Positions 1-62,042 of a stretch of DNA of 62,042 bases are shown here, piece after piece. The notes beneath the pieces were generated by a model. It ran no database searches and was not told where the DNA came from. It worked only from the letters and a program-made list of their open reading frames with translations. The DNA comes from an uncultured Bacteroidales bacterium. Lineage in GTDB: Bacteria; Bacteroidota; Bacteroidia; Bacteroidales; Paludibacteraceae. The translations under genes and the position numbers were made by a program. The DNA lies in NCBI GenBank assembly GCA_903911085.1, contig CAIWCC010000124.1, positions 1 to 62,042 of the forward strand. The letters run 5' to 3'. The stretch's first letter is position 1. Every line of letters starts with the position of its first letter.

Positions 1-104
<104 letters not shown>

Positions 105-106
105 TT

Positions 107-143
107 AAGCCCCGCATATTAAGTTATGTGGGGCTTTTTTTTT
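107..143 (+). terminator. Intrinsic terminator of the rRNA operon
   Basis: Inverted repeat AAGCCCC / GGGGCTT around a short AT loop, followed by a run of nine T. It lies directly behind the 5S gene. Confidence 0.9.
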
Positions 144-197
144 GGTAATTTGTTCACAAATTGTTTTTCCATGTTCGATAAATTCATAAAAATGAAT

Positions 198-205
198 TAC
201 TTTTG
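198..205 (+). promoter_or_regulatory. Candidate -7 box for the glycosidase cluster
   Basis: TACTTTTG fits the Bacteroidetes -7 consensus TAnnTTTG and lies 48 bp before the first start codon of the 254-8357 cluster. I do not see a convincing -33 TTG at 19-21 bp, so only half of the promoter is supported. Confidence 0.5.
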
Positions 206-253
206 TATTCACAAAACCTTTCGTTAAATACTAAATAAGACTTCACATTAAAC

Positions 254-1858
254 ATGTCAACATCCCAATCTAATCAAAAATCCCTTTTCAGTGGAATTCG
301 GGGAATTTTATTATTCCTAATGCTCCCTTCGCTAATTTTCGCAGAAGTAAAACCATCTTCATTATTTTACGAACACATTGTTTTACAACGAAATATCCCA
401 ATCCCTATTTGGGGAACAGCCAATGCGGGTGAACAAGTCACTGTAAAATTGAATAAAGCAGTAGCCACAATTACAGCAGATAATGCTGGCAGATGGATGG
501 TAAAACTCCCCAAACAAAAAGCTGGCGGTCCATATAAATTGGAGATAAGCGGAACAAATACCATTAGCATTAACGATGTATATGTTGGTGAAGTTTGGCT
601 TTGTTCGGGTCAGTCAAACATGGACATGACTGTGGCAAAAGAAGACCGCTACTGGTGTGGCGTTCTTAACGAAGACAAGGAAGTGGCAGAGGCTAATTAC
701 CCTAAAATTAGAATTTTCGATGTAGAATTTACTCCAACAAATACGCTGCAAACAGAAGTGAAAGGCAAATGGGAAGTTTGCTCGCCTCAAACGGTGGGAC
801 ATTTTTCGGCAGTGGCCTACTTTTTCGCCCGCGAAATTTACCAAAAATTAAATATCACTATTGGCCTTATCACCTCATCTTTTGGTGCTAGTACGGCCGA
901 AACATGGATGAGTAAACCTGCTTTGGAGGCTCGTCCTAATTTGAAACCTTTATTGGAAAGTTACAATCAAAAATGGGATAAGTTTATTGCCGATAGTGCG
1001 GTGACAATGACAAAATACCGCGAGGATTTAACAAAACACCAAAGCAATTTAAAAGCCGCACAAGCTGCCGCAGCCGCAGCAGGCGATGTAAATGCACCAA
1101 AAGTAGGACGTGCTCCACGCAATCCAAATCCAGAACTAGACCAACATAACCCAAACACTTGCTACAACGGCATGATTGCCCCACTTGTACCTTATGGCAT
1201 TAAAGGTGCTTTGTGGTATCAGGGCGAATCGAACGGCCCTTCGGCATCACAATACCGCGAAATTATGGAAACACTTGTAGGCGACTGGCGTACATTGTGG
1301 AATCAAGGCAATTTCCCTTTCCTTTATGTGCAATTGGCAAACTTGGGCAAACCAATGACTGAGCCAGTGCAACACAATTCGATGATGACAGTTCGCGAAG
1401 CGCAAGCGCAAAATCTTTCAATTCCAAACACGGCAATGGTGGTGGCAATTGAAAATGCTGGTAACGAACCTGACAATGTACATCCCAAAAACAAACAAGC
1501 AATTGGCTATAGATTAGGATTGGCGGCAAGAGCAAAAGTGTACAATGAAAAAATTGAATACTCCGGCCCAATGTACAAATCTTATAAAATCGAAAATAAC
1601 AGCATTCGTTTGTATTTCGATCATGTAGGCAGCGGATTGATGGCTAAAGATGGAAAGCTAACTGGTTTCGCAATATGTGGAGAGGATAAAAAATGGTATT
1701 GGGCCGATGCCAGAATTGATGGAAAAACAGTTGTTGTTTCCAATACCGAAATAACCAAACCTGTGGCAGTTAGATATTGCTGGGGTACAAATCCACCAGC
1801 AAGTTTATGTAACAAAAACGGATTGTGGACACCAAATTTCAGAACGGACAACTTTTGA
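254..1858 (+). CDS. Sialate O-acetylesterase-like SGNH esterase
   Basis: A 534-residue exported carbohydrate O-acetylesterase. Residues 1-30 form a signal peptide (cleavage after LIFA). The SGNH blocks are visible: GQSNM with the nucleophile near Ser121, WYQGES at about 321-326, and the Asp/His pair in EPDNVHP near 407-410. An alanine-rich, likely flexible insert lies at about 265-300 and is unusual. The family removes acetyl groups from glycans. Beside rhamnosidase and GH105 genes the likely substrate is acetylated pectin side chains rather than sialic acid; that is an inference from context. First gene of a four-gene plus-strand cluster. Confidence 0.85.
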   Translation: MSTSQSNQKSLFSGIRGILLFLMLPSLIFAEVKPSSLFYEHIVLQRNIPIPIWGTANAGEQVTVKLNKAVATITADNAGRWMVKLPKQKAGGPYKLEISGTNTISINDVYVGEVWLCSGQSNMDMTVAKEDRYWCGVLNEDKEVAEANYPKIRIFDVEFTPTNTLQTEVKGKWEVCSPQTVGHFSAVAYFFAREIYQKLNITIGLITSSFGASTAETWMSKPALEARPNLKPLLESYNQKWDKFIADSAVTMTKYREDLTKHQSNLKAAQAAAAAAGDVNAPKVGRAPRNPNPELDQHNPNTCYNGMIAPLVPYGIKGALWYQGESNGPSASQYREIMETLVGDWRTLWNQGNFPFLYVQLANLGKPMTEPVQHNSMMTVREAQAQNLSIPNTAMVVAIENAGNEPDNVHPKNKQAIGYRLGLAARAKVYNEKIEYSGPMYKSYKIENNSIRLYFDHVGSGLMAKDGKLTGFAICGEDKKWYWADARIDGKTVVVSNTEITKPVAVRYCWGTNPPASLCNKNGLWTPNFRTDNF

Positions 1859-1889
1859 CAGTTGATAGTTAATAGTTGATAGTTGATAA
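1855..1889. repeat. Short AGTTGAT heptamer repeat
   Basis: Four imperfect 7-bp units (AGTTGAT, AGTTAAT and variants) directly behind the esterase stop codon. Similar AT-rich heptamer arrays recur between prophage genes further right. Confidence 0.7.
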
Positions 1890-1955
1890 GTATTTGAATA
1901 ATAATACAACAACGTTATAGCATAACCAGATTTCTAAAAATCGAACATAAAAACA

Positions 1956-4799
1956 ATGAAAATCACAGCTAGATTTATTGTACTTATTGTATGTATATTG
2001 GCAATTTCCAATACAAGTTATGGTCAAAAGCCTCAAATTGGTTGGCCTATTGTAACCCAAGAAATGAAACCGTGGAGTCGCTGGTGGTGGATGGGTAGCA
2101 GCGTAAATCCTTCTGATTTGCGTGCCGCAATGGAAGCCTATTCCAAAGCTGGATTGGGCGGATTGGAGATAACTCCTATTTATGGTGTGCATGGATACGA
2201 GAATAAATTCATCAAATTTCTTTCTCCTGAATGGGTTGATAATTTCAAATACACACTTGCCGAAGGGAAACGATTGGATATGGGAATAGACCTTGCAATG
2301 GCTTCTGGCTGGCCTTTTGGTGGATTATGGGTTACCCCCGAAGATGCTTGCAAATATATGAGCGTGCAAAAATACGCTTTAAATGGTGGTGAACAACTTC
2401 AGGAAAAAGTGTCGATGACTCAAAAATCACTACTACGCACCATTAGTCGCAAAAGTCTTAAAATTGAAGATGTAAAATACCCCGTAAGTGCCAATGCCGA
2501 CAGCCTACAAAACTGGGCGTTAGAACAGGTACGTTACCCCATACCCATGCCATTACAAACCATTATGGCCTATTCCGACAAAGAGGAAACTATCAATTTA
2601 ACAACAAAAGTTGATGCCGATGGAAAGCTCAACTGGACAGCCCCTACTGGAAGTTGGAAATTGTATGCCGTGTTTCAAGGTTGGCACGGAAAAATGGTGG
2701 AACGTGCTGGACCGGGAGGCGAAGGCGATGTGATTGACCATTTTTCTACCAAAGCAATTGATAATTACCTGGGACATTTTACAAATGCTTTCAAAAACCG
2801 CGATATTAGCGGTTTACGTGCCTATTTCAACGATTCGTACGAGGTAGATGATGCACGTGGTGAAGCTGATTTTACAGCTACATTGTTTGACGAATTTCAA
2901 AAACGACGCGGTTACGACCTGCGCAACTATCTACCTGCGTTGATGGGTGAAGATACCAACGATAATAACTTGCGTGTTTTAGGCGACTATCGCGAAACCA
3001 TTTCCGATTTAATTCTTGAAAATTATACCCAACGTTGGCACAACTGGGCAGCCAAAGGAGGCAAGAAAATCCGCAACCAAGCGCATGGTGCCCCAGCCAA
3101 TATCCTTGATTTATATGCCGCCGCCGATATTCCCGAAACAGAGGGCGAAGATATAGTGAAGGTAAAAACAGCATCGTCGGTGGCTCACGTAACTGGCAAA
3201 AAATTGGCTTCGTCGGAGTCGGCTACGTGGCTCAAAGATCATTTTGAGGCTTCATTGGCTGATGTAAAACACGTTATCGACATGTTTTTGCTGGCTGGAA
3301 TAAACCATGTATTTTACCATGGAACTACTTTTTCGCCACAAGATGCACCATGGCCGGGTTGGATGTTTTATGCAGCCGTTCATTTTGGTCCTACCAATAC
3401 GATATGGAAAGATTTTAGCACATTGAATACCTATATTGCACGCTGCCAATCGTTTATGCAAAAGGGGAAACCCGACAACGATATTTTACTTTATTATCCC
3501 ATTCAGGATGAATATGCGGTGCGCGGCAAGTCTTTGTTAGTGCATTTTGATGGTGCGGCAAAAGGTACAGAAGTTCGCAAAATTGCTGAAAATTTGTACG
3601 ATAATGGCTATGCATTCGATTATATTTCAGACCGCCAGATTCTTGGACTTGAAAATAATTCAGCTAAAATCTCTACCGGAGGAACAAATTATCAAACAAT
3701 ATTAATGCCTTCGGTAAAACTCATTCCATTAAACACTTTACAGAAACTCATTGCGTTAGCGAAAAATGGCGCAACTGTTTTGATGGAACAGTTTCCGGAA
3801 GATGTACCCGGATTGGGCAATCTGACTGAACGAAGAGCCAAGTTTCAGGCATTAAAAAGCCAACTGAAATTTGAAGTTGCAACGGGCAATGTACAAAAAG
3901 CCTGCATTGGAAAAGGACAGATATTGTTGGGCGGCTTGCAAGATTTGTTATTGGCAGCAAAAATTCGCAGAGAAACCATGTACGACAAACAATTACAATG
4001 CATCCGTCGAACCGACAATGGCTCTACTACCTATTTTATTACCAACCGTGGAAAAGAAATTGTTGAAGGTTTGATTCCAGTACAAACAAAAATTGGGACA
4101 GCAGTTTTATACAATCCGATGAATGCCGAGTTTGGAAAAGCAAAAATCGAAACCAGTAATTCCGCAAACAAGGTAGCCCTAAAATTATCTCCGGGTGAGA
4201 GTTGCTTGGTGCAGATTTTCCCTGAAAAGTTGAACGTTCAGAATAATTATTTGTATTTGAACACTTTAGGAGAAAACAAAGCACTTGATAATGCGTGGAC
4301 ACTCACTTTTGTGGAGGGTGGACCACAATTGCCAAAACCAGTTAAGCTTACTAAACCAAGCCCATGGACAGATGAAGAAGGTGCTGATTACAAGGCATTT
4401 TCTGGAACTGCTGTATACAAAACCAATTTTGCAAAACCTACAACAACTGCCAAATACTTCCGCCTTGATTTGGGAACGGTGGCTCATAGCGCAAAAATTA
4501 TTTTGAATGGAAAAGAATTGGCCACGTTGATTTGCGCTCCATATTCGGTAGACATACCTGCTGCAACAATTAAAGAAAGTAATACAATGGAAGTGCTAGT
4601 AACTAATTTGATGGGTAACCGTATGGCTGATTTGGAACGTAAAGGAGAAAAATACAAGATATTTTATAATATCAATTTCCCAGCGATTAAAGCTTCAAAC
4701 CGAGGAGCCGATGGGCTTTTCACAACAACCGGTTGGCAACCTCAAGTTTCGGGATTGGTGGGACCAGTTTCGTTGACAACATTGCTTGAGCAAAAATAA
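1956..4799 (+). CDS. GH106-type alpha-L-rhamnosidase-like hydrolase
   Basis: A 947-residue exported glycosidase. The signal peptide ends at SYG before QKPQIG. The N-terminal segment with WWWMGSSV, the GLGGLEI strand and SGWPFGGLWVTPEDA near residue 115-130 is typical of the large GH106-like rhamnosidase family. The C-terminal third looks like a beta-sandwich with a galactose-binding-like fold. The family cleaves terminal alpha-L-rhamnose from rhamnogalacturonan and related glycans, which fits the GH105 gene immediately downstream. Family membership rests on motif recall, and exact specificity cannot be read from sequence. Confidence 0.78.
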   Translation: MKITARFIVLIVCILAISNTSYGQKPQIGWPIVTQEMKPWSRWWWMGSSVNPSDLRAAMEAYSKAGLGGLEITPIYGVHGYENKFIKFLSPEWVDNFKYTLAEGKRLDMGIDLAMASGWPFGGLWVTPEDACKYMSVQKYALNGGEQLQEKVSMTQKSLLRTISRKSLKIEDVKYPVSANADSLQNWALEQVRYPIPMPLQTIMAYSDKEETINLTTKVDADGKLNWTAPTGSWKLYAVFQGWHGKMVERAGPGGEGDVIDHFSTKAIDNYLGHFTNAFKNRDISGLRAYFNDSYEVDDARGEADFTATLFDEFQKRRGYDLRNYLPALMGEDTNDNNLRVLGDYRETISDLILENYTQRWHNWAAKGGKKIRNQAHGAPANILDLYAAADIPETEGEDIVKVKTASSVAHVTGKKLASSESATWLKDHFEASLADVKHVIDMFLLAGINHVFYHGTTFSPQDAPWPGWMFYAAVHFGPTNTIWKDFSTLNTYIARCQSFMQKGKPDNDILLYYPIQDEYAVRGKSLLVHFDGAAKGTEVRKIAENLYDNGYAFDYISDRQILGLENNSAKISTGGTNYQTILMPSVKLIPLNTLQKLIALAKNGATVLMEQFPEDVPGLGNLTERRAKFQALKSQLKFEVATGNVQKACIGKGQILLGGLQDLLLAAKIRRETMYDKQLQCIRRTDNGSTTYFITNRGKEIVEGLIPVQTKIGTAVLYNPMNAEFGKAKIETSNSANKVALKLSPGESCLVQIFPEKLNVQNNYLYLNTLGENKALDNAWTLTFVEGGPQLPKPVKLTKPSPWTDEEGADYKAFSGTAVYKTNFAKPTTTAKYFRLDLGTVAHSAKIILNGKELATLICAPYSVDIPAATIKESNTMEVLVTNLMGNRMADLERKGEKYKIFYNINFPAIKASNRGADGLFTTTGWQPQVSGLVGPVSLTTLLEQK

Positions 4800-4849
4800 A
4801 AAGCATTATCGAAACAAAGCATTTATAAACAGCAATTTATAATAAATTC

Positions 4850-5983
4850 ATGGTACAAAAGAAATCAATATTCCTTTTCTCTATTTTGATATTTGCAAGC
4901 AGTTTCTGTTTGGCTAAACCGCTTCCTTCAAAAAAAGAAGTATTGGCACAAATGAAGCTTACCAATGCCTATTTTATGAATAAATGGCCCGATCCGGGAG
5001 CGAAAATTGTTCTCAAAAAAACACGACCAAGTAATATCTGGACACGGGCAGTTTATTACGAAGGACTAATGGCCTATTATAAATTAAACCCTGATACTGC
5101 ATACTATAACTATGCCTTAAAATGGGGAAATGCACATCAATGGGGATTGAACACTGGCATAAAAACCAGAAATGCGGACAATCATTGCTGCGGACAAACG
5201 TACATTGATTTGTACATGATGAATCCAAAACCCGAAAAAATTAACGATGTAAAGCTTTCTATAGATTTGATGTTAGAATCGTCAAAAATAGACGACTGGA
5301 ATTGGATAGATGCGTTGCAAATGGCAATGCCAGTGTATGCTCAATTAGGTGTTATGTATAAAGACAACCGCTATTATGAACGTATGTACGAAATGTATAT
5401 GTACAGCAAAACCATAGAAGGAGGCAAGGGTTTGTACAATCCAGAAGATAATTTGTGGTGGCGAGATAAAGATTTTGTGCCGCCGTACAAAGAGCCAAAT
5501 GGCGAAGACTGTTATTGGTCGCGCGGAAACGGCTGGGTAGTAGCTGCATTGGTGCGCGTGTTGGAAATTATGCCCAAAGATGCGCCTCACCGCGACGAAT
5601 ACCAAAAAACATTGCTCCTCATGTTGGATGCGTTAATTCCTATTCAACGAAAAGACGGATTTTGGAACGTAAGCTTACACGATGCTAAGAATTATGGCGG
5701 CAAAGAAACAACAGGAACGGCATTGTTTACCTACGGAATGGCATGGGCTATAAACAATAACTTGGTAAATAAAGAGAAGTATTTACCCATTGTAAAAAAA
5801 GCATGGCGCGCTATGTCGAAAGAATCCATTCATGCCAACGGTTTTTTAGGCTATGTACAAGGAACAGGCAAACAACCATCGGATGGTCAACCGGTTACAT
5901 ATACAAGTATGCCCGATTTTGAAGATTACGGACTCGGTTGTTTTTTGCTGGCCGGAAGTGAAGTTTATAAACTGAGTAAATAA
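4850..5983 (+). CDS. GH105 unsaturated rhamnogalacturonyl hydrolase
   Basis: A 377-residue exported alpha/alpha-barrel enzyme, the normal GH105 length. The signal peptide ends at CLA before KPLPS. Family hallmarks are DNHCCGQTYIDLY (about 110-122) and WIDALQMAMP (about 152-161), which hold the two aspartates used in the YteR/RhiN family, plus CYWSRGNGWVVAAL near 222-235. The family hydrolyses the unsaturated uronyl residue left at the non-reducing end by polysaccharide lyases. It lies 50 bp behind the rhamnosidase-like gene and 40 bp before the GH2 gene, so one transcript is likely. Confidence 0.88.
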   Translation: MVQKKSIFLFSILIFASSFCLAKPLPSKKEVLAQMKLTNAYFMNKWPDPGAKIVLKKTRPSNIWTRAVYYEGLMAYYKLNPDTAYYNYALKWGNAHQWGLNTGIKTRNADNHCCGQTYIDLYMMNPKPEKINDVKLSIDLMLESSKIDDWNWIDALQMAMPVYAQLGVMYKDNRYYERMYEMYMYSKTIEGGKGLYNPEDNLWWRDKDFVPPYKEPNGEDCYWSRGNGWVVAALVRVLEIMPKDAPHRDEYQKTLLLMLDALIPIQRKDGFWNVSLHDAKNYGGKETTGTALFTYGMAWAINNNLVNKEKYLPIVKKAWRAMSKESIHANGFLGYVQGTGKQPSDGQPVTYTSMPDFEDYGLGCFLLAGSEVYKLSK

Positions 5984-6023
5984 AGACCAAAAATAAAGTT
6001 CAAATAAATAAAATATAATCAAC

Positions 6024-8357
6024 ATGAAAAACACTTTAAAACTCTCATTTTGTGGATTATTTATGCTAATGGCCTTCATGCTACAAGCACAAAACGAAAA
6101 CCAAAAACCGAGAAGTATTATTAATTTTGATACCGATTGGCAATTCGTGATAGATGATGTCAAAAATGGTGATATTACTACTTTAGATGACTCGAAATGG
6201 CGAAAACTCGATGTGCCTCACGATTGGAGCATCGAAGGAACCTATGACAGTGCCAACCCATCTGGTCGTGGTGGTGGATATTTACCCGCCGGCATTGGTT
6301 TTTATCGCAAATCTTTTACCGTAAACGCAACTGATGCCAAACGCAAATTCTTTATCGAATTCGATGGTGTAATGGCTAACAGCGATGTGTGGATCAATGG
6401 TGATCACTTGGGCAATCGCCCTTATGGTTACAGCAGTTTCAGCTATGATTTAACAAGTCATTTGAAATTTGGAAAAGGCGAAACAAATACATTGGCTGTA
6501 AAAGTAGATAACTCACGACAACCTGCCTCACGCTACTATACCGGTTCGGGTATTTATCGTCATGTGCGTATGGTGATTACAAACACTGTGTATGTTGAAC
6601 AGTGGGGAGTATTTATCACTTCAACCCAAGTAAGCGACAAAAAAGCCACTGTTAATGTTGAAACAAAGATAAAAAATGAATCATCAAATAGTTCAATTTT
6701 ACTTGAAACCACCATTCTTGACCCAGCGGGAAAACCAGTAAAAACATTAGAAACAAAACAAACATTGCCAGCAGGTCAGTCTGTTACTATCAATCAAAAA
6801 GTGGAAGTTTTTACACCACAACTTTGGGACTTAAATAAACCGAATTTATACAGTGCAATTACAAAAGTGAAGTCGGGCAAAAATTACGTGGACGAACAAA
6901 CAAACGTTTTTGGAATTCGCAACAGTAAATTTGAAGCTGCAACGGGCTATTGGTTGAACGGCAAAAATATTAAAATTAAAGGTGTATGTTTACATCATGA
7001 TGCAGGTGCTTTGGGTGCAGCTGTACCTTTGAGAGCATGGGAACGCAGGTTTGAACTTTTGAAAGAAGCTGGTGTAAATGCTATTCGTACGGCTCACAAT
7101 CCAGTAGCTCCCGAGTTTTTGGATTTGTGCGACCGCATGGGTTTTTTGGTGATGGATGAAACTTTTGATACCTGGACTGCTACCAAGCCGGGCAGCGAAT
7201 ATGGCTACAGTCTCTTTTTTAAAAAATGGTGGGAACAGGATACGCGTGATATGGTGTTGCGCGACAGAAATCATCCTTCCATCATCATTTACAGTGTTGG
7301 CAACGAAATCCGTGATAATTTGAACGATTCGGCTGGATTCAAAAGATATAAAGATCAACAAGACTTGGTACATCGCACAGATCCTAGTCGCCCAGTTACA
7401 ATGGCCTTGTTCCGCCCCGCTATATCCAAAGTATATACAAGTGGATTTGCAGATATGATGGATATTGTGGGTCAGAATTATCGTGAAAAGGAATTGGTAG
7501 CAGCCCATTTGGACAAACCGCAACGCATTGTACTTGGAACCGAAAACGGACATGGACAGGCAGAATGGTTAGTTTTGCGCGACAATCCATTTATGTCAGG
7601 ACAATTTTTATGGACTGGTATTGAATACCTGGGTGAGGCATTGTGGCCAGCCATTTCGTGGGAACAAGGCATTTTTGACCGTACAGGCGGTTGGAAACCG
7701 TTAAGCATGCAACGCCAGAGCTGGTGGTCGGACAAGCCAGTAGTTCATATTGTTAGAAAATACGACAACGCCGGTGTGGGTGCGTGGGTAGCCAACTGGA
7801 CACCAACTGATTTTGGCACTTACGATGAAGCCAGTATTGAGGTGTATAGTAATTGTGATGAAGTAGAATTATTTCTGAATGACAAATCATTGGGAATAAA
7901 AACAAAACCAGCTGATGATTCTCCTCGCGCATGGGTAACCACTTTTGAAAAAGGTACCATCAGAGCCGTGGCAAAAAACGGTGGCAAAATAGTAGCTACT
8001 GCCGAACATAAAACAGCCGGTGAACCTGCGGCCATTATGCTTACAGCCGACAAACCGAACATCGTTAAATCATGGGATGATGTAACATACATAACTGCAA
8101 AAGTAGTAGATGCAAATGGTATTGTTTGCCCCAATGTGGATAAACCAGTTACATTTAGCATATCGGAAACGGGCAGCGTTATTGCAGTCGACAATGGCGA
8201 TGTAAATAGCCATGAATCATACCGTGGATTGAAGCGACAAACTTATAATGGTCTGTGCGTTGCCATTGTACGGGCAAATGCTACTTCTGGCAAGATTAAA
8301 CTCACTGCAAATTGTGTAGGATTGAAGTCGGGTTCTGTGACAGTTGATATTAAATGA
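6024..8357 (+). CDS. GH2 beta-galactosidase-family glycosidase
   Basis: A 777-residue exported GH2 enzyme (signal peptide ending LQA before QNEN). Domains in order: sugar-binding jelly roll (about 35-190, with VPHDW and SGIYRHV), Ig-like domain (190-300), TIM barrel (300-590) with the acid/base pair N427-E428 in YSVGNEIRD and a likely nucleophile E507 in LGTENGHG, then DUF4982-like and Ig-like C-terminal domains. FLWTGIEYLGE is typical of Bacteroidetes GH2 beta-galactosidases. Probably removes beta-galactose from pectin side chains. Last gene of the cluster; a terminator follows. Confidence 0.88.
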   Translation: MKNTLKLSFCGLFMLMAFMLQAQNENQKPRSIINFDTDWQFVIDDVKNGDITTLDDSKWRKLDVPHDWSIEGTYDSANPSGRGGGYLPAGIGFYRKSFTVNATDAKRKFFIEFDGVMANSDVWINGDHLGNRPYGYSSFSYDLTSHLKFGKGETNTLAVKVDNSRQPASRYYTGSGIYRHVRMVITNTVYVEQWGVFITSTQVSDKKATVNVETKIKNESSNSSILLETTILDPAGKPVKTLETKQTLPAGQSVTINQKVEVFTPQLWDLNKPNLYSAITKVKSGKNYVDEQTNVFGIRNSKFEAATGYWLNGKNIKIKGVCLHHDAGALGAAVPLRAWERRFELLKEAGVNAIRTAHNPVAPEFLDLCDRMGFLVMDETFDTWTATKPGSEYGYSLFFKKWWEQDTRDMVLRDRNHPSIIIYSVGNEIRDNLNDSAGFKRYKDQQDLVHRTDPSRPVTMALFRPAISKVYTSGFADMMDIVGQNYREKELVAAHLDKPQRIVLGTENGHGQAEWLVLRDNPFMSGQFLWTGIEYLGEALWPAISWEQGIFDRTGGWKPLSMQRQSWWSDKPVVHIVRKYDNAGVGAWVANWTPTDFGTYDEASIEVYSNCDEVELFLNDKSLGIKTKPADDSPRAWVTTFEKGTIRAVAKNGGKIVATAEHKTAGEPAAIMLTADKPNIVKSWDDVTYITAKVVDANGIVCPNVDKPVTFSISETGSVIAVDNGDVNSHESYRGLKRQTYNGLCVAIVRANATSGKIKLTANCVGLKSGSVTVDIK

Positions 8358-8416
8358 TGTTTGTCTAATATATTGATATAATGTATCTTGTATAATACTA
8401 ATGCTATTGAATAAAT

Positions 8417-8456
8417 AAAAAACGGACTACTTCAGCACGAGGTTGTCCGTTTTTTT
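8417..8456. terminator. Bidirectional intrinsic terminator
   Basis: AAAAAACGGAC and GTCCGTTTTTT arms flank a 17-base loop between the GH2 gene (plus) and the convergent lipoprotein gene (minus). A/T runs on both sides suit both directions. Confidence 0.88.
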
Positions 8457-8491
8457 GAGAAATAAACTATTTTTGAAATCGTCAAAATATA

Positions 8492-9628
8492 TTACAAACA
8501 CTTTTCAATTTGCTTATTCAGTTCATCAAAACTAAGACTCCGAGCAATAATTACACCTTGTTTATTCATTAAAAATGTGGTAGGAACTTCTGAAATATTG
8601 TACGATATGGCGGTATTTGTATTAGGACCAGCTTCATCGCGTACGCAAATCCATGGTATGTTTTGTGTTGCCTGCTTCCAAAGAATTTTATCTTTATCCA
8701 TTGAAATTTGAAAAATCTCGAAACCTCTTTTGTTAAATCGATTGTATATGTCGCGCAATGCAAAAGTGTAATCAACACTTTGCTTGTTCTCGTAAGCCGA
8801 AAAATCAATTAATACTACTTTGCCTTCTAATTGTGAAAGTTTTCTTTCAACATTGTTTTTATCTTTTAATGCAATATCTATATAACCCTTACCAGCAGAA
8901 TCAAGAACCTTATTCCACTCTTCCTTATTTTTCAATTTCCGTTCGTTGTTAATAGCATCCATTACCAAATTGTACAGATTTTTAGTTCTCTCATAATTAG
9001 GCATATAAACATTGAAAGATGTTGCTACTGCAGCACAATATGGTTTGTCTTCTTTGACGTAAGGTGAAAACAAATATGTGTCATTAATTTGCTGATAAAT
9101 TGCAAAATAAGCTGCTGTGGATTTCGGGTTTTGCAAAATTAATTTTCGAGCTATATCTTTGTGTAAATCTATATCTTTCTCAATTTCAATAATTTTACTA
9201 TTTCTTTCATCGGTATTCATCGAATTCAATTCATTGGCTTTACGTTGAATATTCATTACAGAAATACGCAATTTTTGAATTTCGTTGGACGGTTGTGAGC
9301 CTGTGATTTTGTAATCGGTTGCAAAATTCGTTGCTTTAGCCTCAATATTAATACTTTCGCATGAATCGACTGCAAACGTAATTATTTTTTCATTCAATCG
9401 CAACCGATAAAAATCAGGGTACAAAGGACGATTAGACTTAAAATCAAATTTTCCTGCAGCGTTTAATCTAACTGAATCAATCACAGTATTTTTCAATAGA
9501 CCAGTATATTCCAAGAATAATACTTCACCTTCAGCACTCTTTACATTACCCGATACAGAAAACTTATTGTTTTGATTACATGAAACAATTGCAAATGAAA
9601 TGAGTAGGATAATCACATTTTTTTTCAT
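8492..9628 (-). CDS. TlpA-like thioredoxin-fold lipoprotein without CxxC
   Basis: About 378 residues from the ATG at 9628 (a GTG three codons upstream is less likely). Lipobox FAIVSC follows a short hydrophobic stretch, so it is a predicted lipoprotein. An N-terminal DUF4369-like beta domain (FSVSGNVKSAEGEVLFLEY) is followed by a helical region and a C-terminal TlpA/AhpC-like thioredoxin fold (GKVVLIDFSAYENKQS to VPTTFLMNKQGVI, with cis-Pro in EVPTTF). The usual WCxxC active site is replaced by SAYENKQ, so thiol-disulfide exchange is unlikely. Role unknown; possibly a binding or sensing protein of the envelope. Confidence 0.8.
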   Translation of the reverse strand: MKKNVIILLISFAIVSCNQNNKFSVSGNVKSAEGEVLFLEYTGLLKNTVIDSVRLNAAGKFDFKSNRPLYPDFYRLRLNEKIITFAVDSCESINIEAKATNFATDYKITGSQPSNEIQKLRISVMNIQRKANELNSMNTDERNSKIIEIEKDIDLHKDIARKLILQNPKSTAAYFAIYQQINDTYLFSPYVKEDKPYCAAVATSFNVYMPNYERTKNLYNLVMDAINNERKLKNKEEWNKVLDSAGKGYIDIALKDKNNVERKLSQLEGKVVLIDFSAYENKQSVDYTFALRDIYNRFNKRGFEIFQISMDKDKILWKQATQNIPWICVRDEAGPNTNTAISYNISEVPTTFLMNKQGVIIARSLSFDELNKQIEKCL

Positions 9629-9782
9629 ATATACCACAATTATAGCTGTTGTTTTAATTTTTTTGAATTAGAATTGAAGAGCCTAAAAATGAAACTATTT
9701 AAAATATAATGAGAGTCTGAAAATAAAAATTATTTTTCAACCCCAAACAATTTTACAAATGAAATGAAACAAAAATAGTTCA

Positions 9783-10289
9783 TTAGTTCGTTTTAAAATC
9801 ATACTTCACTTTAGACAATTGTTCGTTTGCTTCAACAATTTTACTTTTCAGATCTTCTTTATATTTCACTAATTTAGTGTTTAGTTTCTCATCACTGTTA
9901 GCCAATATTTGTACTGCCAAAATTGCCGCATTGAGCGATGCGTTTATACCTACGGTTGCTACAGGTATTCCAGGAGGCATTTGTACAATAGCTAATAAAG
10001 CATCCATACCGTCGAGCGAAGCATTTATTGGCACTCCAATTACTGGTAATGTTGTCATAGAGGCAATTACGCCTGGTAAGTGAGCTGCCATTCCAGCTGC
10101 TGCAATAATAACTTTTATTCCATTATTAGCAGCATTCGAAGCAAAAACTTCAACTTCTCTTGGCGTTCGATGCGCCGAAAGTGCATTTATTTCAAATGGT
10201 ATTTCAAATTCATTTAACAGAGCAGCGGCTTTTTCCATTACAGGCAAATCAGAAGTACTGCCCATTATTATACTAACTATTGGTGTCAT
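9783..10289 (-). CDS. purE: N5-CAIR mutase PurE (class I)
   Basis: 168 residues. The N-terminal [20 protein letters not shown] and [14 protein letters not shown] blocks are diagnostic of PurE, with the catalytic His in SAHRTP. Class I PurE converts N5-carboxyaminoimidazole ribonucleotide to 4-carboxyaminoimidazole ribonucleotide in purine synthesis in the cytosol. It follows gcvH, but a strong terminator between them suggests separate transcription. Confidence 0.96.
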
Positions 10290-10503
10290 ATTTGATTTTA
10301 TTTTTTGTGATTAAAAAAAAGTAACATTGTGAGTTTATCTGTTTTACTCTTGAATGATAAACTCCTGTATTAAAACACATTAGAGTGAAATGTTATGAAT
10401 ATTGAGCAAAGCTAAGTTGCAATTTGTCAATGCTTTACCAAATTCAAATGTGTCGGTTATAAATTACGTTTATTATTGGATAGAATTTTGTGGTATTAAC
10501 TTT

Positions 10504-10543
10504 AAAAAAGTGGATTTGATAAACAATACCAAATCCACTTTTT
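10504..10543. terminator. Intrinsic terminator behind gcvH
   Basis: Near-perfect arms AAAAAGTGGATTTG and CAAATCCACTTTTT with an 11-base loop, three bases after the gcvH stop. The remaining 200 bp up to purE are AT-rich with nothing else I recognise; a short plus-strand frame there lacks coding character. Confidence 0.92.
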
Positions 10544-10546
10544 GTG

Positions 10547-10927
10547 TTAGTTTCCAATTAATGCTTCATATTCACTCGCCGAAAGCAAATGATCGATTTG
10601 AGTAATATCTGTCACTTCCACCTTAATCATCCAGCCTTCATTGTACGGATCATCGTTTACCAATTCAGGAGCATCTTCTAATTCTTCGTTAAATTCAAGT
10701 ATTTTACCATCGATTGGTAAATACAAATCAGATACTGTTTTAACGGCTTCAACTGTTCCAAAAACCTCACCTTCAGAAAGCGATTCGCCTACAGTTTCTA
10801 TTTCAACAAAAACTATTTCGCCTAATTCGCTCTGAGCGTAATCGGTAATGCCTACATAAGCCACTTCACCTTCCAAGCGAATCCATTCATGCTCTTTGGT
10901 GTATTTCAAATTTGCGGGTACATTCAT
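10547..10927 (-). CDS. gcvH: Glycine cleavage system H protein
   Basis: 126 residues, the normal size. Begins NVPANLKYTKEHEW; the lipoylated lysine lies in FGTVEAVKTVSDLYLP (Lys in EAVK). GcvH carries the aminomethyl intermediate between the P, T and L proteins of the glycine cleavage system. Followed by a dedicated terminator. Confidence 0.97.
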   Translation of the reverse strand: MNVPANLKYTKEHEWIRLEGEVAYVGITDYAQSELGEIVFVEIETVGESLSEGEVFGTVEAVKTVSDLYLPIDGKILEFNEELEDAPELVNDDPYNEGWMIKVEVTDITQIDHLLSASEYEALIGN

Positions 10928-11023
10928 AATAATAAGTTTTTTGATATATATAAAATTGTTAGTTATTAGTTACTTTTGAATAAGTAAATACAAGATATAT
11001 GTAAATTGTTTTTTAATAGTGGT

Positions 11024-12151
11024 TTATGAGTCCTTTTTCATGTTTAAGGTGCATAACACAGGATAATGGTCAGAATATTTAACTTTGTCTGTTTTATATT
11101 CAATAGTTGAAAAATAATGAGGATTATAAAAAACATAATCAATTCTAAAGCCAAAGAAATTTCTGTAATAAGTCCATCCTAAACCATTTCCTGTTACTGA
11201 ATATGCATCTTGCAATTTTCCTTTTACTTGTGTGTAGGCATACGACGAAGGTACATCGTTAAAATCTCCGCAGACGATTACTTTATACGGTGAATTTTTA
11301 ATTTCTTTAGCTACTGCATCTGCTTGATTAGCTCTAAGTTTATAGGCAATGCCTAGTTTTTTTGAAAAATGAAGTGTAATTCCTTTAAGATTACCTGCAT
11401 CAAAATTATCTCTAAGTTTTACAGGCATTGATTTGTCATTTTCTGTTAATCTATTGGACTCTAGGTGATTATTGATAAGTCTAATCGTTTTTCCATCAAT
11501 TATTATGTCCGAATATATTGAGATATTTGCAGTTGAAGTATATTCAATTCTTTTTTTATTAATAATAGGAAATTTTGAGAATGTAGCTATTCCCATTCGC
11601 TTTGTTTTTAAATTCAGCTTATATTCAATGTGTTTGTAAGGATATTTTCTAAATATTCTTAACATATCATTGTGAGTTAAGTATTCGTCGTTATTACTTA
11701 CCATAAACTCTTGTAGACAAACAATATCGGCATCCGAATCAAGAACATATTGCATAACTTGATTGGGCTTTTTGAGAGTGTGTTTTTTTAGTTTTCCACT
11801 CATCATTGTATTGTAACTCAAGATATGAATAGCTTTGTCGATGACAGGTTGTTCAATTTCGCCATAATGGATTGGAAAATTATCGTTAATTTCTGAAGCG
11901 GAATATAGTAATAAACTCAACGATAGCAAAAACATCCATTTACGTGCAAATAACCAAAAAATTACATAAACAATATTTAGAAAAATGATTATAGGAAAAG
12001 CCAACGCAAAATATGCTGGGAAAATAAATTTTACAGGGCTAAGTTCAGCTCCAAGCAATACCAATAGTAATAAAAATACTACAATGATATTTGAAACCGA
12101 CATTATCCATTTTAAAATTGATTTTCCAAACATAATCTTTCTACTTCCCAA
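11024..12151 (-). CDS. Membrane-anchored endonuclease/exonuclease/phosphatase family protein
   Basis: 375 residues with three predicted N-terminal membrane segments (about 10-110) and a C-terminal EEP domain: ILSYNTM, DIVCLQEFM (metal-binding Glu), NNHLES, VICGDFND and SDHYPVLCTL. The fold covers DNases, sphingomyelinases and inositol phosphatases; which of these applies cannot be read from sequence. The catalytic domain should face the periplasm if the usual topology holds. Third gene of a probable operon with the two rhomboid genes. Confidence 0.85.
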   Translation of the reverse strand: MGSRKIMFGKSILKWIMSVSNIIVVFLLLLVLLGAELSPVKFIFPAYFALAFPIIIFLNIVYVIFWLFARKWMFLLSLSLLLYSASEINDNFPIHYGEIEQPVIDKAIHILSYNTMMSGKLKKHTLKKPNQVMQYVLDSDADIVCLQEFMVSNNDEYLTHNDMLRIFRKYPYKHIEYKLNLKTKRMGIATFSKFPIINKKRIEYTSTANISIYSDIIIDGKTIRLINNHLESNRLTENDKSMPVKLRDNFDAGNLKGITLHFSKKLGIAYKLRANQADAVAKEIKNSPYKVIVCGDFNDVPSSYAYTQVKGKLQDAYSVTGNGLGWTYYRNFFGFRIDYVFYNPHYFSTIEYKTDKVKYSDHYPVLCTLNMKKDS

Positions 12152-12178
12152 ACAATAAATTTGTTTTTAAAATCATTT

Positions 12179-13063
12179 TTATTTAGTTTTTTCAAAAAGT
12201 CTCTTTTTTTCATCAGTCGACAAACTATCGTACCCTGAAGTTTTTATTTTATCCAAAATTTCATCAATTTTGGCCATTTTTTTTGCCTTATTTGAATTAT
12301 ACTCTGCATCGCTCATTCGAGAGTTTTGCCTGTATTTGTTTGGTCTAACTTTCAGTCGTCTAGGCTTTAATAAATCGCTTATTGCATTTAATAGTTGAGT
12401 CAATCCCGACGTAATATCCTTACCTTGACGCAAAGATACAACAAATAAATAACCTGCCAAAGCTCCACCCAAGTGAGCTAATTGACCGCCATCATTTCCT
12501 CTTGTTATTCCGAATGCACTTGAAAGTACAGCAAATGAAGCTATATATTTTAATTTTACACCACCCAATAATAGCAGTTGCATCTCCATATTTGGCGATT
12601 TGATTGCTGTAGCCAGAATAATTGACATAACAGATGCAGAGGCGCCAAGAACGTAGCTATTGCTTTTGATATCTGAGTAATATGGAAAAAGATTAAATGA
12701 TGCAATGAAAAACAATGCACCCAATAAACCGCCAAGCAAATATAGTCCAACTAACTGTTTTTCGGAGAAATATATTAAAAAAAGCTTTCCAAACCAGAAT
12801 AAACTTAGCATGTTAAACAATAAATGCCAGAAATATTCGTGCAAAAACATGTAGCTTATCAAAGTCCAGAAATGGTAGAGTAGTTGTTTCAGTTGAGCAG
12901 GCACAGCAAAAATTGACCATATAAAACTCCCTGAAATATTGAAAAGACGTAGAAATACTTCTATTAAACTCAGTATTACAAACACAGATATGTTTATAAA
13001 AATAAGTCTTGTAAGCGAATCTCCTTGTCTAAATGTCTGTTTGATATTCTCAAGAATATTCAT
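12179..13063 (-). CDS. Rhomboid-family intramembrane serine protease
   Basis: About 294 residues from the ATG at 13063; a TTG four codons earlier is less likely. Six membrane segments with HEYFWHLLFNMLSLFWFG, the serine motif GASAS and the catalytic His in QLAHLGGALAGY. The GxSx serine and AHxxG histidine are present, so it is predicted active. A basic, charged tail of about 80 residues follows the last membrane segment. It lies 24 bp behind a second rhomboid gene. Confidence 0.9.
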   Translation of the reverse strand: MNILENIKQTFRQGDSLTRLIFINISVFVILSLIEVFLRLFNISGSFIWSIFAVPAQLKQLLYHFWTLISYMFLHEYFWHLLFNMLSLFWFGKLFLIYFSEKQLVGLYLLGGLLGALFFIASFNLFPYYSDIKSNSYVLGASASVMSIILATAIKSPNMEMQLLLLGGVKLKYIASFAVLSSAFGITRGNDGGQLAHLGGALAGYLFVVSLRQGKDITSGLTQLLNAISDLLKPRRLKVRPNKYRQNSRMSDAEYNSNKAKKMAKIDEILDKIKTSGYDSLSTDEKKRLFEKTK

Positions 13064-13087
13064 TGTAACCTCCAAATCAATAATAAA

Positions 13088-13807
13088 TTAATTTTTCTTT
13101 TTCCAAAATAATATCAGAGCAGCGCCAAATAACATTCCACCCAAATGAGCAAAATGTGCTACACTATCGCCTTGAAATTTGGCAACTCCCATAAATAGTT
13201 CAGCAACTCCATAAATAAGCACAAAAATTCGTGCTTTTATTGGAACTGGGAAAAATAGCAACATAAGTCTAACTTCAGGAAAAAGCCAACCAAAAGCTAA
13301 TAAAAGTCCAAAAACAGAACCAGATGCTCCTACTGTTATTAATGAATTTAGAAATAATTCCTTTTGAGCTAATAGAGTAGGTACATCCATCATTTTAGTT
13401 GATATTGCATCGTTTATTGCTGCAATGGCAGAATGATACTCTACTGTCCAAAATAATTGTTGAATTATTCCAGCGCCAATACCAGTAACAATGTAATAAA
13501 CCAAGAACTTTTTAGGGCCCCACATTTGTTCCAACACACCACCAAACATATAAAGGGCAAACATATTGAAGAAAATATGGTTAAAACCTGCATGCATAAA
13601 CATGTAAGTTATTAGTTGAGCTGGATTAAATTTATCGGATGCCCAATAATGCATTCCAAGTATGTCAGTTAAATCTACTATCAGTCCCATTCGGAGCATG
13701 ATAGTGGGTAACATTTCTGTAGCTAACCATAAAATTATATTTATGGCAATAATATTTTTTACTACAGGTGGAATTGAACTTAAAAATGATGATCTATAGT
13801 TATTCAT
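13088..13807 (-). CDS. Rhomboid-family intramembrane serine protease
   Basis: 239 residues. Rhomboid landmarks are HAGFNHIFFNMFALYMFG, the catalytic serine in GASGSVFGLL and the catalytic His in AHFAHLGGMLFG. It lacks the long cytosolic tail of the neighbouring paralogue. Together with the next rhomboid and the EEP protein it forms a minus-strand operon divergent from HU. Confidence 0.92.
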   Translation of the reverse strand: MNNYRSSFLSSIPPVVKNIIAINIILWLATEMLPTIMLRMGLIVDLTDILGMHYWASDKFNPAQLITYMFMHAGFNHIFFNMFALYMFGGVLEQMWGPKKFLVYYIVTGIGAGIIQQLFWTVEYHSAIAAINDAISTKMMDVPTLLAQKELFLNSLITVGASGSVFGLLLAFGWLFPEVRLMLLFFPVPIKARIFVLIYGVAELFMGVAKFQGDSVAHFAHLGGMLFGAALILFWKKKN

Positions 13808-14062
13808 TTAATTAATTCTGGAGATAATAAATTAGTTATAAAAGTTGAAGAAAAAGAATTTTATTTAATTGTTTTTTTTTGAGACAATATTTAATAAATG
13901 ATTTTAGTAAGTATGTTGAGATAAATACAATAAAATAATCAAATGGCCATTGTTAAACCTTGATAGACACCAACTTTGTGGGTGAAAATGCTTCAAAAAT
14001 ATGCTTTTTAGCATGTTTTTGAAAAATACAAAAAAAAACATGTTTTTTTATTGATTAAATGG

Positions 14063-14092
14063 TTGATTATTACTAACAAACAACTACATTTG
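14063..14092 (+). promoter_or_regulatory. HU promoter
   Basis: TTG at 14063-14065, a 19-bp spacer and TACATTTG at 14085-14092 match the Bacteroidetes -33/-7 consensus. The rest of the 335-bp gap (13808-14142) is AT-rich. It holds an inverted repeat CATGTTTTT / AAAAACATG at 14012-14042 that could be an operator but may be chance in such AT-rich DNA. Confidence 0.75.
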
Positions 14093-14142
14093 CAGAATCA
14101 AAGATCGTTATTTTATTGTTTCAAACCCAAAAACAAAATTTT

Positions 14143-14415
14143 ATGAACAAATCGGAATTAATCAATGCCATCGCCGCAGAAGCTGATTTTACAAAAGTTG
14201 ATGCTAAGAAAGCTCTTGAAGCAGTTGTTAAAAGCATTTCTAATGCGCTTGCAACAGGAGACAAAATTAGTTTAGTAGGTTTCGGTACATTTTCAGTTAC
14301 TGAACGTTCAGCAAGACCAGGTATCAATCCTGCAACTAAACAAGCTATTACAATTGCTGCAAAAAAAGTAGCTAAATTCAAAGCAGGTGCCGAATTATCA
14401 GCATCTATTAACTAA
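14143..14415 (+). CDS. HU-family DNA-binding protein
   Basis: 90 residues from the ATG at 14143; an in-frame TTG at 14116 would add nine atypical residues. MNKSELINAIAAEA, GFGTFSVTERSARPGINPAT (the DNA-contacting beta arm) and KKVAKFKAGAEL are all HU signatures. It bends and compacts DNA. Own promoter and own terminator, so monocistronic. Confidence 0.96.
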   Translation: MNKSELINAIAAEADFTKVDAKKALEAVVKSISNALATGDKISLVGFGTFSVTERSARPGINPATKQAITIAAKKVAKFKAGAELSASIN

Positions 14416-14436
14416 TTCTTTGGCAATTTGACTATC

Positions 14437-14468
14437 AAAAGGAATCTTTAAGTGGGTTCCTTTTTTTT
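14437..14468 (+). terminator. Terminator behind HU
   Basis: AAAAGGAA and TTCCTTTT arms followed by a T run, just behind the HU stop; it may also serve the convergent DJ-1 gene. Confidence 0.85.
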
Positions 14469-14474
14469 ATTATG

Positions 14475-15026
14475 TCAATTGCTATTTGCACAAATCGTTG
14501 TTGTAATTTTGTCTGCTAGACTGCTTCCTTTCAACTCTTCAACAATTTTCAAAGAAAATTCTAATGCTGTTCCAGCGCCTTTTGCAGTAATAATTTTGCC
14601 TGATTTTACAACGTTGTTTTTTGATAGTTGGGCTCCAATCAAAGTATGTTCAAACCCAGGATAGCAAGTAGCATCTTTGCCATTTAAAATGCCCAAACCA
14701 CCTAAAATTGAAGGTGCTGCGCAAATAGCAGCTATTGATTTTCCCTGATTATAATGTTTTTCAAGTAAACTTTTCAAACCTTGGTGTGCTTCCAAATTTT
14801 TTGTACCAGGTATTCCTCCAGGCAAAATCAATATGTCACATTCAGAAAAGTTAGTTTCACTAAATAATTTATCAGCTAAAAGTTTGATTTTATGTGCCCC
14901 AATTACTTCATTTTTGTTTGAAATTGAAATTGTTTCAATGTCAATTTCTGCGCGACGTAATATATCAATAGGTGTTATAGCTTCAATTTCTTCAAATCCA
15001 TCAGCTAGAAACAAAAATGCTTTCAC
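14475..15026 (-). CDS. DJ-1/PfpI family protein (YajL-like)
   Basis: 183 residues starting at GTG; no better in-frame ATG is seen. FLADGFEEIEAITPIDILRRA, LILPGGIPGT and the nucleophile-elbow cysteine in SIAAICAAPSIL are characteristic of the DJ-1 subfamily. Proposed roles in the family are protein or nucleotide deglycation and oxidative-stress protection; none can be singled out here. It lies 6 bp behind the TonB-like gene. Confidence 0.9.
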   Translation of the reverse strand: MKAFLFLADGFEEIEAITPIDILRRAEIDIETISISNKNEVIGAHKIKLLADKLFSETNFSECDILILPGGIPGTKNLEAHQGLKSLLEKHYNQGKSIAAICAAPSILGGLGILNGKDATCYPGFEHTLIGAQLSKNNVVKSGKIITAKGAGTALEFSLKIVEELKGSSLADKITTTICANSN

Positions 15027-15032
15027 TTTGTT

Positions 15033-15800
15033 TTATTTTAGATTAAATATATACGAAATAGTACCTTTGGAAATGCCTTTCCCCTCGGTAAAGTGAGTTT
15101 TTTTTGCAGCAGTTGTCGCAGCATTTCTCATTTCAAGGTCAGAAATGGTAGTAGGAGTGCCAACATTTGCTGAGGTGACATTTCCCTTTTCGTCTACCAT
15201 TATATTCACCGTTATTTTTCCTTCTACATCTTTATCATAAGACGGAGAAACTAGTTTGCCATTCAACGACCGTCCATTTAGCGACCATGAATTACCGCCC
15301 GAAGAACCTTTTCCAGCAGGATTTCCTTGGCGAGTATCACCAATGCCAGTTCCACTGCCATTAGAATTGGTATTGCCAAACATACCATTCATGGCATTGG
15401 CTTTGTCAATTGCAACTTGTTCTCTTTGTCTTTTTTCCGAAGCACGACGCTCATTATCTAGTCGTTGCTTTTCTAAAGCTACAGATTCTTTTCGTTCTTT
15501 CTCTTTTTGTTTTTTTTCCGCTATCTCCAACGATTTGTCAGATTGAGTAACATAATCTTGACTGATTTGTTTACTTGTTTCCTTTGGAATAGCAACTTGA
15601 GTTGGTTTCTCAACAGGTATTTCAACTGGTTTGTCCGTCTTTCCACCACCTTCCAAGTTATCACCAAAGCTTACAGCGAGTCCCTCATCTTCCTGTTTTG
15701 CAATTTCGTTGGTTGGAAAAACAATGAACCACAGTAATAGAAAAACTATTATGCATGACAAAACTGAGCCAACAATTCCATATTTAGTTGATTTATTCAC
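15033..15800 (-). CDS. TonB-like energy transducer
   Basis: 255 residues from a GTG start. One N-terminal membrane segment (about 10-28) is followed by a proline/lysine-rich and then strongly charged coiled-coil-like stretch (QKEKERKESVALEKQR), a Gly/Asn linker, and a C-terminal TonB-like beta domain (EGKITVNIMVDEKGNVTSANV). It would couple the inner-membrane proton gradient to outer-membrane transporters. It follows exbD by 5 bp. Confidence 0.83.
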   Translation of the reverse strand: MNKSTKYGIVGSVLSCIIVFLLLWFIVFPTNEIAKQEDEGLAVSFGDNLEGGGKTDKPVEIPVEKPTQVAIPKETSKQISQDYVTQSDKSLEIAEKKQKEKERKESVALEKQRLDNERRASEKRQREQVAIDKANAMNGMFGNTNSNGSGTGIGDTRQGNPAGKGSSGGNSWSLNGRSLNGKLVSPSYDKDVEGKITVNIMVDEKGNVTSANVGTPTTISDLEMRNAATTAAKKTHFTEGKGISKGTISYIFNLK

Positions 15801-15805
15801 GTGAC

Positions 15806-16222
15806 CTATTTTTCAGCTGATTGAGTGGCAATTACTAACTTTAATTTATGTTGATTGGCAATATCCAATACTTTAACTACTTCTTTGTATGCAATGTTTT
15901 GGTCGGCATGCAAAGCTATAAATGTAGTGGTATCTTGAGACACTAAGTTTAAAATATAGGATTCGAGTAATTCGGGTGCAATGGCTTCAGGTTTTTCAGT
16001 GCCTTTGGCCACATAGTAGTTGCCCAACGAATCGATAGAAACTTTGGCAATAACCGATTTGGTAGATTTATTTGCTTTGCTTTGAGGCAAATTTAATTTA
16101 ATATCGTTTGGTGACGACATTGTGGAAGATATTACAAAAAATAGTAGCAACAAAAATATAATATCCGTCATTGACGCCATAGAAAATCCAGCTTCTATTT
16201 TATTTCTTTTTTTTATTGACAT
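15806..16222 (-). CDS. exbD: Biopolymer transport protein ExbD/TolR
   Basis: 138 residues with one N-terminal membrane helix holding the conserved Asp (SMASDIIFLLLLFFVIS-like, here MTDIIFLLLLFFV). The periplasmic domain ends with VLDIANQHKLKLVIAT, typical of ExbD. It forms the proton-driven stator complex with ExbB and energises TonB. Second gene of the exbB-exbD-tonB-DJ-1 unit. Confidence 0.92.
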   Translation of the reverse strand: MSIKKRNKIEAGFSMASMTDIIFLLLLFFVISSTMSSPNDIKLNLPQSKANKSTKSVIAKVSIDSLGNYYVAKGTEKPEAIAPELLESYILNLVSQDTTTFIALHADQNIAYKEVVKVLDIANQHKLKLVIATQSAEK

Positions 16223-16278
16223 ATATGTAAAATTCGTTTTGTCTTATCATTAATCACAATACACTAATCACTAATGAT

Positions 16279-16965
16279 TTATGCAGGTTCGTTGAGCATG
16301 TCGAGGAATTCCATTGTTTTGGCTTCCAAAATACGCACTACAGAATCGACACGTGAAACTAAATAATTATAAGCAAAATAAGCCAATATTCCTACTATCA
16401 ATCCACCTACTGTTGTTACCATGGCTTGATACATACCTACGGACAAATCACCAAGTTGAACTGTGCCACTTGATTTTTGAGTCATGTTAAAAAATGTCAT
16501 TAACATGCCTGTTACTGTTCCCAAGAAACCTAGCATAGGAGCACCACCAGAAATTGATGCCATAATAACTAATCCTTTTTCAAGATTTGCAATTTCCATG
16601 TTTCCAACGTTTTCGATAGCGACTAGTACATCGCTCATTGGACGACCTAATCGGCTGATACCTTTTTCTACCATTCGCGAAGTGGGAGTGTTGGTGGTAC
16701 GACACAATTTAATTGCTGCATCAATTTTTCCTTCATAAATATAATCCTTTATCCGATTCATAAATGAATTATCTTCTTTTGAAGCCTGTTTTAATGTAAT
16801 TAAACGTTCAATAAAATAATAGACAGCAAAGGCAAACATTACTGCCAGTACAATCATTATTGGGCCACCATATTTAGCCATTTCCCATAAATTCATTTCG
16901 GCTGGCGCAGCGGTAGCAATTGGTGCAAGATTCGGTGAGGCTTGCAAAATAAGCATTAAGTTCAT
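16279..16965 (-). CDS. exbB: MotA/TolQ/ExbB proton channel protein
   Basis: 228 residues with three membrane segments; GGAPMLGFLGTVTGMLMTFF and VTTVGGLIVGILAYFAYN are the conserved ExbB/TolQ helices. With ExbD it forms the inner-membrane proton channel feeding TonB. Heads the set with exbD and the TonB-like gene; pdxJ lies 139 bp upstream on the same strand. Confidence 0.93.
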   Translation of the reverse strand: MNLMLILQASPNLAPIATAAPAEMNLWEMAKYGGPIMIVLAVMFAFAVYYFIERLITLKQASKEDNSFMNRIKDYIYEGKIDAAIKLCRTTNTPTSRMVEKGISRLGRPMSDVLVAIENVGNMEIANLEKGLVIMASISGGAPMLGFLGTVTGMLMTFFNMTQKSSGTVQLGDLSVGMYQAMVTTVGGLIVGILAYFAYNYLVSRVDSVVRILEAKTMEFLDMLNEPA

Positions 16966-17104
16966 AAAAAATTATTGTTAATTAGATGAGCTGATAATAA
17001 TCGTAAATGAGATAGTGTTGAATAAAAAAACAGTGACTAACAAATTTCGTACCGTTTTATTTTGAATTTGTTTTGGAATTCACTCGGTATAAAATTTATT
17101 TATT

Positions 17105-17818
17105 CTATAACAACTGCTTTTTATACCTTTTTATTGTGTCTTCGAGTCCTAAATAAAGTGCATCGGCCACGAGAGCATGTCCTATTGACACTTCTTCGAG
17201 CCAAGGAATCATTGTGTGAAGATAATGAAGATTTTCCAAACTCAAATCGTGACCTGCATTGAGACCAAGTCCAAGTTTTTTTGCTAATTTGGCAGCTTCC
17301 ACAAATGGTTCAACTGCCATTTTTCTATCTTTTGAATAATCGGTGGCATAGGGTTCGGTGTAAAGTTCTACTCTGTCGGTTCCTGTTTTGGCAGCAAATT
17401 CAATGTTTTTAAGGTTTGTATCTACGAATATTGAAACCCTAATCCCAATGTTTTGAAGTTCTGCAACTATTTCTTGCAAAAAATCTAAATTCCTAACAGT
17501 GTCCCAGCCGGCGCTTGAAGTAATTGCTTCAGGTGGGTCGGGCACTAAGGTTACTTGGTGCGGTTTTACAGCTTTTACAAGTTTAATAAACTCTGGAGAT
17601 GGGTAACCTTCAATATTAAATTCAGTTTTGATAATTGATTTTAAATCCCATACATCCGAAAAACGTATGTGGCGTTCGTCGGGGCGGGGATGAACGGTAA
17701 TCCCTTCGGCGCCAAATCGCTCGCAATCTAGTGCTACTTGGCAAACATTAGGAGTATTTCCACCACGTGCATTGCGAAGGGTTGCGATTTTATTTATATT
17801 AACACTCAGTTGAGTCAT
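17105..17818 (-). CDS. pdxJ: Pyridoxine 5'-phosphate synthase
   Basis: 237 residues, normal PdxJ length. [54 protein letters not shown] and [14 protein letters not shown] are PdxJ motifs. It condenses 1-deoxyxylulose 5-phosphate with 3-amino-2-oxopropyl phosphate to pyridoxine phosphate. It is divergent from nadK across a 278-bp AT-rich gap in which I see only a possible minus-strand -7 box at 17942-17949. Confidence 0.96.
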
Positions 17819-18096
17819 TTTTAATAGAGTTTGAAATTTTTGTAGTTTTGCAATAGGAATTCTTCTAAAAAAACATTTGCAGGTTTCATTTTCATTTAGT
17901 TCCTTTGCAATGTGTTTGAAAGTTTAAAAATATATTTTGCACAAAAATAGCTAAAATTATTTGATAGACTATCAGTAGTTGTTTAACTTTCAGTTATTTT
18001 AAGTAGAAATTGATACTGATTCATATTAGTAATAATTTTAAAATCAAAATCTTACATTTCTAAAAAAATATTATCGTACAAAAATATTAAATCAAA

Positions 18097-18972
18097 ATGA
18101 GAATAGCCGTCTTTGGAAATACTTATCGCACAGTGATATTGTCGCATATCAAAGTAATGTATGAATACTTCAAAAACAAGGATATTACACTAATGCTCGA
18201 CAAGGAACTTTTTGTTTTTGTGAGTGAAAATGGTAATTGTTGTATGGAAAATACTGTTATTATTGAGAACGATGATTTTGTGGCCGATTTAGCATTTAGT
18301 ATTGGAGGAGATGGCACATTTTTAAATACTGCAGCACGAATTGGTCGCAAGCAAATACCAATTTTGGGAATAAATACTGGTCGTCTTGGTTTTTTGGCAG
18401 ATGTGCCAAGTGAAGATTTATTATCGGCTTTGGAGGCAATTCTATCAAAACGTTTTTTTGTTGAGGAAAGAACGTTGATTTTTGTAAATACATCTGATGG
18501 TACACTTTTCGATTATCCATATGCACTCAATGAAATTTCTGTTCAAAAGCAAGATAGTTCGTCAATGATTAGCATCAATGCTAGCGTAAATGGCGAAATG
18601 GTACATACATATCAAGCCGATGGATTAATTGTGTCAACTCCAACAGGCTCAACTGCTTATTCCATGAGCGTTGGTGGTCCGCTAGTTGCTCCTCAATCGC
18701 AAACTTTCATTCTGTCGCCTGTTGCTTCACATAGTTTAAATGTACGACCGCTTATTGTTCCCGATTCGTGGACAATTGATTTGGAAGTTAATAGCCGTAG
18801 TCAGTGTTATTTAGTGGCATTGGATGGTCGCTCAAAAGTACTCGGTCAAAGCACAAAATTGAAAATCACCAAAGCCGATTATACCATTAAAGTAATTAAA
18901 CAGTTGAATCATACATTTTTCGATACATTAAAAAATAAATTGATGTGGGGAGTAGATAAACGAAATAAGTGA
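18097..18972 (+). CDS. nadK: NAD kinase
   Basis: 291 residues. GGDGTFLNTA, LGINTGRLGFLAD, PTGSTAYSMSVGGP and the C-terminal LDGRS are NAD kinase signatures, including the catalytic Asp of GGDG. It phosphorylates NAD to NADP in the cytosol. Followed 31 bp later by queG on the same strand. Confidence 0.95.
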   Translation: MRIAVFGNTYRTVILSHIKVMYEYFKNKDITLMLDKELFVFVSENGNCCMENTVIIENDDFVADLAFSIGGDGTFLNTAARIGRKQIPILGINTGRLGFLADVPSEDLLSALEAILSKRFFVEERTLIFVNTSDGTLFDYPYALNEISVQKQDSSSMISINASVNGEMVHTYQADGLIVSTPTGSTAYSMSVGGPLVAPQSQTFILSPVASHSLNVRPLIVPDSWTIDLEVNSRSQCYLVALDGRSKVLGQSTKLKITKADYTIKVIKQLNHTFFDTLKNKLMWGVDKRNK

Positions 18973-19003
18973 ATTGTTGGTATTTGTTAACGCGTAGATA
19001 AAA

Positions 19004-19975
19004 ATGTGTTTGATTAAACATTCCAGAATGATAAAAAATGCAGCACTTTCAATAGGATTTGATGCTTGTGGAATAGCTAAAGCAGATGAATTAAGCGACG
19101 ATGCTGAGTTTTTGCAATCATGGCTTCAAAAAGGAAATCATGCCGAAATGAGTTATTTAGCTCGCAATTTCGAAAAACGCACCGATCCACGAAAACTTGT
19201 CCCCGAATGCAAATCGGTGGTAGTAGTTTTGTTGAATTATTATCCTAAACAAATTCAAAATACTATTGCACCTCAAATTGCCAAATTTTCTTACTCAAAA
19301 ATTGATTATCATTTGGTAATGAAGTTGAAATTGAGAGAGTTAGAGAGACAAATTTGTGATTGTTATGGACATGAAAGTGTATCTGATAATCAACATGTTT
19401 TTGTAGATTCGGCGCCTGTACTCGAACGTCGGTGGGCAGAACGGGCTGGATTAGGTTGGCTCGGAAAGCACACACAATTGATACATCCAGGTTTAGGTTC
19501 TTACACTTTTATTGGAATTTTAATGCTAAATATAGATGCTGAATACGATGTTCCAATACGCAATAAGTGTGGAAATTGTACTCGATGTGTAGATGCATGT
19601 CCCACACAGGCTATATCCAATGGTTCACTCGATGCACGCAAATGTATTTCTTATCAAACCATCGAAAATAAAAACGAAATTCCTTCTGAACTTCACACAA
19701 AACTATCAAATTGTATTATTGGTTGCGATATTTGTTCAGATGTGTGTCCTTGGAATAAAAAATGGTCGAAACCTCATAGTCATGAGGAACTTGCACCCAT
19801 TTCAGAAGTTTTGGGATGGGATATTGCGAAATGGCAAAATCTTTCAAAAGTTGATTTCGATTCGGCTTTCGGAAATTCTGCTATTAAGCGTGCTGGATTT
19901 CAAAAAGTGAAGCAGATAATTGCTTTAACAAAGCCAGAAAAATCAGAAATAAATGTTGAAAATTTGGATTTGTAA
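19004..19975 (+). CDS. queG: Epoxyqueuosine reductase
   Basis: 323 residues from the first ATG; a second ATG at 19028 fits the family start equally well. DSAPVLERRWAERAGLGWLGKHT is the catalytic region. The two ferredoxin-like 4Fe-4S motifs are CGNCTRCVDACPTQAI and CIIGCDICSDVCPW. The enzyme is cobalamin-dependent and reduces epoxyqueuosine to queuosine in tRNA. A short palindrome TGGAAGCTTCCA at 20020-20031 follows and may end transcription. Confidence 0.95.
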   Translation: MCLIKHSRMIKNAALSIGFDACGIAKADELSDDAEFLQSWLQKGNHAEMSYLARNFEKRTDPRKLVPECKSVVVVLLNYYPKQIQNTIAPQIAKFSYSKIDYHLVMKLKLRELERQICDCYGHESVSDNQHVFVDSAPVLERRWAERAGLGWLGKHTQLIHPGLGSYTFIGILMLNIDAEYDVPIRNKCGNCTRCVDACPTQAISNGSLDARKCISYQTIENKNEIPSELHTKLSNCIIGCDICSDVCPWNKKWSKPHSHEELAPISEVLGWDIAKWQNLSKVDFDSAFGNSAIKRAGFQKVKQIIALTKPEKSEINVENLDL

Positions 19976-20035
19976 TTGTATTTTCAAAATCAAGCAAATA
20001 ATTTTGACTTATTTAAAAGTGGAAGCTTCCAAAAT

Positions 20036-20359
20036 TTAGTTTCCGCGAAATGAAAGGAAAAGTGACGATAATGAATAAATTAAAACAGCCACAACCCACG
20101 AATTTGAATTTGTAAACATTAAATATGCTGCCATTATTAACAGTAAGCTGGCAAATAAACCGCTGCGTGACAATCTTTTGGATCGTAAATCGACAATTGA
20201 GTTATCGAAAGCAATTGTGGCTTGAAGGAAGATGAGAATCGCAGCACCTACTGAAAAAATATACGGTGCGTAGCTGATTTTAAATAATTGAAGTACTGCA
20301 CCGGTAATTGTAATTGTGCCTCCGCTTATAAAAAGTAATTGAGAAAGTTTTTTTTGCAT
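20036..20359 (-). CDS. Conserved small membrane protein
   Basis: 107 residues with about four membrane segments and little between them. I do not recognise a named family. Its ATG overlaps the stop of the DivIC-like gene (TAATG), which implies translational coupling, so a link to the cell envelope or division is possible but unproven. Confidence 0.75.
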   Translation of the reverse strand: MQKKLSQLLFISGGTITITGAVLQLFKISYAPYIFSVGAAILIFLQATIAFDNSIVDLRSKRLSRSGLFASLLLIMAAYLMFTNSNSWVVAVLIYSLSSLFLSFRGN

Positions 20360-20664
20360 TATTCTTTAATTATAAAAATATCTTCATTTCTATTTTTCAT
20401 ATAATATTTTTCCCGCGCGAATTTTTCTAAGTTTTCTTGATTAGATTGAAGTTCATTTTTCTTTTGACGATTGGCTTTAATTTCATCTTGATAGAATTTT
20501 AACTCTTTTTCCATTCGATTAATTTTTTGTGCACTTCTCCACCTTTGAATTAAACTATGTTCATCAAAAAAAGTAACGAAAACAGCAAAAAATATAATTA
20601 CAATCAGATATTTATTTAAAAATATTGATTTTAAAATTTTCTCTTTTTTCTCAGTTTTAGGCAT
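20359..20664 (-). CDS. FtsB/DivIC-family septum formation initiator
   Basis: 101 residues: a short basic N-terminus, one membrane segment (about 19-36), a coiled coil (MEKELKFYQDEIKANRQKKNELQ) and the typical tail NLEKFAREKYYMKNRNEDIFII. It should take part in the FtsB/FtsL/FtsQ complex at the division site. It is coupled to the following small membrane protein. Confidence 0.88.
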   Translation of the reverse strand: MPKTEKKEKILKSIFLNKYLIVIIFFAVFVTFFDEHSLIQRWRSAQKINRMEKELKFYQDEIKANRQKKNELQSNQENLEKFAREKYYMKNRNEDIFIIKE

Positions 20665-20909
20665 AATAAAACAATTTGAAAATTAATTGAATGTATATCA
20701 GTAATATATGGCTGTATTGCTATTGCTCCAAAAGAAAATGTTTCTATTCTAAAGAGTATTCAAAAAATCATTTTTTTACATATTAGCAATTTACGGCAAA
20801 GATAATCAATTATTACGAAACAGCTTTTTTTTGATGAAAATAATTGATGTTAATGAATTTTTGAAATAACTATCAATATTTAATTATGAAATTAAAATAC
20901 TGTTTGAAT

Positions 20910-22103
20910 CTATAATTTGTTGATTGTTTGGTAATTATCTGAAAGAATAACCTTCATCATTGGTCTATAATAATCCCAAAAGAAACTGATGCGTTCTTGA
21001 GCATTACTTTGGTAGAAAAAAATGTTTATATATTCAATCCATTTGAATTTTGCAGATTTTAGACCGATGGGATTGTCGCAAAAATCGCCAGCAAAATAAT
21101 GAAATTTATAGTCGGTGCTGTCATGTTCTATAGCAGCAGGAAATGTTTCAGGAATTCCATATTGTTTCAATAAAGCTCTTCCAACTGCATTTGGTGAGAG
21201 TTTATAAGTAGAAACCACCTTGTTATTGGTATTTGTAGCAATTATATCAAACCAGAATGGATATTTCATTTCGGCTGGCAAATTGTATTTTTTTGTATAG
21301 ATATTTGATGTGTGAATGATAGGAAGTTCAATTTCTAAATGGGTTTTGTTTTCAAGAATTTCAATTTTATCGTCGTCCCTCACAAATACGATTCCAGAAT
21401 TATGAAACGGCCATTTGTGGTTGTGCTGAGTAAGATAATTTCTTTTCAACCATTTTGGCAACTCTTTGTTTTTTATTGTGTCGAGCGTTTCGTAATATCT
21501 TCCAACCCAGCCTGTCCATTGCATTTCAAATTCTTTTTCAAATTCACGTCTTATGTTTGTAGCAGTAGGAGAGGCTATTACATTGAATTCTGTGATTATG
21601 AGTTTTTTCTTTTTTTTCATTTTCTGAAGCAGTAAAAACTCATTATGTGTCATACCACCATAAATTTTTTTGGTATGTTCCATCGAATTATCAATTTTGT
21701 TGTTTTTGTAAGGCGCAACGTTTGGATAGCGTTCGTACCATTCGCCATCATAAATGCCATAAAGGTCGGTATAATAGGCCATGTCTGAATTGCTGACAAG
21801 CGAGTCCAATGAAATTTCGTTGAATGTATTAAAGTCTTTTGTTTTGTACAACCCACTATCGTTCGGAAAAAATCCAAAGTAATCAATTTTGTGATTATGA
21901 GGCTGGTTATTTTTATTATTGTATTTTTCGTTGATTAATAGCCAACTTAGTGAAATATGCTCCTGTGTTTTTGTTTCAAGTACAGTTTTATCTAAAATAA
22001 GTACATCCATTTGTTTTTCTGAGCTGAAAAACCAACTAACGTACAATATTATTGGACTTAACAACAATAACAAAAAAATGATTCCAAATATTCTTTTTAT
22101 CAT
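20910..22103 (-). CDS. Membrane-anchored protein of unknown function (exopolysaccharide operon)
   Basis: 397 residues with one N-terminal membrane helix and a large, presumably periplasmic, soluble domain rich in aromatic residues (GWVGRYYETL, WPFHNSGIVFV, FFWDYYRPMM). I do not recognise the family. Its place as last gene of the seven-gene operon from 29578, 49 bp behind the T9SS glycosidase-like gene, suggests a role in exopolysaccharide handling. A 245-bp AT-rich gap upstream of it (20665-20909) holds nothing I can name. Confidence 0.65.
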   Translation of the reverse strand: MIKRIFGIIFLLLLLSPIILYVSWFFSSEKQMDVLILDKTVLETKTQEHISLSWLLINEKYNNKNNQPHNHKIDYFGFFPNDSGLYKTKDFNTFNEISLDSLVSNSDMAYYTDLYGIYDGEWYERYPNVAPYKNNKIDNSMEHTKKIYGGMTHNEFLLLQKMKKKKKLIITEFNVIASPTATNIRREFEKEFEMQWTGWVGRYYETLDTIKNKELPKWLKRNYLTQHNHKWPFHNSGIVFVRDDDKIEILENKTHLEIELPIIHTSNIYTKKYNLPAEMKYPFWFDIIATNTNNKVVSTYKLSPNAVGRALLKQYGIPETFPAAIEHDSTDYKFHYFAGDFCDNPIGLKSAKFKWIEYINIFFYQSNAQERISFFWDYYRPMMKVILSDNYQTINKL

Positions 22104-22152
22104 AAAGCTAATTCTACGTTACCTCAATATTAATCACCTCAAATCTATACCA

Positions 22153-24720
22153 TTATTTTACCAAAAGTTTATTTGCAAAAATTCTTCCACCAACCTCACT
22201 TACAATGAAATACAAACCCAGATGTAATTTTGAAATGTCTAAAGTATAAGTCTTTTCGTTTAGTATTTGTTGATATAGCATTTTGCCGGATAAATCAAAA
22301 ATCCTTATTGCGCTGATGTTAAGTTCTGAATTTAAAGTTACAAAGTCCTTCGCCGGATTGGGGTATAGTTTAACTAAACTTACTTTACTACCAGTGCCTT
22401 GATTAGCTTCATTTTTTGTAACATTCAAATATACAGTTGTGGGTTTGGATAGGCTTTGACCATCGAATATACAATACCTGAAATTATCGGTGCCATCGTA
22501 ACCTGATTTTGGCAAATAAATAAATGAACCATCTGGGTTTAAGTCCACAAATCCATTATTAGGTGCATCCAAAAGAACTGCTATCAACGTTTCACCGTCT
22601 ACATCAAAATCATTTTTTAGTATGCCTTCTGATGTTGATATTGTATAGGGATATTGTTTGGAGCTTAAGTCAAAAGTGTCGGGGCAAGCAATGGCAATGC
22701 TATTAAAATCAGACATTTGATTGTAGGCTGTCCAATATGATGTTTTAAACTCCTCCGTCACATCTCCGTCAGTAACTGTTTGCCAAGTTGGCCATGTGAA
22801 CCTTGTGTCGGTTTGATATAATTTGTTTTTATACTGAATACTCACCGCAATTCCATCCGACACTTTGGTTTCGGGGTCTGGAGTGGTTTTATTGTCATGA
22901 AATACACGCATTTGCGATGGGTCGACAAATTGCAACAACGTCCAAGGAATGCGAATGCTAATTTTATTGTCATAAATTGTTACCGCATCTTTCGACGAAA
23001 TAGGCTGAAAACTTCTGTTAATGCTCAAATTACCAATAAATTGCACATCTGAAACACTAGAGTTGTTTTTCCAACGTACCAAATTCCAAGGTGCTCCATT
23101 TGTAAGGGTCGATTGAAATTTTTGATTTGCATTTGTCATTTTGTGCCATATACCAAACAAATCATAAGCTTCGGTAACATACAATTCTGCTGAATGCTGA
23201 GTGATATGTAATGCAAATTCGGAACGATTTGGTAAAACGGATGATCCGTTTGGCAACAGTGATTCACCAAGATTGGCACCGTAAGTATCAAAAGCTATCC
23301 AACATTCGCCAAGCACGTCCATTGTTGATTTCAAACCAATTTCCATTTGAAAGAAATCAAAATTAGCAAGTGCCTTAATGTCTTTAATTTCGGCATCAGC
23401 ATCGAATGTTTTCCAAGGAATATATGTGTCTTTTTTTGTGAATTTAACTAATCCAAAATTTTGTTCGGCAGAAGTAATATTATGCCACAAAATTCTGTTT
23501 AAGAAATCTGTTGGATCATTAATCCATGTTTTTTTAAACCATTCATCTATCCACGAAAATTGAATTCCACCGCCTGCATTTGCTGTTTTAATATTATTGA
23601 GTAATCGAAGGTTTGTTTCACCTTGTTTTAATTCATCAAATCCACCATGATTCATTCCATTGGAAGTGTAATGTGCTACACCCCAACTGGATGGCACGCC
23701 GTATTCGGCAATGATTAATGGATATTTGGGATAGTGTTTTTTTAAATCGGTGATATATCCTAAATAGCTATTTGGACCAAAATTATCTCTGAATTGCTGA
23801 TATTTAGTTTCTTTGCCAATAAAATCGGGGTAATATGGATAAGCGTGGTAGCTTATAAAAAAACCTGCTGGCGCATCTATTACATTCACTTTCGACATGT
23901 CTACACACACGGTATCTTCGGTTCGGTTGGGTTCTTCGGGGTGTGTTATTGGGTCAAGTGTTGGCCACGATGAAACGCTTACAGGACGCTCATTATCATA
24001 ATGTTCACTTTCATATTCTAACAAATAATCGATGTTTTTTGTCCACCAAACTTCGGTTGCTGAGCCACCATTAATTGCAAAATGACTTCCAGTAAAATTA
24101 GTTACTTCTTTGTGGTTTTCGTTTGTAGTGAGCACTTCATCAGGGTAAACTTCACGTCCAATTATATAACCCAAATTCCATTTTGATACATCGGCTGTGT
24201 ATTTTCCGTATGCTTTACCATATCTAAAACCAATTTCTCTTTTTCCATGAACACAGTCGAGGTTTTCTTCAATTTCTACTCGAAAAGTATCCGACATTTG
24301 ATACAAATCGTTTTTGTAACCTTCCATTTCCTCATTGAGCCACACACCTTGAAAAAAATACAAAGGATGTTGAGGATGATTTAAATTGTATGTTTTCAGT
24401 TCTTCGTAAAATAGAGGAAAATGTAAAGTGTATATTCTAATACAATTAAAACCTGCTTGTTTTATTTCGCTAAACCAACGACTATATTGCTCCTTTGAAG
24501 CCAATAATTCGCCTGGATATGTGCCAGGTTTTGCAATTCCAAGATTTACGCCTTTGATGAAAAATGGAATATAACTTGTTCCATTCCAGATAGTAAGTTG
24601 TGTACTGTCGACCGAAAACGGCACAGCCACAGTATTCTTTGCTTCTAATTGTAAGCTCAATATACTAATTAGTACAAAAAGAAAGACTAACCTAAGATTA
24701 GATTGAAGAATGTTATACAT
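22153..24720 (-). CDS. Secreted glycoside hydrolase-like protein with T9SS sorting domain
   Basis: 855 residues. Signal peptide, then a (beta/alpha)8-like catalytic region (about 35-420) with FIKGVNLGIAKPG, FNCIRIYTLH, and possible acid residues in LIIAEYGVPSSWG and QFSWIDEW, resembling GH2/GH5-clan barrels. A beta-sandwich middle follows, then a cadherin/Ig-like domain (ILKNDFDVDGETL, GYDGTDNFRYCIFDG), and a C-terminal type IX sorting domain (VKLYPNPAKDFV to GRIFANKLLVK). It is probably exported to the cell surface to trim or process the polysaccharide made by the neighbouring GT2. Substrate unknown. Confidence 0.82.
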   Translation of the reverse strand: MYNILQSNLRLVFLFVLISILSLQLEAKNTVAVPFSVDSTQLTIWNGTSYIPFFIKGVNLGIAKPGTYPGELLASKEQYSRWFSEIKQAGFNCIRIYTLHFPLFYEELKTYNLNHPQHPLYFFQGVWLNEEMEGYKNDLYQMSDTFRVEIEENLDCVHGKREIGFRYGKAYGKYTADVSKWNLGYIIGREVYPDEVLTTNENHKEVTNFTGSHFAINGGSATEVWWTKNIDYLLEYESEHYDNERPVSVSSWPTLDPITHPEEPNRTEDTVCVDMSKVNVIDAPAGFFISYHAYPYYPDFIGKETKYQQFRDNFGPNSYLGYITDLKKHYPKYPLIIAEYGVPSSWGVAHYTSNGMNHGGFDELKQGETNLRLLNNIKTANAGGGIQFSWIDEWFKKTWINDPTDFLNRILWHNITSAEQNFGLVKFTKKDTYIPWKTFDADAEIKDIKALANFDFFQMEIGLKSTMDVLGECWIAFDTYGANLGESLLPNGSSVLPNRSEFALHITQHSAELYVTEAYDLFGIWHKMTNANQKFQSTLTNGAPWNLVRWKNNSSVSDVQFIGNLSINRSFQPISSKDAVTIYDNKISIRIPWTLLQFVDPSQMRVFHDNKTTPDPETKVSDGIAVSIQYKNKLYQTDTRFTWPTWQTVTDGDVTEEFKTSYWTAYNQMSDFNSIAIACPDTFDLSSKQYPYTISTSEGILKNDFDVDGETLIAVLLDAPNNGFVDLNPDGSFIYLPKSGYDGTDNFRYCIFDGQSLSKPTTVYLNVTKNEANQGTGSKVSLVKLYPNPAKDFVTLNSELNISAIRIFDLSGKMLYQQILNEKTYTLDISKLHLGLYFIVSEVGGRIFANKLLVK

Positions 24721-24748
24721 TTTACTTATAATTGTTTGATTTGATAAC

Positions 24749-25204
24749 CTATTGGTGATTTTTTTCGTTCAAAACACGTTTAACATCCTCTGCATATTTT
24801 CTGTCTATTTCGGCGATGTGCATCAAAAACCACTTTCGCATAAAAACTATTATTTGGTCAATTAATACTGAGTTTTTATACGTTTCAGCTATTTTAAACT
24901 CCTCAATTTTTTTCTTGAAAAACTTATGTTGTAATATGTGTGAATCAAAATCAGCATAATTTGATTTAATGAGTAGCGCCTCTTCAGTTCTGAAATGTAT
25001 ATTCGTGTATTTTTCTAACTCTAAAATGGAATCCTTCATTTTATTGCACAAGATATCTTCATTATTCATAGCTTTCAATTTATCAAACAAATCAAAGAAT
25101 CCTGCATGTTGCTTGTCTATTGGTTCAATACCAAGCGAATAGCTATCGTTCCAAGTTTGATTTATGTTTGTATCGTTTGTTAAGCTAATGTCTGTTTGTG
25201 TCAT
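24749..25204 (-). CDS. Bacteriohemerythrin
   Basis: 151 residues. The diiron ligands of the hemerythrin fold are all visible: H33 in DKQHAGFF, H70 and E74 in HFRTEE, H89 and H93 in HILQH, and H129 and D134 in HIAEID. The fold binds O2 reversibly. Its position between the GT2 and the T9SS protein (31 and 28 bp gaps) suggests oxygen-linked control or supply in exopolysaccharide synthesis; that is inference. Confidence 0.93.
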   Translation of the reverse strand: MTQTDISLTNDTNINQTWNDSYSLGIEPIDKQHAGFFDLFDKLKAMNNEDILCNKMKDSILELEKYTNIHFRTEEALLIKSNYADFDSHILQHKFFKKKIEEFKIAETYKNSVLIDQIIVFMRKWFLMHIAEIDRKYAEDVKRVLNEKNHQ

Positions 25205-25235
25205 AATCTTTATAAATGGAGCATTTTGTAAAAGT

Positions 25236-26663
25236 TTATTTTGATTTTGTAAATCCAGTTCTTGTCATATTTCCCCAACCATTTTTACTTTTTCTGAAAA
25301 AGAAATCGAAATTTCCTGATAATGAAAAGAACATATTCAGTGGTTGAAAAATTATCATTTCAAGAAACATGAGCAAAATAGATTGAGATATATAACCTGC
25401 ACCTTTATATCTATTGTAAGTGTAAGCTTCAAAAAAAATTGAAAATAGCGAGTACGACATTGAGAACGTTAGTACAAAAAGCAATAAAGTGAGAAATACC
25501 TGAATATTTAATAATCCAAACAATGATATAAAGAATACATAAACTATTCCAAGTGATTGAATGATTGGGGCCAACCACTCAAATATAACCCAGTATGGAA
25601 AACTTAACATGCCAATTAAACCATATTTTGGATTCAAAAACATTTTTTGGTGTTTTCGTATCGTATCTATCCCACCACGCGTCCATCTGTTTCTTTGACG
25701 TGATAGAATTTTCAATGACTCAGGCACTTCAGTCCAACATAGAGGATCGGGAATGAATGCAACTCGGTATTTCTTTTTCTCCACATCGTGCATATATCTG
25801 CGCAATCTCACCACTAATTCCAAATCTTCGCCAACAGTTGTTTTGTCGTAACCACCTACTTTTATTACGCGTTGGCGATCGAAAAGGCCGAATGCACCTG
25901 ATATTATTAGCAATCCGTTCAGTCTGCTCCAAGCCATTCTACCTAACGTAAAAGCTCTAAAATATTCTAGTACTTGAAATTTTGCCCAAATATTTTTTGG
26001 ATAATTTACTTTAGAAATCCTTCCATCGGTAATTTCACACGAATTGGCTATGCGAACCACACCACCCGATGCTATTACAATATGTTTGGAGTCATCAATA
26101 AATGGTTTTACCATTTTCAAAATTGCATCTGGCTCAATAATGCAATCAACGTCTAATGCTAAAAACAATTCATTTTGCGAAATGTTTATTCCAGCGTTCA
26201 ATGCATCAGCTTTACCACCATTCTCTTTATCAATTATTAGCAAATGATTGTATGCTGGATTAAGTGACTGGTAAATTGCTTTGATATTGGCACATGGTAT
26301 TTTTAACTCATAGGCGCGTTCAACTTTTACCAAATCAAAATAATTAATCACCTTGTTTAGGCTGTCATCCTTACTTCCATCGTTTACAATTATTATTTCA
26401 AAATCTTTGTATTGTAAAGCTAATAAGCATTTTATGTTGTCTATTATTGTTTTTTCTTCGTTGTAGGCAGGCGCAATTATCGAAACAGTTGGTAATTTTT
26501 CATAAGACAACATGCCTTTATAATTCACATATTTATTTTTGCTGGAGTATTTTCGTAGTTCCAATACAGAAAATGCTGCCGTGAAAATATACATTGTGAA
26601 TAACGCGCAAGCGTAAATAAAGAAAATTGAATTTATTATCTCAATATAATATGCTAAATTCAT
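25236..26663 (-). CDS. Processive family 2 glycosyltransferase (PgaC/BcsA-like)
   Basis: 475 residues: an N-terminal membrane helix, GT-A domain with PAYNEE, NDGS (94-97), the DxD motif in LALDVDC (171-173), GEDLELVVRLR and the processive signature QRNRW, then three to four C-terminal membrane segments. It is predicted to polymerise a beta-linked glycan at the inner membrane. No PilZ domain is seen. It sits 4 bp behind the repeat-rich membrane protein, so the two are probably coupled. Confidence 0.92.
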   Translation of the reverse strand: MNLAYYIEIINSIFFIYACALFTMYIFTAAFSVLELRKYSSKNKYVNYKGMLSYEKLPTVSIIAPAYNEEKTIIDNIKCLLALQYKDFEIIIVNDGSKDDSLNKVINYFDLVKVERAYELKIPCANIKAIYQSLNPAYNHLLIIDKENGGKADALNAGINISQNELFLALDVDCIIEPDAILKMVKPFIDDSKHIVIASGGVVRIANSCEITDGRISKVNYPKNIWAKFQVLEYFRAFTLGRMAWSRLNGLLIISGAFGLFDRQRVIKVGGYDKTTVGEDLELVVRLRRYMHDVEKKKYRVAFIPDPLCWTEVPESLKILSRQRNRWTRGGIDTIRKHQKMFLNPKYGLIGMLSFPYWVIFEWLAPIIQSLGIVYVFFISLFGLLNIQVFLTLLLFVLTFSMSYSLFSIFFEAYTYNRYKGAGYISQSILLMFLEMIIFQPLNMFFSLSGNFDFFFRKSKNGWGNMTRTGFTKSK

Positions 26664-26667
26664 ACTT

Positions 26668-27894
26668 TTATACTAAATTAAAATCTAAAACTTGCAAACA
26701 TGAATGTCTTATCAGTAAGTCATTAGAATGTTTGAATCTTTCAACGCTTGTTAAATCAATGTCTAATAAAACTCGTATTGCTTCAACTTTAATAGGTAAT
26801 GATTTGTTTTCGACTACCCAATTTAAAAATTTTATTTTTTCAACCGTGTTTTTGTAGTTTACAATTTGTTGAACAATAAGTAATTGTGCTTTTTCGGTTG
26901 CAATTTCAAATGTGTACATTAGGAAATCATAATCTGATTGTTCATCTGCAAATGAAATAAATGTCAAAAAAGCCTCTTCGCTTACAAATTCGTTTATATT
27001 GCTGATTTTCATTTTTATTTCACTTTTTAACTCTTTGCGTTTGTTGATACGTGCAAGCATAATGCCCAAACCAGAGATATGAGTATTTTCAGAATTTATA
27101 AGATCAAGATAATCAATATTTTTTGTTTTCATTTGGAGTATTGTCTTAACCATGATATTAATATCCCAAATTGTAAGTTTTATTTTATATTCATTCAAAA
27201 AATGGAGACTGTCATACATTCCTAATTTAAGTATTGAAACCAATGCTTCGGTATGCAAAACATTGTTTTTTCTGTTGACAAGTTTTAAAATGTAATTATC
27301 ATAACCTTCGAGTTGAAAATCAGAAATGATTTTTAATGCAAACAACTTGTGTCGCAACAGTGGTGAGTGCAAATAGGCAAAGATTAGATAATCATATTTT
27401 AACGAAGTTAGAAATTGCAAATTGCTTATTCGTCCGTCACCAATAATTTGAACATTTACCTTTCGTAACAAATTTAAAAACACACGTTTTTTATAATCGC
27501 TATTTAATAAATGCTTAATTTTTTGAATTTCGTTTCTTCTTTTTTCACGCGTATATTCGGCTTCTGAGAACATAAATTCAAACTGATTTTCTGCAAATAA
27601 ATTAAGGTATTTATTATAAATCTTTTCCCGTCTGTTTTTACTTATATAATAATATGACATGTAAGCCGAAATAATAACAAACGCCATTATAAATACAAAA
27701 ATAAGATACTCTACAGCATATAGCCATGTAGGTATATCTTTGGTCATTTGAAATATAGGATTGAAAAGCTTTTCTGTACCAAAAGAAACATGCGGAACTT
27801 TGTAGAAATAAAATCCTCCTAAAAATATAAGAAATAATCCCAAAAGAAACCCTCTGAGTAGAAAATATCTCAAATATAAAGTAACAGTTTTCAT
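26668..27894 (-). CDS. Membrane protein with HEAT-like helical repeats
   Basis: 408 residues. Two N-terminal membrane segments (about 12-30 and 55-80) are followed by an all-helical region with degenerate HEAT-like repeats (SPLLRHKLFALKIISDF, LHTEALVSILKLG, LPIKVEAIRVLLDI). Such domains are usually protein-protein scaffolds. Gene order with the YaiO barrel and GT2 suggests a periplasmic or inner-membrane link between synthase and exporter. The start codon is the first ATG. Confidence 0.75.
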   Translation of the reverse strand: MKTVTLYLRYFLLRGFLLGLFLIFLGGFYFYKVPHVSFGTEKLFNPIFQMTKDIPTWLYAVEYLIFVFIMAFVIISAYMSYYYISKNRREKIYNKYLNLFAENQFEFMFSEAEYTREKRRNEIQKIKHLLNSDYKKRVFLNLLRKVNVQIIGDGRISNLQFLTSLKYDYLIFAYLHSPLLRHKLFALKIISDFQLEGYDNYILKLVNRKNNVLHTEALVSILKLGMYDSLHFLNEYKIKLTIWDINIMVKTILQMKTKNIDYLDLINSENTHISGLGIMLARINKRKELKSEIKMKISNINEFVSEEAFLTFISFADEQSDYDFLMYTFEIATEKAQLLIVQQIVNYKNTVEKIKFLNWVVENKSLPIKVEAIRVLLDIDLTSVERFKHSNDLLIRHSCLQVLDFNLV

Positions 27895-27952
27895 TGGAAT
27901 TAAGAATTTTGGGTGTAATAAGTCAAAAGCATGAAATTCAGTATTAAATATT

Positions 27953-29188
27953 TTATCTTAGTCTAATTTTATATCCCAAATCAATTGTAAATCTGTTTCT
28001 ATAAGGTTTTGTAGCGTCATATTCTTCACTGATATACCCAAGACCTATGCGAAAGTCTGAAATCCTATTCAACATAAAATTTTTCTCAACTTTTATTTTA
28101 TAAGCATTCAGCTGGTTGAAACTACTTATTGCCGAGTTTGCAAAAATGTCATCGGGCGAATTACCAAATCCGAGTTCAAGTCCCCAATAATTAAGTTCGT
28201 TTTTTCCAAAATACTTATAAGTACCTATCAAAGTCAGCGATTTAGAACTTTTTTGTGTCACATAAAATGGACGAATATCCATAAAGTTTCTGCCAAAATA
28301 CTTTCCCAAATGCCCAGTAAATATGAAAACTTGTGAATTTTGATATCCCATAAAACGCATACCTAATGATGCTTCTCTTTTATATTTTAAAGGAAAATAA
28401 TATTCAACGCCTAATCGATGGCGAGGGAAAAGAATAGAACCAATCGAATAGTCATAATTAAAATAAAAATACTGTTCTCTCACCATTTGCAAATAGAAAT
28501 CAGTACCAATTTGCAAGTCGTTTTTTCCAAATCTATTGGCCCAATTTATATGTGGTGCCAAGGTATGTTGTCCCAATTGGAACGAATATCCCAAACTGCC
28601 AAGATGTCGAGAAGGATCGTTGTCGAAAACATCGAGACTATAGTTTGCCGACACGATATGCGTGTTGCGTTTTATTAATAAGCTGTTGTATAGGCTATTA
28701 AATGGTTCTTGCTTCAGCATTAATTTGTTTTTGGGCGCTTCGGCTATTTTAACTCCTTCTGAGTATGCTTTTAATTCAGTATAAGCAATAAGTCTTTTTT
28801 TGAGAATGTCAGCTGAGGAATAATTGTTTTGTTCGGCAATGTTGCAACTTTCCAGAAGCAAATCATATTGGTGAGAACGCATTAATATATTAGTCCAAGT
28901 TTCGTATAAATCTGCCTGTTGGTAGTTTATTGATTTTGCTTTTTTAATATAAATTAAAGCACTGTCATTTTTTAGTTGCCACGAATATACATTGGCAATA
29001 AAAACCATAATATCACCACGTTTAGTATCGGTACTTAGCGCATACTTGGCAATTTTAATGGAATTGTCAAATTGTTGGTTTTTGGATACTGCTATAGCTG
29101 ATGAGAATATTGAATCGGTATTTTGCTGTGCATTAATGATTTGTACGGAACAAAAAATAAGAATATAAATATATAAAACAGTTTTCAT
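27953..29188 (-). CDS. YaiO-family outer membrane beta-barrel protein with TPR region
   Basis: 411 residues. Signal peptide ending NA before QQNTDS; TPR-like helices (about 25-165, e.g. QADLYETWTNILMRSHQY); then a C-terminal beta barrel from about 175 with alternating strands ending YRNRFTIDLGYKIRLR. The architecture matches YaiO/PgaA-type outer-membrane proteins, which pass or bind secreted polysaccharide. Second gene of the operon. Confidence 0.85.
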   Translation of the reverse strand: MKTVLYIYILIFCSVQIINAQQNTDSIFSSAIAVSKNQQFDNSIKIAKYALSTDTKRGDIMVFIANVYSWQLKNDSALIYIKKAKSINYQQADLYETWTNILMRSHQYDLLLESCNIAEQNNYSSADILKKRLIAYTELKAYSEGVKIAEAPKNKLMLKQEPFNSLYNSLLIKRNTHIVSANYSLDVFDNDPSRHLGSLGYSFQLGQHTLAPHINWANRFGKNDLQIGTDFYLQMVREQYFYFNYDYSIGSILFPRHRLGVEYYFPLKYKREASLGMRFMGYQNSQVFIFTGHLGKYFGRNFMDIRPFYVTQKSSKSLTLIGTYKYFGKNELNYWGLELGFGNSPDDIFANSAISSFNQLNAYKIKVEKNFMLNRISDFRIGLGYISEEYDATKPYRNRFTIDLGYKIRLR

Positions 29189-29206
29189 AAAATCATATAG
29201 TTAAAT

Positions 29207-29578
29207 TCATTGAAAAGGTAATGTTGCAATTTCATCTGTTATTTTATGGGGATCGAAAGGTTTGTTAACTATCAAACTAACACCAAGTTGTTTTGCCTTT
29301 AGAATGTAAGATGGTGTAACAATTTCAGTAAAAAACCAAACAGGAGCAACTATAAGTTTTGTGGTTCTGATATATTGTATTAGTTCAATACTCGAAATAC
29401 TTGTTGTTCCACCATCCAAAAGTATTAATTTACATGTTGTTGAATCCACTTTTTCATTTATTTCCCGTATTGATTTACAAATAGTTATATTCACATTCAT
29501 CATTTTTCTTTTCAAAAGTATTAAAAACAAATGGGGAAACAATACATCATCCGAGATAATTGTGATATTTAGGTTCAT
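29207..29578 (-). CDS. Receiver-like response regulator domain protein
   Basis: 123 residues, a single CheY-like domain. CKLILLDGGT holds the likely phospho-acceptor Asp, and LIVNKPFDP the conserved Lys. The N-terminal acidic pair is weak (IISDDV). No output domain. It heads the exopolysaccharide operon, 18 bp before the YaiO gene, and is the likely signalling input. Sequence is divergent, so it may be a pseudo-receiver. Confidence 0.72.
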   Translation of the reverse strand: MNLNITIISDDVLFPHLFLILLKRKMMNVNITICKSIREINEKVDSTTCKLILLDGGTTSISSIELIQYIRTTKLIVAPVWFFTEIVTPSYILKAKQLGVSLIVNKPFDPHKITDEIATLPFQ

Positions 29579-29663
29579 ATATTTTTTTTGCTTTTAGAGT
29601 TCACTCTATAAGAATCTATATTTTTTAAACGTATCAATTTAGATTTGGTTTATAAAATTTAAA

Positions 29664-29671
29664 CAAAAGTA
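29664..29671 (-). promoter_or_regulatory. Candidate -7 box of the exopolysaccharide operon
   Basis: Minus-strand TACTTTTG about 85 bp before the receiver-like gene; no clear -33 TTG at 19-21 bp. Confidence 0.4.
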
Positions 29672-29863
29672 CAAATAATTTACATCAAAATTCGATTTTG
29701 TTGAACTTTAGTAAGTGAAATGTCTTTTTCTTTTTCATTTATTATGCATGAGTCTAGTAAAGCTGTAATAGTGGTTTTGGGGAATGCTTAAATTTAAATT
29801 CATTGATTTTATTGGGTGTTTATTTGAAAAGTTCGCTTGTTGAATTGCTGTTCTTATAATCGC

Positions 29864-29900
29864 AAAATCAAATTATACGCATTTTAAAAACAAATTGTAC
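29864..29900. repeat. Two 15-bp direct repeats near the prophage end
   Basis: AAAATCAAATTATAC (29864-29878) and AAAAACAAATTGTAC (29886-29900) agree at 13 of 15 positions and start 22 bp apart. They lie in the 406-bp gene-free AT-rich gap 29579-29985, between the last host gene and the first phage gene. Candidate transposase-binding repeats of the phage end; otherwise I see nothing in this gap but the terminator at 29927. Confidence 0.35.
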
Positions 29901-29926
29901 ATTTTTCAACCTACCACACACAAACA

Positions 29927-29958
29927 AAATAGGCAGCCGTTAATACAGCTGCCTATTT
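29927..29958 (-). terminator. Terminator at the prophage left end
   Basis: Arms AAATAGGCAGC and GCTGCCTATTT, 11 bp perfect, 10-base loop, followed on the minus strand by TTTTG. It ends the leftward transcript of the modification module. Confidence 0.85.
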
Positions 29959-29985
29959 ATCATTTAAAAACTATTTAAATACTAC

Positions 29986-30465
29986 TTAATCATAGCTTGA
30001 ATACTTCTCAATCTGTGGTATCCGTCTAACATATCCCCTATCTATTCCAACTAAAGCGCGCGACAAAGTGCGAAGCATTGCAGGGATAACGTCCTGAATA
30101 TAGAAGTCACGCGGCCTGAGTGTGAAGTCAATCGATATTATTTCCTGCTCACAAATATCACCGCCGTCAAGCTTAGCATTTGCCCAAAACCATGTAGCCG
30201 CCGTAATTGGATCATTATGCTTATAAGCGTTCTTAATAGCTGCCGCACCACGTCCCCATGGCAAAGGCGACGGATGGAATATAAGCGTACCATGTACTGG
30301 GTCACTCAGTTCTTCATTATCTAACTTAGTGGTTAGTAGTGGCGCAATGGCCAAATGCTTTAAGAAATAACTGCCGTCATCAACGGTATGCCCAAGTGTG
30401 ACAACTAACTCGTGCGCTGCAATATATGCTGGAGTCGTTTTATCGCCCAAAATTGCTATTATCAT
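29986..30465 (-). CDS. Formyltransferase-fold protein (Fmt/PurN-like), phage
   Basis: 159 residues. FHPSPLPWGRG corresponds to the HPSLLP-x-x-RG loop, and TAATWFWANAKLDGGDI to the TG-x-T-(x)n-LDxGDI motif of the 10-formyl-THF hydrolase/formyltransferase fold, including the His and final Asp. It is shorter than Fmt (no C-terminal domain). Its ATG overlaps the stop of the ABC-GNAT gene by 4 bp (ATGA), so the two are coupled. I infer it supplies a one-carbon step in base modification; a small-molecule or sugar formyltransferase is the alternative. Confidence 0.72.
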   Translation of the reverse strand: MIIAILGDKTTPAYIAAHELVVTLGHTVDDGSYFLKHLAIAPLLTTKLDNEELSDPVHGTLIFHPSPLPWGRGAAAIKNAYKHNDPITAATWFWANAKLDGGDICEQEIISIDFTLRPRDFYIQDVIPAMLRTLSRALVGIDRGYVRRIPQIEKYSSYD

Positions 30466-31610
30466 ACGTTTGCCCCTCCTGTATATTTAAAGGCCTGTAC
30501 AGCCCTGAAGTGACCACCGTAACCGCTTGAGCAGCCTGTTGACCCATCTTTGAAAATCTTACCGGATTTCTCCCTAGATTTCAAGATAGATGCTGCGCTT
30601 CTTGTCTTATTTGCTCCGTAAAGGCTCGCTCCTGTTTGAACCCAATACTTTGAGTGCCGCAGCGCACCGCAAAGCTGTGGGTGCGAGGTATGAAAGAACG
30701 TAACGAACTTATGCCCACACCTTCCCCGGCCTTGTAGGTGATATTCTCCAATTGCGTTTAGAAACTTAGTTCCTACACCTGCACCTTGCCACTCGGGCAT
30801 TACTACCAACCGCGTGGCTCTGTAGGCCTTAGCAGTAAATAACGGCGCAACTGCAATATGGCAAACCGGTACATTGTCAATCATTCCAACAAAATACTCA
30901 GCGGCTACTGGTAGCGGTAAATCTAAATAGTAATGAGGTTTAAAATGTCTGAATACACTTCCTTTGACTTTATAAATCCGAAGGGTAAGCTCTGGGCGTT
31001 GCCGAAGACAGTCACGCGTAAAGCGTGCCTCCGTAGTATCGTAAATCCAATCAGGTTGTAGCCATTCGATAATATCATAGTGGCATGATAACAATACTAT
31101 TTGCTTTCCAGTCCGCTTCCACGCCTTTGAAAATGCACCTGCGCCAACTTTGGCAATCTGTCTATCGATAACGCTGGTAAACTCATCCACCACCACTTTA
31201 TCAGGTTGCTCACAAATAAGCCGTGCCAATCCAGCCCGGAACTTCTCACCATTACTCAACATGCTAAATGGTCGAAGCCATGACGGGACGTCACCCAGCC
31301 CAACAGCTGAGAGCGCACCCGTTACCATATTGAAATCGCCATCAGGCGCAATACAGTCCACAATTGGCTTATCGCTATCCCAACCCTTATACAGGTCGTG
31401 AATCTCAGTACCGAATATCTTATTCCCAATACTCGTTTTACCGCTCCCGGACGCACCCACAATAAGCCCTATTTTCCAATCAAAGTCCTCAATTGGTAAA
31501 TTGGCCACGTGTTCCCAGTTACACCCATTTTCGGCATTAAAAAGGCTTTTTATCCTTGCTGCCCGATAACTATCGTAATCGCTGCAGCGATGTTTTACTT
31601 CCACTATCAT
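30462..31610 (-). CDS. ABC-type ATPase fused to a GNAT acyltransferase (Mom-like)
   Basis: 382 residues. Residues 1-200 form a soluble ABC ATPase: Walker A GASGSGKT (52-59), signature LSNGEKFRAGLAR (118-130), Walker B KVVVDEF (138-144), H-loop LLSCH. Residues 205-350 form a GNAT domain with the acetyl-CoA loop LVVMPEWQGAGVGTKFL (268-284). No membrane segments. Mu Mom is a GNAT-related enzyme that modifies adenine in phage DNA and sits at the same genome end, so I call this Mom-like. Coupled by 4-bp overlaps to the genes on both sides. Confidence 0.78.
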   Translation of the reverse strand: MIVEVKHRCSDYDSYRAARIKSLFNAENGCNWEHVANLPIEDFDWKIGLIVGASGSGKTSIGNKIFGTEIHDLYKGWDSDKPIVDCIAPDGDFNMVTGALSAVGLGDVPSWLRPFSMLSNGEKFRAGLARLICEQPDKVVVDEFTSVIDRQIAKVGAGAFSKAWKRTGKQIVLLSCHYDIIEWLQPDWIYDTTEARFTRDCLRQRPELTLRIYKVKGSVFRHFKPHYYLDLPLPVAAEYFVGMIDNVPVCHIAVAPLFTAKAYRATRLVVMPEWQGAGVGTKFLNAIGEYHLQGRGRCGHKFVTFFHTSHPQLCGALRHSKYWVQTGASLYGANKTRSAASILKSREKSGKIFKDGSTGCSSGYGGHFRAVQAFKYTGGANV

Positions 31611-31735
31611 ACCACCACAATTTTGAGGGTTAAACCTTGCTCCTTGAGCTGTTCGTAGATGCGCTGTTGGTCTTGCTCATCCACCGCAGTAACGATAACG
31701 GCGTACTGCGCTTTGTAATTAAATGTTTTACTCAT
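31607..31735 (-). CDS. Small protein ahead of the Mom-like gene
   Basis: 42 residues from the ATG at 31735 (MSKTFNYKAQYAVIVTAVDE). No cysteines, so not a Com-type zinc finger. Its stop overlaps the next start (ATGA). Possibly a leader peptide that sets translation of the ABC-GNAT gene, as Com does for mom in Mu by another mechanism. Function unknown. Confidence 0.6.
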   Translation of the reverse strand: MSKTFNYKAQYAVIVTAVDEQDQQRIYEQLKEQGLTLKIVVV

Positions 31736-31739
31736 TTTT

Positions 31740-31770
31740 TTGTTTATATAATTAATAATACCTACTTTTG
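31740..31770 (+). promoter_or_regulatory. Canonical plus-strand promoter of the 31777 RNA
   Basis: TTG at 31740-31742, a 20-bp spacer and TACTTTTG at 31763-31770: an exact fit to the Bacteroidetes vegetative promoter. The expected start, about 7 bp downstream, coincides with the first base of an inverted repeat. Confidence 0.7.
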
Positions 31771-31776
31771 TACCGC

Positions 31777-31920
31777 TTCTCAGGCAAATAAAAAAAAGGT
31801 GCACAAACACCAACTTCAAAGGCATTTAAGCCTTCGTCGTGGTGTTTGTGCACCTTTACTATTCGGTTATGCCTGAGAAACTAACCGCGTGGAGACGGAG
31901 GCTTTTTATTACCTCCGGTA
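31777..31920 (+). ncRNA. Candidate structured RNA with nested stems and pseudoknot
   Basis: TTCTCAGGCA (31777-31786) pairs with TGCCTGAGAA (31870-31879). Inside is an 18-bp perfect stem 31795-31812 / 31840-31857 with a small AAGGC/GCCTT stem in its loop. CGGTTA (31864-31869) pairs with TAACCG (31882-31887) across the 3' strand of the outer stem, a pseudoknot layout. A last hairpin CGGAGG/CCTCCG ends at 31917. Read on the minus strand, the 18-bp stem is followed by eight T and would act as terminator for the tail operon, so a pure terminator is the simpler alternative for that part. Confidence 0.55.
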
Positions 31921-31933
31921 TAGTTTAATGAAT

Positions 31934-33748
31934 TTATAAAGAATAAAGCGCGCTAACAGAACTCAATTCAACCGTCCCAGTACCAACTACAACAATATAT
32001 ATGCTTACAGATGTTGTTTCTGCTGGTATAGTTAATTCGTCTAGCACAATTGTCTGCACATCAGTTATATATCTATTTACGTCTGCGCTAGTTGTAATAT
32101 TGCTCGATGATGTAAATGCTCTCATTGATATTGAAATTTGTCCATTTGTAGATATATTACCAGAAACTTTTACCTTAGCTCTAACTTTTACTTTTCCGCC
32201 TGGAATAATAGTATTTACAGAGGTCTGAAAAGAATATTGATTAGTTGTTTCAAATTCAAATTTTTGAGCAAAATAACCATGTCCTAGACTTACTTTAGTT
32301 GTTGTAACCGTTCCTAATCCACCGCCAGAATTTTCCCACCAGTCTGCCAGACCGTTATTGTCACCTACAAAATGAGGATTGTGAATTATACTTAATCCAG
32401 CTAACCTTTTAGCTCCATTGAAAAAAGGCATTAACGACCTGGCTAGCTCTTTGCCAATTACAGCGTCTCCAATTTCGTTGGGATGGGTGCCATCCCCTGT
32501 AAATATCGGATTAAGTCCAAAATTAGCACCGTCAGAATTTGGATTGTTAATGATGTTGGATACATCAGATAGTAATATAATATTTGAATTTTTTAATGAC
32601 CTTTCGTGAAGTAACTTATTTATTTGAGCCACCTCAATATTATAATTAGACCTTGGAAATACAGGTATTGAAATAACGACTTTACCTTTACTAAGTATTA
32701 AGTCCCATATTTTAAAAATATCACTGGCAATTTCGGAGCTAGTTGAACCTACAGCGAAACCATTGGTTCCACAACATACAATTACGGCATCTGCATCTGA
32801 ATTAGCAGCTGCATTTGCATAGCCAAGTTCATATAATTCATAAGCTGTTTTTCCCGATTTCGCAAAAGTAGCAACAGTATTCGACATGTGACTAAGTTCA
32901 AATGGTGCATCTAATATTGCATTTGCGACATTCCACCACCCTACTGTTTTGGTTCCAACAACGTATTGGTTTAGCTCCACAATGCTGTCGCCAAGAAGTC
33001 CGATTTTCTCGAATTTGTTTTTATAAATTGAGTAGATATTTAGATCTTCAACTTTTCTTATACCGTAATTATCCCAATCATTTTGATGTGCAGAGATGTC
33101 AAATGCAAAACGGTTATCCCAATCTAATAAAATTTGAAATTCTAAGTCACCATAATTAATTTTATTAAATGTATAATACTTTTCTCCCTCGGCATCTGCA
33201 TCCTGAGTATGATCTAATGCAGCAATTAATTTACCTTGTGAAATATCATAAAGGTATGCGTATATTTTAAATTTACCTACCTCATTAAAACCATAATTAA
33301 TACCAATTAAAGTAAAATATCTATCTCTATAATTACCTTTTACAGATATTTTTCTAACAAAATTTGAAATTCTATAATCAACCGCGACGTTAAAAATTGT
33401 CAAAGTTTTAGCCAGCGATGCTTTCGTCGCCACATCCGCCGGAAAACTATTCAATCCTGTACTCTTCCACGCACTTCCATTATACGAATACACAAACCCC
33501 AACGAAGTCACCATTGCAGCCCACCCTTGCACCGCATTTGGATATGTAGTAGCCAAATCGGCAAAGTTCGCCACTGGGCTTTGCCAAATAAGCGATTTAG
33601 CCACTGAGTTCACATTATCATTCACTTCCTTCACCTTATTGGTGATGTCGGTTAAGGTATCAAAAAATTCACCTTTTTGAATAGAAAACAAGCCAGTACG
33701 AGAAGCCATTGTGGCTATTTTGTTGAGAATACTTTGAATAGTTGCCAT
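31934..33748 (-). CDS. Tail fibre/tailspike with SGNH esterase domain
   Basis: 604 residues. The N-terminal part (1-115) is a tail-attachment and linker region (coiled DTLTDITNKVKEVNDNVN; YNGSAWKSTG). From about 245 an SGNH hydrolase follows: LLGDSIVE (nucleophile Ser), CCGTNG (oxyanion Asn) and GDGTHPNEIG (Asp/His). The last 150 residues look like a carbohydrate-binding jelly roll. Likely binds and deacetylates surface polysaccharide of the host cell. Confidence 0.82.
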   Translation of the reverse strand: MATIQSILNKIATMASRTGLFSIQKGEFFDTLTDITNKVKEVNDNVNSVAKSLIWQSPVANFADLATTYPNAVQGWAAMVTSLGFVYSYNGSAWKSTGLNSFPADVATKASLAKTLTIFNVAVDYRISNFVRKISVKGNYRDRYFTLIGINYGFNEVGKFKIYAYLYDISQGKLIAALDHTQDADAEGEKYYTFNKINYGDLEFQILLDWDNRFAFDISAHQNDWDNYGIRKVEDLNIYSIYKNKFEKIGLLGDSIVELNQYVVGTKTVGWWNVANAILDAPFELSHMSNTVATFAKSGKTAYELYELGYANAAANSDADAVIVCCGTNGFAVGSTSSEIASDIFKIWDLILSKGKVVISIPVFPRSNYNIEVAQINKLLHERSLKNSNIILLSDVSNIINNPNSDGANFGLNPIFTGDGTHPNEIGDAVIGKELARSLMPFFNGAKRLAGLSIIHNPHFVGDNNGLADWWENSGGGLGTVTTTKVSLGHGYFAQKFEFETTNQYSFQTSVNTIIPGGKVKVRAKVKVSGNISTNGQISISMRAFTSSSNITTSADVNRYITDVQTIVLDELTIPAETTSVSIYIVVVGTGTVELSSVSALYSL

Positions 33749-33763
33749 TGTATTTTTTTTGAA

Positions 33764-34051
33764 TTAGATTGGACAAGAAATAGTATTAATTTTGTAGGCT
33801 TCACTACCTACCACTGTATCAGTATCAAATTCAATACCAACCTCAAGTCCTTCTACGTAGGTTTTAAAAGCTGCCAAGCGCGCCTCATAATCTGTCACAG
33901 GCATAGTTGCCATTTGCAGCGTATCAATGGCCGCATAAGTTCCAAAAGCTAAACGACCATTATGTACATGTGGATAGCCATCCTGCAACACACCTGCAAT
34001 TGTCTTATTAATCGTTACGGTCAACGACCGCTGTTTTCCTGTATTTGCCAT
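33764..34051 (-). CDS. Small tail-region protein, unknown
   Basis: 95 residues, no membrane segment, no named family recognised. Lies between the fibre and the baseplate genes with 1-15 bp gaps, so a structural or fibre-assembly role is likely by position only. Confidence 0.6.
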   Translation of the reverse strand: MANTGKQRSLTVTINKTIAGVLQDGYPHVHNGRLAFGTYAAIDTLQMATMPVTDYEARLAAFKTYVEGLEVGIEFDTDTVVGSEAYKINTISCPI

Positions 34052-34052
34052 A

Positions 34053-34790
34053 TTATTTTGCTATATATTGATAGTATGAATCTGATGTTGGATAAATACT
34101 TTCCACTGATGTTCTAAAGTAATTAGCACCAGTTACTACAACTTCTAAAGGTATAGTCACTAAAGTTTGATTTACCGGTATTTCGGCTGAGAATTCGGCA
34201 AATGTGCCTGAAATCATTGCTGTAGTTGAGTATAATCGAACAATTCCATCGATCGACAACGCACTTTTTACGGCGCTACTAGCGGATACTACTACCTCAT
34301 ATCCATCGCCGTTCTTTCTACACAAAGCTGATATCAAATTTTTTCCATCGCTTTCACATACGTAATCAGAAAATGCTGCCGTCCAACCCTCGCGAATGTC
34401 CTCGCACAAATGATTCGTAAATGCAGCTGCCCAAGCCACTGAGCCAACTTTAAATACATAGCTTCTACCTGCCAGTTTATAATTGTCAAGCAAAGCCTTC
34501 AGCCGTATCTCATCCACAAACCCCGTCACCGTCACCAAGAAATCAATCGGTTTTCCGTCCAGTTCCGTAATCAAAGCATCCACATCCAACTCGCGTTTAA
34601 TATGGTGTTGCAAACTAATCACCGAAGCGTTGGCGTTAACCTTATACTTCCAATCAGGTACCTGAAGCATAAACGCATTATGAGCCGTCTCCACCTCTGA
34701 GCTTAACACCCTAGCAAATTCCACCAGCTTAATATCCCGCGTAAACGTGATAAGAAGATTTCGGATAAGTGTATATAAGTTAATTGGCAT
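34053..34790 (-). CDS. Putative baseplate/tail protein (gpI-like position)
   Basis: 245 residues. The N-terminal helix-rich part and the position directly behind the baseplate J-like gene (11-bp overlap) suit a P2 gpI-like tail protein; sequence similarity is not evident to me. The C-terminus is beta-rich (IPVNQTLVTIPLEVVVTG) and could bind the fibre. Confidence 0.6.
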   Translation of the reverse strand: MPINLYTLIRNLLITFTRDIKLVEFARVLSSEVETAHNAFMLQVPDWKYKVNANASVISLQHHIKRELDVDALITELDGKPIDFLVTVTGFVDEIRLKALLDNYKLAGRSYVFKVGSVAWAAAFTNHLCEDIREGWTAAFSDYVCESDGKNLISALCRKNGDGYEVVVSASSAVKSALSIDGIVRLYSTTAMISGTFAEFSAEIPVNQTLVTIPLEVVVTGANYFRTSVESIYPTSDSYYQYIAK

Positions 34791-35622
34791 AATTCGGCAC
34801 GTATGTTACAGTTATTGTTTGAGCGTTATAAAATCCCGATGCACTCTCAAACTCGCGGGCGTTGCTTAAGTCACCATTCAGACGAACGTCACCCATCACC
34901 ACATCATTCACTCCAGCAGCTGCCTGAATTGTGTCAGTACATTTTGTGCGATTGAAAGCACCGCCGTATTTAATAGCGTTTAAATAATCATTTACAGCCA
35001 AATCAACCGGCTTAGTTCCATCGCTTAACTTCGCACCAATCGAGGTCAAAATTTGAGGATCGTAATAAACCGTCAAATTAATGACCAATTGGTCGGGTGC
35101 TAAACTGATAAATTGAAAGTGCGTACCCGCTGCACCTTGCATAGTAATATAACTAGAGAAAGCCGCCAGTTCGTCCGCTGTCAAAGCCACTTTATTGGCT
35201 TTAGTAGCAAATACCTGAAGCTTTGTAACGCCAGTAATCTGCCGTTGTCGAATGGTAGTAAATTTCACTATCTGCTTTGTAGCATCAATCACCGCATAAT
35301 CGTGCCTATAAGTTGCATCATTGTAAACTAAAGCATCGCCCAATTGAAAGGCCTTAGAAATAGCCGTATACCACGGAATTGAGAATTCATGCTTCAGTGC
35401 AATAGTAGCCGTAATTTCATCAGCTTTGGCAAAAACAATACTCTCATAAATCCAAATGCAGTATGAAAACACATAAGTCAAAGCACCCTCAAAGCTCGTT
35501 TTCGAGAACTGTTCATCCCATGTTTTTGCAGCATCCAACCCATAAACAGCTTGCAGCGTCAAATTCTCAATGAAGCCTTGTCGCGTGGCCGTCAATATTT
35601 CTATAAATGTTCTTGCAGTCAT
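34780..35622 (-). CDS. Baseplate J-like protein
   Basis: 280 residues. The N-terminal helical stretch, the central YNDATYRHDYAVID beta region and the C-terminal VNDYLNAIKYGGAFNRTKCTDTIQAAAGVNDV match the general pattern of baseplate J wedge proteins, with the LN..RYGG-like segment. Part of the contractile baseplate. Assignment by pattern and gene order. Confidence 0.72.
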   Translation of the reverse strand: MTARTFIEILTATRQGFIENLTLQAVYGLDAAKTWDEQFSKTSFEGALTYVFSYCIWIYESIVFAKADEITATIALKHEFSIPWYTAISKAFQLGDALVYNDATYRHDYAVIDATKQIVKFTTIRQRQITGVTKLQVFATKANKVALTADELAAFSSYITMQGAAGTHFQFISLAPDQLVINLTVYYDPQILTSIGAKLSDGTKPVDLAVNDYLNAIKYGGAFNRTKCTDTIQAAAGVNDVVMGDVRLNGDLSNAREFESASGFYNAQTITVTYVPNYAN

Positions 35623-35627
35623 ATTAA

Positions 35628-35903
35628 TTAGGTAAATTCAATTGATAATTCTTCAAAAAATACTCTTGGTAGCTCTGTTGGCTGAGCGGAGTCGAAGCCA
35701 GTAGCCGGCTTAATTCCTTTATTGGCATAATACTCAGAAATTGACCGATTCACCACCGCAGGCAATTGCAGTTCTTGTCCAGGATCTAAATCGTCGGTAA
35801 CGCTCAATCCATTCAGCACTGCCAACTCAAAAGCACCCTCAGCACTCCCAAGCTCCTGAATAGCTATATCGAAAAATGTTTGTCCTTGTAGTACTTTAAT
35901 CAT
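35628..35903 (-). CDS. LysM-like tail protein (gpX-like)
   Basis: 91 residues. VLQGQTFFDIAIQELGSAEGAFELAVLNGLSVTDDLDPGQELQLP is a clear LysM-type repeat like that of P2 gpX. Such proteins join baseplate and tube and may touch peptidoglycan. Start overlaps the previous gene by 8 bp. Confidence 0.75.
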   Translation of the reverse strand: MIKVLQGQTFFDIAIQELGSAEGAFELAVLNGLSVTDDLDPGQELQLPAVVNRSISEYYANKGIKPATGFDSAQPTELPRVFFEELSIEFT

Positions 35904-36216
35904 AGCTTGCCTCCAATCTTACTGCAGGGATTTTCACTGATATACTTTTCACTCTTTGTCCATCTCTAGTCAACTGGCTACGTATTTCACGTACAAAGCC
36001 TTCACTATCGTTCGACTCCACATAATTACTTGCACCTACTCCCGACATCGGGTCTTCTTTTATTTCACCTTTCGTAGCATTGATCAATATCTTTTGATTC
36101 TGAAAAGTAACATTGCCAACTACCAAACCACTAGTGATTAGTCCATCCAGATCACGTACTGGAGTAATCACCAATTCCATGTTGTCGTCTAATAATATGC
36201 CTGTTGATTTTGCCAT
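35896..36216 (-). CDS. Baseplate wedge protein, gp25/gpW-like
   Basis: 106 residues. Short size, beta-rich sequence (NQKILINATKGEIKEDP) and position between the spike and LysM genes fit the gp25/gpW wedge proteins, as do the SQLTRDGQRVKSISV tail features. Similarity is weak, so the call depends on context. Confidence 0.6.
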   Translation of the reverse strand: MAKSTGILLDDNMELVITPVRDLDGLITSGLVVGNVTFQNQKILINATKGEIKEDPMSGVGASNYVESNDSEGFVREIRSQLTRDGQRVKSISVKIPAVRLEASYD

Positions 36217-36231
36217 TTAAATGTTATTTAA

Positions 36232-36741
36232 TCAGTGTTTAATCTTTTTATCTTCAAAAGTTGATTGAGCTGGCTGTGGCGTTGTTACTGTAAAGACTAA
36301 TGCCAATGGTGAACCATTTCCAACTACTGGCCATGTGTTCAATTGTGTTTTCAACGCTTGCAAATCGTTATACACTTTTTGCATCCAACTTACCATTTCA
36401 GTAATTTTTACCAACCCGTTTTCGCCATCATTAAGAATAATACTATCACAATTGATAAGCATTGATTCGTACTCAGTCGCTTCCACCATCATCCAGTCCT
36501 CACTCGTTTCAACCTTCACAGCTAATACGTGCGCTCCAACTTTCGGGAACCTCACTATTCCGTTATTACTGCCTGTAATTGGTCGAAGTCTTACGCTTGG
36601 AACTTCCGTTCCATCGTCTTCAATTACGCAGGTACATTCGTCTTTGTCTACCGATTTTACCGTTCCTAATATTGTGGGCTTATTCACACCCATAAATTCA
36701 GCCAGTAACTGTCTTACTTCATTTTCCGTCCACTGTGCCAT
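36232..36741 (-). CDS. Baseplate spike-like OB-fold protein (gpV-like)
   Basis: 169 residues. Central OB-like part: GTVKSVDKDECTCVIEDDGTEVPSVRLRPI, then FPKVGAHVLAVKVETSEDWMMVEATEY, as in phage gpV/gp45 spikes. The C-terminus is not a long beta-helix needle, so it may cap the hub instead. Overlaps the hub gene by 23 bp. Confidence 0.7.
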   Translation of the reverse strand: MAQWTENEVRQLLAEFMGVNKPTILGTVKSVDKDECTCVIEDDGTEVPSVRLRPITGSNNGIVRFPKVGAHVLAVKVETSEDWMMVEATEYESMLINCDSIILNDGENGLVKITEMVSWMQKVYNDLQALKTQLNTWPVVGNGSPLALVFTVTTPQPAQSTFEDKKIKH

Positions 36742-37738
36742 AATACCTAAGCGTTATTTTTTGTCGTCCACCACCGCTATCAAACGAGCCGTCAACCGAT
36801 TCTACAAAATAGCTCCCATTACGGTCGGGAAACCTTTTATCAATTATTTCGGCCACATATCCATTGTCGAAGTGCGGTTCCAGGAAACAATTTATTTCAC
36901 CTTTATAACCGCTAAAGTTTTCTGTCTTTTGCAGGTTATTAGCAATTTCCTTCAGTACCGCATCTGGCATTCCGCTTCGTGCTTTCACGTCTTTGGTGGT
37001 ACTATATTTCTTTTGATCCGATTTTGTGCGCTTCACAGTTCCGGTACTGCTTTTTTCTACCACATGTATAATCACATTCGATTCCACAGTGTCTTTTTTC
37101 AACTCATTATCATCTACCGTATTCCAGCCAAGGCGCAATTTTTGTCGTGGTTTTTTAATCCCATATTTGGAAGCTCCCACATAAAGAGAATTGAAATCGA
37201 AGTAAACGGATAACAAGCACTCTTTTTGAAACCACTCCAGAACCTTCAACCCCGGACAATTTTTAAACACCACGTTTTTGAGTGGAATATGCGGAATTGC
37301 ATCCGATAGTTGTATATCTGTGCTAACTATCAAGTCCGTCAATATCTGTCGTACCGTTATACTCTTATAACTTTTATTGAAAATCTTATCTTTTAGTTGG
37401 TAATTATAACCTTCGCATTCTAAGACTAACGGTTTAGCGTAATTAATCCGCTTTATAAATCCTTTAAATCGACGCGTATTGTTGCCATCGTAACCCAATA
37501 GAACTTCAACTTTATCACCTTCTTTAAATACCGTTCTTTTATCATCACTTAAGCTTGTAATTGCTTGTTCGGTACTTCCGGAAGAATAATTAGTAATTAC
37601 AGTGCCATTATTCCGGATATATGTTTTCAATGGCAATGATATGCTACAAGTATCCGTAAAGTTCGACACGCTACACTTCCACTTCACAGCACTCGGCTTT
37701 ATGTTGGTATAATTGCCTATCGTTATTTTACTTGTCAT
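36719..37738 (-). CDS. Baseplate hub protein (gpD/gp27-like)
   Basis: 339 residues from the ATG at 37738; an ATG at 37750 is also possible. VEVLLGYDGNNTRRFKGFIKRINYAKPLVLECEGYNYQLKDKIFNKSY is the typical hub/late control D pattern, followed by repeated beta domains. Forms the ring between tube and spike. Confidence 0.75.
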   Translation of the reverse strand: MTSKITIGNYTNIKPSAVKWKCSVSNFTDTCSISLPLKTYIRNNGTVITNYSSGSTEQAITSLSDDKRTVFKEGDKVEVLLGYDGNNTRRFKGFIKRINYAKPLVLECEGYNYQLKDKIFNKSYKSITVRQILTDLIVSTDIQLSDAIPHIPLKNVVFKNCPGLKVLEWFQKECLLSVYFDFNSLYVGASKYGIKKPRQKLRLGWNTVDDNELKKDTVESNVIIHVVEKSSTGTVKRTKSDQKKYSTTKDVKARSGMPDAVLKEIANNLQKTENFSGYKGEINCFLEPHFDNGYVAEIIDKRFPDRNGSYFVESVDGSFDSGGGRQKITLRYYGTVDGK

Positions 37739-37751
37739 TAAAAAACACATG

Positions 37752-38339
37752 CTACTTTAATGTTAAGGTGTCAATAAAATCAGTTTCGCAAACCATTGTA
37801 AACGGGCGCATTCTAATATGCTTACCTTCCTGTTCAGGGAACTCCAGACTTTCAATAGCAATTCGGTTCTCACCAGGCATAAATATTTCGGCAAGCGCAT
37901 TATCCAAATACACTGGCGAAGTACTTTCGTAAAGTGCTTTCATTCGCCACATTTCGGCAGTGGGGAAACCCCTTGTTTCGCTTATCAATACACCTTTGAT
38001 ATTAAAAACGTAATCGCCAATCTGAAACTGTTCTTTTATTGTTCCGGCTCGTTCGCTCACAGCTGTGCGTATTATCGTTTTCTTACTTGTTACCCTTATA
38101 GTGGCACAGGCTATTTTTAAGTTATATTTATCGTTCCTAAGCGTGATGGGCAAAAATACTTCTCGCCCATTTATCATCTCCTTTATTTTAATTCCATTTA
38201 TCTCGTCATTGGTTGCTTCCTTATCGCCAACCCTATAAGGCAACATCGATGATAAACCACGATTTGCATCCCCAATGTGATACGGTTTCTGGAAATATGT
38301 ATTATATACCTCTATCAGGTCAGTGCTTATATGGCTCAT
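37752..38339 (-). CDS. DUF6046-like tail protein
   Basis: 195 residues. Resembles the DUF6046 proteins found between tape measure and hub genes of Bacteroidetes phages (IKEMINGREVFLPITLRN). Probably a DNA circulation/initiator-type tail protein by position. Overlaps the tape measure stop by 4 bp. Confidence 0.6.
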   Translation of the reverse strand: MSHISTDLIEVYNTYFQKPYHIGDANRGLSSMLPYRVGDKEATNDEINGIKIKEMINGREVFLPITLRNDKYNLKIACATIRVTSKKTIIRTAVSERAGTIKEQFQIGDYVFNIKGVLISETRGFPTAEMWRMKALYESTSPVYLDNALAEIFMPGENRIAIESLEFPEQEGKHIRMRPFTMVCETDFIDTLTLK

Positions 38340-40297
38340 ATTGCTTGTGCTCCTTGTGTTACAACTCTGGCAAACATCTCAAGCATCTGACTCTCTATGT
38401 CATGCTCACCAGCCTTTAAGTTGGTAGTATGTATGTTAATATAATCCAAAAATTTCTGAATAGTAATGTTTATCGTTTTTGGACCACCGCCCGATATGGC
38501 CGACTCGCTTTTTCCTGCAGATGAAGCATTTTGAGTCGCCAATGACTGCTGATCAGCCAAGAGCTCGGCGTTGGTTTTTCCAGTACTTTTCTTTTCCTTG
38601 GCTTTTGGCAACGCCTTTACAAATGTGGCTACATCAAGCGATGTTCGCATTTGCTGTATTTTTTGCGCCCCAGCTCCAGCGAGGTTTCCCATACCAGGTA
38701 CTTTAGCTAGCAACTCTAATAATTGTTGTACTGGCATCAGTAAAGCATCTATCAGAACAAATCCTATTCGCTTTATTCCTGCAATAAAACCACCTGCAGT
38801 AAATGCATTGGTAATCGAATCCCAGTGACGTGCAAATGATGCAATAATATTAATTATCATACCAAACGGTCCCATAATCAATGTCAAAGCCGCACCCCAC
38901 TGATCATAATATTTTATTGCCACCACTATCATTGCCACAAGTGCGGCAATCCCCAATACCATTAACCCTATTGGATTAGCATTCAGTGCGGCATTTAATA
39001 GCCACTGCGCGCCAGTCCATAAATTGGTAACTGCTATTATTATTCCGCCCCAAAATGCTTGTAAACCTTGCGTAACCAATAATCGTTTAGCCCATAAATC
39101 AGTTGCCATAATAGCTATTTTATTGGCATTGTACGAAATAGTAAGAACGCTCACCACTCCAACTAATGTCCAGAGTACCGGATTTCCATTGGATAATTCG
39201 CCTACAAATGACTTCACTAAGCCAACTAACCCTGCCAATATATCTACGGTAGTAGCTATTGCTGGCATCCAACTTTCAATCATTGGCAGCATTTTACTAC
39301 CAAATTCAATCGCCATCGACAGCAACGGCATAAAGGCAGTTCCGGCACTTACTTTAAATTCATTCCAGGCACCCGATAAGGCTTGCATTTTCCCAGCTGG
39401 AGTTTTGGCAATAGTTGCAAGCATGTTGTTGAAAGTTCCACCCTCACTAGTAGCATCCTTAAATGCTTGCTGAACCATGGCAAAACTGATATTCCCATTT
39501 TCCATTTCTTTTCGCAGGTCGCCCATCGATTTACCTGTTCGCTTACTCATTTCCTGCAGCGGATTAAATCCGGCAGTTACAAACTGTAATAAATCCTGTC
39601 CCATAAGTTTACCCGCTGCCCTGGTTTGCGAAAACGCCAATGTCAATGAACCTAATTTTGCAGGATCGCCCATGCTTATATCGCCAAGCATTTTCATATT
39701 TGGCATTACTTCAGTACTTTTAAAACCAAAACCCATCATGGTTTGAGCATTTTTAAATACTTCGGGTCCAAGGATGGTATCTTTCTGATACTTAATTAAG
39801 TCCTTCGACAGTGCATCACCCGCACCTTGGCTTCCGGCTAGTACGCTGAATGAGGTTAGTACCTGTTGTCGTTCCAATGCTTTGCTGAATGTTTCGCCAA
39901 AAAAAGAACCCGCTGCATAAGCCACTGTAGCTATAGCTGCTGGACCTGCAAACTTTGCCATTCCTGCCATTCCAAGCAATCCACCGCCCGAACCTGAACC
40001 GCTGCCACCAGTATTAATATTTCCACTATGTCGCGATGCCTGCCGTTGCAATGCTGCCAGTTCACGTCTCGCTTCACGTATTTGTCTCGGAATAGTAGAG
40101 CTGGCTATTGTATTTTCTACAGCACGTATTTGAGTTTGCAATGCATTGTAGCTTTGCCCCAATACCCTGTTATGTCCTGCAAGTTGATGAGCCAAGTTAT
40201 TTGCATTCGCAAAGGTTGTGCGAGCCGTTGTGCCGAATTGTCTCAGCTCACTACTTGCCATATCCTTAAACCTCAATGCAAATTCTACTATATTCAT
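38336..40297 (-). CDS. Tape measure protein
   Basis: 653 residues. An N-terminal coiled coil with ARRELAALQRQASR, glycine-rich linker, SGAWNEFKVSAGTAFMPLL, and a central hydrophobic block (about 340-520) with several membrane-like segments are typical of tape measures with a tape-meas_lam/TP901-like core. It sets tail length; the small size implies a fairly short tail. It lies directly behind the frameshifting chaperone gene, the usual order. Confidence 0.88.
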   Translation of the reverse strand: MNIVEFALRFKDMASSELRQFGTTARTTFANANNLAHQLAGHNRVLGQSYNALQTQIRAVENTIASSTIPRQIREARRELAALQRQASRHSGNINTGGSGSGSGGGLLGMAGMAKFAGPAAIATVAYAAGSFFGETFSKALERQQVLTSFSVLAGSQGAGDALSKDLIKYQKDTILGPEVFKNAQTMMGFGFKSTEVMPNMKMLGDISMGDPAKLGSLTLAFSQTRAAGKLMGQDLLQFVTAGFNPLQEMSKRTGKSMGDLRKEMENGNISFAMVQQAFKDATSEGGTFNNMLATIAKTPAGKMQALSGAWNEFKVSAGTAFMPLLSMAIEFGSKMLPMIESWMPAIATTVDILAGLVGLVKSFVGELSNGNPVLWTLVGVVSVLTISYNANKIAIMATDLWAKRLLVTQGLQAFWGGIIIAVTNLWTGAQWLLNAALNANPIGLMVLGIAALVAMIVVAIKYYDQWGAALTLIMGPFGMIINIIASFARHWDSITNAFTAGGFIAGIKRIGFVLIDALLMPVQQLLELLAKVPGMGNLAGAGAQKIQQMRTSLDVATFVKALPKAKEKKSTGKTNAELLADQQSLATQNASSAGKSESAISGGGPKTINITIQKFLDYINIHTTNLKAGEHDIESQMLEMFARVVTQGAQAI

Positions 40298-40299
40298 TT

Positions 40300-40345
40300 C
40301 CTAATTATTAATTGTCAATTGTTAATTATTAATTATTAATTGGAT
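40300..40345. repeat. AT-rich heptamer array (TTAATTA/TCAATTG)
   Basis: Six or so 7-bp units lie between the tape measure start and the chaperone extension; the extension stop codon (40336-40338) lies inside the array. Confidence 0.75.
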
Positions 40346-40910
40346 TTCCCAACTCCCTTTTTCCACCAGTTTATTGCTATCCCGGTACGATAATAAAACA
40401 TTTCATCATCCCACTGAGACAATGGGGCATGCCCCATTGCATTAGCTCCGAACCACATCAAGCCGAACACTGTCATTGTTTCCAATTCATGTTCGGCTTT
40501 TTGTCCTTTTTCTAAAGCCTGTAAAAATTGCTTTTTTTTAGCTCTACCACGTTTTGCAACTGAAGCATTGCACTTATAAAGTAGTCCTCATCATTGATTA
40601 ATTCAGTGTCGCCGTCAAGCCACAATTCATTAAGCAAGTAATCAGTTGCTTTATCCAATCCCATTTCAGGGTTGGCCACCATCATGCTGAAGGTAGCCAC
40701 TTCTGAAGCACCAATAGGGCGAAGTACCGCCAACTTTTCTTCTACTACCACTACATTCAATTGACGTGGAGAATATTGGTTTTTCCATTCGGTAAACTTA
40801 GCACCAAATCGTTCCATCAGTTGAGCCTCCATAGCAGCACGTTGTGATACTATTAAATCTTTTGCTTTTTGTGCAGCCTCTTTTTGCTGTAAATCTTTAT
40901 CTTTTTTCAT
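40336..40910 (-). CDS. Tail assembly chaperone, -1 frameshift product
   Basis: The zero frame reaches the slippery run A_AAA_AAA at 40539-40533 (eight A in the sense strand), where a -1 slip enters a frame open to 40336. The product would have about 126 + 65 residues. The extension contains KAEHELETMTVFGLMWFGANAM and ends VGKSN. Tailed phages commonly make gpG and gpGT proteins this way just upstream of the tape measure gene, exactly the place here. The extension carries an in-frame GGGGCATGCCCC palindrome (40420-40439). Confidence 0.78.
40420..40439. repeat. GGGGCATGCCCC palindrome, copy 1
   Basis: Perfect 20-bp palindrome CAATGGGGCATGCCCCATTG, in frame in the chaperone extension where it encodes MGHAPL. 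Confidence 0.9.
40512..40910 (-). CDS. Tail assembly chaperone, short form
   Basis: 132 residues read without frameshift, ending KKSNFYRL. Charged helical N-terminus (QKEAAQKAKDLIVSQRAAM) and a compact core (RPIGASEVATFSMMV, YLLNELWLDGD) as in myophage chaperones. It helps load the tape measure during tail assembly; the short and long forms are normally made in a fixed ratio. Confidence 0.8.
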   Translation of the reverse strand: MKKDKDLQQKEAAQKAKDLIVSQRAAMEAQLMERFGAKFTEWKNQYSPRQLNVVVVEEKLAVLRPIGASEVATFSMMVANPEMGLDKATDYLLNELWLDGDTELINDEDYFISAMLQLQNVVELKKSNFYRL

Positions 40911-40944
40911 TTTTGTGTGTTATTTTTTGTTTGTCAATAGTCTT

Positions 40945-40987
40945 AAAAGTCACCACCGTCCCCATTTAAAGGATAGTGGCGACTTTT
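40945..40987. terminator. Hairpin between tail tube and chaperone genes
   Basis: AAAAGTCACCAC and GTGGCGACTTTTT arms; could lower expression of genes behind the tube gene. Confidence 0.55.
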
Positions 40988-40997
40988 TGAAAAAATC

Positions 40998-41435
40998 TTA
41001 AATCGATACTATATCCATCGATATCCAGGGCAATGTCACTTCGCGCATCTTAGCTCCTTGTTCCATTGCACCACCCACTTCAGTAAATCCAATGCCAATC
41101 ACCGTCACCATAGTAACAGGCTCAAGCTTTGTCTTCTGAAATTTAATTGTAGCCACAATAGCTTCGTGAGGTACTGCCGCAATATCATCATAGCCTGCTG
41201 TTCTAGCCGCTTTGTTCAGCGCATCCACTTCAAATCCCAACAATTTGAAATTGCCTTCACACTTTACATTCCCTTCCGAGATGTCAATTGCGTGTTGGCC
41301 AGCACCATAAAGTGCCTCCTTTTCAGTTGTTTTTTTGTACTCCCAGCCGCGTAGTCCTTTGATTACACGACCTAATAATTTTAGTTCTGATTGGTGCCAT
41401 GCACATTCTGAACTCCGTATATTTGGATTAGGCAT
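40998..41435 (-). CDS. Tail tube protein
   Basis: 145 residues, beta-rich, beginning MPNPNIRSSECAWHQSELKLLGRVI. It lies one base behind the sheath stop and before the chaperones, the position of the tube gene in contractile phages. IVATIKFQKTKLEPVTMVTVIGIGF fits tube-like beta sheets. Call mostly by order and size. Confidence 0.75.
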   Translation of the reverse strand: MPNPNIRSSECAWHQSELKLLGRVIKGLRGWEYKKTTEKEALYGAGQHAIDISEGNVKCEGNFKLLGFEVDALNKAARTAGYDDIAAVPHEAIVATIKFQKTKLEPVTMVTVIGIGFTEVGGAMEQGAKMREVTLPWISMDIVSI

Positions 41436-41436
41436 A

Positions 41437-42579
41437 TTATGCAGTTATTGAGGCCGTCAAGCCAAGGGTTATTGTTATCCAAGTCAAGTATCCAAGCGGA
41501 AGTACGCTCACCGAAATTGCCAAAGTAGAGGTATTAATCAAGTCCTGATTAGTATCAATCTTTACTTGTACGCCAGAAATTTGTTCGCTCATTTTAGAAC
41601 GTATAGCCGATTTTATCACCGTTTCCAAATCATTGGCATCCGTGTCATTAATCGTTCCGTCAGCATTCATACGTATATAGTCCTCAATGTAAGGAGCCGA
41701 TGCAATAGCAGCTATGCGCTGCGCTTTGTCAATCACACGGCCATGCACCAATATGTTGAAGTCATCAGCAGCACACATATTATCACGTCCAAAATAATAG
41801 CCGGAAAGTCCGGCACGTTTGTGGAAGGTCAAGAACCCGGCATCGTGAAGCGTTGTCATATCCAAGCGTTCATCAATACTTTTAGTTCCAACATAAATGT
41901 TTTGAACTGATAAAGCACCATTTTGACCTGAACCCAATTTTACATGAGCACCATATTTTACAGCACGAGCCAAAGCAAGTGTAACAGCAGCAGAACCATT
42001 AGCGGTAGTGCCACCAAGCACCACACTTGCAAAACCGTTGGTTGCTGTATTCGGACTGTACGCGTTTGCCGTGTTTTCATTGGCCACTCTACCTTCAATA
42101 AATAACCTTACTGGCATGTTGGCAACTTGTCGCGCAGCCAGTAGCGTTTTACTAGCCGTTACAGCGGCAGCCACATCACTGTCCAGGAATGCAGCGCCGG
42201 CATTATATCCTGCCACTGGCTTACGAGCCACAGCTACAAGGTTTACCGATGTTTGAGCCTGCAATAATTTGATAAGTCCACTAGCGTTGGTAGAAGTCAC
42301 CACATCCGTCATAGTAGCAGTTTCAGCCACACCCATCACGTATATCAATTGATTTCCACCCAATTCATTGTAGTACACCTGAAGCAAACCATAAATAAAC
42401 GGTTCGGCTGCAAGGGTAAATCCTTTCGATATAGCATCGGCCAAACTGTAAATTAGCTTCACAGCTCCGATAAGTCCCGCAGTGCTCGCTGTAGCCACTA
42501 AGGCCGGAACACCGTCGAGCACGGAAACCTGACCTTGCAGATTTCCGCTTTCTACGTTTATACTTACTCCTGGGAACAT
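41437..42579 (-). CDS. Tail sheath protein (DUF2586-like)
   Basis: 380 residues. MFPGVSINVESGNL at the start, the VALVA-type core and the C-terminal block VIDKAQRIAAIASAPYIEDYIRMNADGTI / LPLGYLTWITITLGL fit the DUF2586 sheath family of Bacteroidetes contractile phages. It shows the phage is a myovirus. Confidence 0.83.
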   Translation of the reverse strand: MFPGVSINVESGNLQGQVSVLDGVPALVATASTAGLIGAVKLIYSLADAISKGFTLAAEPFIYGLLQVYYNELGGNQLIYVMGVAETATMTDVVTSTNASGLIKLLQAQTSVNLVAVARKPVAGYNAGAAFLDSDVAAAVTASKTLLAARQVANMPVRLFIEGRVANENTANAYSPNTATNGFASVVLGGTTANGSAAVTLALARAVKYGAHVKLGSGQNGALSVQNIYVGTKSIDERLDMTTLHDAGFLTFHKRAGLSGYYFGRDNMCAADDFNILVHGRVIDKAQRIAAIASAPYIEDYIRMNADGTINDTDANDLETVIKSAIRSKMSEQISGVQVKIDTNQDLINTSTLAISVSVLPLGYLTWITITLGLTASITA

Positions 42580-42580
42580 A

Positions 42581-42994
42581 CTATTCTACAGTTAGAGTGT
42601 TTTTGAACTCGGTCAACGCTGCAATGAACGTATCTTGTTTTTTGTCGGAAGTTACTAGTGCAAATCCTTTTACGTAACCTTTCAGGGCTTCGTATTTAAT
42701 GGCAGTGATATCTGATTCAGCTTTGAATGTTTCCAAAAGAACTGCATAAGCTTTTTCGGCTTCCTCTTTTGCTTTCAATTCGTCAGCAGCTTTTTGCAAC
42801 TCCAGTTCTTCACTGTCAACTGTCAATTCTTCACTGTCAACTTTTTCAGCCATTACCTTGGCGCGAGTGTACTTTACCGTATCACCCTTACTAAAGCTAT
42901 CAGCAGCTCCACGTGTGTGAAACAACACACCATCATTTTCAAACACCTCATCGCTTTGTGGGTATCGGTCGAAATAATCTTTAATTTTTTCCAT
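42581..42994 (-). CDS. Head-tail region protein with in-frame repeats
   Basis: 137 residues, acidic, with a coiled-coil stretch (ELQKAADELKAKEEAEKAYAVL). Residues about 51-63 repeat VDSEEL twice, produced by in-frame direct repeats at 42793-42842. No family recognised. One base upstream of the sheath gene; possibly a connector or completion protein. Confidence 0.6.
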   Translation of the reverse strand: MEKIKDYFDRYPQSDEVFENDGVLFHTRGAADSFSKGDTVKYTRAKVMAEKVDSEELTVDSEELELQKAADELKAKEEAEKAYAVLLETFKAESDITAIKYEALKGYVKGFALVTSDKKQDTFIAALTEFKNTLTVE

Positions 42995-43002
42995 ATCTGT
43001 TT

Positions 43003-43476
43003 TTAAATAGACGTTTTTATTTTATTGTAAATTGCCAATACCAATAAGAGAATGAAAATTCCACCTCCCCACATAAGTACTTTTTGCCACCAGTTGAGTT
43101 CATTTGTTACCACTGGAACTTCAACTCTGTATGGTTTCTCCAGATAACGAATAGTTTCTTTCGACGGTAAATAAACCGTGTCTGGTTTCGTTTTGGATTT
43201 ATAGTCCAACTTTGCCACTTTCCCTGGAGTAAATTTTATCTGAGTGCTTACACGCTTAGACTTTTCCTCCGAAAGTGCTTTCATTACAACCTGATTAGTA
43301 GAGTCGCATTCAAATAGCGCTTCAAGTACCGAACTGTCAGCTGGGAGTTGAATAGGAACCAACCTTTCAACTATCCGAATGCTGTCTTTAAATACCTGAG
43401 GTGGCGCTATCTGTTTTACAGTACGGCAACCAACCAGTGAAGTAATAAGTACCAGGAATATCAATAGTCGTTTCAT
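43003..43476 (-). CDS. Unimolecular spanin-like lipoprotein
   Basis: 157 residues from the ATG at 43476. N-terminal lipobox ITSLVGC, a periplasmic stretch of about 110 residues, and a C-terminal membrane helix (WQKVLMWGGGIFILLLVLAIYN). A lipidated N-terminus plus a C-terminal inner-membrane anchor is the layout of u-spanins, which fuse inner and outer membranes at lysis. Located 2 bp behind the endolysin gene. Confidence 0.75.
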   Translation of the reverse strand: MKRLLIFLVLITSLVGCRTVKQIAPPQVFKDSIRIVERLVPIQLPADSSVLEALFECDSTNQVVMKALSEEKSKRVSTQIKFTPGKVAKLDYKSKTKPDTVYLPSKETIRYLEKPYRVEVPVVTNELNWWQKVLMWGGGIFILLLVLAIYNKIKTSI

Positions 43477-43478
43477 AA

Positions 43479-44057
43479 CTATATCCACCTACTAACTTTA
43501 TAAATCTGGCTCTTTAGCCTTCGCTTACTGTATACCCCATCACCTTCACGACTTCCGGCCTCATTTGTATTGCCTTCCACCGTTATGCAGGAACTGTTTT
43601 TTTGTGGCCATTTATCTATAAACCCAACATGTGCTATTCGCCCTTTATTACTAAAATAAATCCCAAATACATCCGCTCGATCGGGTATTCTGTTTGTTGC
43701 TGATCCTCGCGTATAAATTGTATTGCTATTTGGAAACCACGTAGGACTATAACCGGATATAACTGTAGATACATTAACTTGCTTATAGGTCCAACAGACA
43801 AAAGCAGCACACCAGGGATTTCCCTTGGTCAATTTAGCAGCCTGTAAATACTGAACTACTCGTACACCGTCATTATGCCCAGTCAGCTCTCTGACTCCAA
43901 TTTCAGCGGTATAAGTGGTTGCAATGGCAGTTTGTAAAGAAACTGCGCTCTTATCCCCATTCAGGGGATTGGGGGTTACCGTAGCGTGTACGACAAAGCA
44001 ACTAAGCAAAAGAGCAATAAGAAGAAAACCCCGTAGGCAAATTTTAATTTTTCCCAT
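43479..44057 (-). CDS. CHAP-type endolysin with signal sequence
   Basis: 192 residues. N-terminal hydrophobic export or SAR-like signal (FLLIALLLSCFVVHA). CHAP/NlpC-like catalytic residues: Cys in GNPWCAAFVCW, His in GRIAHVGFI and Asn in VEGNTNEAG. Cleaves peptidoglycan at lysis. Its first 82 bp overlap the membrane protein gene upstream in another frame, so one stretch of DNA encodes two hydrophobic segments. Confidence 0.85.
   Translation of the reverse strand: MGKIKICLRGFLLIALLLSCFVVHATVTPNPLNGDKSAVSLQTAIATTYTAEIGVRELTGHNDGVRVVQYLQAAKLTKGNPWCAAFVCWTYKQVNVSTVISGYSPTWFPNSNTIYTRGSATNRIPDRADVFGIYFSNKGRIAHVGFIDKWPQKNSSCITVEGNTNEAGSREGDGVYSKRRLKSQIYKVSRWI
43955..43978. repeat. CCCC-loop-GGGG interspersed repeat inside the endolysin gene
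   Basis: CCCCATTCAGGGGATTGGGGGT resembles the CCCCTTTAGGGGTTAGGGG elements at 56099 and 57383. Here it is in frame and encodes TPNPLNGD at the end of the signal region. Confidence 0.6.
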
Positions 44058-44353
44058 GATGATAAGAGTGTAAATGTTGTTTTTAAATCGTTTTTTAGAA
44101 ATTTGCGTGCAGTTCCAAATAGTAGTCCCATCACCAACCAGGCAATGGATAAATAAATAAGCAACTGCAAAATTGAAAAAATAGGAATCTGAAACACGCC
44201 TGCATCAAAAACCGCGGATGTTGGGTCTACCCAACGTAGAACCGTTATACTTGCAACCCATATCGCCAATGCTCCCGGTATGCTGAGCACCTCCGGATAT
44301 TTTTTTAGAAATGATTGAATTGCCAATAAAATGGTATTTAAAAAGTGTTTCAT
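43976..44353 (-). CDS. Holin-like membrane protein
   Basis: 125 residues with three membrane segments (about 25-42, 58-80, 105-122). Lies directly before the endolysin and overlaps it, a typical holin position. No named holin family recognised. Confidence 0.68.
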   Translation of the reverse strand: MKHFLNTILLAIQSFLKKYPEVLSIPGALAIWVASITVLRWVDPTSAVFDAGVFQIPIFSILQLLIYLSIAWLVMGLLFGTARKFLKNDLKTTFTLLSSWEKLKFAYGVFFLLLFCLVALSYTLR

Positions 44354-44355
44354 TG

Positions 44356-44670
44356 TTATTTAATTAGTGATGTGAATATGTTTTGTAAACCTGATCCAAC
44401 CAATACAAGAACTGCCGAAACTACCAACCAAAAAGCTTTTGGATATTTAGAAAAAAAACTAACTACTTCCAATCCTTTGAATCGGTCATCAGTCTTTTTT
44501 TTATTGTCAGAAATGGCAGCTAATAGTTCCTCATGGCGCTGTTTATTCTCCGCATCCATACTCGAGAACTTAGTGTCTACCATTTGAGCCAACAGCTTTA
44601 TAGATATACCAGTTTTACTGGTTGTACCATTCAGCACTGTTTCAATTGCTCGTTGTAAGTCTTCACCCAT
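44356..44670 (-). CDS. Small tail-anchored membrane protein of the lysis region
   Basis: 104 residues: charged helical N-terminus (SSMDAENKQRHEELLAAISDNKKK) and one C-terminal membrane helix (FWLVVSAVLVLVGSGLQNIF). Two bp before the holin-like gene; could be an antiholin or second holin. Unproven. Confidence 0.6.
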   Translation of the reverse strand: MGEDLQRAIETVLNGTTSKTGISIKLLAQMVDTKFSSMDAENKQRHEELLAAISDNKKKTDDRFKGLEVVSFFSKYPKAFWLVVSAVLVLVGSGLQNIFTSLIK

Positions 44671-44691
44671 AATTGTACAGTTTTAAACAAA

Positions 44692-44744
44692 AAGGGCGGT
44701 TTGTAGAGACGAGGCATGCCTCGTCTCATTATCATTCCGCCCTT
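44692..44744 (-). terminator. Capsid gene terminator with an inserted palindrome in its loop
   Basis: AAGGGCGG (44692-44699) and CCGCCCTT (44737-44744) arms followed on the minus strand by TTTT. The loop holds a 22-bp palindrome GAGACGAGGCATGCCTCGTC+TC at 44706-44727. Confidence 0.8.
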
Positions 44745-44763
44745 CACACACACGGTTTTATGT

Positions 44764-45744
44764 TTAGGCTGTAGCAGCTTGTCTAATTACAAGTACACCT
44801 TTCCAGTCACCTCTGCGACAACGGCCACCAAATTTCACCAACGCGCTGAAAATATCACCGTAATACGATGGATTATCATTGTCTTGGAATGGCTTAGTAT
44901 CACCCTGTGCTTTCGCTACAGCTAGTTTTTGCCAGCAAAGAGAACCAAGATTATCAGTAGCAGCCAAAGCAGCTCCCGGAACATTCAATACACCTCCGGT
45001 AGTGAATGATAATACACTCGAACGCTCCATAATGCTGAACCCTGCAAATTTACCTACTACGCCATTGGCCAAATCGGCCGAGGCTTGAAATGCTGCCATT
45101 TGGTTAGCACTCAACGAGTCAATAAATTGTTGGTACTGGTAGCTTTCAATCATTGCGAAACGATCTTCTTTTGGCACACCTGATTTGTTCATCTTAGCCT
45201 GAGCCAATTGAAGTTCTTTGTACGTGAATGCCAAACGGGTTCCTGTTTGTCCGTCTTCAGCATTTACTGCAGCAGCAGCTCCCGAAGTTGGGATGATATT
45301 TGCAGCAGGGATCACATCGGCAGCATACAAGCCAGTACCTGTGTTCAATTTCAAGCCATGTACCCAGTTCCAAATCATCCAGTCGCCAGCAGCTTCCGCC
45401 AAAGTGGCCACGTGGTCGTTCAATACTGAATCGGTTTTTGCGTACGAGTTTTCATTCTCCTCATGCCAAGTTACGTGAGTTGGGTCAGTCGTATACACAT
45501 CCAATGGATAAGTAATATGACTATCTCCACGTTGCACGATAGTGCCAGGAAACGAAGAGCGGTTTTTTACTACGCTTGGACTTGTACCGGCTTGTGGAAT
45601 ATGAACTACACTACCACCAAGCACGTTGCTTGATTCGTCAACCGCACAAGCTAAGTGCGGATTGGTTTTGCGTAATTTCTCTACAATGTATGCCGAGAAA
45701 ATTTCTACAGGGATAGCGCTTATTGCGCCTGAATTAATAGCCAT
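44764..45744 (-). CDS. Major capsid protein
   Basis: 326 residues. AINSGAISAIPVEIFSAYIVEKLRK at the start and the RSSFPGTIVQRGDSHITYPLD / VVGKFAGFSIMERSSVL segments are typical of HK97-fold capsids of this phage group. No long N-terminal scaffold arm, because scaffold and protease are encoded upstream. It has its own strong terminator, consistent with high expression. Confidence 0.85.
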   Translation of the reverse strand: MAINSGAISAIPVEIFSAYIVEKLRKTNPHLACAVDESSNVLGGSVVHIPQAGTSPSVVKNRSSFPGTIVQRGDSHITYPLDVYTTDPTHVTWHEENENSYAKTDSVLNDHVATLAEAAGDWMIWNWVHGLKLNTGTGLYAADVIPAANIIPTSGAAAAVNAEDGQTGTRLAFTYKELQLAQAKMNKSGVPKEDRFAMIESYQYQQFIDSLSANQMAAFQASADLANGVVGKFAGFSIMERSSVLSFTTGGVLNVPGAALAATDNLGSLCWQKLAVAKAQGDTKPFQDNDNPSYYGDIFSALVKFGGRCRRGDWKGVLVIRQAATA

Positions 45745-45750
45745 AGCTTA

Positions 45751-46683
45751 TTAGTCTTTTTTAAGAGTTTTGTAAAAATCTGGATAATTCTTTTTTACGT
45801 CGGCTAAGTCGCCAGACAGGTACAGATCGTTGAACGATTTTCCTACGTATTTTTCAGGAATAGTGTCAGAACCTTCGCCACTAACAATTACCTGAGCATG
45901 CATACCATCAACCAAATCTTTCAATCCGGTAGGGTTTCCATTATACGACACACGAAGTTTATCGGATAAATCTTTTGTCAACTTACGGTCAGTCATACCT
46001 TGTGTAAGGATGGCCTCCACTTCTTTTCCTGTAGTTTCAGCTTTCAGGTCCAACAAATCCTTTTCGGCTTTGTCAGTTCTTTTCGCTTTGTCTACCAAGT
46101 CAGTCAATACCACACCCACTTGATCGGGAGTTGCATCATCTTTCAAATCGAGCAACTTTTTTTGCTCCGGGGTTAAATTCAAATCTGGCATTTGAGTTTG
46201 ATTTTGATTATTAATAATATGTTGTTTGTTATCACTTAAATCCATTAGTACATTGTCTGTTTCATCATATAGGCAACCCAACGAACTAAAGTTACCAGGG
46301 ATGTCAACTATTGCTATTTCTCGCGGAAACCACTTTGTTACAGTTATTCCAATTTGCCCCTCTATTTTCATACTAGGGTCATCGCTCCACTCAAGTGCCA
46401 CTATTTTTCCACAACTGGCAGCATCATAAAAGCCATCTTCCATTTGTTGCGCTAAATCAGGAAACTTAGTCACATTTACTACCGGTGTTCCGTAAAGCTT
46501 GTCACCTTCAAATCGGAAGTCTTCCCAGCGCACAGCCACACCATCATCCCTGTCATGCATCAATGAACCAATAGCCGGCTTAAATCTGTCAAGCAGTAAG
46601 CCTTCAGTTAATAGACGGTAGCCATATACATTTACCGAGTTGTCGGTCAAGCAATATTCTTTATTTAGTTTCTGTTGTGCCAT
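45751..46683 (-). CDS. Prohead protease with scaffold-like tail
   Basis: 310 residues. The N-terminal half has LMHDRDDGVAV (likely catalytic His) and FYDAASCGKIVAL (likely catalytic Ser), as in prohead serine proteases. The C-terminal half is acidic, coiled-coil-like scaffold (LTPEQKKLLDLKDDATPDQ, KRTDKAEKDLLDLKAE). A protease-scaffold arrangement like Mu gpI/Z. Six bp before the capsid gene. Confidence 0.75.
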   Translation of the reverse strand: MAQQKLNKEYCLTDNSVNVYGYRLLTEGLLLDRFKPAIGSLMHDRDDGVAVRWEDFRFEGDKLYGTPVVNVTKFPDLAQQMEDGFYDAASCGKIVALEWSDDPSMKIEGQIGITVTKWFPREIAIVDIPGNFSSLGCLYDETDNVLMDLSDNKQHIINNQNQTQMPDLNLTPEQKKLLDLKDDATPDQVGVVLTDLVDKAKRTDKAEKDLLDLKAETTGKEVEAILTQGMTDRKLTKDLSDKLRVSYNGNPTGLKDLVDGMHAQVIVSGEGSDTIPEKYVGKSFNDLYLSGDLADVKKNYPDFYKTLKKD

Positions 46684-46692
46684 TGGGTTGAT

Positions 46693-46797
46693 TTATGATG
46701 CAAAATTCCAATATATTTTCAACCCCTCAAAAAAGTACTGCCATTTTGACACGAATTTTTTTATATCTGCTCTAAAATCCTCAATTTTGCACCATAA
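46693..46797. promoter_or_regulatory. Divergent late promoter region with twin elements
   Basis: AATTTTGCATCATAA on the minus strand (46707-46693) and AATTTTGCACCATAA on the plus strand (46783-46797) match at 14 of 15 positions. Each points at one of the divergent head operons, 10 and 35 bp from the start codons. The ATTTTGC core resembles the host -7 box, but no common -33 TTG is seen, so a phage activator may be needed. A degenerate palindrome copy lies at 46811-46826. Confidence 0.6.
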
Positions 46798-46831
46798 TAA
46801 CACAAACAACGGGGCAAGCCCCATTGACAAT

Positions 46832-47287
46832 ATGGCAAAAGCGCATTTAATTGAACCTGCTAAAATTCTATTTTTGGAGGGTTACACGCAAAAAGAGATA
46901 GCAAAGAAGCTACTCACTACGGAAGTTACCGTAAGTAGGTGGGCTAAAATTGGCAATTGGGACAATCTGAAAAAGAACCTAGTTGTGTCTAAAACTGAGC
47001 GCATAGGTGAACTTTATGCCGAGCTCACAGAGTTTCAGGCAGCCATCAAAGGTCGTCCGGCTGGTCAGCGCTTTGCTACCTCCAAAGAGGCAGATGTGCG
47101 AAGGAAATTAATACGTGACATTTCAGACTTGGAACGCAAATACAACATCGGCCAAACTACTGTTATCGCCCGTGACTTTGTGATTTTTAGCCGTGACATT
47201 GATTTTGAGTTCTCTCAAAAAGCCAACGACTACTTTGACCTATTCATTAATAACCAAATCGACAAACAGAAATGGCAAAAGGATTAA
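46832..47287 (+). CDS. Small terminase-like HTH protein
   Basis: 151 residues from the ATG at 46832; frame open further left is not coding. FLEGYTQKEIAKKLLTTEVTVSRWAKIGNWDNLK is a clear helix-turn-helix, followed by a helical region. Directly precedes the large terminase with a 16-bp overlap, so it probably recognises DNA for packaging (Mu DUF1804/gp27-like role). Confidence 0.8.
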   Translation: MAKAHLIEPAKILFLEGYTQKEIAKKLLTTEVTVSRWAKIGNWDNLKKNLVVSKTERIGELYAELTEFQAAIKGRPAGQRFATSKEADVRRKLIRDISDLERKYNIGQTTVIARDFVIFSRDIDFEFSQKANDYFDLFINNQIDKQKWQKD

Positions 47288-48804
47288 GCATGGCTTCCGA
47301 TGCCGATTATCTAAAATCGTGGGCTTCATTTCGGGACAACTTTCGGAAATCAACACCCATCGACCTCAACGAAACACCTGCCGAAAAATTAAAGCGTATT
47401 CGTAGGCTTGAATCAGACCCAGAAGCATGGTTCGTTTATTATTTTCCAAACTATTGTACTGCCGAACCTGCTGATTTTCATAAACGTGCTACCAAACGTA
47501 TTATTAAAAACGATGAGTGGTATGAAGTCCGTGCGTGGTCTCGTGAGCTTGCCAAGTCGGCGCGTTCCATGATGGAGTTTACCTATCTTGCTATGACTGG
47601 AAAACTCAAAAACATCTTACTTGTTTCCAACACGCAGGACAACGCAAAACGGCTATTACTACCTTTTAAGGCCTGTTTTGAAGCCAATCAGCGACTAATC
47701 AATGATTATGGTATTCAGGAGCGGTACGGCAGTTGGGGCGATGGTGAGTTTACCATCCAAAAGGGATGTGCTTTTCGTGCACTCGGTTGGGGTCAGTCCC
47801 CACGTGGAACGCGTAAGGATAACTTTCGCCCAGATGCTATTCTTATTGATGACTTTGATACGGATGAGGAGTGCCGTAACGAAGATATTATGACGGCTAA
47901 AATCAATTGGGCAGAACAGGCCTTATTTGCCACCCGCTCTATTTCTACGCCTACCCGCGTTTTGGTCAATGGTAATATCATTCACGAGAATTGTGCCGTG
48001 AAACACTTTGGTGCTAAAGCCGATAAATTTGAAATTATCAACATCCGCGATGCAAATGGTAAAAGTACCTGGTCAAAAAATACTGAGGCTAATATCGACC
48101 GCGTATTATCTGTAATTAGTTACGAGTCGGCTCAAAAAGAGTATTTCAATAATCCCATGGATGGTGGCGAAACCTTCAAAGATTTACGTGATGGTAAATG
48201 TCCGAAAATCAACCAGTGCGCTGTAGTGATATATGCCGACCCTGCCACATCAAATAAGGACAAAACATCAGGTTCGGACAAAGCCATTGGTATTATTGCC
48301 AAAAAAGGCTTTGACTACTTTGTGGTTCGCGCTGCTGTTGGTTCTATGACTACGGCTAACTTTATAAGTTACCTATTTGAGTTCTACACCTATTGCAAAA
48401 ATATGGGAGTTCAAAACGTGCGTGTATTTATTGAGAATAATAGCCTTCAAAATCCTTTTTACGAACAGGTATTTCTACCTATCATTTATCAACAAGCAAA
48501 TGCCACTGGTGTATTTCTACCCATAACGCCTGACGAACGCGATAAGGGTGAAAAATGGACACGTATTGAAGGAACACTCGAACCGGTCAACCGACTCGGA
48601 CACCTCATATTCAATGAGGAATATGTGAACTGTGAGCACATGAAACGCCTAAAAGCACAGTTCAATAATGCAAGCCGTAAACAAAAGAAACTCGACGGTC
48701 CCGATATGGTGGAAGGTGCAGTTCACAAACTCAAAGAAATGGAAGCAATTGACGCTCCGGGTGGTTTTGAATCAATGAAACGAATTAATAGTAAAAAAAT
48801 GTAA
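47272..48804 (+). CDS. Terminase large subunit
   Basis: 510 residues. ATPase: SRELAKSARS (90-99, Walker A-like), LIDDFD (191-196, Walker B), coupling LVNGN. Nuclease: YADPA (321-325) and DGPDMVEGA near 478. It cuts and translocates phage DNA into the prohead. Mu gp28-like. Confidence 0.9.
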   Translation: MAKGLSMASDADYLKSWASFRDNFRKSTPIDLNETPAEKLKRIRRLESDPEAWFVYYFPNYCTAEPADFHKRATKRIIKNDEWYEVRAWSRELAKSARSMMEFTYLAMTGKLKNILLVSNTQDNAKRLLLPFKACFEANQRLINDYGIQERYGSWGDGEFTIQKGCAFRALGWGQSPRGTRKDNFRPDAILIDDFDTDEECRNEDIMTAKINWAEQALFATRSISTPTRVLVNGNIIHENCAVKHFGAKADKFEIINIRDANGKSTWSKNTEANIDRVLSVISYESAQKEYFNNPMDGGETFKDLRDGKCPKINQCAVVIYADPATSNKDKTSGSDKAIGIIAKKGFDYFVVRAAVGSMTTANFISYLFEFYTYCKNMGVQNVRVFIENNSLQNPFYEQVFLPIIYQQANATGVFLPITPDERDKGEKWTRIEGTLEPVNRLGHLIFNEEYVNCEHMKRLKAQFNNASRKQKKLDGPDMVEGAVHKLKEMEAIDAPGGFESMKRINSKKM

Positions 48805-48807
48805 CAA

Positions 48808-48827
48808 CAATGGGGCATGCCCCATTG
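48808..48827. repeat. GGGGCATGCCCC palindrome, copy 2
   Basis: Perfect copy between terminase and gp36-like genes; its ATG opens an in-frame but probably unused N-terminal extension MGHAPL. Confidence 0.9.
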
Positions 48828-48842
48828 GTAAATCCAAATATC

Positions 48843-49271
48843 ATGTTAGTAACAGCATCCGAACTTGGTCAAACAGACCTATATCCCGAAATAATAGACA
48901 AGATTACCCGTGGCAATGCCACCGAGGTAGAAATTCAACTAGCCACAGCTGAGGACGTGGTCAAAGGATATATGGGTAAATATGACCTTGTAGCCATTTT
49001 TGGACAGGGCACTACTTTGCCAACGGTCGAAAGCCTATCTATTAAAAAGATTATAAAAACTTTGGCAACATGGTACTTGCTTAAACGTGCCAACCCAAAT
49101 GTAAATACCGAATTAGTCTATGATGACTATAAAGTAGCAGTTCGATGGCTCGAAGACTTACAGGCAGGCAAAATAAACCTGGCATTACCTTACGCTCCCG
49201 TTTCCGATCCGGCATCAATTGAAGCTGGTATTTCTTTCAACTCATTACCCAAACAACGTAACTTCTTTTAA
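48843..49271 (+). CDS. Mu gp36-like head protein (DUF1320)
   Basis: 142 residues from the ATG at 48843. An ATG at 48810 lies inside the palindrome and would prefix 11 repeat-derived residues. MLVTASELGQTDLYPEIIDKI and YLLKRANPN with YDDYKVAVRWLEDLQAGKINL are DUF1320 features. Probably a head-tail adaptor. Two bp before the portal. Confidence 0.78.
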   Translation: MLVTASELGQTDLYPEIIDKITRGNATEVEIQLATAEDVVKGYMGKYDLVAIFGQGTTLPTVESLSIKKIIKTLATWYLLKRANPNVNTELVYDDYKVAVRWLEDLQAGKINLALPYAPVSDPASIEAGISFNSLPKQRNFF

Positions 49272-49273
49272 TC

Positions 49274-50611
49274 ATGGCCGACGTAAAAGTAAAAAAACCG
49301 AAATTGCCTAAAGATGTCGTAATTAACGACATGACATTTGTTGCACCAAATCGTAACCGAAAAGATGCCGGTGACCTTAAATCTGCAATTGTACGTGCCG
49401 AAAGTATATACGTGCCAAACCGTTCACAATTATACGACACATACCACGACATTCTAACTATCGACGGGCATCTATCTGGTATAATAAAAAAACGGACGGA
49501 TGCTATAAAAAACAAGCGGATACACTACGTTGATAAAAATGGTAAAAAAGTAGATGCCTATGATGATTTGATTAAATCAAAAAAATTCAGAAGAATCATT
49601 GAACTTACTATGGAATCAAAGTACTGGGGTATTTCAGGCGTTCAGTTCATTGTTGGAAAGGATTTTGATTATATTGAAATACCACGCAAACACATCCGTC
49701 CAGAGGCTGGCGTTATTACTAAATCACAATTTGATTTCTCTGGTACCGACTACCTTCAGGATAAGTTTATCAATGTAATTGGTAATCCTAAAGACTTAGG
49801 TATATTATTACAGTGCTCATTATATGCGCTATACAAACGTTCAGGATTTGGCGACTTTGCACAATACGTAGAGTTATTTGGTCAGCCCGTTCGCATCATC
49901 TATTATGATGCCTACGATACGCAGACCAAAAATGAACTGCGTAAAATACTCAACGAGTCGGGCGGTTCTCTCGCCATGATGGTGCCAAAGCAGGCTAAAT
50001 TTGAGATGTTGGATGGTAAAACATCAAACGGCACTGGTGAACTACAAACGCGCCTTATTGGTGCCTGTAATGATGAAATGTCTATTGCAGTATTAGGCAA
50101 CACAGAAACCAGCAAATCAAGCGCATCAAGCGGGTACGCACAAAGCAAAACACACGCCGATCAACAGCTTGAAATAACTAAATCAGATTTAGCCTTTATT
50201 GAGGAAGAACTCAACGAACCATGGTTCAAAGATGTATTAGCTGCCTATGGATTTCCTGTGGATGGTAAGTTTGAATTTGAAAAAGAGCTCGACCTAGATG
50301 CACTCAAAACCCGCATGGAAATTGACAAGTTTGTGGCCGAAAAAGTACCGGTAGGAGACGACTATTATTACGAAACATACGGAGTTCCTAAGCCTGACAA
50401 CTACGACGAGTTGAAAGCAAAACAGGAAGCTGATAAGTTAGCGTTGCAAAATCCCCCCTCTCCTCAAGGAGAGGGGTCGGGGGTGAGGTCAAAGTCCCCC
50501 GATAAAAAGCCAACGGCTAAGCCTAAAAACCTTGCCGACAGAATCACCGACAGCGTACTCAGTTTTTTTGGCTTAGCCCCGCGCAACAACGGGGCTCATT
50601 TAGACTTCTAA
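49274..50611 (+). CDS. Portal protein (Mu gp29, DUF935-like)
   Basis: 445 residues. YDTYHDILTIDGHLSGIIKKRTDAI, RHIRPEAGVI-like segment, FGDFAQYVELFGQPVRIIYYDAYD and IEEELNEPW match the DUF935 portals. The C-terminal tail (about 395-415) contains an interspersed CCCCTCTCC repeat read in frame as NPPSPQGEGSGVRS. Its stop overlaps the gpF start (TAATG). Confidence 0.87.
   Translation: MADVKVKKPKLPKDVVINDMTFVAPNRNRKDAGDLKSAIVRAESIYVPNRSQLYDTYHDILTIDGHLSGIIKKRTDAIKNKRIHYVDKNGKKVDAYDDLIKSKKFRRIIELTMESKYWGISGVQFIVGKDFDYIEIPRKHIRPEAGVITKSQFDFSGTDYLQDKFINVIGNPKDLGILLQCSLYALYKRSGFGDFAQYVELFGQPVRIIYYDAYDTQTKNELRKILNESGGSLAMMVPKQAKFEMLDGKTSNGTGELQTRLIGACNDEMSIAVLGNTETSKSSASSGYAQSKTHADQQLEITKSDLAFIEEELNEPWFKDVLAAYGFPVDGKFEFEKELDLDALKTRMEIDKFVAEKVPVGDDYYYETYGVPKPDNYDELKAKQEADKLALQNPPSPQGEGSGVRSKSPDKKPTAKPKNLADRITDSVLSFFGLAPRNNGAHLDF
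50454..50488. repeat. CCCCTCTCCTC-AAGGAGAGGGG repeat in the portal gene
   Basis: CCCCTCTCC / GGAGAGGGG inverted arms plus a G-rich tail. Related copies lie at 53644 and 57522. In frame here. Confidence 0.85.
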
Positions 50612-51927
50612 TGTCCGACCTTTACGATGGATGTGATGCCTGTCGTGATTTGGCTGATGTTGAATCAGGTTTTGTATTCGATTTAAATGTCATTGAAACG
50701 GCACTTAAACGCATTTACGAAACCGATTTCAACCCCATGACCGATATAGAAGAAAGTCTATTTCGCGAAACATTGAAGACTTTTAATCATGCTACCGACA
50801 AAGGTATAGCAATGGGGCATGCCCCACTGCAAGAACAAGTGGAGTTTGTAAATGCGTTAAAAACCAATAATGCTGTATTTTCTGCATTCCGAACACATAG
50901 AATGCAAAATGACATAGCAGCACAGCTATTGGACGAAAAAGGAAAACTAAAGCCGTTCAATCAGTTTGTAAAAGATACTTCAAGCATCACCGACCATCAT
51001 GTTAACCAGTGGTTGCGTACTGAGTATGATACTGCTGTTATTCGCGCCCACGGTGCTGCCGACTGGAAACAATTTGAAGATGAAAAGGATGTACTTCCTA
51101 ATCTCGAATGGATGCCAACCACATCAGTAACACCAGGAGCCGACCATCAGATTTTTTGGGGTGTTATTCACCCTATCGACAGTCCTTTTTGGAGTGCACA
51201 TCGCCCGGGCGATCGTTGGAACTGCAAGTGTCGCCTACAGGCTACCGACAAATTAGCGGCTGTAGAGACGGGGCATGCCCCGTCTGTAGGAAAGTCAAAT
51301 AACCCACAACCCGGACTGGACAATAACCCGGCAAAGGATGGTAAATTGTTTAGCGATACACATCCGTTTCGTACCAAAACATATCCAGGGGCAAATGAAG
51401 CGGTAGCAAAATTTCTTGATAAAGAGGGCATTTTGAAAATTGTTGATTCTCTGAAAGAATATGCCGAATATACTAAGGTTAAGAAGTTTAGCAATGGAGG
51501 GGAGTTATTCACACACAAGTTAGCGGATAAGACGGCCAAGGACTACAAACTTGTAAAATCAGTAGGGTTGGAGTTTGCGAGAACTGGAGCAAAAGTAAAA
51601 GCAACACCAAGGGTACACTTTAAATCAGATGAATACAAAGATATTTACGGAAGCCTTATAGGCACTAAATATGAGCGTAAATGTCCAGATTTATTGATTA
51701 ATGGTAAGTTCTATGAAGTGGAAAGTTTTGAGAAACCATGGAAAAAGCAAAAAGTAAGAAAAATGCTAAGTCATGGCGCACTACAATCATCTCGATTAAT
51801 AATAGATAACACCAAAGGATGTTCAGATAGATTTATTCGTCGAAGCATTTACGACAGGTTGCACGTTGGAACTAAAATTGAGGAAGTCTGGCTGTATGAA
51901 AAAGGAAAGTTACGAAAGCTATTTTAA
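50611..51927 (+). CDS. gpF-like head morphogenesis protein fused to a nuclease-toxin-like domain
   Basis: 438 residues. The N-terminal 240 are Mu gpF/SPP1 gp7-like: TDHHVNQWLRTEYDTAVIRAH, WGVIHPIDSPFWSAHRPGDRWNCKCRL. From about 285 a separate domain follows: GLEFARTGAKVKATPRVHF, KCPDLLINGKFYEVESF, then basic helices. This resembles the PD-(D/E)xK tRNase domains of CdiA-type toxins; the usual ExK is read here as EVE, so catalysis is uncertain. Two in-frame palindromes (50810, 51266) insert MGHAPL-like peptides. Confidence 0.8.
   Translation: MSDLYDGCDACRDLADVESGFVFDLNVIETALKRIYETDFNPMTDIEESLFRETLKTFNHATDKGIAMGHAPLQEQVEFVNALKTNNAVFSAFRTHRMQNDIAAQLLDEKGKLKPFNQFVKDTSSITDHHVNQWLRTEYDTAVIRAHGAADWKQFEDEKDVLPNLEWMPTTSVTPGADHQIFWGVIHPIDSPFWSAHRPGDRWNCKCRLQATDKLAAVETGHAPSVGKSNNPQPGLDNNPAKDGKLFSDTHPFRTKTYPGANEAVAKFLDKEGILKIVDSLKEYAEYTKVKKFSNGGELFTHKLADKTAKDYKLVKSVGLEFARTGAKVKATPRVHFKSDEYKDIYGSLIGTKYERKCPDLLINGKFYEVESFEKPWKKQKVRKMLSHGALQSSRLIIDNTKGCSDRFIRRSIYDRLHVGTKIEEVWLYEKGKLRKLF
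50810..50829. repeat. GGGGCATGCCCC palindrome, copy 3 (in gpF)
   Basis: One mismatch in the outer arm; encodes AMGHAPLQ in frame in the gpF domain. Confidence 0.85.
51266..51285. repeat. GGGGCATGCCCC palindrome, copy 4 (in gpF)
   Basis: AGACGGGGCATGCCCCGTCT; same core, different outer arms; encodes TGHAPS in frame between the gpF and toxin-like domains. Confidence 0.85.
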
Positions 51928-51928
51928 A

Positions 51929-51999
51929 CAACAAAGGGAAGTAAAACTTCCCTTTGCAAGACCACGCACCGTAGTGCAGGCTAGTAACCTTTCGGTTAT
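51929..51999 (-). ncRNA. Candidate small RNA with GAAA and TACG tetraloop hairpins
   Basis: On the minus strand, from a TATCTTTG box: hairpin TAACC-GAAA-GGTTA (51998-51985), hairpin GCAC-TACG-GTGC (51977-51966) and an 11-bp perfect terminator stem CAAAGGGAAGT/ACTTCCCTTTG (51956-51932). The T-rich tail lies only on the minus-strand side. It shares the 10-mer TTCGGTTATG (plus strand) with the structured region at 31862-31871. Confidence 0.55.
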
Positions 52000-52005
52000 G
52001 TGATG

Positions 52006-52013
52006 CAAAGATA
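52006..52013 (-). promoter_or_regulatory. Minus-strand -7 box for the 51929 RNA
   Basis: TATCTTTG, the most common Bacteroidetes -7 form. No clear -33 TTG at 19-21 bp. Confidence 0.5.
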
Positions 52014-52059
52014 CAACCATTTTTCAAATAATATTCATTTAAAGCAAAAAAAATATATT

Positions 52060-52335
52060 ATGAACAAAAAAATTGAAATCGAAATCGAAAAAATACCTCA
52101 AAGTGGTGAAAAACGAATAAAACAGATAGAGGGTATAAAAAGAACCGTTAAAGTAGATGGAAGTATAGTTTTTTACGACTATGCCGCACCTTGCATTTAC
52201 AATAAAAATTCCGACCCCATTAAGTTTTTAGAAAACTGGTTAACGCAGCAGTCCCAAAGCTCCAACAATAGTAGAACCGATAGAAGAAATCAGGTTGGCT
52301 TTTTCAAGAAACTTTGGCTCAAGCTCTTTCGATAG
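52060..52335 (+). CDS. Small protein of the cargo segment, unknown
   Basis: 91 residues from the ATG at 52060 (MNKKIEIEIEKIPQSGEKR). Beta-rich start, basic C-terminus. No family recognised. Its last 96 bp overlap the convergent gene at 52240, so one of the two ends may be non-functional. Confidence 0.45.
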   Translation: MNKKIEIEIEKIPQSGEKRIKQIEGIKRTVKVDGSIVFYDYAAPCIYNKNSDPIKFLENWLTQQSQSSNNSRTDRRNQVGFFKKLWLKLFR

Positions 52336-52644
52336 TAATTGTAACTCAATGTCGAGTTTCTTAATATTGGATTTCAATACTTCGTCCTGTACATAAAAGC
52401 CACCGTGTGCCAAAAAGTCCGAAGCTTCAACCAATAATGAAAGGTTATAATCGCTCCTGTTCTCTGCAAAGTCCGAAATAAGACCAATGCGAAAAAATTG
52501 GTTTAAAATACCTGTAATCTCGTTTGGGTTGAGTTGTCCGAAATTAGTTGAAAACTCCGATTTGTCGATAGAGTAATAATTTTCAAATTCCAAATTGTCG
52601 CATAAATGCTGAAGTATTTCGTCTTTAATTTTTGAAGTAATCAT
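52240..52644 (-). CDS. Cargo (moron) protein, unknown
   Basis: 134 residues. The N-terminal part resembles a winged-helix (IKDEILQHLCDNLEF, LNPNEITGILNQFFRIGLI), the C-terminus is an amphipathic to hydrophobic helix (ANLISSIGSTIVGALGLL). It is opposite in direction to the surrounding head operon and has its own host-type promoter. Could be immunity to the adjacent toxin-like domain or a lysogeny function; not shown by sequence. Confidence 0.65.
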   Translation of the reverse strand: MITSKIKDEILQHLCDNLEFENYYSIDKSEFSTNFGQLNPNEITGILNQFFRIGLISDFAENRSDYNLSLLVEASDFLAHGGFYVQDEVLKSNIKKLDIELQLLSKELEPKFLEKANLISSIGSTIVGALGLLR

Positions 52645-52674
52645 GTATGATGTTTTTTAGTATTAAATAAACTG

Positions 52675-52705
52675 CAAATATACCAAAACTATGGACATTA
52701 ATCAA
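52675..52705 (-). promoter_or_regulatory. Canonical promoter of the cargo gene
   Basis: On the minus strand TTG (52705-52703), 20-bp spacer, TATATTTG (52682-52675). The element overlaps the first codons of the plus-strand gpG-like gene. Confidence 0.72.
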
Positions 52706-53236
52706 TTCTTAATCCAAATTGGCAGAACTCAAAAGCAAATTGAACGGCTGATGAACCGCACACTACCCATAAAAGCGGGTGCTGAAGCTAAGACTCATTT
52801 TCAGCAAAACTTTATCAAAGGTGGATTTGTAAATAATGGACTAAAGCCCTGGAAAAAATCATTGCGAGAACGTGAAGGTAAAAAGTCAGCACTAAGTAAA
52901 TACAAAACCCTGCTAAGTAGTCGCACTCACCTGTTCAGGTCAATTGCATACATTCCTGGTAATGGCATGGTAAAAATTATCAATCCGGTAGAGTACGCAG
53001 CTGCGCACAATGAAGGTGCAACCTTTGTGGTAAAAGCCAGAGAACAGGTATTACATTTCAATTCAAAAGGCAGGTTCAACCGCGATAACAAAAGAGCAAA
53101 ATACGCTCAAAAAGTAAATATCGGCAGTCACCAGGTCACCATCCCCAAACGTCAATTCATTGGCGAAAGCCATGAGCTAAACAATAAAATCACTAACATA
53201 ATCGACACCGAACTTCGCAAATTAATAAACCCATAA
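52691..53236 (+). CDS. Virion morphogenesis protein (Mu gpG-like)
   Basis: 181 residues. AEAKTHFQQNFIKGGFVNNGLKPWKKSLRER, LLSSRTHLFRSI, VEYAAAHNEGA and IPKRQFIGES are the conserved blocks of the phage virion morphogenesis/tail completion family. Needed for joining head and tail. Confidence 0.87.
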   Translation: MDINQFLIQIGRTQKQIERLMNRTLPIKAGAEAKTHFQQNFIKGGFVNNGLKPWKKSLREREGKKSALSKYKTLLSSRTHLFRSIAYIPGNGMVKIINPVEYAAAHNEGATFVVKAREQVLHFNSKGRFNRDNKRAKYAQKVNIGSHQVTIPKRQFIGESHELNNKITNIIDTELRKLINP

Positions 53237-53241
53237 CCTGA

Positions 53242-53261
53242 CAATGGGGCATGCCCCATTG
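53242..53261. repeat. GGGGCATGCCCC palindrome, copy 5
   Basis: Perfect copy between gpG-like and the next gene; again its ATG opens an in-frame MGHAPL extension upstream of the likely true start. Confidence 0.9.
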
Positions 53262-53279
53262 CATAAAACCCATAAAATC

Positions 53280-53789
53280 ATGCCAAAGCCCCCAATCATT
53301 ATCAACTCATTTTTCGCTCAACTATACCTGGACCTTCAGGAACGTATAAAAGCAGCCGTTCCAGAAATTCAATGGATAGAACAAGACTTCGGACAAGACA
53401 CCTACGACAAGTGGAGGCCTAACGTCGCATTCCCTGCCGTTCTTATCGACTTTCCATCGGCAAACTACGAAAGCATTGGTGGAGGCGGTCAGTGGGCTGA
53501 CATTGAATTGAAATTACGATTAATGGTAGCACCATTCGAGCAAAGTTTCGAAGATGCACCCATCGAAGTACGCAAAGGAGCATTGGAGTTCTTCGAGCTC
53601 GAGCACAAACTCACTCATGCAATACATGGATGGGCGCCAATTGCCCCCTCTCCTCAAGGAGAGGGGGCAGGGGGTGAGGTCTATGTTCAGCCCTTCATTC
53701 GCACCCGCATCATTTCCAACAACCGAAACGACATCGGCCTACGCATCCGTGAGTTACATTTCACTACATCTTATCAGGAGTATGAATAA
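53280..53789 (+). CDS. Head-tail joining protein (gp37-like position)
   Basis: 169 residues from the ATG at 53280. INSFFAQLYLDLQERIKAAVPEIQWIEQDFGQ and FPAVLIDFP, then LHFTTSYQEYE at the end, resemble tail-terminator/joining proteins of Mu-like phages. A CCCCTCTCC repeat is inserted in frame (53644-53680, APSPQGEGAGGE). Last gene of the plus-strand head operon. Confidence 0.7.
   Translation: MPKPPIIINSFFAQLYLDLQERIKAAVPEIQWIEQDFGQDTYDKWRPNVAFPAVLIDFPSANYESIGGGGQWADIELKLRLMVAPFEQSFEDAPIEVRKGALEFFELEHKLTHAIHGWAPIAPSPQGEGAGGEVYVQPFIRTRIISNNRNDIGLRIRELHFTTSYQEYE
53644..53680. repeat. CCCCTCTCC/GGAGAGGGG repeat in the joining gene
   Basis: Same element as at 50454, in the same reading frame (SPQGEG). 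Confidence 0.85.
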
Positions 53790-53819
53790 AAAAAGCGGGT
53801 TAAAACCCGCTTTTTTTTT
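53788..53819. terminator. Strong bidirectional terminator
   Basis: AAAAAGCGGGTT / AACCCGCTTTTT arms with long A and T runs, between the head operon (plus) and the convergent cargo gene (minus). Confidence 0.93.
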
Positions 53820-54321
53820 AATAACATGATATTCTCCAGTAGCCATCTCGATTATTTGTCAATAAACATTCTCTAAACAATCCATTTATTATCACTTTTT
53901 TTCTCCACTCTGTTTGGTTATAAAATCCACCGTTTTGCTTGAGTGCATCTTCTTTATTTGGTATAGAATCAAAATATTTATTCCAAATTGGCAAAATGTC
54001 TAAAAATTTACCTGATAAATCCCTGAAAAAATAAAAAGTTGTTCCTTTAATTTCTAGATTTAAATCTTCGCCTTTAATTATCCTTACAAAATGAAATGTC
54101 ATATCAATATCATCTAAATGATATGAAATTAATGCGATTCCATTATTCTTATTTATATATTTTGAATCAAATACAAATTTTCTACTTGCTGGTTCAAGTA
54201 GAGAATCAGTTAGATGCTTAATTTGATTAGTATCATTAATACATAAAAAGTCTCTTTTCTCATATTCTTGTCCTATAAGCAAAGATGGAACTAATATTAA
54301 CAACATAATTAGCTTTTTCAT
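53818..54321 (-). CDS. Exported cargo protein, unknown
   Basis: 167 residues from the ATG at 54321 (MKKLIMLLILVPSLLIGQEYEKRDF), which begins a signal peptide cut after IG. The mature part is mixed alpha/beta with one Cys pair possibility (FLCIND, RECLL, ISCY). AT-rich and host-like in codon choice, with its own promoter and terminator: a likely lysogenic conversion gene. No family recognised. Confidence 0.7.
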   Translation of the reverse strand: MKKLIMLLILVPSLLIGQEYEKRDFLCINDTNQIKHLTDSLLEPASRKFVFDSKYINKNNGIALISYHLDDIDMTFHFVRIIKGEDLNLEIKGTTFYFFRDLSGKFLDILPIWNKYFDSIPNKEDALKQNGGFYNQTEWRKKVIINGLFRECLLTNNRDGYWRISCY

Positions 54322-54346
54322 ATTATCATATTTTTTAAAAGTGTTC

Positions 54347-54377
54347 ACAAAAGTAATGAGTTTCCCCGAATAAACAA
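54347..54377 (-). promoter_or_regulatory. Canonical promoter of the exported cargo gene
   Basis: Minus strand TTG (54377-54375), 20-bp spacer, TACTTTTG (54354-54347), 26 bp before the start codon. Confidence 0.75.
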
Positions 54378-54395
54378 GGAAACTCACTAAAATAT

Positions 54396-54584
54396 TTAAT
54401 TTTCCGAAAAACTAAACACATAAGGCTTAGCACTCGTACTCTTCAGCCGTTCTATTTCATATATAACTTGGGTTTTTTCCGCCAACACGCGTTCATATCT
54501 TTTCAGTATTATGCTTATTAGCGGGTCATGTGCTTCCAAACCCTCAAGTTTCACCGTAAGTACTCCGTTAGTTATTTGTATCAT
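54396..54584 (-). CDS. Small phage protein, unknown
   Basis: 62 residues; starts MIQITNGVLTVKLEG; helical middle (LISIILKRYERVLAEKTQVIYEIERLK). No family recognised. Third gene behind the antirepressor-like protein. Confidence 0.6.
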   Translation of the reverse strand: MIQITNGVLTVKLEGLEAHDPLISIILKRYERVLAEKTQVIYEIERLKSTSAKPYVFSFSEN

Positions 54585-54595
54585 AGGTCTGATTT

Positions 54596-54820
54596 TTAAT
54601 ACAAACGATATACATAATCCGTATCTTCAATTGCCGCCGTACATGCTTTGCAGCGTATCAGTTTCCAAGTTACTTGTTCGCCTAGCACCACCAATATACC
54701 ATTTCTTCGGTTCTGATTCTGTTTACACCCACAAGTAAGCCGTGTGCGGAAAGTTTCACCTTGCTGTAAGTCAGCAAAAGCCGTCATTTCGGCTTTGGTA
54801 TTTACATACTTTGTTTTCAT
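54596..54820 (-). CDS. Small zinc-ribbon-like protein
   Basis: 74 residues with Cys pairs TCGCKQ and RCKACT about 25 residues apart, fitting one zinc-binding site. Start overlaps the stop of the previous gene by 4 bp. Possibly a small regulator. Confidence 0.65.
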   Translation of the reverse strand: MKTKYVNTKAEMTAFADLQQGETFRTRLTCGCKQNQNRRNGILVVLGEQVTWKLIRCKACTAAIEDTDYVYRLY

Positions 54821-55344
54821 TTGGCATGCCCTCCCATAAGTTCGTTTACAATATCCGTTCTTAAAGAAGAATCTTCTATCCGGTGCGTAAGCTGTAGCAG
54901 CCGTATAAGCCTGTCGGATGTTATCCGGTTGTGGTTGCGCTTAGCAGGCAATGCCCGTGTAGTTTTTACTACTCCAAACAAGTCATGCTGTTCATTCACC
55001 TGGATAATCAACTCCTCAGCCCAATCCCTGAAAAGTTTTGCACGTTCACTCTGAATGAAAAATCCTAAACGTACTATTCCTCTTTTTGTCCACATTGTTG
55101 ATTTTGAAGCTCCAGCGGACGCACCGTGACGAATTGTCACGCCGCTCAAATAGTGTTTGCCTTCAATTAATTCAGTCGAGTGTCGGAGTTTAGTTTGTCT
55201 AATTGCATAATCAGTTGTCCCATATCCGTGGGCAGCCTCTTTTGTGCTAATTATAAACTCGTGGTTTAAATCTGGTAGGATTGTAACGGTTAAACCTTCC
55301 GTTACTGTTAGGCTTAAAGCCTGTTCATTCTTTTGGTTCTGCAT
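54817..55344 (-). CDS. Antirepressor-like phage regulatory protein
   Basis: 175 residues from the ATG at 55344. STKEAAHGYGTTDYAIRQTKLRHSTELIEGKHYLSGV and TMWTKRGIVRLGFFIQSERAKLFRDWAEELI resemble ORF6N/BRO-type antirepressor domains, though not closely. Preceded by a long leader with its own terminator, so expression is probably controlled by attenuation or by a small RNA. Confidence 0.65.
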   Translation of the reverse strand: MQNQKNEQALSLTVTEGLTVTILPDLNHEFIISTKEAAHGYGTTDYAIRQTKLRHSTELIEGKHYLSGVTIRHGASAGASKSTMWTKRGIVRLGFFIQSERAKLFRDWAEELIIQVNEQHDLFGVVKTTRALPAKRNHNRITSDRLIRLLQLTHRIEDSSLRTDIVNELMGGHAK

Positions 55345-55370
55345 TTTAAAGAATTTGATTATTAGACATA

Positions 55371-55494
55371 AAAAAGCCCGTGCGCTGCAGAACCACAACA
55401 TACACGGGGCATGAGAAATTACCGTTCCAAACGGCTCACACGGGCTTATTATTCTAATTTCTTAGTTCACCCCCTTAGATATGTAATAGTTCTG
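55371..55494 (-). ncRNA. Leader RNA with terminator (attenuator or small RNA)
   Basis: From the promoter at 55531-55501 the minus-strand RNA would begin with CCCCC, which can pair with GGGGG about 25 bases on. Then AAGCCCGTG (55447-55439) pairs with CACGGGCTT (55382-55374), followed by TTTTTT: an intrinsic terminator 27 bp before the next start codon. Confidence 0.6.
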
Positions 55495-55500
55495 CGGGGG

Positions 55501-55531
55501 CAAAAGTAAATAAAGTTTTTTGATTCTGCAA
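55501..55531 (-). promoter_or_regulatory. Canonical promoter of the antirepressor-like operon
   Basis: Minus strand TTG (55531-55529), 20-bp spacer, TACTTTTG (55508-55501). Confidence 0.75.
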
Positions 55532-55608
55532 TAAAATACTAAAAAAAATATAAAGCCGTCGCGTTTCACAACGAAACCGGCTTGTCTGTTACATTCAAGT
55601 TAAATATC

Positions 55609-55616
55609 TATCTTTG
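55609..55616 (+). promoter_or_regulatory. -7 box for the 55649 gene
   Basis: TATCTTTG on the plus strand, divergent from the 55501 promoter; the two enclose a switch-like region of about 100 bp. Confidence 0.6.
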
Positions 55617-55648
55617 TGTCGTCAAACAATTAAAAAAAATAAATATTT

Positions 55649-55867
55649 ATGGAAAGAACTCCCGAACAAATCACGCTGCATAGTCAGCTTGTCTCCGAAA
55701 TCATTGCCAAACGCAATGTGTCATTAACCCAAGTGCAGCGCACAAAATTAGAAATTGGTTGCTGGAAAGCTATCGACGAAAATCCTGAACTAAACAAGCA
55801 TGATTTACTGATAGCTTTAGGCATTTACCTCAATTTCATTCTTGAGTTTCCTAACTTGGTTCTGTAA
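55649..55867 (+). CDS. Small phage protein, unknown
   Basis: 72 residues, helical, MERTPEQITLHSQLVSEIIAK. The only plus-strand gene in the early region, transcribed divergently from the antirepressor-like operon, so a regulatory function is possible. No HTH recognised. Confidence 0.6.
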   Translation: MERTPEQITLHSQLVSEIIAKRNVSLTQVQRTKLEIGCWKAIDENPELNKHDLLIALGIYLNFILEFPNLVL

Positions 55868-55874
55868 AGCTCGA

Positions 55875-56045
55875 TTAGCATTCTGTAGAACTACAGCTGG
55901 ACCTATTTGGTTCTTTAACTTGTAAAGAAGCACTTGCAATAGCTTTTGTAAGTACTTCTACTACTTTTTGCTCAATTTCGTTTGAGTTTACGTCATTACC
56001 GACTATTACTAAGGTGCCAATAAGATTTGTAATGTTGATTGTCAT
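55875..56045 (-). CDS. Very small phage protein
   Basis: 56 residues from ATG at 56045 (MTINITNLIGTLVIVGNDVN), ending STEC. Amphipathic helix in the middle. Convergent with the previous gene, 7 bp apart. Weak but coherent reading frame. Confidence 0.45.
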   Translation of the reverse strand: MTINITNLIGTLVIVGNDVNSNEIEQKVVEVLTKAIASASLQVKEPNRSSCSSTEC

Positions 56046-56098
56046 TTTTTTACTGTTTAAATGGTTATTAATAGTTGTTTAAATCTGTTTTTCTTATT

Positions 56099-56121
56099 CC
56101 CCTTTAGGGGTTAGGGGTTCT
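56099..56121. repeat. CCCCTTTAGGGGTTAGGGG interspersed repeat
   Basis: Short inverted C/G-run element at the end of the 56122 gene; a second copy abuts the DGR template repeat at 57383. Confidence 0.8.
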
Positions 56122-56352
56122 TTAAAATAATTTCAATTGGTTCGGGTCTTCCGGTGTTGGGTTCTCTGCCTCCAGTTCCTTCATGTATCGCCAAAACGTC
56201 CGCTCACTTATTCCGGTAACCTTGCTTATTATATTCCGGTACACTGCCATTTTGCTTTTATCCTGCCTGCCAGGTTCAAAATTTGCACGTAATATTTCCT
56301 TCACCCGGGCTGCGCTCAGTTTGGTGCTTTTGTGTTTCGAGTGTCTAGCCAT
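56122..56352 (-). CDS. Small HTH-like DNA-binding protein
   Basis: 76 residues from the ATG at 56352. MARHSKHKSTKLSAARVKEILRANFEPGRQD then NIISKVTGISERTFWRYMKELE, a helix-turn-helix pattern. Upstream lies the AAATACTTGGTCTTAATT element. Confidence 0.65.
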   Translation of the reverse strand: MARHSKHKSTKLSAARVKEILRANFEPGRQDKSKMAVYRNIISKVTGISERTFWRYMKELEAENPTPEDPNQLKLF

Positions 56353-56359
56353 AAATGTA

Positions 56360-56391
56360 AAATACTTGGTCTTAATTATCAATTATCAATT
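56360..56391. repeat. AAATACTTGGTC + heptamer array, copy 1
   Basis: AAATACTTGGTCTTAATT followed by TATCAATT units, between the HTH gene and the HAD gene; the HAD stop codon lies in the array. Confidence 0.75.
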
Positions 56392-56782
56392 AAAGATGTC
56401 CCTCTCTTATCACCTTATCCTCTCTCTTTATCGGTATCCTATCAATCACCATCCAATAAATCTCATCCCAGTGCGGAAGCGGAGCCAGTAGCCCTCTATC
56501 ATCAACGTATATATCGGCAAACACTTTTCTAGTATCCACACCACCATACAGCGCCACGTTCCACTTACAGCTCTCATTAAAATAGTGGAACTTTATGCCC
56601 TGTTTTACCAGCCATTCTATTGCCCTGGCTTTATCTATACCTGTTCGGCAGCTCCATATTATTATCGTATAACCATCAGCATACAGTTGGTTAATGGCTT
56701 CCTTAGCACCATCTTTTATTTCACCTATTTCCGGATATTTATCCCTTACTATCGTTCCGTCAAAATCAATCGCTATAATCAT
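56390..56782 (-). CDS. HAD-family phosphatase (BT0820-like)
   Basis: 130 residues. IDFDGTIV (Asp nucleophile 6, Asp 8), IIWSCRTG and DIYVDDRGL complete the HAD motifs. Similar small hydrolases occur in Bacteroidetes phages and genomes; the substrate is unknown, perhaps a nucleotide. Confidence 0.85.
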   Translation of the reverse strand: MIIAIDFDGTIVRDKYPEIGEIKDGAKEAINQLYADGYTIIIWSCRTGIDKARAIEWLVKQGIKFHYFNESCKWNVALYGGVDTRKVFADIYVDDRGLLAPLPHWDEIYWMVIDRIPIKREDKVIREGHL

Positions 56783-56795
56783 AAATATCTATTTT

Positions 56796-57362
56796 TTAAT
56801 CACTAAATTTATCTCTAAAATGCTGCAAACCGTCATCTTTGTCATGTAATTCATTCTCCGACAATGGGGCATGTAATTCATTCTCCGACAATGGGGCATG
56901 TAATTCATTCTCCGACAATGGGGCATGCCCCATTGCATTAGGCGGGGTGGTCAATTCAAAATACCTATCATGTATAAATTCATTCAATTTCTCTACTGTA
57001 AAAATTCCATGATCTACAGACTTATAAGCATACTTCCCAAAATCCTTCATTGATTTCTCACACACCCCACCACGCTCACTAAAAGTATGGAACATCACCC
57101 GGTAATGCATAATATCAATTCCCCTGGTGCGCGTATCCATAAAAATAATACCTATAGAAGTTATACCGATTGGTGGTGGTTCCTCAGTCTTATCCCACTT
57201 TATAAGCTTCCACTCATTCGGCACTTGTAAGCCGTCAAAAAAAGCCCCGCACATCACATTCAACTCTTTCTTTGAACGGTCAACCCTTCGACCCCAAGTT
57301 CCTTTACTCTTTGCCTGTACTTGCTCCATATCTTTTTTATTTGCATCCCCACCGCCGTTCAA
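56796..57362 (-). CDS. Phage protein of unknown function with tandem HAPLSENEL repeats
   Basis: 188 residues from the first ATG; the ATG at 57329 (MEQVQAKSKGTWGRR) may be the true start. The core (VMCGAFFDGLQVPNEWKLI, MHYRVMFHTFSE, HGIFTVEKLNEFIHDRYF) is not recognised. Near the C-terminus three copies of the nonapeptide HAPLSENEL come from 27-bp tandem repeats. It lies where a DGR reverse transcriptase would be expected but shows no RT motif. Confidence 0.68.
   Translation of the reverse strand: MNGGGDANKKDMEQVQAKSKGTWGRRVDRSKKELNVMCGAFFDGLQVPNEWKLIKWDKTEEPPPIGITSIGIIFMDTRTRGIDIMHYRVMFHTFSERGGVCEKSMKDFGKYAYKSVDHGIFTVEKLNEFIHDRYFELTTPPNAMGHAPLSENELHAPLSENELHAPLSENELHDKDDGLQHFRDKFSD
56846..56926. 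repeat. Three 27-bp tandem repeats with half palindromes
   Basis: Units 56846-56872, 56873-56899 and 56900-56926 are identical; each ends with CAATGGGGCAT, half of the palindrome completed at 56916-56935. Confidence 0.92.
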
Positions 57363-57382
57363 AGCGGTAGGGCTTAGTAATT

Positions 57383-57402
57383 CCCCTTTAGGGGCTAGGG
57401 GT
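57383..57402. repeat. CCCCTTTAGGGG repeat abutting the template repeat
   Basis: CCCCTTTAGGGGCTAGGGGT; the DGR template alignment starts at the next base. Confidence 0.8.
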
Positions 57403-57480
57403 CATAGGTGCGAGGTGTTACCTGCATTCGCATTCGAGTTATCGTAATTCGTATCGTTGAAAACGAAGCCCCTGGAAGAC
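57403..57480 (-). repeat. DGR template repeat (TR)
   Basis: 78 bp, non-coding, aligned without gaps to the C-terminal coding regions at 57634-57711 and 58052-58129. In the sense (minus) direction it would read GGFVFNDTNYDNSNANAG then NTSHL-stop, rich in the AAC/AAT codons typical of templates. Versus VR1: 14 differences, all at sense adenines (21 adenines present). Versus VR2: 16 differences, 15 at adenines. Confidence 0.88.
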
Positions 57481-57521
57481 AACCTCACAAAGACAAACAG
57501 CCCTAATTTTCCTACTCTTTT

Positions 57522-57555
57522 CCCCTCTCTTCAAGGAGAGGGGTCAAGGGTGAGG
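57522..57555. repeat. CCCCTCTCT/GGAGAGGGG repeat between TR and VR1
   Basis: Third copy of the element at 50454 and 53644, here non-coding, three bases from the stop of the VR1 gene. Confidence 0.8.
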
Positions 57556-57557
57556 TG

Positions 57558-57938
57558 TTACTTCAGAATCATTCGACTGTACACGTCAGTGAACGTCCTA
57601 CCGGCATACCCTGCCATCTCCTCAGTTGGAAAGCAAAGGCGCGAGGCGTTACCCGCATCCGCAAACGAGTCACCGCAATACGTATCGCCGAAAACGAAGC
57701 CCCCGGAAGACATTTCAAACCAAGGATACCATTTGCGTTGGCGACCGTCATTCCAGTCGGCTTTCCAGTCACCAACTAAAGCCTTGGTAATTGCCACCGC
57801 CTCATATACGGCTTTAAAATACTCACGAAGTTCCTCAGGCACTTCATTAAATTCAGGTGTTACAGGCGTACCTGTTACGTTCAAAGCATCCTCTACTGTT
57901 TTGATGCTTTCCATTGGTGTTACTTCTTGTTTTTCCAT
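57558..57938 (-). CDS. DGR target protein 1
   Basis: 126 residues from the ATG at 57938. An acidic N-terminal part (MEKQEVTPMESIKTVEDAL, FNEVPEELREYFKAVYEAV) and a C-terminal variable domain: DWKADWNDGRQRKWYPWF, then SSGGFVF-GDTYCGDSFADAGNASR-LCF and AGYAGRTFTDVY. The variable stretch matches the template repeat. No signal peptide and no tail-fibre features. The constant part is shared with the next gene. Confidence 0.85.
   Translation of the reverse strand: MEKQEVTPMESIKTVEDALNVTGTPVTPEFNEVPEELREYFKAVYEAVAITKALVGDWKADWNDGRQRKWYPWFEMSSGGFVFGDTYCGDSFADAGNASRLCFPTEEMAGYAGRTFTDVYSRMILK
57634..57711 (-). repeat. DGR variable repeat 1 (VR1)
   Basis: 78 bp inside target 1, encoding FGDTYCGDSFADAGNASR. 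All 14 differences from TR are at sense-strand adenine positions. Confidence 0.88.
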
Positions 57939-57972
57939 GTGTATGAAAATTGTTTTTAATGCCTTACGGCGA

Positions 57973-58452
57973 TTATTGATAGAGAATATAATCAGAGTAT
58001 AATTTTGTAAACTGTTCGCCAGCATATTTAGCCAGTTCTCTGGTTGCAAAGCAAAGGCGCGAGGCGCTACCCGCAACCGCAACCGAGTTACCGTAACCCG
58101 TACTGCTGAAAACGAAGCCCCCGGAAGACATTTTAAACCAAGGATAATACTTATATTGGCTACTGTCGTTCCAGTCAGCTTTCCAACCCTCGTTTAAAGC
58201 TTCAGTAATAGTTTTTATTTTACGCAGATTTATTTCGTCGGGCGTAAATCCAAGTTCGTTAAGCGTAACTTCAAGTTGTGCACATATTCCGAGTTCATTA
58301 CAAGCATCTTCGTATGTTTTGATACGATCGGTAATTTTCATTGAGAAAAACTCTTTTCCAAAAGTGGTCTCAAGCATTTGCTTAAATTCAGGCGAAGCCG
58401 TTGCGTATAGTTTTCGGGCTTCCGACTCTTCAATAAATAGTTGTTTTTTCAT
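57973..58452 (-). CDS. DGR target protein 2
   Basis: 159 residues from the ATG at 58452. A helical N-terminus (EESEARKLYATASPEFKQMLETTFGKEFF), ITDRIKTYEDACNELG, then the same C-terminal domain as target 1: GWKADWNDSSQYKYYPWF, SSGGFVF-SSTGYGNSVAVAGSASR-LCF, KYAGEQFTKLYSDY. The two targets lie head to tail upstream of TR in the sense direction. Confidence 0.85.
   Translation of the reverse strand: MKKQLFIEESEARKLYATASPEFKQMLETTFGKEFFSMKITDRIKTYEDACNELGICAQLEVTLNELGFTPDEINLRKIKTITEALNEGWKADWNDSSQYKYYPWFKMSSGGFVFSSTGYGNSVAVAGSASRLCFATRELAKYAGEQFTKLYSDYILYQ
58052..58129 (-). repeat. DGR variable repeat 2 (VR2)
   Basis: 78 bp inside target 2, encoding FSSTGYGNSVAVAGSASR. 15 of 16 differences from TR are at sense adenines; the exception is one C-to-T (plus strand) at 58104. 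Confidence 0.87.
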
Positions 58453-58501
58453 ATTCTTTTTATTGTGTGGAAGTACTAAAAATGTACTTCCACAGATTAA
58501 A

Positions 58502-58945
58502 TTAAGCAGCCGCTTCATCAGCTTCGTATTTATACACATCCATAATATTAGTCTCCGTAATCGAAGCAACCGAATAGTCGGCCATAGTTCCTTTCATTCC
58601 TTCGTGTAATCCGTCCCATGCCTCTTTTATATCATTCGCTTGTACCATCATGGTAGTTGCTGTTCTCTTTTCAATGCCTTTTTCTTCGTCAAGCGAAACA
58701 AACATCACTTTAGCTTTGTACCATTTGTCACCGTTCTCGTTGTAGAACATTTCATTGATTTTCTTTTTCATCAATTTAGCTCCTGTAAATTGACCCGAAA
58801 TGAATGGTTTCATCTCCTCGGTAAGCCTTGATTCGGCTTCCGCATGTGTTAGCGCATCAATTAGATAGTGTTCGCTTACGCTTACAATCTTTCCCTCTTC
58901 CGCTGTTTTTTCGTATTTTACTACGCCTTCAAACCAATTATGCAT
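58502..58945 (-). CDS. DUF4494-like protein
   Basis: 147 residues. MHNWFEGVVKYEKTAEEGK, VSEHYLIDALTHAEAESRL and KWYKAKVMFVSLDEEKG are typical of DUF4494 proteins of Bacteroidetes phages and mobile elements. Function unknown. Part of the early operon. Confidence 0.75.
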   Translation of the reverse strand: MHNWFEGVVKYEKTAEEGKIVSVSEHYLIDALTHAEAESRLTEEMKPFISGQFTGAKLMKKKINEMFYNENGDKWYKAKVMFVSLDEEKGIEKRTATTMMVQANDIKEAWDGLHEGMKGTMADYSVASITETNIMDVYKYEADEAAA

Positions 58946-58988
58946 ACTTTTTTTGTTTTGTGTTCCGTGTGTGCGAAACTGATTATTA

Positions 58989-59606
58989 TTAAATGTTAGA
59001 AAAATTCAATTCTACCGCCTGATATTTACCATCCGCATCCTTCGCCCAAATCCTATAATAAGTCTTGGAGTCAGGCCTACGAAGTGCCTGTTGAATTAAT
59101 TTACAAGCTTCAGTAAAAAGTGGGTGGTTAACTTTACTTTCGTAGCGCGTGAGTGGTGTAATCTTTTTCGGATCCAATTGTCCCTTCGTAGTTTCAAAAG
59201 CAGTAAGAATCATATCCTTTGCAAAATTAAACTTGCTTTCAATGGCTTCATTCAGGAACTCATCAAGTTTTGCCTTAGCAGCTGATATTGTCAGTTCGTC
59301 AAATTTCACTGGCTCCGACACAGAACGCTCTACCTTAATAGATCGGTCAAAATTATACCAGGTCAAATTTCCTTTCGAGTTTTCTTTTACCACTCCATTT
59401 TCGGCCAGTGATGCTTTTTCAACTTCCTCACATATCGCTTTAATATCTTTTTTAAAGCCAATTAAATGCTGATTAATTGATTTAGATCCTTTCAATAAGG
59501 AAGTGGATTTTTGTTCCATTAATTTCTCGCATTTAGTAATGCGCTTTACTGGTATTGCCTGTCCATTTTCGTCGATCCAATTAGGATCTGTTGTTTTTTG
59601 ATTCAT
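58989..59606 (-). CDS. DUF3164-family protein
   Basis: 205 residues. WIDENGQAIPVKRIT, the long helical middle with YNFDRSIKVERSVSEP, and RRPDSKTYYRIWAKDADGKYQAVELNFS are the DUF3164 pattern of Mu-like phages, where it lies in the early region. Function unknown. Supports the Mu-like call. Confidence 0.85.
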   Translation of the reverse strand: MNQKTTDPNWIDENGQAIPVKRITKCEKLMEQKSTSLLKGSKSINQHLIGFKKDIKAICEEVEKASLAENGVVKENSKGNLTWYNFDRSIKVERSVSEPVKFDELTISAAKAKLDEFLNEAIESKFNFAKDMILTAFETTKGQLDPKKITPLTRYESKVNHPLFTEACKLIQQALRRPDSKTYYRIWAKDADGKYQAVELNFSNI

Positions 59607-59610
59607 TTCT

Positions 59611-59656
59611 TTATTTAATTATTAATTATTGATTGACAATGGGGCATGCCCCATTG
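59611..59656. repeat. Heptamer array plus GGGGCATGCCCC palindrome
   Basis: AT-rich heptamers (59611-59636) run into a perfect palindrome (59637-59656). The C-terminus of the 59615 gene reads through both. Confidence 0.88.
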
Positions 59657-59932
59657 TATTACTATTACCACTATTACCACTATAACCACTACCGCACCCA
59701 CTACCAAAGTAAACCGCCCAAAACCATTAAACTCTTCTACCAGTTCTACCTCTATTCTATCGGTCACATCTTCAAATATTACATTTCCGTGTGTGCAATC
59801 GATATTCGAACAGTCACTAAAATTATGAAAGGCGCAACTTGAACAAGTATCTTTCTCACTATGCGGCTTAGCCAAATAAATCAAATTATCCTTCTTAATG
59901 TACCCTCCGGCACTTGGTCTTATCATTTTCAT
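59615..59932 (-). CDS. Cys-rich small membrane protein ending in repeat DNA
   Basis: 105 residues. Cys cluster CSSCAFHNFSDCSNIDC (possible metal site) near 30-47 and a C-terminal membrane segment GAVVVIVVIVVIVI made by a simple CCACTATTA-type microsatellite. The last residues QWGMPHCQSIINN come from the palindrome and heptamers. The natural end may differ. Confidence 0.6.
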   Translation of the reverse strand: MKMIRPSAGGYIKKDNLIYLAKPHSEKDTCSSCAFHNFSDCSNIDCTHGNVIFEDVTDRIEVELVEEFNGFGRFTLVVGAVVVIVVIVVIVIQWGMPHCQSIINN

Positions 59933-60147
59933 ACCTGTACATATTTAAGTTTATCCAACTCTTTCTCTGCTTTCTCAAGCTGATGCAGCTTGCGTTGCCA
60001 CTCTTCAGTATGATACTCATTGTCTAGCAGCCAGTCACTAAGTTCGTCTATTTTCTTTTCGCATTCAAGCATACTCTCAAGGTGTTTAGCCTCTTCTTTT
60101 TTTCGTTGGAGCTCAAGCAAGTCTCCCAAAGTTTTTTGTTTTTCCAT
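59929..60147 (-). CDS. Small coiled-coil protein
   Basis: 72 residues, almost entirely coiled coil (LLELQRKKEEAKHLESML, LHQLEKAEKELDKLK). Overlaps the next gene by 4 bp (ATGA). Function unknown. Confidence 0.65.
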   Translation of the reverse strand: MEKQKTLGDLLELQRKKEEAKHLESMLECEKKIDELSDWLLDNEYHTEEWQRKLHQLEKAEKELDKLKYVQV

Positions 60148-60193
60148 GTGTCTGTAAAATTTCTAATGATTTAATGTTCCAAAGTCCCCAATA

Positions 60194-60231
60194 AAATACT
60201 TGGTCTTAATTCTTAATTCTTAATTCTTAAT
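60194..60231. repeat. AAATACTTGGTC + heptamer array, copy 2
   Basis: AAATACTTGGTCTTAATT followed by three TCTTAAT units, upstream of the coiled-coil gene and ending at the stop of the GemA-like gene. Confidence 0.78.
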
Positions 60232-60685
60232 TCATTGCAGCCAAAGCCCTCATCTCATCCTCCACACCAGCCTTTATTGCTTTCACATTTTTTGCCACCT
60301 TTTGTTTGCGGGCAAACTCACCTATTATGCTATTCAAAGCAGTTTCACTTATCCGGTTAAACTCATTTACTTCAGCAGCGCGGCACGCTATTGTTTTTAT
60401 ATACTCAATACCACACTCACGCCCTGTACTTACAATATAACCGCTTATTGTTGCTATCACACGTTTACGGAGCTTATCTAGTTTGGCTAAATCAGGGTTA
60501 ACCATTAGTTCCACCTTAGCGCACAGTTCTATCAATTCATGTAAATTCATATCCTTGCAGCTTTCCACACCGTACGCGCTAAGCATTGCCAGCTCAGCAT
60601 TACGGTCAATACCCCCATTATTAAGAAAAGTCTTAAATCTCTTAATATAATGGTTCATGTCTTTTTCCATCATTGTTGTTTTCAT
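60227..60685 (-). CDS. GemA-like (Mu gp16-type) early protein
   Basis: 152 residues. The N-terminal KRFKTFLNNGGIDRNAELAMLSAYGVESCKDMNLHELIELC resembles the GemA/DUF1018 domain, in which GemA alters host gene expression during Mu lytic growth. The rest (CRAAEVNEFNRISE) is typical of Bacteroidetes Mu-like phages. Call moderate. Confidence 0.62.
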   Translation of the reverse strand: MKTTMMEKDMNHYIKRFKTFLNNGGIDRNAELAMLSAYGVESCKDMNLHELIELCAKVELMVNPDLAKLDKLRKRVIATISGYIVSTGRECGIEYIKTIACRAAEVNEFNRISETALNSIIGEFARKQKVAKNVKAIKAGVEDEMRALAAMN

Positions 60686-60719
60686 TGCCGTTGTGTATTT
60701 GGTTATTATATAAGTGTAT

Positions 60720-61115
60720 TTAAAAAAGTGATAACTGTTGATATTGCTTTACTCCGCTCAAAAAGCAATCAGAGTAATAATTAAAGTCGGAAGCGCCGCA
60801 TTTTGAGCATTTAAAACTTCCTTGATAATAATGGGGATCTGCATATTCTTTATGATTTGGTCGCTCGCAATCGTGGGATCCGCAAACAGGGCAAGTAAAT
60901 ATTTTTTGAGCTTGTTTACCTGTATAATCTTTATATTCGGCAAAAAACGGTTTCCAAGATTTGATTTCTCCATTACAATTTATAGTTTCAATATATGTAT
61001 AGGGTTTTCCTGACGCATCTAGGGATTTTGAAACATCAAACTCCATATTCCTTATTATAAAATAGAATGGATATTGAATGTCGTTACTTAACCCTTTATA
61101 AACCTTAGCTCTCAT
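60720..61115 (-). CDS. Zinc-ribbon protein, unknown
   Basis: 131 residues from the ATG at 61115. Two Cys pairs, CPVCGSHDC and CSKCGASDF, 24 residues apart with His between, form a zinc ribbon. N-terminal part beta-rich. Possibly binds DNA or RNA. Confidence 0.7.
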   Translation of the reverse strand: MRAKVYKGLSNDIQYPFYFIIRNMEFDVSKSLDASGKPYTYIETINCNGEIKSWKPFFAEYKDYTGKQAQKIFTCPVCGSHDCERPNHKEYADPHYYQGSFKCSKCGASDFNYYSDCFLSGVKQYQQLSLF

Positions 61116-61128
61116 ATCATTACTCTTA

Positions 61129-61161
61129 ATTATCAATTGTCAATTATCAATTATTAATTAT
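61129..61161. repeat. AT-rich heptamer array
   Basis: TTAATTATCAATTGTCAATT-type units between the ATPase stop and the zinc-ribbon start; without the AAATACTTGGTC part. Confidence 0.78.
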
Positions 61162-61778
61162 TATTTCACTTCCCAATACTCCATAGCCCCCTTTTCCCAA
61201 ACGGTATAAGGAGCACCACCGCCGTATCTACTTTGTGGAAAAGCCCTATACCCAATCACCGCTATTTTTACAAAAGCATCGTACTTAATCGATTTGCCAA
61301 CCTGCCCTTTAGGCTCACGTCCGTCAGCATGACTAATGAAAATAAAAAGCTTGTTTCTAAACTCGTCACGCAGCGCTTTATACTCTGCATAATTCATTCC
61401 CGAGTACTGAAGGCTATCAATAAAAATTACGTCCGGACTCTTACGCTTCCGCAATCTAACTGCCAGCTCTTCAATTGGCTCCTTATCCAACAGAATGAAG
61501 CCCTTAGCGCCTGTCATTCCCACATCCCGTATAGCCACCGCCATACTTTGACTTAAACCCTCTTCGAGTGAGTTATAAGCCACTCGTCCAAAATTGCTGA
61601 GATACTTCGCCAACTGCAATGCAAATCTTGTCTTTCCATTTGCCGAATTACCCCATATTATCCAACTACCGGTCAGTTCCGGTTTACCAATGCTATCGTA
61701 AAAATCACCTTCAAAATCCAAAACATGAGGCTTATAATTCAATACATCCGTTACAGTTAAAGCCCTTTTAATCGCCAT
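61161..61778 (-). CDS. RecA/AAA-like ATPase of the early region
   Basis: 205 residues. Walker A WGNSANGKTRFALQLAKYL and Walker B SPDVIFIDSLQY; later IFISHADGREPKGQVGKSIKY resembles the RecA/DnaB-like core. No extra DNA-binding domain. In Mu-like phages an ATPase (MuB) accompanies the transposase; this shorter RecA-like protein could fill a similar or a recombination role. First gene seen of the early operon. Confidence 0.72.
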   Translation of the reverse strand: MAIKRALTVTDVLNYKPHVLDFEGDFYDSIGKPELTGSWIIWGNSANGKTRFALQLAKYLSNFGRVAYNSLEEGLSQSMAVAIRDVGMTGAKGFILLDKEPIEELAVRLRKRKSPDVIFIDSLQYSGMNYAEYKALRDEFRNKLFIFISHADGREPKGQVGKSIKYDAFVKIAVIGYRAFPQSRYGGGAPYTVWEKGAMEYWEVK

Positions 61779-61829
61779 TCATAAACCATTAAATCATTGT
61801 TTAAAATTGTAATTGACTACTCCCAAATT

Positions 61830-61889
61830 AAATACTTCGTCTTCTTAATTATTAATTATTAATTATCAATTATTAATTATCAATTAGTC
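61830..61889. repeat. AAATACTTCGTC + heptamer array, copy 3
   Basis: AAATACTTCGTCTTCTTAATT then about five heptamer units, upstream of the ATPase gene. The 150-bp stretch 61779-61930 holds only this array and unremarkable AT-rich DNA. Confidence 0.78.
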
Positions 61890-61930
61890 CTCCTTGTATA
61901 TCTTAGTCTCCCCAATATGAGCCGTCCTAC

Positions 61931-62042
61931 TGTATATATTAATTGAAAAAGGTACCACCCATTAATTGAAAAGTATACCAGTGATTTCATCTTAACGAAT
62001 AAAAATTTCGTTATAAAAGAATGATAAACATGTATACAAAAC
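61931..62042 (+). mobile_element. Left end of an IS21-like element
   Basis: Begins TGTATATATT. Two direct repeats ATTAATTGAAAA-GGTACCAC (61938-61958) and ATTAATTGAAAAGTATACCA (61961-61980) are the multiple end repeats typical of IS21-family ends. An ORF starts at 62021. The element continues beyond the window. Confidence 0.6.
62021..62042 (+). CDS. Start of an IS21 istA-like transposase, cut by window
   Basis: Only MINMYTK is visible. The position behind the end repeats fits istA. Identity rests on context. Confidence 0.4.

What the first reader, a model, noticed from the sequence alone, without database searches (positions are those of the whole stretch)
57403..58129. Diversity-generating retroelement: one template and two variable repeats with adenine-only differences
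Three 78-bp segments align without gaps. Relative to the non-coding TR (57403-57480), VR1 (57634-57711) differs at 14 sites and VR2 (58052-58129) at 16. In the coding sense TR has 21 adenines; all 14 VR1 changes and 15 of 16 VR2 changes fall on them, and none of the other 57 positions changes in VR1. TR would encode NDTNYDNSNANAGNTS, the AAY-rich pattern of DGR templates. Adenine-specific retrohoming is the established explanation (DGR family); paralogue drift would not respect the base.
Basis: partly seen in the sequence, partly recalled or inferred. Interest (0 to 1): 0.92.

Follow-up and report, generated by a model that had tools for sequence, protein, structure and literature searches.

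The report
RT-less phage diversity-generating cassette
This prophage carries the template and two hypervariable gene segments of a targeted-mutation system, but the enzyme that drives it has been deleted; most of its known relatives keep the enzyme, and they use it to diversify small proteins encoded among early or DNA-replication genes rather than tail genes.

Summary
A 79-bp template repeat (TR, 57403-57481, minus strand) and two variable repeats (VR1, VR2) differ almost only at TR adenines: 14/14 and 15/16 changes (P about 1e-10 each). Relatives show the order VR2, VR1, TR, reverse transcriptase (RT), 105-aa ORF. Over 26 distinct VRs, 264 of 416 cells change at 16 variable TR adenines against 6 of 1510 at other bases. 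Two RT+ phages differ at 8 sites in 12,038 bp, 6 of them TR adenines in VR1.

RT, 105-aa ORF and the structured post-TR RNA (Rfam RT-17 in relatives) are missing; no RT was found in the 6.25-Mb draft genome. Contig L001 shares the junction, and two relatives show separate RT losses: 4 of 63 testable TR records. The cassette is most likely frozen; rewriting in trans by an RT+ relative with the same TR is possible, unproven.

The targets are unusual: small proteins without a transmembrane-like stretch, in early or replication modules, VR domain with no recognised C-type-lectin fold. A DGR derivative; new variant of a known kind.

The parts
57403..57481 (-). Template repeat (TR), 79 bp, 21 coding-sense adenines; its last 15 bases (57403-57417) correspond to IMH*
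   Evidence: identical over 79 bp to the TR of L001, L002, L003, L004, L008, L016, L043, L045, L052, L054, L055, L057
57634..57712 (-). Variable repeat 1 (VR1); 3' end 57634-57648 is IMH-like
57558..57938 (-). Target gene 1 (126 aa) containing VR1
   Evidence: phrog_11581, unknown function, E 2.5e-15
58052..58130 (-). Variable repeat 2 (VR2); 3' end 58052-58066 is IMH-like
57973..58452 (-). Target gene 2 (159 aa) containing VR2
   Evidence: phrog_11581, E 1.7e-33
57487..57502 (-). 5' arm of the helix that encloses TR in RT+ relatives; its 3' partner is missing here
   Evidence: conserved in the window and L001
57383..57402 (-). Deletion junction: first sequence after TR, a palindromic repeat in place of spacer RNA, RT and 105-aa ORF; identical in L001
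56796..57329 (-). 177-aa ORF that in RT+ relatives lies beyond the RT and the 105-aa ORF
58502..58945 (-). DUF4494 gene upstream of the targets
   Evidence: PF14902 E 5.2e-50; upstream of the targets in several Mu-like relatives
58989..59606 (-). DUF3164 gene
   Evidence: PF11363 E 1.6e-28
61161..61778 (-). ATPase gene of the early module (phrog_6891); lies next to the MuB-like gene in Mu-like relatives
   Evidence: E 1.3e-69

Best explanation
The locus is what remains of a phage DGR in a prophage of Mu-like relationship. In RT+ relatives, by analogy with BPP-1: a transcript across TR and the following spacer folds into an enclosed RNA; the DGR-type RT copies TR into cDNA with errors opposite adenines; the cDNA replaces the VR of (usually) two paralogous target genes and leaves A-only changes. 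In the lineage of the window and L001 a deletion that begins exactly at the 3' end of TR removed the spacer RNA, the RT and the 105-aa ORF. The TR can therefore no longer be primed or copied in cis, and both VRs are frozen in their last state. Shown: the repeats, A-specificity, concerted TR/VR change and recent VR change in RT+ relatives, absence of RT and spacer here. Inferred: the biochemical steps, that the missing parts were lost rather than never there, and that their loss means inactivity.
For: Repeats and A-specificity. Relatives: 264/416 changed at 16 TR adenines against 6/1510 elsewhere; L002/L003 8 mismatches in 12,038 bp, 6 at TR adenines of VR1, and L136/L142 12 mismatches in 5,336 bp, 9 in 32 nt of VR1. 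RT in 59 of 63 TR records with at least 1,100 nt beyond TR, lying beyond TR in all 59. No RVT_1 in G000, no match to the family's RT at E up to 0.1, while the positive control L008 matched at 3e-230. Identical junction in L001. Enclosing helix with changes on both sides in 7 of 20 pairs; RT-17 in seven RT+ or spacer-keeping relatives, none in the window's 50000-62042 at E up to 1.
Against: The genome is a draft in 269 contigs and the window is a whole contig (62,042 bases) that ends inside the prophage, so an RT elsewhere in the phage or genome cannot be fully excluded. The VR1 of window and L001 differ at 11 sites, all TR adenines, although they share the deletion; that could mean rewriting after the loss. 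TR is identical over 79 bp in window and L001 (0/79) while the sequence beyond differs by about 11% (27 of 240), which a useless TR need not show. Neither VR gene is disrupted.
Confidence: 0.8

Rival explanations
1. The cassette is non-autonomous but still diversified: an RT+ relative in the same cell, carrying the same 79-bp TR, rewrites its VRs in trans with its own TR RNA and RT.
For: TR is identical in window, L001 and at least 10 other loci. Window and L001 share the deletion but differ at 11 TR adenines and no other base of VR1. A reconstituted BPP-1 DGR acts on targets on another plasmid (PMC12875486, passages).
Against: No RT+ relative in this genome. The window/L001 alignment is mosaic: 0 of 122 differences at the gene start, 11 of 104 just before VR1, 5 of 76 after it, 0 of 101 in the 22 nt before TR and TR, then 1 of 80 and 27 of 240; import of VR1 by recombination explains the difference as well.
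Confidence: 0.12
2. The RT is present in the organism but lies in an unassembled part of the genome or on another element.
For: Draft of 269 contigs, 97.9% complete; the window contig ends inside the prophage.
Against: In 59 of 59 RT+ records the RT lies beyond TR on the same strand, in 58 ending within 1.5 kb of it; that stretch is continuous here, holds another gene, and has the same junction in L001. The spacer RNA next to TR is missing too.
Confidence: 0.06
3. No retroelement: ordinary duplication and drift or gene conversion between paralogues.
For: The two target genes are paralogues, 77% identical over 191 nt, so duplication did occur.
Against: Base specificity, flank control without A preference, RT beside the same repeats in relatives.
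Confidence: 0.01

Closest known systems
Diversity-generating retroelement of Bordetella phage BPP-1 (avd-TR-brt, target mtd)
   Same: TR/VR pair with adenine-specific differences, IMH*/IMH-like differences at the 3' end, structured spacer after TR, and in relatives an RT whose best PDB match is 8ub7 (E 5.6e-56; that 8ub7 is the BPP-1 enzyme is recalled) with a GxxxSQ motif (IGNYLSQ).
   Different: Window lacks RT, spacer and second protein gene. In relatives the second ORF follows the RT and has no Pfam match; targets are not tail-fibre genes.
DGRs of crAss-like phages
   Same: Nearest annotated phage RTs, up to 57.8% identity. [quoted passage not shown]
   Different: In cr53_1 the RT follows an annotated tail protein; here it follows small genes of the early module.
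Quimbyvirus DGR with a non-structural target (PMC8008677, passages)
   Same: A phage DGR target outside the structural module.
   Different: There both targets are described with C-type lectin domains and one lies near tail fibre genes; here both targets sit together beside TR and no C-type lectin was recognised.
Hankyphage DGR (PMC6199706 and PMC12135933, search listings only)
   Same: DGR in a transposable Bacteroides phage.
   Different: Its target is a tail fibre protein (recalled, no call).
Rfam RT-17 RNA (RF03020)
   Same: The spacer after TR matches it above its cut-off in L002, L008, L016, L057, L059, L060, L061.
   Different: Not detected in the window.

Membership tests
Diversity-generating retroelement (this locus) | Template repeat and variable repeat(s) in close register | tested here: met
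Diversity-generating retroelement (this locus) | TR/VR differences confined to TR adenines | tested here: met
   14/14 and 15/16; 26 VRs
Diversity-generating retroelement (this locus) | DGR-type reverse transcriptase in the cassette or genome | tested here: not met
   no RVT_1, no family RT at E up to 0.1 in the 97.9% complete draft; hence filed as an RT-less derivative
Diversity-generating retroelement (this locus) | Structured spacer RNA 3' of TR | tested here: not met
   no RT-17 at E up to 1; 3' arm of the enclosing helix absent
Diversity-generating retroelement (this locus) | IMH in VR against IMH* in TR | tested here: met
   constant TR/VR differences at 57416, 57409, 57405 in 26 of 26 distinct VRs; their role is inferred
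Diversity-generating retroelement (this locus) | Stem-loop 3' of IMH | tested here: inconclusive
   only short stems, not conserved across loci
Diversity-generating retroelement (this locus) | Variable domain with C-type lectin fold | tested here: inconclusive
   no Pfam match; AF2 models pLDDT 82 and 81 with the VR stretch poorly modelled in the second; no convincing PDB match
Diversity-generating retroelement (this locus) | Demonstrated mutagenic retrohoming | not testable with these tools
   sister-phage differences in RT+ relatives are indirect evidence; none for this copy
Diversity-generating retroelement (RT+ relatives) | RT beside TR with DGR features | tested here: met
   59 of 63 testable TR records; GxxxSQ and YADD in L008; group II, DRT and retron models of NCBIfam match only below their cut-offs
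Diversity-generating retroelement (RT+ relatives) | Accessory protein (Avd or replacement) | tested here: inconclusive
   105-aa ORF follows the RT in most records; phrog_19665, unknown function; no Pfam or NCBIfam match; role not shown

The most novel reading that the evidence does not exclude
A DGR lineage that, instead of receptor-binding tail proteins, diversifies pairs of small intracellular phage proteins in the early/replication module, with a variable domain that is not a C-type lectin, probably to keep pace with an intracellular host factor such as a defence protein. RT-less members like this one persist as frozen cassettes that RT+ relatives sharing the same TR can service in trans.
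Probability: 0.3. Interest if true: 0.78.

Novelty: new variant of a known kind. Interest (0 to 1): 0.5.

Why it matters
It shows how a hypermutation cassette can lose its enzyme and its RNA handle while template and targets stay intact, at least three times in one family. It also points to phage DGR targets that sit with early or replication genes instead of tail genes. If these proteins act inside the cell, DGRs would serve phages for more than receptor change, and this could be tested in cultured carriers such as Dysgonomonas and Paludibacter strains.

Full report
Observation. The three segments are present as described and one base longer: TR 57403-57481, VR1 57634-57712, VR2 58052-58130, all read on the minus strand. 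VR1 differs from TR at 14 sites, all coding-sense TR adenines; VR2 at 16, of which 15 are adenines. The hypergeometric probability is 1.1e-10 for VR1 and 1.8e-10 for VR2. The two target genes are paralogues; outside the VR their differences show no adenine preference (A 6/29, T 5/27, C 8/22, G 14/34). In the genome (G000, 6,251,348 bases, 269 contigs, 97.9% complete) only these three copies were found.

Relatives. A search of viral contigs with the VR1 protein gave 18 loci. All 18 carry VR1 and TR, and 17 also VR2 in the same order; L018 starts at the VR1 gene. The TR core gave 19 viral stretches and 7 genome contigs, among them Dysgonomonas and Paludibacter. A profile search gave 63 loci, partly the same records. 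I counted on 25 loci with this type of TR (window, L001-L018, L043, L045, L052, L054, L055, L057), which hold 26 distinct TR/VR pairs. At 16 TR adenines 264 of 416 cells differ from TR (G 127, T 92, C 45); at non-adenine positions 6 of 1510 differ, two of them at the first base. The other five adenines always differ, each to one base. Where TR has a non-A polymorphism, the VRs of the same genome usually share it (L005 and L007, L009-L012, L013-L015), as copying from TR to VR predicts; VR2 of L006 is an exception at one site.

Recent change in RT+ relatives. L002 and L003 differ at 8 sites in 12,038 bp; 6 lie in VR1, all at TR adenines. L136 and L142 differ at 12 sites in 5,336 bp, 9 of them within 32 nt of VR1. 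Of the 27 pairs tried, others show no VR difference (for example L009/L010 and L013/L015, identical), and some differ mainly elsewhere (L110/L111, whose 54 mismatches all lie outside the VRs).

The RT. In relatives an RT of about 330 aa follows TR after about 110 bp, and a 105-aa ORF follows the RT. RVT_1 matched 17 of 18 records, the miss being L001, and 10 of 11 further records, the miss being the genome of L057. The match for L056 is a distant RT (28-32% identity to that of L008) on another contig. The L008 RT carries IGNYLSQ and YADD. Its best PDB relative is 8ub7, E 5.6e-56, named 'Reverse transcriptase'; that this is the BPP-1 enzyme is recalled. NCBIfam's group II, DRT and retron models match only below their cut-offs. 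The nearest annotated phage RTs are of crAss-like phages, up to 57.8% identity.

The window lacks it. RVT_1 gives nothing in G000, the family's RT gives nothing at E up to 0.1, and neither RT nor 105-aa ORF is found in the last 14 kb of the window. The window is a whole contig of 62,042 bases that ends inside the prophage. TR is followed by a palindromic repeat and a 177-aa ORF that in relatives lies beyond the RT. L001 has the identical junction and no RT in its 34-kb record. L057 keeps the spacer but lacks RT and 105-aa ORF, and its genome has no RVT_1 match. L056 keeps spacer-like sequence and the C-terminal half of the 105-aa ORF, a deletion scar. These are at least three separate losses. 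In 77 records, de-duplicated by record name only (several are near-identical, and L060 and L126 look like one element), TR was detected in 67; 63 of these have at least 1,100 nt beyond TR and 59 of the 63 have the RT. The four without are the window, L001, L056 and L057. Ten records had no detectable TR (L091, L092, L118-L120, L129, L130, L132, L140, L141); L130, L132 and L141 end within about 120 nt of the target gene. The set was collected by similarity to the window, so 4 of 63 is no unbiased frequency.

The RNA. In RT+ relatives and L057 the sequence before TR pairs with the spacer after TR, enclosing TR, and a hairpin follows. On 14 sequences 96.4% of 280 cells form standard pairs, 7 of 20 pairs show changes on both sides, and the covariation score exceeds all 500 shuffles and the slid versions; the number of further pair types does not exceed the shuffles (256 of 500 as high). 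The structure was drawn from folds of some of these sequences, which favours it in the slid control. Rfam's RT-17 matches the spacer above its cut-off in L002, L008, L016, L057, L059, L060 and L061; L001, L055, L056, L058, L125 and L129 gave no RT-17 match above cut-off. The window shows none at E up to 1 between 50000 and 62042. In BPP-1 the spacer recruits the RT complex and provides the priming adenine (PMC12875486, passages). So this TR most probably cannot be reverse transcribed even by an RT supplied from elsewhere; an RT+ relative could still rewrite these VRs with its own, identical TR. That is possible and unproven.

Window against L001. They share the deletion, but their VR1 differs at 11 sites, all TR adenines. 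This could mean rewriting after RT loss. However, the alignment is mosaic: 0 of 122 differences at the start of the VR1 gene, 11 of 104 just before VR1, 5 of 76 after it, 0 of 101 in TR and the 22 nt before it, 1 of 80 after the junction and then 27 of 240, and the VR2 proteins are only 66% identical. Import of VR1 by recombination explains the data as well.

Phage and targets. The window holds prophage genes for terminase, portal, major head, tape measure and baseplate hub. L001 has MuA- and MuB-like genes upstream of the cassette, as have many relatives; the window contig ends before that point. In Mu-like relatives the order is mostly MuA, MuB, ATPase, DUF3164, DUF4494, VR2, VR1, TR, RT, 105-aa ORF, 177-aa ORF, HAD, with single genes undetected in several loci. 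In other phages neighbours of the cassette include RecE-like exonuclease, Erf-like annealing protein, SSB, primase, SbcC, RecT, exonuclease, ssDNA-binding protein and DNA methylases (20 queries, 19 distinct proteins, chosen by size; four gave no match and one matched only a family of unknown function). A homologue in Bacteroides phage Versailles lies among recombination and replication genes, although its record calls it a tail protein; one in Dulem virus 41 lies near polymerase/primase genes. The window's targets have no transmembrane-like stretch (highest 19-residue hydropathy 0.64 and 0.75). AF2 gives a helical N-terminal part, a VR stretch of low confidence and two C-terminal helices, without a convincing PDB match. 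Roux 2021 (PMC8144416, sections 8 and 9 read) reports that annotated VR domains are systematically C-type lectins and that viral targets of clades 1, 4 and 6 are mostly tail proteins; Benler 2021 (PMC8008677, passages) calls previously known phage targets structural and describes a non-structural one in Quimbyvirus. Whether the present family is among Roux's unnamed clusters I could not check.

Most likely working. RT+ relatives: mutagenic retrohoming from a structured TR RNA into two or three target genes (of 67 records with TR, 57 have two target genes, 7 three, 3 one). Window: the same system without RT, 105-aa ORF and RNA handle, hence frozen. What the targets do is not shown; their place suggests an early intracellular role, and a counter-defence protein is my guess.

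Noticed in passing
TR 57473, 57423, 57416, 57409, 57405: Five TR adenines are never variable: every distinct VR has the same other base there (G, G, G, G, T). 57423 is a synonymous third codon position that lies between variable adenines, so neither protein selection nor a conversion boundary explains it simply.
   Followed up: partly
57383-57401, 56099-56117, about 57511-57557: Short palindromic repeats (CCCCTARCCCCTAAAGGGG in two direct copies, and CCCCTCTCC..GGAGAGGGG) between genes of the prophage; one sits at the deletion junction and one is absent from L001 at the same place, so they may be mobile and may have mediated the deletion.
   Followed up: partly
56843-56927: Three exact copies of a 27-bp unit inside the 3' part of the 177-aa ORF, absent from L001.
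   Followed up: no
L118, L119, L120, L091, L092: Records with an RT fragment or RT but without a detectable TR and with one target gene only; perhaps products of recombination between repeats.
   Followed up: no
L121 6025-7056, L122 5592-6623: RT reading frame split in two overlapping frames while TR and three target genes remain.
   Followed up: no
L061 4570-5265: Two TR copies and a duplicated target gene in one cassette.
   Followed up: no
window VR1 and VR2: Among the 19 changes at variable adenines in the window none is A to C, 14 are A to G; over the family G is commonest (127 of 264), like the C misincorporation reported for BPP-1 RT in E. coli (PMC12875486, passages).
   Followed up: partly
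L008 10341-10658: 105-aa ORF after the RT (phrog_19665, no Pfam), conserved with the RT in most records; candidate accessory protein in place of Avd.
   Followed up: partly
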